37,787 nt of DNA from Aigarchaeota archaeon (GTDB lineage: Archaea > Thermoproteota > Nitrososphaeria_A > Caldarchaeales > Wolframiiraptoraceae). Every line of letters begins with the position of its first letter. The stretch's first letter is position 1. Position numbers and translations under genes: made by a program. The notes beneath the pieces are model-generated. The model saw nothing but the letters and a program-made list of their open reading frames with translations. It did not search any database and was not told the DNA's origin. Positions 1-37,787 of this stretch are shown one piece after another. The stretch spans positions 1 through 37,787 of the forward strand of contig JANXDS010000007.1 in the NCBI GenBank assembly GCA_025059205.1, read 5' to 3'.

Positions 1-169
1 CTTGAATCCGGAAAGGAATTGAAAGCCCTAAGCCCCTACGGGGTGCGCGGGGGGCCGGCCGGGCCGGCCGGGGGCCTGTGCTCTTGAATCCGGAAAGGAA
101 TTGAAAGTAAGCATAGCGGCTTTCTTGGCATTGATAATTCGTAGCTTGAATCCGGAAAGGAATTGAAAG
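1..169 (+). CRISPR. CRISPR array, trailer-side end (3 repeats, 2 spacers)
   Basis: Three identical 25-bp repeats lie at 1-25, 83-107 and 145-169. Each starts CTTGAATCCGG and ends AATTGAAAG. The ATTGAAAG end matches the 8-nt 5' crRNA tag known from archaeal type I-A/III arrays, so transcription should run left to right. The leader would then lie left of the window, and 169 would be the distal end, facing the cas operon. The spacers differ sharply: 108-144 is 37 nt of ordinary composition, whereas 26-82 is 57 nt and about 84% G+C. The first repeat may be cut by the window edge. Confidence 0.93.
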
Positions 170-248
170 TCTCGATTCTAGGCCCAGCAGGAAGGGCTGA
201 GCGTAACCCATGTACTCGTAGTTAAAAGCGTAGCTAAGGTAGCTTTCG

Positions 249-311
249 GGACTGGATTAGTTCAGCACGAACGGAAAAAATTTTTCCCGGGATGCTAAAC
301 TAATCCCGTCC
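249..311. repeat. Long imperfect inverted repeat (stem-loop) between CRISPR array and CARF gene
   Basis: Arms at 249-267 and 293-311 are inverted copies of 19 nt with 17 matches (GGAC-GGATTAGTT-AGCA). The 25-nt loop itself contains a GGAAAAAATTTTTCC near-palindrome. A C/T-rich tract ending in TTTTTT follows at 300-334. This could end transcription of the array or mark an element boundary; I cannot tell which from the sequence. The rest of 170-397 shows no gene. Confidence 0.7.
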
Positions 312-397
312 TATTCCGTCTTATCCCTTTTTTAACTTAACCCGTACGGCATAAAGTAATTAAACCTAATGAACTCCTCTCTAGTTAGTAGAAGGCC

Positions 398-1165
398 ATG
401 AGGGCATCCGTAATAGCTACGCTCGGAACGAGTCCGCCCGTCGTCACGGAGTTCATACAGTACGTTGAGAAGGAGGAGAGGGTGTCGGACCTCACCCTGG
501 TACTCACGGGCGAGAAAACGATTCAAGAAGGGGCCAAGCTCGTAGAAGTCGCCGTTAGGAGCAAGTACCCTCATATCCGCGTTCACACCAAAAACTTGCC
601 CTTTAACGACATACTCAGCGAAGAAGATAACATAAGGTTCATGGGCATATGTGCCGAAATTCTGAGGGAACAACGGGAGATACACAAGGCCGATAAGGTC
701 TACGTATGCTTAGCTGGCGGAAGAAAGGAGATGACCGTAGCACTAGCCATGCTCGGCCAGATATTAGACGTAGACGGGATCTACCATGTGGTTGCCCCGG
801 AGATAAAAAGCCTGAGCGTTGACCTGGAGCGGGCAAGGTATGAAATATCGGAGCTAGCCAATCATCCAGACCCTATGAAGTATTATGAAGAGAAGCGCGA
901 ATTTTTTAACAACCTCATGTACCCCCATCCTTCAACCTATAACGTTATTCGGATACCTGTAATTCCTTACCCAAAGGAAACCCTACTCCAGATAGCTTCC
1001 TTGCTAGGTGCGGGCGCAGTACAGCGCGATAAGATCAGGATACCGCCGGATCTGTTGGAGAGGTTGGCAAAGGTTGGATTGATAAAGTTAACAAAGGATA
1101 AGGTCTACGTCCTAGACGCCGGAAAAATGTTATATCGACACGTATTTGGTGGGGGTAAATTTTAA
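398..1165 (+). CDS. CARF-domain protein, candidate cyclic-oligoadenylate ring nuclease (Crn1-like)
   Basis: 255 residues. The N-terminal half looks like a CARF Rossmann fold: a first strand followed by the loop ATLGTSPPVVTEF (residues 7-19) and a later AGGRKEMT motif (about 106-113). Both are typical of the archaeal CRISPR ring nuclease/Csx-type CARF family, where Ser/Thr in the first loop and the Lys of the GGRK motif contact cyclic tetra-adenylate. The last 60 residues look like a winged helix, as in some CARF regulators and ring nucleases. There is no HEPN Rx4-6H motif, so it is not an obvious Csm6/Csx1 RNase. It stands alone between the array and the interference operon. Likely role: degrading the second messenger made by Cas10 and switching signalling off. 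A CARF-wHTH transcription factor (Csa3-like) is the main alternative. Confidence 0.75.
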   Translation: MRASVIATLGTSPPVVTEFIQYVEKEERVSDLTLVLTGEKTIQEGAKLVEVAVRSKYPHIRVHTKNLPFNDILSEEDNIRFMGICAEILREQREIHKADKVYVCLAGGRKEMTVALAMLGQILDVDGIYHVVAPEIKSLSVDLERARYEISELANHPDPMKYYEEKREFFNNLMYPHPSTYNVIRIPVIPYPKETLLQIASLLGAGAVQRDKIRIPPDLLERLAKVGLIKLTKDKVYVLDAGKMLYRHVFGGGKF

Positions 1166-1204
1166 ATACTCTGACGAATATTTGAAACATTTATGCTTAA
1201 TACT

Positions 1205-1262
1205 TCTTCAGCCCTTGACTTGTTAAAGGGCTTAACAACCTCTCAGGTTAAACAAGGGGAGG
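1205..1262 (+). promoter_or_regulatory. Structured 5' leader and ribosome-binding site of the cas operon
   Basis: The gap 1166-1270 contains a hairpin GCCCTT(1211-1216)/AAGGGC(1226-1231), a second short one AACCT/AGGTT around 1236-1250, and an alternative pairing of CCCTTG (1212-1217) with CAAGGG (1253-1258). A strong Shine-Dalgarno GGGGAGG lies at about 1256-1262, 8 nt before the ATG at 1271. The alternative pairing would involve the start of the ribosome-binding site, so the leader could affect translation. That is inference. Confidence 0.45.
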
Positions 1263-1270
1263 ATGTTTGA

Positions 1271-1657
1271 ATGCTCAAACCTTCTTTTGATTTTGAGGAG
1301 TTTATGGGTCAGAAGATATACGACCTCGCGGTTGAAGCTGGCACTGCGTTGGTTAGAGCCGACAAAACTACGATCTCCCAGCTCATAGAGGTCTTCCAGA
1401 GCGAGGATAATGCTGTAAGTGCTTGTCCGTTGCTCATTCTACACGTAATCAGGCAGTCCTCGAGAGATGAGTTGCCTAAGCATGGTGCGAACATTCTCGT
1501 CAGACACTTAAGTTACATCTATCAGAAACTTAAAGATGATAGGGAGAAGATCGGTCAGGCAATCTTCAAGTATCTTACCTTAGTTAAGTGGATATACGAG
1601 TCTAGACCCAGCAAACAGTTTAACACATTCCAGGAGTTCGTGGAAAGCATAAGGTGA
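1271..1657 (+). CDS. Putative type III small subunit (Cas11/Csm2-like)
   Basis: 128 residues, predicted mostly helical, with a conserved-looking helical core ending in YLTLVKWIYESR. Size, helical nature and position as the first gene of a Cas10/RAMP operon fit the Cas11 (Csm2/Cmr5-type) subunit that lines the belly of type III effector complexes and contacts the crRNA-target duplex. Similarity to Csm2 is weak by eye, so the call rests mainly on context. The ATG at 1271 follows GGGGAGG with good spacing. Its TGA overlaps the GTG start of the next gene (GTGA), indicating translational coupling. Confidence 0.6.
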   Translation: MLKPSFDFEEFMGQKIYDLAVEAGTALVRADKTTISQLIEVFQSEDNAVSACPLLILHVIRQSSRDELPKHGANILVRHLSYIYQKLKDDREKIGQAIFKYLTLVKWIYESRPSKQFNTFQEFVESIR

Positions 1658-2391
1658 GCTATTTGGGTTATGGCGATTTTGATAATTTTAAAGCACTCTA
1701 CGAGTTAAAGATGGAATTGATTAACGAAACACCGCTCTCCATAGGTTCCGGCAAAAGCGCCTTCGGGGCCGTGGACAATCCCATAGTTAGGATGGGCAAG
1801 AGGCCCTACATACCTGGTAGTAGTTTGAAGGGAGTTCTCAGGGCAGAGTCTGAGCGCTTTGTCAGAGCACACTTTGGTGAAGACAAGGTATGCAACATCA
1901 TGTATCCTAAGGAGGAGCTAGATAAGAAGGAAAAGCAGAAAGAGGCTTACAAACCTTGCATAGTATGCAGGATCTTCGGCGGTCCGACGATAGCGTCCCA
2001 CATAACAATATACGACGCCTACCCAATGGATGATAACTACTCCGTGAAGGTGAGACGTAGAGTCTCCATATGCAGACTTACGGGTGGCCAGCATCCGGGT
2101 AGGCTCTTCGAAGTTGAACAAGTGGAGCCTGGGGCTAGATGGTTGTGTACGATGCGTATAGAGAACATAGAAATTTTGGGTGACGGGCAAGAGGAAGAGG
2201 TGAAGGTGCTACGCGCCCTTATGGGCATCATGGGAAAGTTCGGGATAACGGTAGGTGGGAAGAGAAGCATAGGATTGGGGCTCCTTAAAGTTAGACTACT
2301 CGAGGCCAGGAAGCTCGTTATAGAGGACGGACAGTACAAGTATGTTGATGTGACGGATAGTGTCGCCAAACTCTTCGAGGGGCGAGGATGA
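1654..2391 (+). CDS. Cas7-family RAMP protein, Csm3-like (RAMP 1)
   Basis: 245 residues with RAMP hallmarks: first RRM strand LKMELINETPLSIGSGK (18-34), the RPYIPGSSLKGVLRAE motif (50-65), a Cys pair in CIVCRIFGG, and the C-terminal glycine-rich GGKRSIGLGLLKV loop. Asp41 in GAVDNPIVR sits where Csm3 has its catalytic RNase Asp (IDSPVIRD type), so this subunit is probably active in periodic cleavage of target RNA. In the complex it would be a backbone subunit that binds crRNA. The GTG start overlaps the upstream stop, and the stop overlaps the ATG of the next RAMP. Confidence 0.88.
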   Translation: MSYLGYGDFDNFKALYELKMELINETPLSIGSGKSAFGAVDNPIVRMGKRPYIPGSSLKGVLRAESERFVRAHFGEDKVCNIMYPKEELDKKEKQKEAYKPCIVCRIFGGPTIASHITIYDAYPMDDNYSVKVRRRVSICRLTGGQHPGRLFEVEQVEPGARWLCTMRIENIEILGDGQEEEVKVLRALMGIMGKFGITVGGKRSIGLGLLKVRLLEARKLVIEDGQYKYVDVTDSVAKLFEGRG

Positions 2392-3281
2392 ATATGAGGT
2401 TCCCGTGGTATACACATGTCATGCTTCAGAGGTTCCTGAGGTTTGATATCAAGATCGTCAACGAGGGGCCTCTAAGAATAGGTAGCGGTAAAACTGTTCC
2501 TCTTAGGGCCATCGACCTTCCGGTTACAACTATAAAGTTGCCGCAAGGTGATGTGGCCTATATACCAGGAAGTAGTCTCAAAGGTGTCATACGTTCAACT
2601 TGCGAATTCATAGCAAAATCCTCCGGCATCGAAGAGGTATGCATGGCTGGTGCTTGTAGCACTAAGCATCTAGAAGGGGATCGTGAACGCACATACCACA
2701 AAGCTCTAGATGCTGCTCTAAAGAATAACGACATAGAAGGTGTCATAAGGATACTTGATCGATATTGTATTGTATGTAAGACCTTCGGCTCTAGCAGCTT
2801 CGGCTCCCACGTTGAGTTTCAAGACGCCTACCCTAAAGGTAAAGTAGCCCTCGGCATAAAGAGCGGCATAGCGATAAACAGGAGGAGCGGGGCCGTAAAG
2901 AAGAGAGCGTTGTATGAGATCGAGTACGTAGAACCTGGCAATGAGTTCTTCGGCTCAATAACCATCAGAAACTTGCCTAACTACTTAGTGGGCCTTATCT
3001 CGTTGGCATTGGATTACCTGAACTCCGGTCTGATGAAGTTGGGAGGTTTCAAGTCCAGGGGCTTCGGTAAGGTCATGATTAACGTTACGAAGCTGGATGG
3101 TTATATCTTCGACGATCTAGGAGCGTACAAGCTTCTGAAGGATGTAAAGTCACTTAAGCCCCTTGACGAGCTAGACGGGGAGGTTGAGGTCGATCTTTCA
3201 GACATTCAGGGCACGCTTGAACGATTTAAAAGGAGGTGGATAGAGTACGTACAGGCCTCAAAGAGGAGGCGCGCAGGTTAA
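2388..3281 (+). CDS. Cas7-family RAMP protein, Csm3-like (RAMP 2)
   Basis: 297 residues. The RAMP motifs are IVNEGPLRIGSGK (24-36), DVAYIPGSSLKGVIRST, YCIVCKTFGSSSFGSH and the glycine-rich GGFKSRGFGKV near the C-terminus. Asp43 in RAIDLPVT occupies the Csm3 catalytic-Asp position. A roughly 45-residue, Cys-containing insertion (about 85-130) separates the two conserved halves, as in several type III-D Cas7 proteins. ATG at 2388 overlaps the preceding stop (ATGA); a second ATG two codons on is possible. Likely a second backbone subunit with RNase activity. Its 3' end carries the Shine-Dalgarno sequence of the next gene. Confidence 0.87.
   Translation: MNMRFPWYTHVMLQRFLRFDIKIVNEGPLRIGSGKTVPLRAIDLPVTTIKLPQGDVAYIPGSSLKGVIRSTCEFIAKSSGIEEVCMAGACSTKHLEGDRERTYHKALDAALKNNDIEGVIRILDRYCIVCKTFGSSSFGSHVEFQDAYPKGKVALGIKSGIAINRRSGAVKKRALYEIEYVEPGNEFFGSITIRNLPNYLVGLISLALDYLNSGLMKLGGFKSRGFGKVMINVTKLDGYIFDDLGAYKLLKDVKSLKPLDELDGEVEVDLSDIQGTLERFKRRWIEYVQASKRRRAG
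3263..3269 (+). promoter_or_regulatory. Shine-Dalgarno deciding a non-canonical start (RAMP 3)
   Basis: GAGGAGG at 3263-3269 lies within the end of RAMP 2. Seven bases later, at 3277, is GTT, the only position that fits as an initiator in the reading frame of RAMP 3. From the in-frame stop at 3241 to TTG at 3409 there is no ATG, GTG, TTG or CTG in that frame. Confidence 0.5.
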
Positions 3282-4245
3282 AGTCCTAAGGAAGTCCTAT
3301 ACACCAAGAGACAGACTTTTAGACGGCAGGTTTAATGCAACACTAAGGCTTAAGGCTGAAGTTCCCCGTAATTCTTATCTTTTCGTATGGAAGGGTACTG
3401 CTAGAGAATTGGATCTTTCGCCGTTACTCACCGAGATCGAGAAAATGCTGAAGTCTGGACAGATGCTCCAGCAAGAAAGTTACCATAACATAGTTAGGCG
3501 CATAAGCGAGTATACTAAGATTAAAACGCCCAAGGGGATAAAGGAGCCCCCAACGGTGGACGGAAAACCCTACATCCCGGGCTCCTCCATCAAAGGGGCA
3601 GTTAGGTCAAGGCTAGAGTACAAGTTTTACCCTAGGATGGTTAAAGGCGAGTTAGTATCCTATGCATGCTACGTAGTCCAAGAAGATGTGGTAAGCGATG
3701 TGCACGACAGGCATAAGAGATTCTGGGGCGTCGAGTCTACGTATGCGAGGGATGGACCGTGTAGCATCGGAGATGTGGAAGAAGGAGATGTATGCATAGT
3801 ATGCGATCTCTTCGGTGCTCCATCGTTAATGTCTAGGATAGATTTTTCCGATGCTGTCATGATCGGAACAGAACTCGAATCGTTGATTGACATCGGCATC
3901 AAGGCCTTCAGACCCGGTTCCTCTTTTGATCTCTTCTGCTCTGCCAGGAACGTTAATGATACCGAGCTTGGCCTTCTTTATCTGAGTCTAGAGCTCTTCA
4001 GCGGCAGCCCGGTCATCATGGGATTTAGAAAGTATGTAAACAATCCTATTGTTGGTAGGCCTTATCACGATAAGTACTATTTTGGTTTGATAAAGTTTAG
4101 CCTTGAAGAAGTGACGCTATACGATCATAATCTCATTAAGCAGAGCATATCACCACAACAGTCTTTGACACGAGCCCGGGCCGCGCTAGAGCAGAGTGAG
4201 TACCATACTTATTTGGATTACCAGAGAGGTGCGATAAAGCTGTGA
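3277..4245 (+). CDS. Cas7-family RAMP protein, Csm5-like (RAMP 3), non-canonical start
   Basis: About 322 residues if started at GTT 3277. The first canonical start in frame is TTG 3409, but the RAMP first-strand region (RFNATLRLKAEVPRNSYLF) is encoded at about 3334-3390, upstream of it, so the gene must begin earlier. Further motifs are GKPYIPGSSIKGAVRS, as in Csm5-type Cas7, a Cys-containing DVCIVCDLFGAPS, and a degenerate glycine-rich loop (VIMGFRKYVNN). There is no obvious catalytic Asp loop. It is probably a terminal Cas7-like subunit capping the filament. Translation may start at GTT after the Shine-Dalgarno at 3263-3269, or be coupled to RAMP 2 by a +1 shift at its stop (GGT TAA A). 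A base error at the start is also possible. Confidence 0.75.
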   Translation, partial: VKVLRKSYTPRDRLLDGRFNATLRLKAEVPRNSYLFVWKGTARELDLSPLLTEIEKMLKSGQMLQQESYHNIVRRISEYTKIKTPKGIKEPPTVDGKPYIPGSSIKGAVRSRLEYKFYPRMVKGELVSYACYVVQEDVVSDVHDRHKRFWGVESTYARDGPCSIGDVEEGDVCIVCDLFGAPSLMSRIDFSDAVMIGTELESLIDIGIKAFRPGSSFDLFCSARNVNDTELGLLYLSLELFSGSPVIMGFRKYVNNPIVGRPYHDKYYFGLIKFSLEEVTLYDHNLIKQSISPQQSLTRARAALEQSEYHTYLDYQRGAIKL

Positions 4246-4553
4246 AAGCGGCTACACTAATTAGTGCCGAAGATCTTCTTAACAAAGTAAGGAAGTTCAG
4301 TGTTGCGTTCGTCGTAGACAGTGACCTCTCAATAAGGCGAATAAAGGCTGCGAAAGTTGATGGCTTAGGTCAAGCCGGCTATGCTATGTCAAGAGACATG
4401 AGTGAGTCGATATATTGGGCGAGGGTCGGTGAGAGTTATTTTGTGCAACCGGTAGACCTAAAGCCGTATGAAAACCTTTACCTTCACCACGAACTAGCAC
4501 AGAAGGGAACTAGGCTTAAAGATGGTCTCGGCATATGGGAGAAGGATTCATGA
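4242..4553 (+). CDS. Small unknown Cas-operon protein between RAMP 3 and Cas10
   Basis: 103 residues; I do not recognise the family. GTG at 4242 overlaps the stop of RAMP 3 (GTGA) and its TGA overlaps the ATG of cas10 (ATGA), so it is firmly embedded in the operon. The predicted make-up is a short helical N-terminus, strands FSVAFVVDSDLSIRRIKAAKV, and a WARVGESYFVQPVDLKPYENLYLHHEL segment. Position next to cas10 in a III-D-like operon recalls Csx19, but it is shorter than usual Csx19 and I see no decisive motif. It is likely a real accessory or structural subunit. Confidence 0.7.
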   Translation: MKAATLISAEDLLNKVRKFSVAFVVDSDLSIRRIKAAKVDGLGQAGYAMSRDMSESIYWARVGESYFVQPVDLKPYENLYLHHELAQKGTRLKDGLGIWEKDS

Positions 4554-7228
4554 TAGTGAGGGGTTTCATAATCCCCGTAAGAGGGGTGGAAGATAAACCC
4601 ACGTATACACAAATCATATCTGACCAAGAAGCATCAGAGCTTTACGAATGCTATAAGCAGATTATCAGGCACCTGCTAGGTGAGTTTGTCAAAAAGAGAA
4701 AAGCCAAACTTCAAAACGCCGATGACGTTAACGCCTTCCTTAACTTTTTAGTGCTTTTCCTCAGAGGCGCTTTGTACGTAGACACGATACCTGATGTTAT
4801 ACCATCGATTGCTGGTCAGCTCCATCTTTACTTCCTGGATCAGTTCGTGGATAGGGTCAAAAAAGGGACGTCACCCGATCTTTTACCAGAATCATATTTT
4901 GAATGGTTAAGAAAAAGGGTAGAAGACCGTTCGACGGAAAAGTCTATAGAGCGTGAGAATGATCTCTGCGATTCCGTCAGACGTATATTCAACTTCCCTG
5001 CCGATAGTAGGCCAGGAGCCAACACATCGTCGCTCCTAGTCCACACACTCACTGTCTCCGGTCTGGCGTGCTGTAAGTACATAAAAGAGAGCAACGTGAG
5101 AAATGACAAGGAACTCGCCATACTAAGGTTGACCTGCCTTTTCCATGATATTGGTAAGTTCAGAGACTGGTTTAGACATGAAGAGATATCCGCGATGGAC
5201 CTCAAAGAGTTGTTCAAAGGGTTCGTGCAAGGGGATGCGGAGGATCTAGTGAGGGAAGCTGCTGAGTTGATACCGAGGGATGTTAAGGTGGCGGGCCCCT
5301 TTATCGCTCTCAAGAAACTATACATGGATGCTGATGCGAGTGCTAGTAGTATCGATAGGGTCTCCAAGTACTTCTTGAGAATGCTATCAGAAGACATGAG
5401 GAAGCTGGTTCTTCGGAGGGCTCAGGAATATCTCAAAATTTCAACCATAGACGAGAAGACCTTTATTGAAAAGTGTTACACCGACTGGAACTTCTGGAAT
5501 AGGTATGTGCCGCAGGAGGATATAGTAAAGCTGACGGAGGATTTCTGCAAAAACGCAGGCAGGATATCGAAGGACAATCCTTTGCTCGCTAGGTCTGAGG
5601 AAGATAGTAGACCACTAGAGAAAGCAAAGGGAGTGGAAGTTGTACGCTTCGACGTTCGCAATATTCAGGGAATAGTTAAGGTGAATGATTTACGTACCAT
5701 GGCCGGTGGTAGCATGATCGTAGACTTCACCATATTCGTAGGTCTTCATCTCGCGCTCATCTTTGAAGCAGGCCTTCCAGCCGAGGTTGTCTTAAGCTTT
5801 GGCGGCGGAAACGTCTTCGTCCTTCTTCCCAGCAACTACGCACAGGAAATCATCAGAAAGGTTAGAGAGATCGTCAGGCAGCACTGTAAAATTTCGCTTA
5901 CCATCGCTTCACATGAAATACTCTCTTCCTTTGCAGAAACACTTAGGAGAATAGAGGCGGAGGTAATGAAGAAGAAGTTATCAGAAGAAGAATACATATC
6001 TCAATCAGACGCGGCACAACCTTACGGACTTAACATATTCGACGTGTGCGACGTGTGTAATTCTAAACCTCCCAGTAGAGAAGTAGGTGGGAAGCTATAC
6101 TGTGATACGTGTTACAGCAGGCGTTATGTCGGGGACCACTTCCACTTCTTGTATAAGCTTAGCATGTTAGGCTATAGAATCGATGAAGTGCCTCACTATC
6201 TCGATAACATTATGGAGTACATAGCGGGAGCTTCTGAAGAAGAGATACTAACCAACGCCTTTAAGGAGTATAAAAACGTGGCCGCGCTCCGCTTCGACGC
6301 TAACGTAGTCGGGGCATTCATGGGTTCCTCCATCAGCATAACCGATGCTTTCGAAAGGAGCATAAGGATAGACTATTCTATGAAGAAGGTATTTAGAACG
6401 TTTCTGGACTCCGTTAAAGATATCGATAGGACGACTTACAATAGAATAGTTTTAGGAACGGTATACATGGGAGGTGACGATGCTTTCCTGTTAGTTCCTT
6501 CAAAGGTTGCGCCTTATCTGGCAGCGTTTCTCATAAACGAGTTTTACCTAGAGATGGGTTGTAGGCTAACTTTATCCTGCGGCATTGCGGTATCAAAGCC
6601 CAAGCATCCGCTCATACCTCTATACGAGGCTGCAGGATATCTACTGGAAGAGGTCGTTAAGAACGGAGTCAGATGGGAGTCATACAAGAAATACGAACAG
6701 ATAGACCAGGTCGATGAGTTCAGAGGTTCTTTGGCCTTCTATACGATAGACGGTGGTTTCATGTCACCTGAGGGCTTGGATGAAGTTCTAAAGCGACTCT
6801 ACGATAATGGAGTATCCAGACAGTACGAGAAACCCTACATCATAGCCGAGCCAAGTATAAGTGGAAGCTTTCTAGTACTCCTGCAACTGATAAGCACGGC
6901 ATTGCACAAAAAATCTGGTGGCAGCTACTCGCTGCGCGAATTGAAAAAGGCGATAGAACGGGACTTGAGGGCCGTCCTGATAGACCAAGAATCTTCTTCA
7001 AATATAAAGAACCTCATAGCCACGATAAAGCGAGACGTTAACATAGAGCTGATTGGTGATAGGTCTGTGCGCCTTCAAGTTGTCTTTGCGAAGAGGCAAA
7101 GCGAGAGGTTTGAGGATAAACGTGACATAATATCGGGCATCCTTCAGACGCTGGAGCTGCGCGATAACAGCATAAGATTGGATGTGGCTGATGCCCTAAT
7201 CTTAGCAAAGGTGGTGTTAGGTGAGTAG
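4550..7228 (+). CDS. cas10: Cas10, type III large subunit with HD nuclease and GGDD cyclase
   Basis: About 892 residues. An N-terminal HD domain carries FHDIGKF (His199-Asp200), expected to cut single-stranded DNA. A first palm domain lacks the catalytic pair (SFGGGNVF). A zinc ribbon has CDVC at 500-503 and a second CDTC pair about 20 residues later. The second palm has MGGDDAF (Gly641-Asp644), the signature of cyclic oligoadenylate synthesis. Both activities look intact, in keeping with the CARF gene upstream. I chose ATG 4550 (MIVRGF) over ATG 4535 because GGAGAAGG lies just before it and it forms an ATGA overlap with the previous stop. The C-terminal D4-like helical domain is present, and the end overlaps the next RAMP by 8 bases. 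Confidence 0.96.
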   Translation: MIVRGFIIPVRGVEDKPTYTQIISDQEASELYECYKQIIRHLLGEFVKKRKAKLQNADDVNAFLNFLVLFLRGALYVDTIPDVIPSIAGQLHLYFLDQFVDRVKKGTSPDLLPESYFEWLRKRVEDRSTEKSIERENDLCDSVRRIFNFPADSRPGANTSSLLVHTLTVSGLACCKYIKESNVRNDKELAILRLTCLFHDIGKFRDWFRHEEISAMDLKELFKGFVQGDAEDLVREAAELIPRDVKVAGPFIALKKLYMDADASASSIDRVSKYFLRMLSEDMRKLVLRRAQEYLKISTIDEKTFIEKCYTDWNFWNRYVPQEDIVKLTEDFCKNAGRISKDNPLLARSEEDSRPLEKAKGVEVVRFDVRNIQGIVKVNDLRTMAGGSMIVDFTIFVGLHLALIFEAGLPAEVVLSFGGGNVFVLLPSNYAQEIIRKVREIVRQHCKISLTIASHEILSSFAETLRRIEAEVMKKKLSEEEYISQSDAAQPYGLNIFDVCDVCNSKPPSREVGGKLYCDTCYSRRYVGDHFHFLYKLSMLGYRIDEVPHYLDNIMEYIAGASEEEILTNAFKEYKNVAALRFDANVVGAFMGSSISITDAFERSIRIDYSMKKVFRTFLDSVKDIDRTTYNRIVLGTVYMGGDDAFLLVPSKVAPYLAAFLINEFYLEMGCRLTLSCGIAVSKPKHPLIPLYEAAGYLLEEVVKNGVRWESYKKYEQIDQVDEFRGSLAFYTIDGGFMSPEGLDEVLKRLYDNGVSRQYEKPYIIAEPSISGSFLVLLQLISTALHKKSGGSYSLRELKKAIERDLRAVLIDQESSSNIKNLIATIKRDVNIELIGDRSVRLQVVFAKRQSERFEDKRDIISGILQTLELRDNSIRLDVADALILAKVVLGE

Positions 7229-7874
7229 TTACGGCTTAACTCTAAGGCTCAAACTCAGAACTAGGAAAAAGCTACTGATAGGCTCAAGGAGTCTTGAGCT
7301 GGACCCTGCGCTTGACGTTCCATTCGCGAGGATTACGTATGGAGAGCATAGCAGACTCTATTTGCCTGCATCCACGCTAAAGGGCGTTCTTAGGACTGCT
7401 TTGACGAGGGTGGCAGAGCACCTGGGCTTTAAAGTATCTACCAAGAGCGTTGAGCCGAGCGTGTTGACGCGAGAAGCAACGTCAAATTCCACGGACATAA
7501 TATGCAGCCTCTTTGGAAGACCAAAGAGCCCGAAGGGAAAGGTTTGTATCATCCCTGCATTAATTAACGAAAAAACGTACAAGCTGACCCATGTTAGGAT
7601 AGACGATGAAACTAGGACCGCTGAAAGCGGAGGACTCTATACTGCTGAGTATATACCTATCGGATGCGAATTTGAGATGGATCTTGAGGCAAAGGAGCTG
7701 GACCTGGAAGAGGCTGAGGCTCTTTTCACTGCCATAGCTGCCATGAATTACGAGCGCTTTGGAAGGTCTGGCCTCATGGACGTAAAAATAGACGTTACGA
7801 AGAGCACGATTCCTCCTGAGTTGATCAAAAAGAGTCCTATAGTCAGGGAAATCGTGGAGGTGATCGGTACCTGA
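7221..7874 (+). CDS. Cas7-family RAMP protein (RAMP 4)
   Basis: 217 residues, a compact RAMP. First strand LTLRLKLRTRKKLLIGS (6-22), RLYLPASTLKGVLRTAL, a shortened IICSLFGRPKSPKG segment with a single Cys, then TAESGGLYTAEYIP and a weakly conserved glycine loop (ERFGRSGLMDV). Asp32 in ALDVPFARI is placed like the catalytic Asp of Csm3, so target RNA cleavage is possible. GTG at 7221 overlaps the end of cas10. The end of the gene carries the GGAGG used by csx10. Probably another backbone subunit of the same effector complex. Confidence 0.83.
   Translation: MSSYGLTLRLKLRTRKKLLIGSRSLELDPALDVPFARITYGEHSRLYLPASTLKGVLRTALTRVAEHLGFKVSTKSVEPSVLTREATSNSTDIICSLFGRPKSPKGKVCIIPALINEKTYKLTHVRIDDETRTAESGGLYTAEYIPIGCEFEMDLEAKELDLEEAEALFTAIAAMNYERFGRSGLMDVKIDVTKSTIPPELIKKSPIVREIVEVIGT
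7856..7860 (+). promoter_or_regulatory. Shine-Dalgarno deciding a CTG start (csx10)
   Basis: GGAGG (continuing as GGAGGTGAT) at 7856 is 10 nt upstream of CTG at 7871. The CTG overlaps the TGA of RAMP 4, giving a CTGA junction that mirrors the ATGA/GTGA junctions elsewhere in the operon. The in-frame stop upstream is at 7817-7819, and no ATG, GTG or TTG lies between it and about 8144. Confidence 0.6.
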
Positions 7875-8914
7875 AAGTCTATGAGGTCAGTATAGAAATC
7901 CTCACACCGCTTATAGTTGCCAGACCATTTACTGGCAACATAGCTAGACAGGAGACGGATTACATATCGGGCCAGACTTTAAGGGGCTCTTTCCTTTTTA
8001 AGTCCTATGTCGAAGGAAGGAAGGATAAAGTAGAGAGTGAGAACAAAAATCCCAAGCTCATCTTCCACCCAGCATATCCACTAATTAACGGAAAGATTGC
8101 CACACCGGCTCACCCCTTCATCTACAAGTGTAAAGTCTGTAAAGAGGTGGTGGATTACCTACCTGCCCTTATTGACTCAGGTTTTAACATTGATGCTGTA
8201 CTTCCTCCTGAGGCATGTCCCAATGGGCACATATTTGTCATGAAGAGTTTAGGAGGTGAACTCGTTATTAAGGATGGACATAGTATTAAAAGTGTAAAGG
8301 TTAGGCGAGCGAGGGTCGAGAACGTCGGGATAAACAAGATATTCAGGACGTCAGAAGTCGGTATGACATACAACTATGTTTGCATAGCGCCTGGTCAGAA
8401 GTTTAAGTCGTTAGTAGTCGACTTGGACGCCAAAGATATGTTAGAAGGGTTAGGCTACGATTTAAAAGTGCCGTACAAACTTCAGCTCGGAAGGGGGGCC
8501 ACGAGGGGCTTAGGTTATATCGAGATTAGGATCAAAGAGTTAAGGCTTGAGGACATCGTAAAGGAGCTGGAGCTAAGGGCAAAGGCTTATAGCCCTCACG
8601 TACTTCTTTTGGCGAAATCGCCTATCTTCTCGATAGGCTATGATAGTGATTTGATGAAGGTGCGTCTCCATCATGAGCTTTCATCCCTAAAGTACGATGG
8701 TGGATGGATACCGAAACTCGTTTACTACTCGGGCTTCAGTCTTGCCAGCAGATTGCCAAAGGCTAGGCTTAAGTGCGCCTCGCCGGGCTCTCTATACCAC
8801 TACACACTCTCAAACGGGTTAGACAAGGGAGCAATAGAAGAATTAACAAAGGTGACCCTAGTTGGACTACCGCCTCATAATCACCTAGGCCTTAACATAT
8901 TGGAGGTTGTGTAG
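7871..8914 (+). CDS. csx10: Csx10-like RAMP (Cas5-type subunit of type III-D), CTG start
   Basis: About 347 residues starting LKVYEVSIEILTPLIVARP. Csx10-type features in order are: DYISGQTLRGSFLF (about 34-47); the NPKLIFHPAYPL block with following C-x2-C and a later Cys/His (CKVC...ACPNGH), likely a zinc site; FRTSEVGMTYNYV...GQKF; LQLGRGATRGLGYIEI; and a C-terminal LPK...ASPGSLYHY segment. Csx10 is the Cas5-like protein that holds the crRNA 5' tag in III-D complexes, and this call defines the subtype. Starting at the first canonical GTG near 8144-8147 would remove the entire first RRM strand and the SGQTLRG motif, so CTG 7871 is strongly preferred. Confidence 0.8.
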   Translation: MKVYEVSIEILTPLIVARPFTGNIARQETDYISGQTLRGSFLFKSYVEGRKDKVESENKNPKLIFHPAYPLINGKIATPAHPFIYKCKVCKEVVDYLPALIDSGFNIDAVLPPEACPNGHIFVMKSLGGELVIKDGHSIKSVKVRRARVENVGINKIFRTSEVGMTYNYVCIAPGQKFKSLVVDLDAKDMLEGLGYDLKVPYKLQLGRGATRGLGYIEIRIKELRLEDIVKELELRAKAYSPHVLLLAKSPIFSIGYDSDLMKVRLHHELSSLKYDGGWIPKLVYYSGFSLASRLPKARLKCASPGSLYHYTLSNGLDKGAIEELTKVTLVGLPPHNHLGLNILEVV

Positions 8915-9790
8915 ATGAATCTGGGACTTCATGAGACGCTTCGTGATAGAGCCATAATCGAAGTTACCTTAGTACCCTTCGACGACAAACCCTCACCTGT
9001 CCACGTGGGTGGTGGTGCCGAACTCGTTAAGACGATAATCCGCTTTCCGGTTAATGGAAAGCTCATACCCATAATTCCTGCAGAATCCATAAAGGGAGTC
9101 TTAAGATCTGAAGCGACGAGGATAGCCAAGAGACTTACGTGGGACGGCGACGTAGACATTTCTGTGAAGGCCCATACCAAAAAGGACATTCATAAAGTAG
9201 AGGAAGGGTCCTTTAAGGACAAGGCCCAAGCCTTCATTATGCAGGTATTCACGAAAACTCAGGTTGCGGAGGTTCAAGATAAAGCGGTCGAAATTTATGC
9301 CTCCGTCTTTTGCCCCATCTGCAGACTCTTTGGATCCAGGTATCTCGCTGGAAAGCTGAATATAACCGATGCGATACCCGAAGGGAGTTCAAGGATCCTA
9401 GCATACACATCCGCACCCATCAATAGGAGTACTAAGACTGTTGAAGAGGGAAGACTCTTCACCATCGAATACATAGAACCTTCACCGGATCTAAAGTTTA
9501 AGTTTACCATAATTGCCGACAACTTGAGCGGACAGAAGGAGGCCGTGCTGCTAGCCATGCTCCTAGAGTTTCTACTAAGCTCAGGTATTAGGATAGGAGG
9601 CGCCAAAAGCAGAGGCTATGGTTTGTTAAAGATAGATGAAGGTACGTCCTACGTCAAATACGTTACATTCAAGACGAACGGTGTAGACCCCGAACAAAAA
9701 CTGGAAAACATCAGGAAGCTTCTAATGAAGGATGGGCACTACAGTAGGATGTTGCTCAAAGAATACATTAAGCTACTCAGGGGCGTCTAG
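8915..9790 (+). CDS. Cas7-family RAMP protein (RAMP 6), probably non-catalytic
   Basis: 291 residues. RAMP motifs are AIIEVTLVPFDDKPSPVHVGGG, LIPIIPAESIKGVLRSEA, FCPICRLFGSRYLAGK, RLFTIEYIEPSP and GIRIGGAKSRGYGLLKI. The loop after the first strand reads GGGAELVKTIIRF without the Asp seen in RAMPs 1, 2 and 4, so it probably binds but does not cut RNA. A charged, Lys-rich insertion occupies about 75-115. ATG at 8915 follows the csx10 stop directly and GGAGGT lies at about 8902-8907. It is the last clear cas gene. Confidence 0.85.
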   Translation: MNLGLHETLRDRAIIEVTLVPFDDKPSPVHVGGGAELVKTIIRFPVNGKLIPIIPAESIKGVLRSEATRIAKRLTWDGDVDISVKAHTKKDIHKVEEGSFKDKAQAFIMQVFTKTQVAEVQDKAVEIYASVFCPICRLFGSRYLAGKLNITDAIPEGSSRILAYTSAPINRSTKTVEEGRLFTIEYIEPSPDLKFKFTIIADNLSGQKEAVLLAMLLEFLLSSGIRIGGAKSRGYGLLKIDEGTSYVKYVTFKTNGVDPEQKLENIRKLLMKDGHYSRMLLKEYIKLLRGV

Positions 9791-9792
9791 AA

Positions 9793-9802
9793 GGTAAGGA
9801 GG
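9793..9802 (+). promoter_or_regulatory. Orphan Shine-Dalgarno-like sequence before the 165-residue gene
   Basis: GGTAAGGAGG sits just after the stop of the last RAMP. The nearest canonical start in the following frame is ATG 9842, about 39 nt away, too far for normal use. The frame is open back to the stop at 9788. Translation might begin earlier at a non-canonical codon. Confidence 0.3.
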
Positions 9803-9841
9803 AACGTAGCAAGCCCATTTAGACCTGCGTTCCATTGTATT

Positions 9842-10339
9842 ATGTTTATAGAGATGTTTTGTTCCAAACTCTTAAAAGCTTTGACAGAAGATTTATGTTA
9901 CGTTAAAACTGCAAACGTTGAGAGGCGTCTTATGAGGAAAAGCCTAGGATTGAAGAGCATTCCTTTAATCATCGCAAAAATCATCTTCTTTGTTTACGGT
10001 TTCGCATGGACTCTTAAAAGGCGTTCAGTCAAATCGCTGAAAGACGTCTATAAGCTTTTTTACTTAGACTTTCTTAGGTTGCACGAAAAGTATGTGGAAA
10101 TTGTGAGACTTGACGATGAGGTACTCATCACGCGCTGTAGAAATCCGTGTCCAATACTCAACCTATCCCTCTCGCTTAATATTGACACGAAAATATCATG
10201 TAATATGGTATCGGAACCTGTTTGTAAATACGTGCTACGCAGGCTTGAACCAAGGCTTGTGTTCGAAAGAAACTACGAGCACATAAGACCTTACAGCGAT
10301 AGTTGCGAAGAAACTATCCGTTGGGGAAACAAAGTGTGA
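9842..10339 (+). CDS. Unrecognised Cys-rich protein downstream of the cas operon
   Basis: 165 residues; family not recognised. The N-terminal part is basic and helical with a hydrophobic stretch (LKSIPLIIAKIIFFVYGFAW, about 37-56). The C-terminal part has an ordered set of cysteines: C-x3-CP (CRNPCP), then ISC, PVC, and a final FERNYEHIRPYSDSCEE. Such spaced cysteines suggest a metal or Fe-S/heme ligand set, but no function can be given. ATG 9842 is the first canonical start; a strong Shine-Dalgarno at 9793-9802 hints at an earlier one. The same strand and short gap (51 nt) suggest co-transcription with the cas genes, though it may be unrelated. It converges on the next gene with 20 nt between. 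Confidence 0.65.
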   Translation: MFIEMFCSKLLKALTEDLCYVKTANVERRLMRKSLGLKSIPLIIAKIIFFVYGFAWTLKRRSVKSLKDVYKLFYLDFLRLHEKYVEIVRLDDEVLITRCRNPCPILNLSLSLNIDTKISCNMVSEPVCKYVLRRLEPRLVFERNYEHIRPYSDSCEETIRWGNKV

Positions 10340-10359
10340 TAAAATAGAGGACCTTAAGT

Positions 10360-10806
10360 CTAACCTTTCTTTACTTTCTCCCATTCTTCGATTTCACCTT
10401 CAACAACCCTAAAGACGGGGTTTGGCTCAATACGCTTAGGATCCAAATTTTTCAGCATCTCAAACCTGTTCTTATCACGCTTTTCGAGCTTCTTGATTAG
10501 GTGATTGAATTCGTATTCCAGCTGACCTCTGGTTACGGTGATGACACCAAGAAGATGGACTTCACGTATCTTTGAAAGGTCGAAGGAGTAAAGCCTCTTC
10601 TTCGCCTCAAGATAAATTTGGAAAAGATAAGCATCTATCAGGTCTATGGGTCTTTCGTATTTTTTAAACCTCAGGATCTGCGGATGTTTTTTGTAACCCT
10701 TAGTCCTGCCTTCTAAGACCCGCTTAGCCAGGAGTCCCTCCCTCCACACGGCAACTAAACCTACTCGGTCAAGATACTTAGGGTGGATAGACCATAGCCT
10801 GACCAT
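10360..10806 (-). CDS. Pyrimidine dimer DNA glycosylase/endonuclease V-like
   Basis: 148 residues. The start MVRLWSIHPKYLDRVGLVAVWREGLLAKRVL and the HPQILRFK segment are typical of the archaeal/bacterial Pyr_excise family related to T4 endonuclease V. It would remove UV-induced pyrimidine dimers and nick the abasic site. It may have a catalytic N-terminus close to the initiator residue, as in T4 EndoV. The length fits the family. It lies downstream of glnA on the same strand with a 125-nt gap, so it is likely transcribed separately. Confidence 0.8.
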   Translation of the reverse strand: MVRLWSIHPKYLDRVGLVAVWREGLLAKRVLEGRTKGYKKHPQILRFKKYERPIDLIDAYLFQIYLEAKKRLYSFDLSKIREVHLLGVITVTRGQLEYEFNHLIKKLEKRDKNRFEMLKNLDPKRIEPNPVFRVVEGEIEEWEKVKKG

Positions 10807-10931
10807 GATGTTCTGAAATAGGATAAAGTATTCCAGCTTACCTATAAAGCTGAAATTCCCTCAGCCGTTAACATGAGATATTCGTAGATCATTAGGAGTT
10901 TGATGACTGATCGAAATCGTCCATAGTTAAA

Positions 10932-12395
10932 CTATACATCGAAGTAAAGGTAAAACTCATAAGGATGCGGCCTCAAAGAGATCTCTAAGTGCTGCCTCTT
11001 CGCCATCTCTAACATAACTTCCACGAGTGAATCGTCAAAGACTGGCTTTAAGAATTCCCTGTCACTCTCCAAACACTCTACGGCTTCCATTAAGCTTCCT
11101 GGTAGCTGCTTTATTCCTAAGAGCGCCCTCTTTTCCGGTGGCATCCGGTATATGTCCTCGTCGACAGGGTCGCCGCAATCTATCTTCTTCTTTATGCCGT
11201 CCAAACCCGCCATCAATATAGCGGCAAAGCATAGGTAAGGGTTGCAGGATGGGTCTGGTGTCCTGAACTCTATCCTCTTCTTTGATGCATTCGATTTACC
11301 AACATGGTATACAGGTATTCTGATGTTTGCAGACCTGTTGGCCCTGCTCCATGCTATGAAGACTGGTGCCTCGTAGCCCGGAACGAGTCTCCTATATGAA
11401 TTAGTGGTAGGTGCGACTATCGCTGCCAAAGCCCTGCTGTGTTCCAGCAGACCACCGCAAAAATACCTACCGATCTGGCTCAGCTCCGCGTAGGTATCAT
11501 CTGGGTCGTAGAATGCGTTCTGACCGTCCCTCCATAAACTGCAGTGAACGTGCATCCCAGACGCGTTGTCCATGAAAACGGGTTTTGGCATCATCGTGGC
11601 CACGAGTCCCATTTGGTGTGCAACGTTCTTGACAACGTATTTGAGTGTCACGGACTTGTCGGCCATCCTCGTCAGCGTGTCATATTTCATATCTATCTCA
11701 CACTGACCTGCCGTCGCGACCTCGTGATGGTGGGCTTCCACTTCTATTCCAAAGTAGTCAGTAAGTATTCTTGCACACTCATTCCTAAAATCCATCAAGG
11801 TGTCCTGGGGCGGCGCTGGGTAGTAGCCCTCCTTAAACCTTATCGGATATCCTGTACCGACCGACCACGGTGCCTCCCTCGATTCTATACTGTAGCTCTG
11901 ACCTCTCGATGGTGTTTGAACATCCCAGCAAACTTTATCGAAGACAAAGAACTCTATCTCGGGCCCCCAAAATGACGCATCAAAACCCATCTTCTTGAGC
12001 TCCTCCTCGGCTCTTTGAGCTACAGCCCTTGGGTCTCTTTCGAACCTTCCCTTTCCAAGGCCCCAGTAAACGTCGCACAGCATCCTGGCGGTCTTTGTTG
12101 AGTTCGTTGACCAAGGAATTATGGCGAAAGTAGACGGATCAGGTTTGAGAACCATGTCGGACTCTTGTATCTCGACAAAACCCCTTATTGATGAACCGTC
12201 AAGTTTAGGAACGCCGATTTCGAACGCTTGTTTGTCTAGGTATTCAGTAGTGATCGTTACGTGCTGGAGCTTTCCCGGAATGTCTGTGAATTGAAGATCT
12301 ACGAACCTTACACACTCCTTCTTTAAGAGCTCCATAACCTTCTCGATTTGACGTGCACCTTCCTCTTTTTCTTTAGATTGCTCGAGCACTTTCAT
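10932..12395 (-). CDS. glnA: Glutamine synthetase, type I
   Basis: 487 residues, slightly longer than typical GSI because of a charged N-terminal helix. It makes glutamine from glutamate, ammonia and ATP in the cytoplasm. Visible landmarks are RFVDLQFTDIPGKLQHVTI, PDPSTFAIIPW, FWGPEIEFFVFD, EAHHHEVATAGQCEIDMKYDT (metal ligands), NASGMHVHCSLW, the RRLVPGYEAPVFIAWS segment and KKRIEFRTPDPSCNPYL. The loop DIYRMPPEKRALLG lacks a clear adenylylation Tyr context, so control is probably by feedback and transcription. A TATA box lies about 46-56 nt upstream, with palindromes beyond. An NrpR-like repressor encoded at 21088-22065 is a plausible regulator. Confidence 0.97.
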   Translation of the reverse strand: MKVLEQSKEKEEGARQIEKVMELLKKECVRFVDLQFTDIPGKLQHVTITTEYLDKQAFEIGVPKLDGSSIRGFVEIQESDMVLKPDPSTFAIIPWSTNSTKTARMLCDVYWGLGKGRFERDPRAVAQRAEEELKKMGFDASFWGPEIEFFVFDKVCWDVQTPSRGQSYSIESREAPWSVGTGYPIRFKEGYYPAPPQDTLMDFRNECARILTDYFGIEVEAHHHEVATAGQCEIDMKYDTLTRMADKSVTLKYVVKNVAHQMGLVATMMPKPVFMDNASGMHVHCSLWRDGQNAFYDPDDTYAELSQIGRYFCGGLLEHSRALAAIVAPTTNSYRRLVPGYEAPVFIAWSRANRSANIRIPVYHVGKSNASKKRIEFRTPDPSCNPYLCFAAILMAGLDGIKKKIDCGDPVDEDIYRMPPEKRALLGIKQLPGSLMEAVECLESDREFLKPVFDDSLVEVMLEMAKRQHLEISLRPHPYEFYLYFDV

Positions 12396-12440
12396 TAACT
12401 TTCACCTGTGTATTTTACGCCTTTTCTTCTAAACGAATAC

Positions 12441-12451
12441 TATATTTAAAC
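12441..12451 (-). promoter_or_regulatory. BRE/TATA promoter of glnA
   Basis: Read on the minus strand: AAAAAAGTTTAAATATAG, a textbook archaeal BRE plus TATA box, 46-56 nt before the glnA ATG. Transcription should start about 25 nt downstream. Confidence 0.8.
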
Positions 12452-12491
12452 TTTTTTTTCTGTACATTTGTATCAATTTTATAAGATAGGT

Positions 12492-12536
12492 GAACATTTG
12501 TTTAGTAAACGTTCGATTCGGAGGGGAATTATCCTC
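12492..12536. promoter_or_regulatory. Two palindromes in the glnA/kaiC-like intergenic region (candidate operators)
   Basis: The divergent gap 12396-12725 (330 nt) has no gene. It contains an imperfect palindrome at 12492-12514 (outer arms GAACATTT/AAACGTTC) and a second at 12521-12536 (GAGG--AATT--CCTC). Both lie 40-85 nt upstream of the glnA TATA box. Neither matches the methanogen NrpR operator GGAA-N6-TTCC. The remainder, 12540-12725, shows nothing recognisable beyond a weak A/T-rich promoter before 12726. Confidence 0.4.
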
Positions 12537-12725
12537 AATGAATATAATTTTATCTTGTAAATCTTTTGATCCCCGGTAGTTTTGGGAGGTTATGGCCAAT
12601 TGTCAAACGACCTTCATGCTAAACATTCAAGGCGCAGCATAAGCGCATTTCCAAGTCCGGTTCAGATGATCCGATAGAGTTTGTGTGAAACGTTTTTGAG
12701 TAAGACATACGTAATAAAATAGGAA

Positions 12726-13463
12726 ATGGTCGAAAAGGTCGAAACGGGCATACCGGGATTGGACGAAATACTTAATGGAGGCATTCCTAGGAGGAACGTA
12801 GTTTTACTTTCTGGTGGACCTGGTACGGGAAAATCGATACTTGGTCAACAATATCTTTACAATGGATTACTTCGTGGAGAACCAGGAGTGCTGGTGGTTT
12901 TAGAGGAACACCCGGTCCAAGTGAGAATATCCATGTCGCAGTTTGGATGGGACGTAAGAGCATACGAAGAGAAGAACTTATTCGCAATAGTCGATGCGTT
13001 TACTGCAGGGATAGGTGAGGCAGCGAAAAGAGAAAAGTACGTCGTGAGGGACCCGGGAGATTTTCAGGTCCTGCTAGATGTAATAAGAGACGCTATAAAG
13101 GATGTAAACGCGGAAAGGGCTGTAGTGGATTCAGTCTCGACCTTATACATAACGAAGCCTACCATGGCTAGGGGCATGATTCTACAACTGAAGAAAGCCC
13201 TGTCCGGGATGGGGTGCACTTCGATACTAATCTCTCAAGTAAGCGTGACCGAGAGGGGGTTCGGCGGTCCAGGTGTAGAACATGCCGCTGATGGTATAAT
13301 CAGGCTCGACTTAGATGAGGTTGACGGAGAATTAAAGCGCAGCATAATCGTCTGGAAGATGCGTGGTACATCACACTCCATGAGGCGACATCCCTTCGTT
13401 ATAACCAATAAGGGAATAGAGATAAGAGCGACCGAGACTATAAAGATTAGTGATAGAACATGA
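12726..13463 (+). CDS. KaiC-like RecA-superfamily ATPase
   Basis: 245 residues, a single KaiC domain. It begins [26 protein letters not shown]. Walker A is GGPGTGKS (30-37), a tandem Glu pair follows at 60-61 (VLEEHP), and Walker B Asp135 is in AVVDSVSTL. Archaeal single-domain KaiC-like proteins are ATPases, often with regulatory or signalling roles; the substrate is unknown here. There is no Shine-Dalgarno before the ATG, suggesting a leaderless message. The TGA overlaps the ATG of the HTH gene that follows (ATGA), a pairing common in TACK archaea. Confidence 0.9.
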
Positions 13464-13936
13464 GCGAGGAAGTCTCTCTTGCACCCTTAGGCAAGGAACA
13501 GATACATAAACTTGAGTCCGCTCTCCTTATAGGTACAATACTTAGGGGCGATGTTTTGGAGGAGTTGAGAGATCCTTCAGAAAGGTTGACATGGGTTGAC
13601 TCGCTGGCCGTAGCTGCGGCAGTTATCGCAAGAGAGAGGGCAAAGATGACGGTGCCGCAGATAGCTGAGGATATAGGTAGAAGCGAAGTAACAGTAAGGA
13701 ACCACCTCACGGGAAAAACCAGGGCGGGTCAACTAGTTCGTCAAACGTTAGAGAGGTTCGCCAAAGAGGGTGTAAAGATAGAGTTACCATCGGTTTCAGC
13801 TAGAGAGTTAGATGAGTTGAAGAAGCAGTTAGAAGAAGAGAAGGAAAGGACGAAGAGGCTAGAGGCGTTACTCGGCGAAGTGAAAAATTCGCTAAACAAT
13901 CTTATGGAAAAGTTAGAAAGACATATGAAATCTTAA
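13460..13936 (+). CDS. HTH regulator coupled to KaiC-like protein
   Basis: 158 residues. Residues 1-60 form a helical lead-in ([17 protein letters not shown]). About 62-85 is a clear helix-turn-helix, [23 protein letters not shown]. The final 45 residues are a coiled coil rich in Glu/Lys/Leu ([20 protein letters not shown]). This matches the probable KaiC-associated regulatory protein family seen next to KaiC-like genes in crenarchaea and relatives. Overlap with the ATPase gene suggests they act together. DNA targets are unknown. Confidence 0.82.
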
Positions 13937-14008
13937 ACGTACATAATATAGCGCCTGTACTTTAAAGGGGTCGTATTTTAGTCGTCCACTGTATGATTTT
14001 ATAAGTGA

Positions 14009-14017
14009 TTTATAAAA
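14009..14017 (+). promoter_or_regulatory. TATA box of the PurM-like gene
   Basis: TTTATAAAA at 14009-14017 in an A/T-rich stretch, 47 nt before ATG 14064. GGGAG at 14052-14056 is the ribosome-binding site, which favours ATG 14064 over TTG 14058. Confidence 0.6.
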
Positions 14018-14063
14018 ACGTTTATAGCGACTTACTTGAGCAAGTAGCTTTGGGAGATTGATA

Positions 14064-15119
14064 ATGGTCCAAAAGGATCTACCACGAATCGGAAAATTGA
14101 CACCAGAGGTCTTCAACGAAATAATATTCCCTAAAACCGGTGCTTCAGACTGTGAAGTACTGGTCGGTCCGAAGCACGGTTTTGATGCGGCGGTCCTGAG
14201 GGTTGGGGACAAAGTGATGGTTGTTGCCGAAGACCCAACATTCGGTGTGCCATCCTGGGGCTGGAAACAATTCGGATGGGGCGTTGTTCATATATGTGCC
14301 AGCGACGTCGCGGTCTTTGGTGTAAGGCCGAAGTACATGACGATATGCCTACTGCTACCATTAAATACACAACGGAGTGTTTTGGAGGAAATATGGAACG
14401 CGATACATGAAGAGTGTGTTAAGCTTGGCATAACGATCGTTGGAGGTCATACTGGCGTTTATGGAGGAATATCTTACCCACTAAACGGAGGATGTACTAT
14501 GTGGGGGTTTGCTGATGACGGCAAGTACGTTACACCAGGAGGTGCTCAGGTCGGGGACAAAATTTTAATCACGAAAGGGGCAGCGATCGAAGCAACGGCG
14601 ATTCTTGCGTTACAGTATCCCAAAACGCTCACAAGGGCTTTTGGTCATTCGCTCGTTAAAAGAGCGCAGGACCTATATTGGCAGATGTCGGTTGTTGAAG
14701 ATGCCCTCACAGCCTTTGATGCAGGAGGGGTTACTGCGATGCACGACGCAACAGAAGGAGGTGTCCTTGGAGGGATCTACGAGGTTGCTGAAGCGAGCAA
14801 CGTCGGAGTTAAAGTATACTTAGACAGGATCAAGATCTCTGAGGAGACTAAGAAGATATGCGAGTTCTTTGGAATAGACCCCTACAAATCAATTAGCGAG
14901 GGGACTCTCGTATTGACCGTGAGACCGAATAGTGTAGAAAGCGTCGTGAATGCCTTAAAGATTAAGGGCATAGAGGCCATGGTCGTTGGTGAAGTGACGG
15001 ATCCGGCTCATGGACGGATAGTTGTTTCGAATGATGGAAAGGAATTTGAGCTGGAATTTCCGGATGAGGATCCATTCTGGAAAGTCTTCTTCGAAACGTT
15101 AGAAAAGCCTGACGTTTGA
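14064..15119 (+). CDS. AIR synthase-related (PurM/HypE/ThiL-like) ATP-binding protein
   Basis: 351 residues. N-terminal PurM-type half: GKLTPEVFNEIIFPKTG, then DAAVLRVGDKVMVVAEDPTFG with the acidic ATP/metal residues, followed by ASDVAVFGVRPKYMTI and the VGGHTGVY loop. C-terminal half: MHDATEGGVLGGIYEVAEAS. This architecture is shared by PurM, HypE, SelD and ThiL. Archaeal relatives of this length are usually annotated only as AIR synthase-related. It is followed 13 nt later by a ThiN gene, so a thiamine-related role is possible, and HypE-like maturation is an alternative. I do not assign a substrate. Confidence 0.82.
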   Translation: MVQKDLPRIGKLTPEVFNEIIFPKTGASDCEVLVGPKHGFDAAVLRVGDKVMVVAEDPTFGVPSWGWKQFGWGVVHICASDVAVFGVRPKYMTICLLLPLNTQRSVLEEIWNAIHEECVKLGITIVGGHTGVYGGISYPLNGGCTMWGFADDGKYVTPGGAQVGDKILITKGAAIEATAILALQYPKTLTRAFGHSLVKRAQDLYWQMSVVEDALTAFDAGGVTAMHDATEGGVLGGIYEVAEASNVGVKVYLDRIKISEETKKICEFFGIDPYKSISEGTLVLTVRPNSVESVVNALKIKGIEAMVVGEVTDPAHGRIVVSNDGKEFELEFPDEDPFWKVFFETLEKPDV

Positions 15120-15132
15120 GTGTGTGTTGTGA

Positions 15133-15732
15133 ATGACCCTTTCGATTGAGCAAGAAAAGGACATTATTCTGGGGAATCTTGTTAGGGCCGTGCAGATACT
15201 CGAATCGTCAGAATATTTTGGACTTCTCATGCCGGAGGTTAGAATCAACATCGTATACTCTATGGAAAACGCTTCGCGCCCCGATGAGGTTGCGGGCATC
15301 GATGGACGCATAACTCTGGTAAACGGTAGAATCAAGGCCGCAGGGTATCCTAGGTTTGGAGCTTCGGACCATATGGCAAGACTCATAATAGAGGTTAGAA
15401 AGTATGATAGGAAGTATAGAGCTGGAATAAACTTTGCCTGGACGCCGGAGATATCGACTTTTTTGGAAGAGTATTGTAGAGAAAGAGGCTGGGATTATGC
15501 GGGAATAGACAGAAGATTAGAACCTGAAGAATTTTCATCGGTAGAGAGGAGGAGCATGCCATGGAAGATAAGAACACTCGTGGAGAGGTGCGGGGGCAAG
15601 GTACCAAAGATATTCTATGAGGGGCCAGGCTTAGGTAAAGAACCACTTACTGTGTTGCTGGGAAATGATGCCGTAGAAGTAGCTACCGAGGTAGTTGAAA
15701 TATCCAAACAGTATGCCTTGAAGCATAGGTAA
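15133..15732 (+). CDS. thiN: Stand-alone ThiN-domain protein (thiamine-phosphate synthase type)
   Basis: 199 residues, covering one ThiN domain without the ThiD kinase or HTH found fused to it in many archaea. Diagnostic segments are EVRINIVYSMENASRPDEVAGIDGRI, AAGYPRFGASDHMARLI, the RRLEPEEFSSVERRSMPW block, and KIFYEGPGLGKEPLTVLLG near the end. ThiN joins HMP-PP and thiazole phosphate to make thiamine phosphate; stand-alone or HTH-fused forms can be regulators. ATG 15133 has weak upstream purines only. It is in a likely operon with the PurM-like gene. Confidence 0.82.
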   Translation: MTLSIEQEKDIILGNLVRAVQILESSEYFGLLMPEVRINIVYSMENASRPDEVAGIDGRITLVNGRIKAAGYPRFGASDHMARLIIEVRKYDRKYRAGINFAWTPEISTFLEEYCRERGWDYAGIDRRLEPEEFSSVERRSMPWKIRTLVERCGGKVPKIFYEGPGLGKEPLTVLLGNDAVEVATEVVEISKQYALKHR

Positions 15733-15757
15733 GTGCACGTTAATTTCAATAGAATAC

Positions 15758-15817
15758 TGGCACACTATTGGCACAATTAGACAGGAATGTTGTATAACGA
15801 GTGCTAAGTTATAAAAA
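15758..15817 (+). promoter_or_regulatory. Promoter with a direct repeat upstream of the membrane-anchored gene
   Basis: TGGCACA occurs at 15758-15764 and again at 15769-15775, 11 bp apart (one helical turn). The TATA-like GTTATAAAA follows at about 15809-15817, roughly 45 nt before the start of the next gene. The repeat is a candidate activator or repressor site. Confidence 0.35.
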
Positions 15818-15860
15818 TTCAAATATAAAGCTACATTAGGATACAAAATAGTCGCTAGGT

Positions 15861-16706
15861 ATGGTAAAGAAAAAGAAGAAACAATCAAAGGGGGATAAGC
15901 CGACCAAGAAGACGCGTCGGCATTTCTTTTTGTTAATCGCACTTATACCGTTAGTAGTAATGATAGCTGGCATATCGCTCTGGATTTTTTATCCTCCCTC
16001 ATCAAGCGATCAGTCTATAACACTAAAATGTCCGAGAGCAAGTAAAGGAGGTAAAGTTGCTGCAATAGTTGATGGTCTCTCCATTGACTTCCCAAATCAA
16101 AAACTGATTGAGGAACTAAAATCCATATTGATGAGAGATGGCTATGTGGTTGACGTATTTCAAGGTTCTGATGTGACGCTAAACCTTTATAGATGTATAC
16201 CCTCAATGGGTTACGACCTAATAATCTTCAGAATTCACAGCGCTATTTTTAACCCTCAACTCGTTCCAAAGGAGGAACTCTTCCCTGCCTTCTTCACTAC
16301 TGAAAGGTACAGCATGGAAAAATACCTAAACGAGCAGTTCAGTGGTCTAGTTGTCCCAGCAACCCCTATAACACCAGGGCTTTCATCGACAGAGACAACT
16401 CAATACTTTGCGGTAACACCTGGCATCTTCGTGCAGGCAAGTGGACACTTCGACGACACTGTGATAATCGTCTCGAGTTGCTTCGGTGCAATAACAGATA
16501 AGGCCGCCAAAGTATTCCTGGAAAAAGGCGCATCGGTTTATATCGGCTGGGATGGTTTGGTATCTGTTGATCATATGGATAGGGCCACGCTCTTATTAAT
16601 CCAAGAGATTGTGAAAGACGTAGACCCATATGATGCAACATTAAAAGTCAACATCATATTAGGTCCAGACCCTAACTCTGGTGGACGGCTTATAGCATTC
16701 CGATAA
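15861..16706 (+). CDS. Membrane-anchored protein with possible caspase-like (clan CD) fold
   Basis: 281 residues. A Lys/Arg-rich N-terminus (1-21) and one membrane segment (about 22-43, FFLLIALIPLVVMIAGISLW) suggest a signal anchor with the rest outside the cell. The soluble domain begins KVAAIVDGLSIDFPN (65-79). It has two features of clan CD cysteine peptidases: a hydrophobic strand ending in His (DLIIFRIHSA, His126), and about 80 residues later a hydrophobic strand ending in Cys (TVIIVSSCFGA, Cys207). The spacing and order fit a caspase/gingipain/C11-like dyad, but the His is followed by Ser, not Gly. The family is not recognised and the enzymatic call is inference. A CARDB-repeat protein follows after 62 nt on the same strand. 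Confidence 0.65.
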   Translation: MVKKKKKQSKGDKPTKKTRRHFFLLIALIPLVVMIAGISLWIFYPPSSSDQSITLKCPRASKGGKVAAIVDGLSIDFPNQKLIEELKSILMRDGYVVDVFQGSDVTLNLYRCIPSMGYDLIIFRIHSAIFNPQLVPKEELFPAFFTTERYSMEKYLNEQFSGLVVPATPITPGLSSTETTQYFAVTPGIFVQASGHFDDTVIIVSSCFGAITDKAAKVFLEKGASVYIGWDGLVSVDHMDRATLLLIQEIVKDVDPYDATLKVNIILGPDPNSGGRLIAFR

Positions 16707-16768
16707 TACCTCCTTACTTCGGCTCAGCACTCCTACAAAAAATTTATAAAAACTATAAAAACTTATAT

Positions 16769-19315
16769 ATGCATTTTAAAAATGATACAAACATGTTAAG
16801 AAACATGCTAAGGTATGACCGCTGTATTTCAGTAATTTTAATTTTGTTAATGTTAACTTTGGCATTGGTTGCAGGCGCTGCCTTGGTACCTTATGCTGCT
16901 GGTGCGACAACATGGCCTTCTGACACAGAATGGATTTTGATCGATATGGATAAGAATGAAGACGGTAGTGTGGATGATTGGAGAGATGTGAAGAATGCAT
17001 ATTACTATTTTGATGATACATATCTATACCTAAGGCTCGAGTGCTATGCTACACCGGGCTCCAAATGGCCTGCAGATAACGCACGTTATAAGTGGTTCAT
17101 TAACACAACACAACTTTTATACATGAGCGGAGGGAACATAATCGGTGCAAGTTATCTATTATTTGTAGAGGATACGAACAATGATGGGACTGGCGAGATA
17201 TACTTGCTCAAAGACATTGTTCTTGATGGAAAGTTTGACGAATACGGTCCCGGACAAGCATATGACTATAGGAATTATAAAATAACTGATCCAACAAATG
17301 CAACCTTTAGAATAACAGGCAAATACATAGATATGAAGGTAAAGTGGGCATCCTTACATAAACCTGAATCCTATGGATTGATGTGGTCGACAGATCAAGA
17401 AAACCCAAATCTTAACCAATCTCCGACAACAGATCATCCAGACGAAGGAATGGCACTGGTAGTTCATGATGTGGTCGCCGTAAGACAGGAGGTAGACAAA
17501 ACTGAGGCTGAGCAGGGCGATATTGTAAAGATTACTGTTTATATAGAGAATAGGGGGACCGTTAAAGAATCCTTCGATGTAGTGGCTTACTTCGGACCGA
17601 GAGTGACTTGTGTTCAAAGAGTAGAGAATTTGCCTGCTGGAGGTTCAACTACTGTAGAGTTTCATTGTCCAACAAAAGATGTTGAGCCTGGGATTTATGT
17701 AATAAGAGCCTTCGTGGATTCAGCAGGCGAAATAGTTGAGATTAATGAAAAAAACAATTGGTGCACCGCTCCCGCGAGTGTTACCGTGAAGGTTCACGAT
17801 GTCGCTGCAATAACCCAGACTACTAACACCACATCTGTTGTACAAGGAGGTGCTGTCAAAATAGATGTGGTTGTTAAAAATCTTGGAAACTTCACCGAGA
17901 CTTTTAATGTAACAATATATTATGACGGCACTATAATAGGTGGGCAAACCGTTAGCGGGTTAGATCCAAATGCTGAAACAACTGTAAGTTTTATCTGGGA
18001 TACGGATTATGTTGATCCTGGGACATATTTCATAAAAGCATTCGTTGATTCGTCCAGGGAGATAGACGAGTATGATGAGCTGAACAACAACTGTACTACA
18101 ATCACACCGGTCTTAATTCTTTCAGCTACAGAACCAGGAATATCCGTCGAAAAAACCATTGCCAGAGTGGTTAGTGGTCCAGATCCACCTATAGTAGGTT
18201 TTCAAACCGAATACGAGATAAAAATCTTCGTAACAAATATTGGAAACTTCCAATTATTCAATGTAAACGTGACAGACACCGGGTTGAACTTAAGTTTTAC
18301 AATAGACACTCTAGATCCAGGAAAGATCTATAAGTATAACCATACATTAAGCTTAGAACCAGATGAGCCCGGGGATATCATACTCAATATTGGACAAAAT
18401 CTCAAAGCCGAGGGTAGAACAGAGGATTACACATATGTGGAGGATACGGCTGATGTAGACCTAGTCGTTACCGCATACGTTAGAGATGTTAAAGCAGTTA
18501 GCCAGACTCCATTAAAAACAACTGTAATCCAAGGAGAGATGGTTGGAATAGATGTGGTTGTGGAGAATGCTGGAGATTATTATGCCGAGACATTCAACGT
18601 AACGCTATACTATAGTTCGGATGGAACGACGTGGACTCCGATAGAGTTGGTAGATACGATCAGGGTCTTTAATCTTGAAAAGGGTAATAATATTACGCTA
18701 AGATTTGTTTGGGACACACATAACATAGAACCAGGGGTGTATTACATACGTGCTGTAGCGGATTCCGAAGAAGAAATACCCGAAACCTATGAGGAAAACA
18801 ACGTTTGCACTCAAGAGGCGGCGGTAGAGGTCCAGATTCATGACATTGTAGCCGTGAGCCAGAGTGTAAACGCAACCAAGGTAACACAAGGAGGTATTGT
18901 TAAAATCTCTGGACTGTTAAGAAACGACGGTAGCGAGGCCGAAGAGTTTATCGTAAGGTGCTACTACGGAGCACCGGAAATACCGCCTGTACAGATAGGA
19001 TCTGATCAAACTATAAACCTAGCGCCAGGACAGGAAATAACTGTGGAGTTTATATGGGATACCAGCAACGTAGCTCCTGGAACCTACTGGATAGAAATCT
19101 GGGCATTACCCGTAGTAGGCGAGTTGGATACCCATGACAACACGTGTACAGTTGAGACACCAGTTACTATAAAGGCTTACTATGTGGGCGGTGAAATCGT
19201 TACCGTTCCAGTTCTCAGCATTCTCAACGCAGTAATCATCGCCATCCTAGCGGTAGCCCTAGCCGTAACGGCGATACTCTTAATACGTGTGATACCCGTG
19301 TTGAAGAACAAATAA
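16769..19315 (+). CDS. Large CARDB-repeat cell-surface protein
   Basis: Up to 848 residues. A signal peptide (hydrophobic VILILLMLTLALVAGAALV, ending near AAGA) is followed by a domain of about 180 residues resembling DOMON/CBM9-type surface modules (DMDKNEDGSVDDWRDVKNAYYYF). Then come CARDB-type repeats, each beginning HDV.A(V/I)..Q and ending in (N/D)N.C. Two lie before and two after a different Ig-like segment (EPGISVEKTIARVVSGPDPP). The end is a membrane helix (about 815-843) and a basic tail. There are many N-glycosylation sequons. It is anchored in the membrane with the repeats outside, and is probably adhesive or structural. ATG 16769 lies about 25 nt after a TATA box (possible leaderless start); ATG 16793 is an alternative. 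Confidence 0.85.
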   Translation: MHFKNDTNMLRNMLRYDRCISVILILLMLTLALVAGAALVPYAAGATTWPSDTEWILIDMDKNEDGSVDDWRDVKNAYYYFDDTYLYLRLECYATPGSKWPADNARYKWFINTTQLLYMSGGNIIGASYLLFVEDTNNDGTGEIYLLKDIVLDGKFDEYGPGQAYDYRNYKITDPTNATFRITGKYIDMKVKWASLHKPESYGLMWSTDQENPNLNQSPTTDHPDEGMALVVHDVVAVRQEVDKTEAEQGDIVKITVYIENRGTVKESFDVVAYFGPRVTCVQRVENLPAGGSTTVEFHCPTKDVEPGIYVIRAFVDSAGEIVEINEKNNWCTAPASVTVKVHDVAAITQTTNTTSVVQGGAVKIDVVVKNLGNFTETFNVTIYYDGTIIGGQTVSGLDPNAETTVSFIWDTDYVDPGTYFIKAFVDSSREIDEYDELNNNCTTITPVLILSATEPGISVEKTIARVVSGPDPPIVGFQTEYEIKIFVTNIGNFQLFNVNVTDTGLNLSFTIDTLDPGKIYKYNHTLSLEPDEPGDIILNIGQNLKAEGRTEDYTYVEDTADVDLVVTAYVRDVKAVSQTPLKTTVIQGEMVGIDVVVENAGDYYAETFNVTLYYSSDGTTWTPIELVDTIRVFNLEKGNNITLRFVWDTHNIEPGVYYIRAVADSEEEIPETYEENNVCTQEAAVEVQIHDIVAVSQSVNATKVTQGGIVKISGLLRNDGSEAEEFIVRCYYGAPEIPPVQIGSDQTINLAPGQEITVEFIWDTSNVAPGTYWIEIWALPVVGELDTHDNTCTVETPVTIKAYYVGGEIVTVPVLSILNAVIIAILAVALAVTAILLIRVIPVLKNK

Positions 19316-19340
19316 CAAAACCTTCATAATTTTTTTAAAC

Positions 19341-19367
19341 GTTTAGACACTATGGTGTCGAAAAAAT
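19341..19367. terminator. Bidirectional terminator between convergent genes
   Basis: GACAC (19346-19350), loop TATG, GTGTC (19355-19359), flanked by a T-run on the left (19329-19337) and an A-run on the right. It lies between the CARDB gene and the convergent glutamate synthase-domain gene and could serve both directions. Confidence 0.6.
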
Positions 19368-19399
19368 TAAAGAAAGTAAGATAATGTCGGAGAGATAAT

Positions 19400-20998
19400 T
19401 TAACCATCCAGGAGTACAGATTCTATAGCTTCGGCCTCTGATTCCTCAGCGAGAGGTATACCCGTGACCTTTGCAGCCCTCTCACTCAAAGCAAAGATAT
19501 CGTTCCTCGAGATCAAGTATAGCTTAAACTTTCTCAACCCTGCTAGGAGTTGCTGCATGCCTATTCTTATCCTCTCCATGTAGCCGTAGAGACCTATGGC
19601 ACCCCATGGTATTGCGGATAAGTTCCCAATCTTCCTCTTAAGTTCCGAGAAGGCTATAAAGAACTTCTCTGGATCCGTGCCATAGTATCTTGAGAAGGTC
19701 ACTGGAAGCTTGCCTTCTTTGGTTAGCTTCACGAAATACTCAGCCTTCATCACGGCGGTTAAAATCGCCCTCCCAATTACCGCGGCCTTGACGAACGGTT
19801 GGTCGCCAAAGTTGCTCATGGCTATCGATTTTAGTATTTGGGTCTCGTTGATGAAACCACCTGCCATAACTATGTCCGGGACATGTTTGCCCCTCTTCCT
19901 CAAGAGTTGAGCGCACTTTAATACCAGAGCCTCTAGGTAAACAGTCGGTATACCCATCTCATCCATCATCGGGACGGGACTCATTCCGGTCCCACCTTCG
20001 CATCCGTCAAACGTTATGTAATCTATCTTTGCCTCAGATGCTATCTTCATCGTGTATGCAGTCGCGGTAGGCCTATATGCTCCTGTCTTGAGGCTTATGT
20101 GTTTCGCCCCTGCCTCCCTGAGTCTATCTATTCCCTCAAGGAAGTCTTCTTTTGATACTATACCAACACGACTATGCCTCTCAAAACTCTGTATGTATCC
20201 AGACTTGAACGCCTCTTGGATCTCTTGGTCCTCTGGATCTGGTATGACGAGGTATCCCCTCCTCTTCAACATCAATGCCTTGTCTAAGTCGAAGACTCTG
20301 ACCTCTCCGCCGATAGCTTTTGCTCCCTGCCCCCATTTCCTCTCAATTATCTCGACGTCGAGTTTGCTTATGGCATAAAGGTCCACACCTAGCCTTTCAT
20401 CCTCGACGTTCGTCTGAACTGCTATGCCGCCATACTTCCCGTCCCAAAACTCTCTGTACGCCCTGACCCTTTCCTCGAGAGCTGGAGACTTAACGATTTT
20501 CCCGCCGCTGATCACCGCATCCGGATCCATTCCGCCAACGTTCTCACCTACCGTTACGATTATTCCTGAGAGGGCCGAACCCACAGCAACGCTCCTCCAA
20601 TGCCTGGCCGCAACCGCCGTGGAGCCAAGAGCACCTGTGACCACAGGCATCTTCAATCTTATTCCGCCGACCACGGTCTCTACATCAACGTTCGGGAACA
20701 ACGCCTTGTCCGGGTCCGGCTCTATTCCCTCAGTGCCTCGAACTTCGCAGTGGAAATTAAAGTGACTCCAGTCAAGCCCATAGTCCTTTACGGCTCCTGC
20801 AGTGGACTGACCAAAGAGAAACGGAGCAGGATATAGCGCCTCCCTCCCCCTGAAGGCAGAGAGACATATCTCGCAGACGAATGGGCACTCCTCTATACAT
20901 ATAGGGCACATCCCCGAGACGAACGCTGGGTCGTCAACCCTAAGCGAGGTCCAAGTCGTCGACTTAGAGTTTAAATACCTCGAGTCCACACGCACCAC
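19400..20998 (-). CDS. FMN-binding glutamate synthase-domain protein (GltB2/MgsC-like)
   Basis: 532 residues. The N-terminus has a cysteine cluster C-x2-C-x3-C-x3-C-x2-C (CPICIEECPFVCEIC, about 31-45), likely holding an Fe-S centre. The rest is the TIM-barrel FMN domain of glutamate synthase: MPVVTGALGSTAVAARHWR, IKLKTG-type HISLKTGAYRPTA, then DYITFDGCEGGTGMSPVPM, AGGFINETQILKSIAMSNFG and KAAVIGRAILTAVM. Bacterial GltB has GHDGGTGASP at the central motif; the DGCEGGTGMSP form is unusual. No glutaminase domain is present. It would make glutamate from 2-oxoglutarate with a partner supplying ammonia, or act as an N-methylglutamate synthase C-type subunit. nrpR lies just upstream on the same strand. 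Confidence 0.83.
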   Translation of the reverse strand: MVRVDSRYLNSKSTTWTSLRVDDPAFVSGMCPICIEECPFVCEICLSAFRGREALYPAPFLFGQSTAGAVKDYGLDWSHFNFHCEVRGTEGIEPDPDKALFPNVDVETVVGGIRLKMPVVTGALGSTAVAARHWRSVAVGSALSGIIVTVGENVGGMDPDAVISGGKIVKSPALEERVRAYREFWDGKYGGIAVQTNVEDERLGVDLYAISKLDVEIIERKWGQGAKAIGGEVRVFDLDKALMLKRRGYLVIPDPEDQEIQEAFKSGYIQSFERHSRVGIVSKEDFLEGIDRLREAGAKHISLKTGAYRPTATAYTMKIASEAKIDYITFDGCEGGTGMSPVPMMDEMGIPTVYLEALVLKCAQLLRKRGKHVPDIVMAGGFINETQILKSIAMSNFGDQPFVKAAVIGRAILTAVMKAEYFVKLTKEGKLPVTFSRYYGTDPEKFFIAFSELKRKIGNLSAIPWGAIGLYGYMERIRIGMQQLLAGLRKFKLYLISRNDIFALSERAAKVTGIPLAEESEAEAIESVLLDG

Positions 20999-21043
20999 CT
21001 CATAAACTTTTTTTAGGAATTCGAGAGCAGTAATTTATAAAGT

Positions 21044-21072
21044 TTATGGAAAAAGGTTGCCGTTTTCCATAA
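21044..21072. promoter_or_regulatory. Perfect 10-bp inverted repeat upstream of the glutamate synthase-domain gene
   Basis: TTATGGAAAA (21044-21053) and TTTTCCATAA (21063-21072) are separated by 9 nt. On the minus strand a TATA box (TTTATAAATT, about 21031-21041) follows immediately, so the repeat covers the BRE region: a typical repressor or activator site. It also lies just past the nrpR stop and could act as its terminator. The half-site contains GGAA/TTCC like NrpR operators, but with N13 rather than N6 spacing. Confidence 0.55.
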
Positions 21073-21087
21073 GAAGCTGGATTTGTG

Positions 21088-22065
21088 TTAGATCTTCTTC
21101 ATGTCACCTATATTTATAAGACAGTGTGGAGCGAATACGTCGACCTCTAATCCGGCCTCTTTTATCGCAGCAGCCGGTGTAACTCCACCGACCATAGAGA
21201 ATCCGAACCTATCCATCGATACTGGGATCCCAAGGACATGTTCATTGGGCACACCTATTGTTAAGACCCCGCCCCAACCCCTTTTCTCAAGTTTTTCGAG
21301 TACCATAATCACCTCATCCCTTGCAAGCGCTGGTATCTCCCTCACATTTGCTGGTATTACTCCTGACCCGCTCTCAAGAACTCTCAGAATTGTAGTTGCT
21401 TGTTTGTAGATGAAAAACTCCAAAGGGTGAACCGTAACATGTTCATACGAGATTATGTCCACAAATCTTATGGGCTTACCTTTTAAGAACTGAACTAGGC
21501 CTCCATACTTCAAGAGCAGAGGGATTCCGCGCTTTAGCAGAACACCGTCGACCGTTAAGTTGCAGATAGTCAGGATCGCTATCTTACCACTCGGAACCGA
21601 TAGTTCTTTATACTCTTCTTCCTCATCTAAGATCTTCACGTATGGCGATGGTAAGAGTTTTGCATCGTAGAGGTCCCTTATTATTTTGAGTGCGGTTTCC
21701 TCAAAATTTTTATCTATTACAAAGACGTTTGTCACGACCTCACCAACGTTGCTATCAGGGTTGTAGGTCACTTTGTAAGCCAATGTTAAATACTCTGTCA
21801 AGATCGATCCCATCCTTTCGTAGGCTAAAGCCTTGCTGAGCTCCTCAATCCCAGCGCTCGTAATCGTTCTTCCTATCTTTTCATGACCTTCTACAAATCC
21901 ACGCTCCTCCAAAATCTTAAGGTGGTATCTTACCGCCCTTTCGCTCAAGAAGAATCCTCTCTTCATAAGCTCCCTCTGTATGATTGATGATCCCACAGGT
22001 TCGTTATGTCCGCTCAAGATCCTCAGAATCTCAATCTGCTTTCTATAGGCTTCGTCACGGAACAT
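21088..22065 (-). CDS. nrpR: NrpR-like nitrogen regulator (HTH plus one NrpR domain)
   Basis: 325 residues. A winged helix occupies about 1-70 (EILRILSGHNEPVGSSIIQRELMKRG, SERAVRYHLKILEERGFVEG), followed by one NrpR/DUF128 domain with KIAILTICNLTVDGVLLKRGIP, and ending in HEVL-type EHVLGIPVSMDRFGFSMVGGVTPAAAIKEAG and DVFAPH. In methanogens NrpR represses glnA, nif and related genes and releases DNA on binding 2-oxoglutarate. Methanogen forms carry one or two NrpR domains; this one has one. Neighbouring glutamate synthase-domain and, 9 kb away, glutamine synthetase genes are natural targets. Confidence 0.88.
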   Translation of the reverse strand: MFRDEAYRKQIEILRILSGHNEPVGSSIIQRELMKRGFFLSERAVRYHLKILEERGFVEGHEKIGRTITSAGIEELSKALAYERMGSILTEYLTLAYKVTYNPDSNVGEVVTNVFVIDKNFEETALKIIRDLYDAKLLPSPYVKILDEEEEYKELSVPSGKIAILTICNLTVDGVLLKRGIPLLLKYGGLVQFLKGKPIRFVDIISYEHVTVHPLEFFIYKQATTILRVLESGSGVIPANVREIPALARDEVIMVLEKLEKRGWGGVLTIGVPNEHVLGIPVSMDRFGFSMVGGVTPAAAIKEAGLEVDVFAPHCLINIGDMKKI

Positions 22066-22241
22066 GAAGAATTCAAGCCAAAAAATGCGTTATGGTTCAA
22101 TTTAATCCTTAACCTCATCAACTCTTAAAATATCGAAAGTGAAGATGTAAGTTCATGTAGGCAAGACACCTTAATTAGGTTAAGTAAGTTAAGTTAGATA
22201 AACATGGTGTATAAGTAGCGAACGTTTTTGATAAACTGAAG

Positions 22242-22326
22242 TGCGGGGGGTGGGATTTGAACCCACGAACCCCTGCGGGACAGGAGCCTCAGTCCTGCGC
22301 CGTTGACCAGGCTTGGCAACCCCCGC
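22242..22326 (-). tRNA. tRNA-Leu (anticodon GAG)
   Basis: On the minus strand a complete cloverleaf begins GCGGGGGTTGCC. It has a 7-bp acceptor GCGGGGG/CCCCCGC, an anticodon stem CAGGA/TCCTG with loop CTGAGGC (anticodon GAG), a long class II variable arm (TCCCGCAGGGG) and a T arm GTGGGTTCAAATCCCAC. The discriminator base is A. No intron and no encoded CCA. An A/T-rich promoter lies upstream beyond 22355. Confidence 0.96.
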
Positions 22327-22411
22327 GTTCTTGACTCAACAAAGGAGTTAGGTCCATCCTTCTAATAAAAATTTCACCGGAGGATGTATAAAACCTCGAA
22401 TAAATGACGTA

Positions 22412-24223
22412 TTAAATCACGTCCCTCTCGGGGATGGGCATCATTTTTATGAATTCCTTTTGGAATTCCGGCTCGGCTGCTAACTCCACGTATTCTATTT
22501 TTCTAGCAACCTCTTGTGCAAAACCTCTCAGAGTCTTTGAGAGGAGCATGGCCCTTGCACCTGCGCCGGCAGCGTTTCCGACAATCCTTACCCTGCTCAA
22601 TTCTACGTCGGGATACAATCCTATAGTTTTTGCCGATATAGGGTTAAGGAAGAAGCCAAAGGTACCGGCAACATAAAGTCTTTCAACTTCAGACATATTT
22701 ACCTTAAGCTTCTTCATCAAAATGTTCATGCCGGTCCTTATTGCTGCCTTTGCTAGCTGTATTTCCCTGATGTCTTTTTGTGTCAACGTTATATCCTCAC
22801 CGATTGCCGTATTCTCTTTGTATTCTATGACAAACTCCGGATAACCTCTATCGCTCATCCTTATACGTTTTGTGCCTGCGTTCATGTTCAGTCTCCCTGA
22901 CTTGTCGATCAGACCTACCGTGAATAGACCGGCGATTATGTCAACGACGGCTGAACCAGTTATACCTCTCGGTCTTACGTTACCTATAACACTATAGTTT
23001 ATCTCGCCGTCCGCCATCACCTCCGCCCTGTATATCGCGCCTGTGACGGCTCGCATTCCGTAGGTTATATGCGCACCCTCGAACGCAGGCCCGGATGCGG
23101 TCGAGCACGCAACGAGTCTTTCATCTTTCTTTACGACTATCTCTGTGTTGGTACCTATGTCGACTAAAATTACAGGACTCGTATGTTCCTGCATATTGGT
23201 TGCCACGATATCTGCGACAACATCTGAACCTATGTATCCCGCAATCAAGGGCGGCATGAAGACTCTAGCTTCGGCGTTCGCACGTATACCTATACTTTCG
23301 GCCATAAGGCACATAGATTCTCTCGTGATAGGTGTGTATGGAAAGTATGCCAACCTTTTCGGCTCAATACATAAAAGGATATGGTGCATGATGGTATTGC
23401 CAACTATCACTAACTCGTAAACGTCCTCAACACTGGTTCCAGTTGCATTGCATGCTCTCTTCATGAGTTCGTTTATGCAGCCAACTATCTTCTCTTGCAA
23501 TCCCTTAACGCCCTCTTTAAGGGCATAGTCAAGTCTAGATATGACGTCTTCACCATAAGCTATCTGCGGATTGATATCGGAAACGGTGGATAGCGTCTTA
23601 CCGTTTGTTAAGTCGACAAGGTATCCGGCCACCTTAGTGGTACCCACGTCAAACGCGAAGCCGAGCGGTCTGCAGCTTTCCCGTACATCTACTACCTCAT
23701 CGTCGTAAATTATGAGCGAGAACTTTTTCTCAACACCTACGTCAGCCATACGGGAAAACTTCTGTAATGCGTGCAGGCTGAATCGCTTTTTCATACCTGA
23801 TGGGAGTATAACCTCGTCTAGTACACCTCGCGCCTTGCTGGGTAGTGTGGCTTCAACGTTTTGGATCACCGGATCAAACCGTTCTTCGAACAACCAACCC
23901 TCAACCAACAAAATGTATTCGCCTGACCTGCTCTCGCTTGGTACAAACACGGATATCTCGTTCTCTTTCAATATCTTACATCTACAGGAAAGCCTATAAC
24001 CCTCATTCAGCTTCTTTGGTGTGAGCGCTACTTTTTCATCCTCGGTTATGGCAGACAGGCTGTCTGAGCCGGCGAGTATCCTAACCATACACTTTCCGCA
24101 TAGAGCCTTTCCGTTACAAGGCCCTATAAGGTCTACACCCGCCCTACGGGCAACCTCAAGCAACGATTCGCCTATGTTCGCTTCAGCTCTTTTCCCTTCT
24201 GGTGTGAAGTTGACGATGACCAT
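22412..24223 (-). CDS. RACo-like reductive activator of corrinoid proteins ([2Fe-2S] + DUF4445/ASKHA)
   Basis: 603 residues. The N-terminal plant-type ferredoxin domain has Cys36, Cys42, Cys45 and Cys80 (C-x5-C-x2-C-x34-C), i.e. GPCNGKALCGKC and YRLSC. The large C-terminal part is the ASKHA-type domain of RACo/RamA-like activators: FAFDVGTTKVAGYLVDL, NPQIAYGEDVISRLDYA, ILVDIGTNTEIVVKK, STASGPAFEGAHITYGMRA, YVAGTFGFFLNP and GNAAGAGARAML. Such proteins use ATP and low-potential electrons to return oxidised Co(II) corrinoid to Co(I). It is divergent from the corrinoid protein gene with a shared 150-nt promoter region, which fits that partner exactly. Confidence 0.92.
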   Translation of the reverse strand: MVIVNFTPEGKRAEANIGESLLEVARRAGVDLIGPCNGKALCGKCMVRILAGSDSLSAITEDEKVALTPKKLNEGYRLSCRCKILKENEISVFVPSESRSGEYILLVEGWLFEERFDPVIQNVEATLPSKARGVLDEVILPSGMKKRFSLHALQKFSRMADVGVEKKFSLIIYDDEVVDVRESCRPLGFAFDVGTTKVAGYLVDLTNGKTLSTVSDINPQIAYGEDVISRLDYALKEGVKGLQEKIVGCINELMKRACNATGTSVEDVYELVIVGNTIMHHILLCIEPKRLAYFPYTPITRESMCLMAESIGIRANAEARVFMPPLIAGYIGSDVVADIVATNMQEHTSPVILVDIGTNTEIVVKKDERLVACSTASGPAFEGAHITYGMRAVTGAIYRAEVMADGEINYSVIGNVRPRGITGSAVVDIIAGLFTVGLIDKSGRLNMNAGTKRIRMSDRGYPEFVIEYKENTAIGEDITLTQKDIREIQLAKAAIRTGMNILMKKLKVNMSEVERLYVAGTFGFFLNPISAKTIGLYPDVELSRVRIVGNAAGAGARAMLLSKTLRGFAQEVARKIEYVELAAEPEFQKEFIKMMPIPERDVI

Positions 24224-24301
24224 TCTTCCCTAAATTTAGTTTACGTCTCCTCTAAAAAACCATGCATTTCCGTGGTGCTGGACAACATATCTTTGTGAAT
24301 G

Positions 24302-24339
24302 ATATTTAAGCGCACATTTGTGCTAAAGTATAAATAAAT
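24302..24339. promoter_or_regulatory. Divergent promoters with a central palindrome (activator/methyltransferase genes)
   Basis: A perfect palindrome GCACA-TT-TGTGC lies at 24312-24323. On its right is the plus-strand BRE/TATA AAAGTATAAATAAAT (24325-24339) for the corrinoid gene. On its left is the minus-strand TATA (read as CTTAAATATC, about 24301-24310) for the activator gene. One regulator bound here could control both transcripts. Confidence 0.6.
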
Positions 24340-24373
24340 ATCGGATGAAAGTTTCGTAAATGTGTGACGGAAA

Positions 24374-25066
24374 ATGGAGAACAATTTGGTTAAGGAGCAA
24401 CTAATGAGACTTAGGGAGACCATACTCAACGGTGATGCGAGTGCTGCAGCTGAAGCAGCAGCTGCCTTAAAGGAGAAGGGACTTCTGCCCCTAGAGATCG
24501 TCAACCAGGCAATCAAGCCGGCGATGGATGAGATTGGTAAAAAGTATGAAAGGCTGGAGGCCTTTCTTCCTGACCTCGTCTTAGCCGGTGAGGCAGCTCA
24601 AGAGGCGTTGAAAGTCATATTACCAAAAGAGGGGGAAGAATCTTTCATTAAAGGCAAGGTAGTCATCGGAACTATATACGGCGACATACATGATATAGGA
24701 AAGAACATCGTGGCAGCAATCCTGAGTGCCAACGGTTACAAGATAATTGACTTAGGTAACGACGTACCGCCTGAAAGATACGTCGAAACGGCAAAAAAGG
24801 AGGGCGCGCATATTATAGGCATATCCTGCCTCCTGACACCATCCATGTACTATATGAAGGATGTAATTAAGAAGTTAAAAGAGGAAAACATAAGGGAGAA
24901 GTTTTATGTGATCATCGGTGGAGCGGCGGTCTATCCTGAGTGGGCTAGGGAAATCGAGGCCGACGGATGGGCCAAGGATGCTGAAAGGGCTGTCCAGCTT
25001 TGCGATATTTTAATCGAGAAGGGCAAGAGCGTTCCTAAGCCCGTCATCTTGGGCGAGTGGCGTTAA
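24374..25066 (+). CDS. Methyltransferase corrinoid protein (MtmC/MtbC/MtaC family)
   Basis: 230 residues. An N-terminal helical cap (about 1-90; ALKEKGLLPLEIVNQAIKPAMDEIGKKYE, FLPDLVLAGEA) precedes the B12-binding Rossmann domain. The signature GDIHDIGKN places His106 as the lower axial cobalt ligand (D-x-H-x2-G). GISCLLTPSMYYMKDVI and VIIGGAAVYPEWA complete the cobamide pocket. It carries the methyl group between substrate-specific methyltransferases and an acceptor enzyme. It is encoded directly before two methyltransferases (16-nt gap), and the activator is divergent from it. Confidence 0.95.
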   Translation: MENNLVKEQLMRLRETILNGDASAAAEAAAALKEKGLLPLEIVNQAIKPAMDEIGKKYERLEAFLPDLVLAGEAAQEALKVILPKEGEESFIKGKVVIGTIYGDIHDIGKNIVAAILSANGYKIIDLGNDVPPERYVETAKKEGAHIIGISCLLTPSMYYMKDVIKKLKEENIREKFYVIIGGAAVYPEWAREIEADGWAKDAERAVQLCDILIEKGKSVPKPVILGEWR

Positions 25067-25082
25067 TGGAGGGGACGAATTC

Positions 25083-26465
25083 TTGGATCTACTTTTTAAT
25101 ATTTTGGACAAGACACTTACCGGCCCTCCTATAGAGAAACGCGAGTTTGAGTTCAAGCTCGTTCCGAAGGTGACGCGAGAAGTTCTTAAGGAGCATGGTC
25201 TCGAAAAGACGTTTGACCCTGAGAACCCTATAAACACTGACCTGAAGCTCGCAGAACAGTTTTACAAGGCCGGATACGATTTGGCGCTAAGGCTTGGTAT
25301 GTTCTGCCCTGACACTAAGAGGAGAGTAATTTTCACAGAAGAAGAAATTAAAGAGGCTTTGAAGAACGCTCCGAGCGAGGTTACGCTTGGATACGGTAAA
25401 GACAAGGTCACGATAAGGAGTAGGAAGCCCGAGGATAGAAATCCACCGGTTGCTGAAGGGTCGGCTTTGGGCATGTCGATAAGTGAGGAATACTTCATAC
25501 CGCTTTGTATGGCCATAGCGCAGTACAAGGTTATAGACATCATTCTCGCACCGACGCTGGATACAATAAACGGACGTGAAATTAGAGCAAGGACACCGTA
25601 TGAGAGCATCATGGGGATGTACGAGGCCAGATATGTCAAGGAGGCTCTGAGGCGTGTCGGAAGACCAGGAATGCCGCTTCATGGTGTTGAAGGAGCTCCA
25701 ACAGAGTATGGCTACTTCTCGGGTTTCCTTTGGGGTGGGTTCGAGCCTGATAGAACCATCGGCATAGCGCTCATACCCGAGCCGATAATGCTTCCCTATC
25801 AGATACTTCATAGAGTCGTTGTCAATCATCTGATAGGCTCACCCCTCGAGGCGGGACATATGTTGAGCATAGGTGGCTACTTTGGCCCACCTGAAGGTGC
25901 AGTCGTTGGATCCGTTGCTGCCCAGATTCTTCAGACTGCATCTATGTTTCCGACAGTAGTGGAGAGCACAATACTAGATGCAAGATACTTCGTAAACACA
26001 AATAGAGAGAGTCTTTGGGCTACGAGTACAAGCATGCAAGCGAGGACTATCGGCAACAAGGTAATGAACCTTGGCATAACGAGTCAGGTGAGCGGACCAT
26101 GCACAGATATGCTATTATACGAAACGGCGACGATAGCTATAGCAGACTCGGTTTCGGGCGTCGCGATCGAGATAGGTACGAGACCGGCGGCATGTAGGTA
26201 CAAGGACTACGGAAGCGCACTAGAAAACAAATTCTTTGCAGAGGTTCTTAAATCATCAGCTAAAAACTTGAAGCTCACGGATGCGAACGAGATAGTAAAG
26301 GCGATTTTGCCCAAATATGAGCACAGAATAAAGGATCCTCCAAAAGGAAAAAGCTTCCCAGAGTGCACAGACTTAAGGACACTTCAACCTTCGAAAGAAT
26401 GGTTGGAAATATACGAAAGAGTCTGGAAGGAACTAGAGGATTTGGGACTTCCTAGGTGGGAGTAA
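25083..26465 (+). CDS. MtmB-family methyltransferase homologue without pyrrolysine
   Basis: 460 residues, the length of monomethylamine methyltransferase MtmB. Family-like segments include LAEQFYKAGYDLALRLGMFCPDTKR, NPPVAEGSALGMSISEEYFIP, RTPYESIMGMYEARYV, GRPGMPLHG, NTNRESLWA, SGPCTDMLLYETA and GKSFPECTDLRT. MtmB proper reads an in-frame amber codon as pyrrolysine about 24 residues after the GRPGM start. Here the aligned position is Leu216 (CTT at 25728) and no in-frame stop exists. The substrate is therefore unlikely to be handled exactly as monomethylamine and remains unknown. TTG 25083 follows GGAGGGG at 25070-25077. Confidence 0.85.
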   Translation: MDLLFNILDKTLTGPPIEKREFEFKLVPKVTREVLKEHGLEKTFDPENPINTDLKLAEQFYKAGYDLALRLGMFCPDTKRRVIFTEEEIKEALKNAPSEVTLGYGKDKVTIRSRKPEDRNPPVAEGSALGMSISEEYFIPLCMAIAQYKVIDIILAPTLDTINGREIRARTPYESIMGMYEARYVKEALRRVGRPGMPLHGVEGAPTEYGYFSGFLWGGFEPDRTIGIALIPEPIMLPYQILHRVVVNHLIGSPLEAGHMLSIGGYFGPPEGAVVGSVAAQILQTASMFPTVVESTILDARYFVNTNRESLWATSTSMQARTIGNKVMNLGITSQVSGPCTDMLLYETATIAIADSVSGVAIEIGTRPAACRYKDYGSALENKFFAEVLKSSAKNLKLTDANEIVKAILPKYEHRIKDPPKGKSFPECTDLRTLQPSKEWLEIYERVWKELEDLGLPRWE

Positions 26466-26466
26466 C

Positions 26467-27825
26467 TTGCCATTCAAGGAGCTAGCATACAAAGATGCGG
26501 ATGAACTTATTTTCGGTTTTGCCAAGAAACCTCTAAGCTATGGGTTGGGACTTTCCGTTGGTGACGGCAAGGTCGTACCTGAAGTCAAGTATTTGTTGAA
26601 GCCTGGCTTTGAGCAGGACCTCAACGCACTCGTAGAGGAGTATAAGAAAGTAACGCTCTCGATCATGGAAAGGGCCGTCAACTTAGGTGTGAAGGACGTT
26701 CAGTTAGAAACGGAGTTCGTCGAACCGATGACTATAAACCCTGGCTGGGGAGCGGCAGTAATCGAGGCACAAAAAGAGATCCTTCTAACATATCATGAAA
26801 AGTATGGAATCAGGTCAGCTCTTAGAGCTACAATAGCTGACGTAAGAAGGTTTGACAAGGGGCTTCGTAAAGGTGAGTACTTTCAGGCAATCATGGATTC
26901 GTTCTCAGCCGCGGCCGAGGGTGGTGCGGACCTAATGTCGATCGAGTCAAGAGGGGGCCAAGAAGTTTTTTCATACTCGCTCATAAGAAACGATCTAGCT
27001 GGTACATTGTTCTCTTTGGGCATTCTCGCGCCAAGAGACGTTAGGTACATTTGGAGAGAGATCGTGAAGAACACAGGGAAAGCTATACCCGCAGGAGATA
27101 CAGCGTGTGCCATAGCCAACAGCGCCATGGTCTTAGCAAACGGATTGGTTAACAGGAAGATACCGCATACGTTGGCTGCTGTCATTAGGGCCATGTCGGC
27201 AGTTAGGACCTTGGCATGCTACGAGGAAGGTGCAAGGGGCCCCGGAAAGGATTGCGCGTACGAGAACGTAATCATCAAAATAATCACGGGCTACCCGATG
27301 AGTATGGAGGGTAAGACTTCGGCCTTCGCTCATTCCAGCCTAGTGGGCAACATAGTTGCGGCGGCGTGTGATCTTTGGTCCAATGAGACTATAACCGTTG
27401 ATGATACGTTCGGCGGCAAGACACCTGCTATAATATTCGAAATGCTAAGCTACGACACAGCTCTGATGAACGAGTCGATAAACTCGAAAAACAGCAAAAC
27501 TCTCCAGCAATTGTTCATTAATTCAGACAAGTACCGAGACCCGCAGGCCTTAATTCTCTCACCCGACAACGCATTCAGAATAGCGAAATCTATCGTTTCG
27601 GTCGGTTCAGATTACGAAAGGACTGTTTCTGCTGCGATTGAGACTATCCGTATAATTGAAGAGAATCTGGACAAATTGAGACTACCTGAGGTAGAGAAGA
27701 AATACCTCATAACACTGAAGAACTTCTTTGATGCGGTTCCGGAAGAGGATAAGCTGATTAGGGAATCCATTAGGAAATACAGCGGAAAAGTATCCGAATT
27801 TAATCCATCCAACTATGAGCTCTGA
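26467..27825 (+). CDS. MtaB-like zinc-dependent corrinoid methyltransferase
   Basis: 452 residues. It resembles methanol:corrinoid methyltransferase MtaB: ADLMSIESRGGQEVFSY (candidate Glu ligand 160 or 166), PAGDTACAIANSAMVLANG (Cys214) and GPGKDCAYENVIIKIITG (Cys263). The 49-residue spacing between the two Cys equals that of the known zinc ligands Cys220/Cys269 of Methanosarcina MtaB. It would transfer a methyl group from methanol or a related O-methyl substrate to the corrinoid protein encoded upstream. TTG 26467 follows directly on the MtmB-like gene, with GGTGGGAG as ribosome-binding site. Its stop is 3 nt from the convergent permease stop. Confidence 0.87.
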   Translation: MPFKELAYKDADELIFGFAKKPLSYGLGLSVGDGKVVPEVKYLLKPGFEQDLNALVEEYKKVTLSIMERAVNLGVKDVQLETEFVEPMTINPGWGAAVIEAQKEILLTYHEKYGIRSALRATIADVRRFDKGLRKGEYFQAIMDSFSAAAEGGADLMSIESRGGQEVFSYSLIRNDLAGTLFSLGILAPRDVRYIWREIVKNTGKAIPAGDTACAIANSAMVLANGLVNRKIPHTLAAVIRAMSAVRTLACYEEGARGPGKDCAYENVIIKIITGYPMSMEGKTSAFAHSSLVGNIVAAACDLWSNETITVDDTFGGKTPAIIFEMLSYDTALMNESINSKNSKTLQQLFINSDKYRDPQALILSPDNAFRIAKSIVSVGSDYERTVSAAIETIRIIEENLDKLRLPEVEKKYLITLKNFFDAVPEEDKLIRESIRKYSGKVSEFNPSNYEL

Positions 27826-27828
27826 GAT

Positions 27829-28770
27829 TCATCTTAATTTTTTGAATGGTTTTGCCAAAGAGGCTGGGCCTTTTACCTTTCTACCGGCGACGAGTAGAAG
27901 GATTATCGTGAATAAGTAGGGCAGCATTAAGGCGAACTGGTATGACAAGAACGGCACGTTAAACGCCTGAATCCTCAGCTGGAATGCATCAACGAAGCTG
28001 AAAAGGAAAGTACCACCGAGTAGCAGCAACGGGTTCCATCTCGAAAGTATGACTAACGCTATAGCTATGTAGCCCCTTCCCTGTGTCATATTGTCCAAGA
28101 ACATATTATAGTAGCCTATAGAAAGGAGCGAACCGGCTAGTCCGGCGACGCATCCTTCTAGAACTAGTAGTACATAACGCGTCAAGTTTACGTTGATGCC
28201 TAGATAGTCAGCTGTTTGTGGATCCTCGCCTATAGCCCTAATCTTCAGACCGTTTTTTGTTCTAAATAACAACCACCAGCTCAAGAGTACCAGCGTAAAA
28301 GCCGCGTAGGTATGCGGAAGGTGGTTAAACAAGATTTTGCCGACTATCGGTATCTGAGAAAGTACGGGTATGTCGATGGGGTGGAGCGTCATTTCGATAT
28401 GCGGCGGTATAGGGCTAACGTACCAACCGAAGCTCGCCCTGTACAGGTAAGAGGTTATACCTATAGTTAGCAAGTTAAGCGCTAATCCCGTGACCATCTG
28501 ATCCAATGCCAGCGTTATCGTCAAGAAAGCGAATAATAGGCACAGGACCGCTCCGGCAATGCTTGCGACCAGCGTTGCATAGCTCAGATTTCCCGTGTAA
28601 AAAGCAACCATGAATGCCACGAAGGCTCCCATCAACATGGTACCTTCAAGGCTAAGGTTCAGAATTCCGCTCCGTTCAACGAGTAATTCCGCCAATCCGG
28701 CTAATAAAATAGGCGTGAGTAGAGTTATGCTGGAATAGATTAGACCTAAAGCTACCTCGGTCGTTATCAT
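27829..28770 (-). CDS. ABC transporter permease (BMP/nucleoside type), second subunit
   Basis: 313 residues, about eight hydrophobic segments. Family motifs are LLAGLAELLVERSGILNLSLEGTMLMGAF near the N-terminus and IGEDPQTADYLGINVN, the cytoplasmic coupling-loop region. It is the YufQ/NupC-type inner membrane subunit. The start ATGA overlaps the stop of the first permease gene. It pairs with that permease to form the channel of a BMP-dependent importer; homologues carry purine nucleosides, and the substrate here is not shown by sequence. Confidence 0.9.
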   Translation of the reverse strand: MITTEVALGLIYSSITLLTPILLAGLAELLVERSGILNLSLEGTMLMGAFVAFMVAFYTGNLSYATLVASIAGAVLCLLFAFLTITLALDQMVTGLALNLLTIGITSYLYRASFGWYVSPIPPHIEMTLHPIDIPVLSQIPIVGKILFNHLPHTYAAFTLVLLSWWLLFRTKNGLKIRAIGEDPQTADYLGINVNLTRYVLLVLEGCVAGLAGSLLSIGYYNMFLDNMTQGRGYIAIALVILSRWNPLLLLGGTFLFSFVDAFQLRIQAFNVPFLSYQFALMLPYLFTIILLLVAGRKVKGPASLAKPFKKLR

Positions 28771-29864
28771 AGCTTCAGCCTCCCCATAATCTTTTTAGAT
28801 AACTTGTCTTCGACAAAGTAGCTCATCAATACGAATATAATTATGAGGGCTTGGATTATACCCGCCATACCCACAGGTACTTGAGCCATCCTATGCATAG
28901 TCATGCTTCCATTTATTATTCCACCCAAGAAGAAGGAGGTTAGGGCTATTAGCAACGGGTTCAAATAACCAAGTAAGGCAACAGCTATTCCTGTATAACC
29001 GTAGGGCGAAGTTGACGGAGAAAGGTCGAGCCTCATCTTATGCTGTATTCCTAAAACTTCAAACCCTCCTGCTAAACCTGCCAAGAAGCCGCTTATTAAC
29101 ATGGCTTGAATTATTAGACGCGTAGTGTTTATATTCGCATATTGCGCAGTTCTAGGACTTGAACCAAGGATATCCAGCTTGAGTCCGAACACGGCCCTCT
29201 TCAAGAATAGATAAGCAAGCGGAACCGCAACTAGGAAGGCTAACAAAACCCCTAAATGGAGTCGGGTGCCCTGTATAACTATCGGTATCCATAGTGCGGG
29301 ATTTATAGTCTCTGTTTCAGGAAACATCGAGATCGGATCTCTGAACGGACCATGGAGTAGGTAGCTTACTAGATAGATAGCCACGTAGTTAAGCATCAGC
29401 GTGGTGATTACCTCATTTATACCGTACAACGTCTTCAAGATGGCCGGCGTGAGTGCCCAAAACGCTCCACCCAAACCGGCAATCAGGATAATGACTGGGA
29501 GTGCTAACGGTGCTGGAACGTCCTTAAACATTATGCTTAAAATCGCTGTCATCATACCACCAATGTAAAACTGTCCTTCCGCACCTATGTTCCATACCCT
29601 TGCCGTAAAGACTACTGCAAGCCCTAAGCTTATCAGTAGCAAGGGTGTCGCCCTGATAAATGTCTCTGGAATTGCTGAAGGCGAAAAAGCACCTTGAAAG
29701 AGCCAATAGAAAGCCTCCAATGGGTCTTTACCTATAGAAGAAATTATGATAGCGCCTGCAAGGAAGGCAAAGCCAACAGTTGATAGGGCTAGTGCCATTC
29801 TAATTAGCAGAAACCGTTGCTCTACCGTTATGGTCGGTCCCCTCCGCAGCCAGCATGTACGCAC
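28767..29864 (-). CDS. ABC transporter permease (BMP/nucleoside type), first subunit
   Basis: Up to 365 residues with 8-9 hydrophobic segments. Motifs are GKDPLEAFYWLFQGAFS after the first helix, VVFTARVWNIGAEGQFYIGGM, and LDILGSSPRTAQYANINT (ATPase coupling loop). The first ATG at 29864 makes a 65-nt overlap with the ATPase gene. ATG 29798, one base after the ATPase stop, gives a 343-residue protein starting MALALSTVGFAFLAG and may be the true start; neither has a strong ribosome-binding site. It is the YufP/NupB-type partner of the second permease. Confidence 0.88.
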   Translation of the reverse strand: MRTCWLRRGPTITVEQRFLLIRMALALSTVGFAFLAGAIIISSIGKDPLEAFYWLFQGAFSPSAIPETFIRATPLLLISLGLAVVFTARVWNIGAEGQFYIGGMMTAILSIMFKDVPAPLALPVIILIAGLGGAFWALTPAILKTLYGINEVITTLMLNYVAIYLVSYLLHGPFRDPISMFPETETINPALWIPIVIQGTRLHLGVLLAFLVAVPLAYLFLKRAVFGLKLDILGSSPRTAQYANINTTRLIIQAMLISGFLAGLAGGFEVLGIQHKMRLDLSPSTSPYGYTGIAVALLGYLNPLLIALTSFFLGGIINGSMTMHRMAQVPVGMAGIIQALIIIFVLMSYFVEDKLSKKIMGRLKL

Positions 29865-31320
29865 CTATCAGCATAGGATCCGCCTCTTCTCTCTCTAGGA
29901 TCTTCGTAAACTTTCCGTCGTTGATTATGGCTATTCTATCGCTGAGCTCTAATATTTCATCAAGATCTGATGAGATGAGTAGTATTCCGACATCTTTCGA
30001 GGCAAGTTCTGATAACGTTCTTCTAACATAGAAAGCGGACTTTGCATCCAATCCTGCTGTAGGCTGCTCAGCTATCAGGATTTTTGATGGAGTGATTATT
30101 TCACGACCTACTATTATTTTCTGAATATTTCCACCTGAAAGATATTTCACTGGAGTTTTGAGACTTGGTGTTTTCACGTTCATGAACGATACGACCTTTT
30201 TCGCGAATTCGTTTATTATAGCAAAGTTTAGGACGTTGCCATGTTTCTTAAATTCTTTCTCATCGAAACATCTAAGGACGCTATTTATTGCTACGCTAAG
30301 TGTTGGAGCTACACCAAGTTCTAACCTTTCGGCGGGTATGTAGTTCATCCTACCTGGGTTGCTATTTTTTTCGTTAAATACTATCTCACCCGAAGCTGGT
30401 CTCCTGAGACCTACTATAGCCTCAACAAGTTCTTTTTGACCGTTGCCTTCAACACCAGCTATCCCTAAAATCTCACCTTCGTGTAACTCGAAGGATATGC
30501 CCTTTACCTTGGTTAAACCCATGTCGTCATTTACTACTAAATTTCTTACGATTAACAGTGGCTCTTTTTTGAGTGGAGGTGTAATCTTTTTGGTTATAGG
30601 TGTGAGTCTTTCTCCGACCATTAGCTCTACAAGATGAGATTCATCCCTTATCTCGTCTGTCCCGAGTGTAGCCACGACACGCCCCGTCCTCATAACAGTT
30701 ATCCTGTCACTGATGCGCATGGCTTCACGTATTTTATGTGTGATTAGAACTATGCTGTATCCACTGGAGGAAAGGGATTTGAGCAGCTGGAGAAATCTAT
30801 CGATCTCTGGGCCGCAAAGCATTGAGGTAGGCTCATCAAATATTAAGACTTTAGCCTTACTCAGCAAGAGTCTAAGTATTTCTATCCTTTGTCTTTCACC
30901 TACTGACAGAGCGTAAATTGGTGAGTCCAATTTTACTTTGAATCCAAGAAGTTTAGAAAGCTTCTCAACGTCTGTAAGCATACGCTTCATGTTAAATTTT
31001 TGGCCAATAAGTCCGAGCATCAAATTCTCCAACACGGTCATCGTCGGTATGAGTGCGAGGTGTTGGTGAACCATCCCTATACCTTGCTTCAGGGCATCCG
31101 ATGGTGAATTGAATTTAACTTCTTTCCCCTCAACGTATATCGAACCGCTCGTTGGTTTTAGACATCCACTTAATATCTTCATAAGTGTCGTTTTGCCAGC
31201 TCCGTTCTCACCCAGTAATGCATGGATCTCGCCTTTCTTTAAATCGAAGTCAACCTCGTGATTCGCCACTATGCCCCCGGGGTAAACCTTCGTTATCTTT
31301 TTTAACTCAACCACGTACAT
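29800..31320 (-). CDS. ABC transporter ATPase, tandem domains (BMP/nucleoside type)
   Basis: 506 residues with two nucleotide-binding domains. The first has Walker A GENGAGKTT (about 37-45), signature LSVGERQR and Walker B VLIFDEPTS. The second has the degenerate Walker A GVEGNGQKE, signature LSGGNIQK and ILIAEQPTAGLD, as in sugar/nucleoside importers (RbsA/YufO/NupA type). It powers import through the two permeases. It is 54 nt downstream of the binding-protein gene. The order (binding protein, ATPase, permease, permease) is the standard BMP operon. Confidence 0.93.
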   Translation of the reverse strand: MYVVELKKITKVYPGGIVANHEVDFDLKKGEIHALLGENGAGKTTLMKILSGCLKPTSGSIYVEGKEVKFNSPSDALKQGIGMVHQHLALIPTMTVLENLMLGLIGQKFNMKRMLTDVEKLSKLLGFKVKLDSPIYALSVGERQRIEILRLLLSKAKVLIFDEPTSMLCGPEIDRFLQLLKSLSSSGYSIVLITHKIREAMRISDRITVMRTGRVVATLGTDEIRDESHLVELMVGERLTPITKKITPPLKKEPLLIVRNLVVNDDMGLTKVKGISFELHEGEILGIAGVEGNGQKELVEAIVGLRRPASGEIVFNEKNSNPGRMNYIPAERLELGVAPTLSVAINSVLRCFDEKEFKKHGNVLNFAIINEFAKKVVSFMNVKTPSLKTPVKYLSGGNIQKIIVGREIITPSKILIAEQPTAGLDAKSAFYVRRTLSELASKDVGILLISSDLDEILELSDRIAIINDGKFTKILEREEADPMLIGAYMLAAEGTDHNGRATVSAN

Positions 31321-31374
31321 GGTTTCATGCCTACTAAAAAATTAGGAGGTTTTATGTCTGCTTTAATATTTAGA

Positions 31375-32454
31375 TTATTTCCATCTTTCTGGAACCCAGT
31401 CCTCGTATATCGGAACGACGAACTTTCCCTCGATTATTTGCCTCTCGAGGTTCTCGACCAATTCCAGCACGTCTGGCGGAACTTTCGTTTTGAGTGCAGG
31501 ATTCCATACCAGCTTGGCCCATCCCTCTTTCATGCCCCAGTCGTATATTCCACCTTCCCACTTGCCTGCCTGCTTCATCTCTATGATGTGCTTGACGAAT
31601 GTCTTTAGATCCCATGTTACACTGGCCAAGACGATGTCAGGTGCTAGGCCAGATTGATCAACGATGTTTCCAAAGCAGTAGACGGTCTTGCCCTCCTTTA
31701 GGGCCTCTCTGGCGGCTTCGAAGGGTCCATACCTTTCAGCGTATATAAAGTCAGCACCAGCTTCGATCAACGCCTTCGCAGCTTCCTTTCCCTTTACAGG
31801 GTCGAACCAACTCTCGATGAATACCGCCCTGATCTTAACATCTGGATTTACGGACTTTGCACCTGCTGCAAAAGCGTTGACCAGTCTGTTAACGTCTGGT
31901 ACGGCGTATGCGGTAACTACTCCTACAACATCGGTCTTGGTCATTTTACCGGCGATCACACCGGCTAAATATGCCGCATCTTGAATCCAGTAGTCGTAAA
32001 GCACTACATTAGGCGGATATTCCAGGTTCGTTGGACCCGAGCCTTGCGCGAACGCTACGTTAGGAAACTCCTTCGCGACCTTTATTGTTACCTCGTGATA
32101 TCCCCAACTGTGCGGAATTATTATGTCGTAACCAGCCGCTATGTACTCTCTGATAACCCTTTCGACGTCTGCCGTGTCAACCTTCTCTGAATAGACGTAT
32201 TCTACGTTCAGATTATTCACGGCCCAGGTCATGGCTTCATGCATGACAGTATTCCAGGGTTCTTCAATAGGTGTCACGTAAATGACCGCGACCCTGATCT
32301 TCTTCGTAGGCGTAGGCTGGGGCGCCACTCCCGCAAACGAAAACGCGTACCATGCCACTATACCTATAGCAATTATGAGAACTATAACGGCTACCACGGC
32401 TGTCTTTGAGATACCCATCCTAGCACTACTGTGAGTTGCACGCGTTCGTACCAT
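31375..32454 (-). CDS. BMP-family substrate-binding protein, membrane-anchored
   Basis: 359 residues. A short basic N-terminus and one hydrophobic segment (ISKTAVVAVIVLIIAIGIVAWYAF, about 15-38) anchor it to the outer face of the membrane, followed by a Pro/Thr linker. No lipobox Cys is seen. The mature domain begins KKIRVAVIYVTPIEEPWN. It shows BMP/PnrA features: YDIIIPHSWGYHEVTIKVAKEFPNVAFAQ, DAAYLAGVIAGKMTKTDVVGVV and GADFIYAERYGPFEAAREALKEG. Relatives bind nucleosides or similar compounds. ATG 32454 is the first codon after a TATA box; an ATG 12 codons on is possible. Confidence 0.9.
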   Translation of the reverse strand: MVRTRATHSSARMGISKTAVVAVIVLIIAIGIVAWYAFSFAGVAPQPTPTKKIRVAVIYVTPIEEPWNTVMHEAMTWAVNNLNVEYVYSEKVDTADVERVIREYIAAGYDIIIPHSWGYHEVTIKVAKEFPNVAFAQGSGPTNLEYPPNVVLYDYWIQDAAYLAGVIAGKMTKTDVVGVVTAYAVPDVNRLVNAFAAGAKSVNPDVKIRAVFIESWFDPVKGKEAAKALIEAGADFIYAERYGPFEAAREALKEGKTVYCFGNIVDQSGLAPDIVLASVTWDLKTFVKHIIEMKQAGKWEGGIYDWGMKEGWAKLVWNPALKTKVPPDVLELVENLERQIIEGKFVVPIYEDWVPERWK

Positions 32455-32483
32455 GTATAGTAAAACTTTTTTCTAATATTTAT

Positions 32484-32512
32484 TCATATATTTACATGTT
32501 TGTGCAAACATG
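32484..32512 (-). promoter_or_regulatory. Promoter and palindromic operator of the BMP transporter operon
   Basis: CATGTTTG (32495-32502), TG, CAAACATG (32505-32512) form an 18-bp palindrome with perfect 8-bp arms. Directly downstream on the minus strand is a TATA-like TAAATATATG, 30-40 nt before the ATG. This is the layout of a specific regulator site. Confidence 0.65.
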
Positions 32513-32534
32513 ACATCAACATAACAAAAGACAT

Positions 32535-32567
32535 GAGGGGCGTGTTTTATCGCGATAAAAACCCCTC
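32535..32567. other. Strong stem-loop upstream of the BMP operon
   Basis: GAGGGG (32535-32540) pairs with CCCCTC (32562-32567). Inside is a perfect 16-bp palindrome TTTTATCG/CGATAAAA (32545-32560). A short T-run follows on the plus strand. It could be a terminator remnant, a regulator site or part of an RNA. Confidence 0.55.
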
Positions 32568-33028
32568 TTTGGTCCTGTAGTTAAACAATACGCAAGGGTT
32601 TTCGTTTTCTGCAGAGAAATCCTGCGCGGCTAGCTAAAGTGGAGCAAGAAATCCGATCCGTTTTTTAAATTCTTTCTTTTCAAAATGAATGACCTCTGTC
32701 TCGTATTCGTTATACTTACCCTTAGGTCTTTGATGCTGGCGATGCTGAGGGTGTTGCCCGCAAGTGTATTAAATTTCGCTTGCTAAAAACGACACTCTTA
32801 GATTGTCCAAGTTTACACTAGAAGGACGGTCAGTTCGGCTATCGGAAACGGGTGACCAAGTTGAGAAGGGGTTTGCGGTAATTTACTATTGGTATAGTTC
32901 CTAAAGGGTAAAAAGCCAATTAACCTATTAGTGAAGCACCATATCTTCGTTGCAACACGGTAACGTGCGTATGATTAAAACATTTCTATTAAAATTTATA
33001 ATTTCCCAAAATAACGATATGAAATGGG
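32568..33028. other. Gene-free stretch with several hairpins
   Basis: No convincing ORF. A nested hairpin lies at 32747-32799 (outer GAGGGTGT/ACACTCTT, inner GCAAG/CTTGC). Another, GGTCA (32828-32832)/TGACC (32853-32857), follows. The end (about 32985-33003) is the A/T-rich promoter of the tRNA, AAATTTATAATTT. I see no recognised ncRNA family; a small RNA gene is possible. Confidence 0.35.
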
Positions 33029-33146
33029 CCCGCGGTAGCTCAGCCTGGTAGAGCTTCCGGCTGTAGGGTCTGCCAGAGGCAGGCCTATTCAGCCTACCGG
33101 GCGCACAGAAACCGGAGTGTCGCAGGTTCAAATCCTGCCCGCGGGA
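33029..33146 (+). tRNA. tRNA-Tyr (anticodon GTA) with 44-nt intron
   Basis: Acceptor CCCGCGG (33029-33035)/CCGCGGG (33139-33145), discriminator A, with the archaeal Tyr identity pair C1-G72. Anticodon stem TCCGG/CCGGA. The intron is 33067-33110, at canonical position 37/38. The splice sites form an exact bulge-helix-bulge: central helix CTGT (33061-33064)/ACAG (33105-33108), three-base bulges AGG and AAA cut after the second base. The spliced loop is CTGTAGA and the mature length 74 nt. The intron itself contains an 8-bp hairpin (33067-33085). Confidence 0.96.
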
Positions 33147-33237
33147 CTAAAATTCAAAAAATCTTTTTCTATGTTTGACTAACGGGAAAAGACATAAAGT
33201 TATAATCTTGGAAATTAACCTAAAGGTAAGGAATACG

Positions 33238-35679
33238 ATGTCTGACACTTCGTATGTGAAAGTGACCACGGAAATTCAGCGTAGAAGGACTTATGTCAAA
33301 CCCATGAACGAAAGGATTGCAAAGCTTAGGAGCGAGAGCGTTAATGCCGAGGTCAAGGTATCTGCTGAAAGAGCGAAGCTGGTGACCGAGTTTTACAAGA
33401 GTGGTGCTGCAAGAGGGAAGTCTGTTCCAGTCCAGCGTGCTTTGATGTTCAAATATTTGATGGAGCATGTTAGCATTCCAGTTGAAGACGGGCAACTTAT
33501 TGTTGGTATAAGAGGGACGGGGCCGAAGGAGGTGCCAACATATCCCGAAATATGCGTCCATACCATTAAGGACTTGGAGACGTTAGATTCGAGAAAAAAC
33601 ATGCCATACAAGGTTGACGAAAAAACCAAGGAGCTTTATGAACGCGAAATCATCCCATTCTGGAAAGGCTCCTCGATGAGGGACGTGATCTTTGAGCACC
33701 TCCCAAAAGAGTGGAAAGATGCATACGAAGCTGGAATATGGACCGAATTCATGGAGCAAAGAGCGCCAGGACATACCGCTGGAGGAGATAGGGTATTCAA
33801 AATGGGGATCCTGGATATAAAGAAAGAAATCAAAAAAATGATAGAGGAGACAGATCCAAGCGATCCAGAATATTTTGATAAGTTAGAAGAATTGAAAGCG
33901 ATGGAAATAGTAGCTGACGCTATAGTGAGATATGCAGAACGATATGCTGAAAAGTTGGAAAGAATGGTAGCAGAGGAGAGAGATGAACGAAGAAGAGAAG
34001 AACTGAGACAGATGGCGGAGATATGTCGCTGGGTTCCAGCCCATCCACCAAGAACATTCTGGGAGGCGCTTCAACACTATTGGTTCATTCATGTTGGCAT
34101 AACTTACGAAACTAATCCATGGGATTCGTTCACTCCAGGACGGTTAGACCAGCACCTCTATCCGTTTTATGAACGGGATATAAAAGAAGGGAGGTTAACG
34201 AAGGAATTTGCGAAGGAATTATTGGAGGCTTTTTGGGTGAAGTTTAACAATCAACCGGCAGTCCCAAAGGTTGGTGTGACACTTGAAGAAAGCTTCACTT
34301 ATAACGATTTTTCAAAGATCAACATTGGGGGTTTGAGAGAAGATGGGTCGGACGCAGTTAATGAACTTTCATACTTGCTTTTGGAAGTGTTAGAAGAAAT
34401 GCAAACAATGCAACCAAACACAGCAGTCTTATTAAGTAGTAAGAATCCAGACCGTTTTCTCATGAGGGCTCTGGAGGTCATATCACGAGGCTTTGGAGAA
34501 CCTCCGCTCTTTAATTTTGATGGTGCTATAATTAAAATGCTGAGACAAGGAAAAAGCTTGGAAGATGCACGCATGTGTGGAGTCAGCGGTTGTGTAGAGA
34601 CTGGTGCCTTTGGAAAGGAGGCATATATTTTAACCGGATATTTGAACCTTCCTAAGATATTAGAGATTACGTTAAACAACGGCATAGATCCAAGAACGGG
34701 TAAGAAAGTAGGAATAGAAACTGGCGATCCGAGAAAATTCAAAACTTTTGAAGAGTTGTTTGAGGCTTTTGTAAAGCAGCTGAGGCATTTTATCTCTATC
34801 AAGTGTATGGGAAATGACGTCATAGAAACGCTTTATGCGAAGTATCTTCCGGTACCGTTCTTGTCACTATGGATTGAAGATTGTGTAAAAAATGCGAAGG
34901 ACTATAATGCCGGTGGAGCGAGGTACAATACTAGTTACATCCAGATAGTTGGGCTAGGAACTCTCACGGACTCGTTGGTATCCTTGAAGTACAATGTGTT
35001 CGAAAGAAAACTTTTCACGATAGATGATGTCCTCAGCGCTCTAAGTAAAAACTACGAGGGGCATGAGGTTATGAGACAGACGTTTATCAATAAGACACCG
35101 AAATATGGAAACGATGACGATTATGCTGACGATATTGCAAAAGCAGTAGTGAATACCATTGTAAGAATCGTGGAAGAAACTCCTCCGACACCAGTGAGGA
35201 AAGCCTCACGTAGGGTTTACTTTCTTCCAACGACTGCCCATATATACTTCGGAAAAGTAACAGGTGCGACGCCTGACGGAAGAAAAGCTAGCGAGCCGCT
35301 TTCTGAGGGTATATCGCCCGTGCAAGGAATGGATAGGAGGGGTATAGTAGCAGTTTTTAGATCCGTAGCAAAAATTGATTGGGACAAAACTGGAGGGGCG
35401 TTACTCAACCAAAAACTCACTCCAGACCTATTACTTGACATGGAAAATATCAAGAAGATGGCTCAACTTATAAGAGCGTTCTTCACGTTAGGAGGGCACC
35501 ATGTACAATTCAACGTCGTTAGTGCAGAATTACTGAGAGAAGCGCAAAAACGTCCTCAAGACTTCCAAGATCTGATGGTAAGGGTTGCAGGTTATAGCGA
35601 CTACTTTGTAAATCTTCCAAAAGGGCTTCAAGAAGAGATAATAGCAAGAACAGAACAGAAGACATTACATAGTACGTGA
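33238..35679 (+). CDS. Glycyl-radical enzyme, PFL2/hydroxyproline dehydratase-like
   Basis: 813 residues. The thiyl-radical Cys452 lies in CGVSGCVETGAFGKEAY with Glu454 (Cys-x-Glu, as in C-O/C-N lyase members such as glycerol dehydratase, CutC and HypD). The glycyl radical site is RVAGYSDYF with Gly785, near the C-terminus. The SGCVETG.FGKEAY.LTGY context is the one I associate with trans-4-hydroxyproline dehydratase, but a related dehydratase cannot be excluded. It is an oxygen-sensitive cytoplasmic enzyme for anaerobic fermentation or amino-acid use. ATG 33238 is preferred to TTG 33175 because AAGGTAAGG precedes it. It overlaps the activase gene downstream. Third positions are more A/T-rich than in most neighbours, hinting at transfer. 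Confidence 0.9.
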   Translation: MSDTSYVKVTTEIQRRRTYVKPMNERIAKLRSESVNAEVKVSAERAKLVTEFYKSGAARGKSVPVQRALMFKYLMEHVSIPVEDGQLIVGIRGTGPKEVPTYPEICVHTIKDLETLDSRKNMPYKVDEKTKELYEREIIPFWKGSSMRDVIFEHLPKEWKDAYEAGIWTEFMEQRAPGHTAGGDRVFKMGILDIKKEIKKMIEETDPSDPEYFDKLEELKAMEIVADAIVRYAERYAEKLERMVAEERDERRREELRQMAEICRWVPAHPPRTFWEALQHYWFIHVGITYETNPWDSFTPGRLDQHLYPFYERDIKEGRLTKEFAKELLEAFWVKFNNQPAVPKVGVTLEESFTYNDFSKINIGGLREDGSDAVNELSYLLLEVLEEMQTMQPNTAVLLSSKNPDRFLMRALEVISRGFGEPPLFNFDGAIIKMLRQGKSLEDARMCGVSGCVETGAFGKEAYILTGYLNLPKILEITLNNGIDPRTGKKVGIETGDPRKFKTFEELFEAFVKQLRHFISIKCMGNDVIETLYAKYLPVPFLSLWIEDCVKNAKDYNAGGARYNTSYIQIVGLGTLTDSLVSLKYNVFERKLFTIDDVLSALSKNYEGHEVMRQTFINKTPKYGNDDDYADDIAKAVVNTIVRIVEETPPTPVRKASRRVYFLPTTAHIYFGKVTGATPDGRKASEPLSEGISPVQGMDRRGIVAVFRSVAKIDWDKTGGALLNQKLTPDLLLDMENIKKMAQLIRAFFTLGGHHVQFNVVSAELLREAQKRPQDFQDLMVRVAGYSDYFVNLPKGLQEEIIARTEQKTLHST

Positions 35680-36641
35680 TAGCATTGTCTGCCATCCTGA
35701 ACTCTAAAAAACAAACTAAAGCACCAAATCAGTCAATTAAGGGAAGAATATTTGATATAGAGAGTTATGCGATACACGACGGTCCCGGTATTAGAACCAC
35801 AGTCTTTATGAAAGGTTGTCCACTTAGATGCTGGTGGTGTCATAATCCAGAGGGGATTGATTTCTCTAAGAACCTAATGTATTTTGATTATAAATGCATT
35901 CGTTGCAAAACATGCATGAAAGCATGTCCGACAAACGCTATCTCGTTTAATGGGGAGGAACACATCATTAATCGAACGTATTGCTCAAGGTGCGGAATAT
36001 GTGCCGAACGGTGTCCTACAGGTGCTCTGAGACTTGTTGGATATGACATTACAGTATATGAACTGGTGAGAGAAATTGAGAAAGACGTCCTCCTCTACGA
36101 TCGCTCTGGGGGCGGGGTCACTTTTTCGGGCGGAGAGCCGCTCTTTCAGCCATTGTTCCTAAAAGAGGTTCTGAAAGAATGTAAAAATAGAGGTATACAT
36201 GTGGCACTGGATACTACAGGATATGCACCACCAGAAATATTTAGATCATTTATAGATATTGTTGATTTATTTCTTTACGATATAAAATTACTAGATGACA
36301 AGGAGCACATAAAATATACGGGCGTTTCGAACGAGCCTATAAAGAAAAATTTAATGACCATCGTGGAGAGGGGTAAAGGGAATGCTGTAATTCTGCGGTT
36401 CCCGGTAATTCCCGGAATAACAGATACAGAAAAAAATCTAAATGAACTTTTGGTCTTTCTCTCGGAACTAAAAGGGATAGACGAAATAGATATACTACCT
36501 TTTCATGATGTGAACGAAAAGTATGAGAGACTTGGTATTGAGTACAAGATGAAAGGATTTCGTGCACCCTCAAAAGAAAAGTTGATATACATAAAAGAAA
36601 AGCTCGAAGGTGCTGGATTTTTCGTCAAAATCTGGGGGTAA
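35676..36641 (+). CDS. Glycyl-radical enzyme activating enzyme (radical SAM)
   Basis: 321 residues. The radical SAM cluster is GCPLRCWWCHNPEG (C-x3-C-x2-C), preceded by SYAIHDGPGIRTTVF, the usual start of activases. An inserted ferredoxin-like region carries two [4Fe-4S] motifs, CIRCKTCMKACP and CSRCGICAERCP, characteristic of activases for dehydratase-type enzymes rather than PFL. GGGVTFSGGEPLFQP binds SAM. It installs the glycyl radical on the enzyme encoded upstream; GTG 35676 overlaps that gene's stop (GTGA), so the two are translationally coupled. Confidence 0.94.
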   Translation: MIALSAILNSKKQTKAPNQSIKGRIFDIESYAIHDGPGIRTTVFMKGCPLRCWWCHNPEGIDFSKNLMYFDYKCIRCKTCMKACPTNAISFNGEEHIINRTYCSRCGICAERCPTGALRLVGYDITVYELVREIEKDVLLYDRSGGGVTFSGGEPLFQPLFLKEVLKECKNRGIHVALDTTGYAPPEIFRSFIDIVDLFLYDIKLLDDKEHIKYTGVSNEPIKKNLMTIVERGKGNAVILRFPVIPGITDTEKNLNELLVFLSELKGIDEIDILPFHDVNEKYERLGIEYKMKGFRAPSKEKLIYIKEKLEGAGFFVKIWG

Positions 36642-36712
36642 CGTAACAACGAAGGTTCGACACTTTTAAGATTAGCTCTTGTTTGACGTACCATCATAAC
36701 GTTAAAGGGGCT

Positions 36713-36726
36713 TTTTTTATAAAAAT
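36713..36726 (+). promoter_or_regulatory. TATA box of the glycerol dehydrogenase-like gene
   Basis: TTTTTTTATAAAAA, about 56 nt upstream of ATG 36782, in the 140-nt gap after the activase gene. Confidence 0.5.
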
Positions 36727-36781
36727 TTCCGAAAGTCTTATTTACCTAATTGCTCCTAACCATAACCTTTGTGATGTAAAG

Positions 36782-37787
36782 ATGTTACCGGGCATAAAGA
36801 TGATGATCTTCCCAAGAAGGTTCGTAATGGGTCCGGATGCACTAAAGGTAGCTCCAAAGCTAACGAAGATCTACGTGAAGAAGCCGCTGTTGATGGGCGG
36901 AAAGAGGGCATTAGAAGCCTGCAGAAAGAAGGGATTCCAGGCAGGCCTTGAAAAGGAAGGCGTAAAGTTCGTAGAAGCGGTGTTCGGAGAAGGTGTTCCA
37001 TACGGTCCCGAGTGCTGCGAGCCGGAGATAGATAGGCTAACGAAGATAGGAAGGGAAAACGGTTGTGACGGAGTAATAGTAGCCGGTGGAGGTAAGGCCA
37101 TAGATGCTGGCAAAGCAATAGCCAGTAAGCTTGGCGGCGAGGTCGTGGTCATTCCGACGATTGCAGCGACGGATGCACCAACAAGCGCATTATCCGTCAT
37201 CTACACAACGGAGCACGTTTGGAAGGAGTACTGGTTTTACGACATCAACCCGGCGATGGTATTAATAGACTCGAAGATAGTGGCTGAGGCTCCAGCCAGA
37301 TGGCTAGCAGCAGGTATGGGTGATGCCGCATCAAAGAAGTTCGAGGGAAGGGCATGCTACAGGACGGGCGCGAAGAACCTGGCCATAAAGCCTGAATGGC
37401 TCGGCGCAGGTCCAGACCTTGCATTCCTAATCTGCGAGAACCAATGGGAAAGGCTAAAGGCATACGGAGAGGCTGCGATGGATGCCGCAAGAAGAAAGGT
37501 CGTATCTCCGCAGCTAGAGGCGATAATAGAGACTAACGTACTGTTCAGCGGCCTTGGATTCGAGAGTGCGGGACTGGCAGCAGCCCACGCTGTCCACGAC
37601 GGCATGACGCTGGCGGAACACCTAGTTCCGGAGGAGAAGAGGCCTGTTCATGGAGAGCTAGTATTCTGGGGTGGCTTCGTTCAGTTAATATCCGAGGACG
37701 CACCTATATGTGAAATACTAGAATACGCTACTTGGGGCCACAAGGTTGGATTACCGCTAACGTTTGAAGAGATGGGATTCAAGCCTG
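36782..37787 (+). CDS. gldA: Glycerol dehydrogenase-like (iron/zinc alcohol dehydrogenase family), 3' end missing
   Basis: 335 codons visible; the window ends within the gene. An N-terminal Rossmann-type domain opens with MIFPRRFVMGPDALKVAPKL. The NAD-binding loop is VIVAGGGKAIDAGKAIA, followed by VVVIPTIAATDAPTSALSVIYT. Metal ligands are visible as Asp in GMGDAASKKFEGRAC and His in GLAAAHAVHDGM and RPVHGELVFWG, as in GldA. It oxidises glycerol to dihydroxyacetone with NAD+, or reduces small carbonyls. ATG 36782 is taken; two ATGs six and seven codons on are alternatives. Its own promoter separates it from the glycyl-radical operon, but a shared fermentative role is plausible. Confidence 0.9.
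   Translation, partial: MLPGIKMMIFPRRFVMGPDALKVAPKLTKIYVKKPLLMGGKRALEACRKKGFQAGLEKEGVKFVEAVFGEGVPYGPECCEPEIDRLTKIGRENGCDGVIVAGGGKAIDAGKAIASKLGGEVVVIPTIAATDAPTSALSVIYTTEHVWKEYWFYDINPAMVLIDSKIVAEAPARWLAAGMGDAASKKFEGRACYRTGAKNLAIKPEWLGAGPDLAFLICENQWERLKAYGEAAMDAARRKVVSPQLEAIIETNVLFSGLGFESAGLAAAHAVHDGMTLAEHLVPEEKRPVHGELVFWGGFVQLISEDAPICEILEYATWGHKVGLPLTFEEMGFKP

Follow-up and report, generated by a model that had tools for sequence, protein, structure and literature searches.

The MtmB family comprises more than a thousand homologues, most of them without pyrrolysine, and only one non-pyrrolysine member has an assayed function. This member, MtqB of Methanococcoides (ACT9XH_RS04775), forms with MtqC a tetramethylammonium/choline methyltransferase, which was published in March 2026 in a study whose tree covers 1,061 sequences (PMC13044021); the view of the first-pass annotation that non-pyrrolysine MtmB proteins are little described is therefore dated. 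An MtmB-family protein of strain DCMF, a cultivated strain of Ca. Formimonas warabiya, is strongly induced by dichloromethane (PMC9768040). The reductive cluster for uric acid and purine degradation includes, in the part of its description used here, XdhD, YgfK/UacX, SsnA, HyuA, YgeW, YqeA and YgeX (PMC12507026).

The window, i.e. the whole 37,787-nucleotide stretch of DNA analysed, belongs to contig 7 of a 1.19-Mb MAG of a hot-spring archaeon (Aigarchaeota) that is 97% complete. A three-component corrinoid methyltransferase set (methyltransferase, corrinoid protein and activator) is complete in one locus, and the gene order is the same in 5/5 Terraquivivens-group genomes: a divergent RACo-type activator, the corrinoid protein, MtmB, MtaB and a convergent BMP-type ABC transporter. 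The features of the locus are as follows.

22412-24223, minus strand: reductive activator of corrinoid proteins, RACo type, divergent (PF14574, 285 bits; PF17651; PF00111)
24374-25066, plus strand: cognate corrinoid protein (MtxC) with the DIHDIG cobalt-ligand motif (PF02310 and PF02607)
25083-26465, plus strand: non-pyrrolysine MtmB homologue, proposed corrinoid N-demethylase (PF05369; 1L2Q/1TV2; model)
25680-25682, plus strand: codon CAT for His200, the residue in the pyrrolysine column (alignments with MtmB1 and TAG-containing MtmBs)
26467-27825, plus strand: MtaB homologue, methanol:corrinoid methyltransferase family (PF12176, 554 bits)
27829-28770, minus strand: ABC transporter permease 2, convergent with MtaB with 3 bases between (conserved order)
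28767-29864, minus strand: ABC transporter permease 1 (conserved order)
29800-31320, minus strand: ABC transporter ATPase with a double ATP-binding domain (conserved order in five genomes)
31375-32454, minus strand: BMP/PnrA-type substrate-binding lipoprotein (PF02608, 157 bits)

The MtmB open reading frame starts with TTG after GGAGG, ends with TAA and encodes 460 amino acids with zero in-frame TAG codons, which bears out the initial claim that the pyrrolysine codon is missing. The protein matches PF05369 with 279 bits (cut-off 25), residues 4-456 covering positions 3-450 of the 450-position profile, and M. barkeri MtmB1 (1L2Q/1TV2) with E=2e-55 over residues 6-456. Its AlphaFold2 model (pLDDT 96.3) superimposes on 1L2Q, 1NTH and 1TV2 with TM scores of 0.95-0.96, and lies 1.5 Å from 1L2Q. 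Alignment, profile and fold thus all give MtmB rather than another family, and the protein is a full-length homologue, as first annotated. It is 95% identical to the protein of Ca. Terraquivivens tengchongensis, 93% to that of T. tikiterensis, 89% to that of T. yellowstonensis and 86% to that of Aigarchaeota SKYB24, so the source organism is Ca. Terraquivivens or very near it. Because this identity is kept in four relatives, the intact gene is not a decayed copy in a pyrrolysine-using organism, and a profile search of the 97%-complete genome found no PylS over the cut-off (best 23.7 of 178 bits); the matches to the PylS model are generic class II synthetases at 18-24 bits. The protein is probably an active methyltransferase.

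The amber position had been assigned to Leu216 (25728-25730), and here the alignments disagree: Pyl202 of M. barkeri MtmB1 aligns with His200, four TAG-containing MtmBs (family f8, Methanomassiliicoccus) also place the amber position there, and Leu216 lies 16 residues further on. His200 is common to 5/5 Terraquivivens-group MtmBs. Glu259 and Gln333 of MtmB1, which we take to be pyrrolysine contacts, correspond to Gly258 and Ile332 in the alignment. In near relatives of the window MtmB the pyrrolysine column is occupied by H, W, Q, G, I, Y or P, and the residue there appears to vary with the substrate. Elsewhere in the family, two members of a divergent branch (L081, 9986-11356; L083, 3393-4760) carry Lys in this column and have purine permeases adjoining. 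Ca. Hecatella orcuttiae, a genome of the Bathyarchaeota lineage, encodes a TAG-containing, probably pyrrolysine, MtmB (L182 and L122) besides 11 non-pyrrolysine copies.

The first-pass annotation had paired MtmB with a cognate corrinoid protein (24374-25066) and an activator (22412-24223), and both are indeed present beside it. The MtaB homologue (26467-27825) and the BMP-type ABC transporter next to it (27829-32454) are additions to that annotation. The corrinoid gene is separated from MtmB by 16 bases, and MtmB from the MtaB gene by 1 base. The corrinoid protein scores 187 bits against TIGR02370, below the cut-off; its closest solved structures are 1Y80, MttC and MtmC, and by type it belongs with the methylamine/glycine-betaine corrinoid proteins, not with MtaC. 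The MtaB homologue matches 2I2X with E 5e-130, Glu164, Cys220 and Cys269 aligning with identical Zn ligands, and reaches 546 of the 720 bits that the NCBIfam equivalog model requires. Since the corrinoid protein is not of the MtaC type, MtaB presumably shares it with MtmB. The activator comprises an N-terminal 2Fe-2S domain and an ASKHA domain, and falls below the cut-offs of the AcsV/RamA models. Beside the activator gene, positions 19400-22065 encode a glutamate-synthase-domain protein (PF01645) and an NrpR-like regulator; these two were rejected as parts of the system, being absent from the flanks examined in relatives.

Two further regions of the window stand apart from this system. At 33175-36641 a thermophilic archaeon is seen to encode a glycyl-radical enzyme over the trans-4-hydroxy-L-proline dehydratase cut-off (1154 of 1100 bits) together with its activating enzyme; these genes also adjoin the MtmB locus in Ca. 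T. tengchongensis, and were set aside as being common to one relative only. Positions 398-9790 hold an apparent type III CRISPR-Cas locus with several RAMP-like proteins, judged from the open reading frames alone, including a Cas10-like protein (4535-7228) and a possible ring nuclease (398-1165).

The solved relatives closest to the BMP binding protein are AtzT (guanine), Lbp (guanosine) and 3S99 (adenine), and other near ones bind nucleosides or riboflavin. Of the AtzT pocket residues (list from PMC6834077), the stacking Trp194 and also Ser97 recur here, Asp stands in for Glu165, and Asn218 and Asn220 are replaced by Glu and Tyr. The protein also has two conserved tryptophans, W67 and W216. 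Its only NCBIfam match is a putative vitamin B6 transporter and the best NCBIfam match of the ATPase is ABC_ATP_B6, both below cut-off. A second BMP-type transporter of the window's genome (G000 contig 3, 47797-48591; L090, L092) has no recognised methyltransferase adjoining.

MtmB is present in 47/398 genomes of a sample of the phylum. In family f8 a BMP transporter, scored also as the part fitting on the contig, stands beside a tandem non-pyrrolysine MtmB pair wherever the contig reaches far enough; in f6 it adjoins such a pair, and in f4, f20 and f29 none was found beside MtmB. In one f8 genome (G193; L023 and L107) the pair lies in one 961-codon open frame, possibly a natural fusion. A search of named genomes added MtmB loci from Hecatella, Chloroflexota, Clostridia, Asgard and Bathyarchaeota. 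The association of BMP with a corrinoid protein and non-pyrrolysine MtmB, in varied orientation, is seen in f8, f6, Hecatella, Chloroflexota and Clostridia; locus L072 was dropped from the BMP-linked set, its binding protein being SBP_bac_8 by Pfam.

The closest outside relative of the window MtmB (54%) is at Hecatella locus L060, which contains two BMP operons, three TRZ/ATZ-type amidohydrolases, a dihydroorotate-dehydrogenase-like protein and a xanthine-dehydrogenase (XDH)-type large subunit. L062 has two MtmBs with PreA, dihydropyrimidinase, carbamate kinase and carbamoyltransferase; L088 has two 8-oxoguanine deaminases, three XDH-type subunits, carbamate kinase and carbamoyltransferase; and L071 has SsnA over the cut-off, a cytosine-deaminase-like protein, XDH-type subunits and a luciferase-type protein. 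Neighbours over cut-off in the window's clade include SsnA (461/444 bits), 8-oxoguanine deaminase (671 and 623/532), PreA (470/335) and dihydropyrimidinase (476/393). In Ca. Formimonas warabiya (L081), whose MtmB is of a branch more distant from the window's, the gene is followed by the xanthine permease PbuX (481 of 414 bits) and by two MtaA/CmuA-like URO-D genes, the one checked being over cut-off; L161 of this organism is an XDH/BMP cluster. A Clostridia contig (L083) carries an NCS1 permease, an adenosine deaminase and a BMP protein. The uncultured Anaerolineales N4_Bin_171 (L152, L153, L071) has 21 MtmB-family genes, many in SsnA/XDH/deaminase/BMP regions, and the Clostridia MAG CSMAG_109 gives 14 MtmB matches.

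The window MtmB falls in a 43-row clade of a 105-row MtmB tree with SH-aLRT of 99, the trees being quick searches that carry SH-aLRT support only. A strict nucleobase-type feature is found at 35/43 rows of this clade, most of whose members are flanked by xanthine dehydrogenase, TRZ/ATZ/SsnA/8-oxoguanine deaminases, cytosine-deaminase-like proteins, NCS1/NCS2 permeases or BMP proteins; L061, L078 and L174 belong to the clade but have no nucleobase-type neighbours. A 26-row clade (Bathyarchaeota, Asgard and some Chloroflexota) has the feature in the two L177 rows only, where an XDH-type gene lies 8-10 kb from MtmB, and has MttB neighbours at several loci. The context label changes 14 times on the 105-row tree, compared with a mean of 33 and a minimum of 24 in 200 locus-level shuffles. 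Genomic context follows the MtmB tree.

When the clade comprised 22 rows, degradation or permease genes were found at 6/11 of its loci and at 2/37 of the others outside f8 (p 8e-4), and BMP at 5/11 and 1/37, respectively; Terraquivivens was taken once, f8 was left out of the comparison group, and the p-values are descriptive because the features were chosen after part of the data had been inspected. The pattern was repeated in many of the next loci, which were previously unseen MtmB loci from the same genomes with seeds fixed beforehand (e.g. L153, L155, L157, L158, L159, L161, L163, L166, L169, L170 and L183). In a same-genome control using Formimonas and Hecatella, nucleobase-type genes occurred at 8/14 non-pyrrolysine loci versus 3/40 evenly spaced 20-kb background windows (Fisher p 3e-4), L060 and L081 among the 14 having also given seeds. 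Both pyrrolysine loci of these genomes lack such genes (0/2), and none lies beside MtmB at a third, L085 of Methanomassiliicoccus.

The BMP transporter, the kin of its binding protein, the neighbours within the clade, the same-genome control and the tree-following context together lead to a nucleobase reading. On these sequence comparisons, the window MtmB may be a corrinoid-dependent enzyme that N-demethylates a methylated nucleobase or a comparable N-heterocycle, a proposal for which we see an even chance; a methylated purine, as base or nucleoside, would be the likeliest substrate. Context would narrow the 'unknown substrate' of the first-pass annotation to a nucleobase-like N-heterocycle. 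As no pyrrolysine is present, the methyl group of the substrate should already be activated, for example on a cationic or electron-poor ring nitrogen. By analogy to MtgB and MtqB, for which this is established with quaternary amines, pyrrolysine may be dispensable with an activated ring N-methyl.

In the scheme that we infer for the window's system, covering the substrate, the methyl acceptor, the role of His200 and the sharing of the corrinoid protein by MtaB, the BMP-type ABC transporter would import the N-methylated substrate. With a nucleobase-like ring bound inside the MtmB barrel, Co(I) of the corrinoid protein would attack the ring's N-methyl, and the methyl group would pass from the substrate to this Co(I), the cobalt being kept reduced by the RACo-type activator. 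Methanol, or an O-methyl compound related to it, is probably the source from which MtaB charges this corrinoid protein. Another enzyme would then remove the methyl group, perhaps the single MtaA-like URO-D protein (C3:102.8 kb; 210 of 244 bits, under the family cut-offs), in which Asn replaces the His of the usual His-x-Cys motif. Profile searches of the genome found no McrA, which rules out a methanogen by Mcr, and no MtrH, Pterin_bind or CdhC, so that methyl transfer via MtrH, a pterin-binding methyltransferase or CODH/ACS was discarded.

The bare ring may enter reductive purine degradation in Hecatella, Chloroflexota and Clostridia. Purine-ring degradation is not supported in the window's genome, because it has no XDH-type Mo protein and its only Amidohydro_1 protein is dihydroorotase-like, adjoining a carbamoyltransferase; no SsnA-type amidohydrolase was found in it either. 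The main gap in the nucleobase reading is thus that Terraquivivens has the transporter although no purine-ring-degrading enzymes were found there, and that the putative substrate is carried over from relatives of 30-54% identity. In Terraquivivens the base may be salvaged or exported, or the substrate may differ. The nucleobase reading is also weakened by the match of the BMP protein to a B6-transporter NCBIfam model and its two differing AtzT pocket residues, and by the MtaB partner, which it does not account for.

Three other readings were weighed. Since MtqB, the sole assayed non-pyrrolysine MtmB, acts on quaternary amines (PMC13044021), the window protein could be a similar methyltransferase for tetramethylammonium, choline or another such amine, imported by the BMP transporter through an aromatic sandwich in which W67 and W216 could form a cation box; the separate large MtmB clade with MttB neighbours is what quaternary amines would predict. 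The window's clade, however, lies apart from that MttB-linked clade and has nucleobase-type neighbours, no MttB homologue or betaine-type transporter is recognised beside the window MtmB, and the nearest solved BMP structures are those of purine-, nucleoside- or riboflavin-binding proteins. We therefore regard a quaternary amine as unlikely.

The below-cut-off B6-transporter models, which are the closest NCBIfam matches of both binding protein and ATPase, would also fit import through BMP of another N-methyl heterocycle that is not a nucleobase (vitamin B6-like, a methylated pyridine, an s-triazine or similar). AtzT also takes 2-hydroxyatrazine (PMC6834077), and TRZ/ATZ amidohydrolases use s-triazines as well as purines. 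Against this, neighbours of the relatives are over cut-off in specific purine or nucleobase families (PbuX, 8-oxoguanine deaminase and SsnA), which makes such a substrate quite improbable. A methanol/methylamine methylotrophy operon with the BMP transporter as an unrelated neighbour would suit the adjoining MtaB with its retained Zn ligands, and growth-linked parallels exist in that use of methanol and trimethylamine with no methane formed has been proposed for another archaeal lineage, the Brockarchaeota, but it is very doubtful given that the BMP family recurs beside non-pyrrolysine MtmB across lineages in different orientations and without MtaB, where chance, from the two BMP genes in the window's genome, predicts about 3.6% of loci, and that the window protein has His, Gly and Ile where MtmB has Pyl202, Glu259 and Gln333.

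Extending the nucleobase reading, the large MtmB branch that includes the window gene could comprise anaerobic enzymes that use a corrinoid to N-demethylate methylated purines (methylxanthines, methylurates, methylguanine and methylated nucleosides), a generalisation that we place somewhat below an even chance. If so, the batteries of MtmB genes (21 in Anaerolineales, 14 matches in Clostridia) would perhaps provide one enzyme per methyl position, with the methyl groups passing to C1 metabolism and the bare purine to reductive purine degradation. Purines would be a second substrate class for the MtmB family, and the anaerobic use of methylated nucleobases that RNA turnover or plant alkaloids supply would be explained; no description of their oxygen-free use in this way was found. 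The reading also bears on the need for pyrrolysine with simple methylamines, as a freely varying column is expected if the methyl group of a ring substrate is already activated.

In the searchable literature, outside which most subscription papers lie, no report was found that links MtmB-type genes with purine transport or breakdown. Searches for Terraquivivens methyltransferases, corrinoid caffeine N-demethylation and BMP with MtmB returned none, and the Caldarchaeales literature searched does not mention methyltransferases. The MtmB family and one non-pyrrolysine function, that of MtqB, were already known; the genomic context of the window's clade is new.

Like MtaB (2I2X), the window homologue at 26467-27825 retains all three Zn ligands; it differs in falling under the equivalog cut-off and in adjoining a corrinoid protein of the methylamine type, not MtaC. 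Families of the reductive purine cluster (PMC12507026) surround MtmB relatives at L062, L071, L088 and L161, and the luciferase-type protein of L071 fits the reductive urate cluster in its Chloroflexota form. The part of the cluster's description used here includes no methyltransferase, and Terraquivivens differs in having no XDH-type Mo protein. With M. barkeri MtmB (1L2Q) the window protein shares the full-length Pfam match, the fold and the pairing with a corrinoid protein and activator, whereas it is only 27% identical by structural alignment, has His200, Gly258 and Ile332, and comes from a genome with no PylS or Mcr. MtqB/MtqC likewise pairs an MtmB homologue that lacks pyrrolysine with its own corrinoid protein. 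According to its published description, MtqB is placed near the pyrrolysine MtmBs (PMC13044021), which would set it apart from the window MtmB, which in our tree lies well within the non-pyrrolysine part, in the clade with nucleobase-type neighbours.
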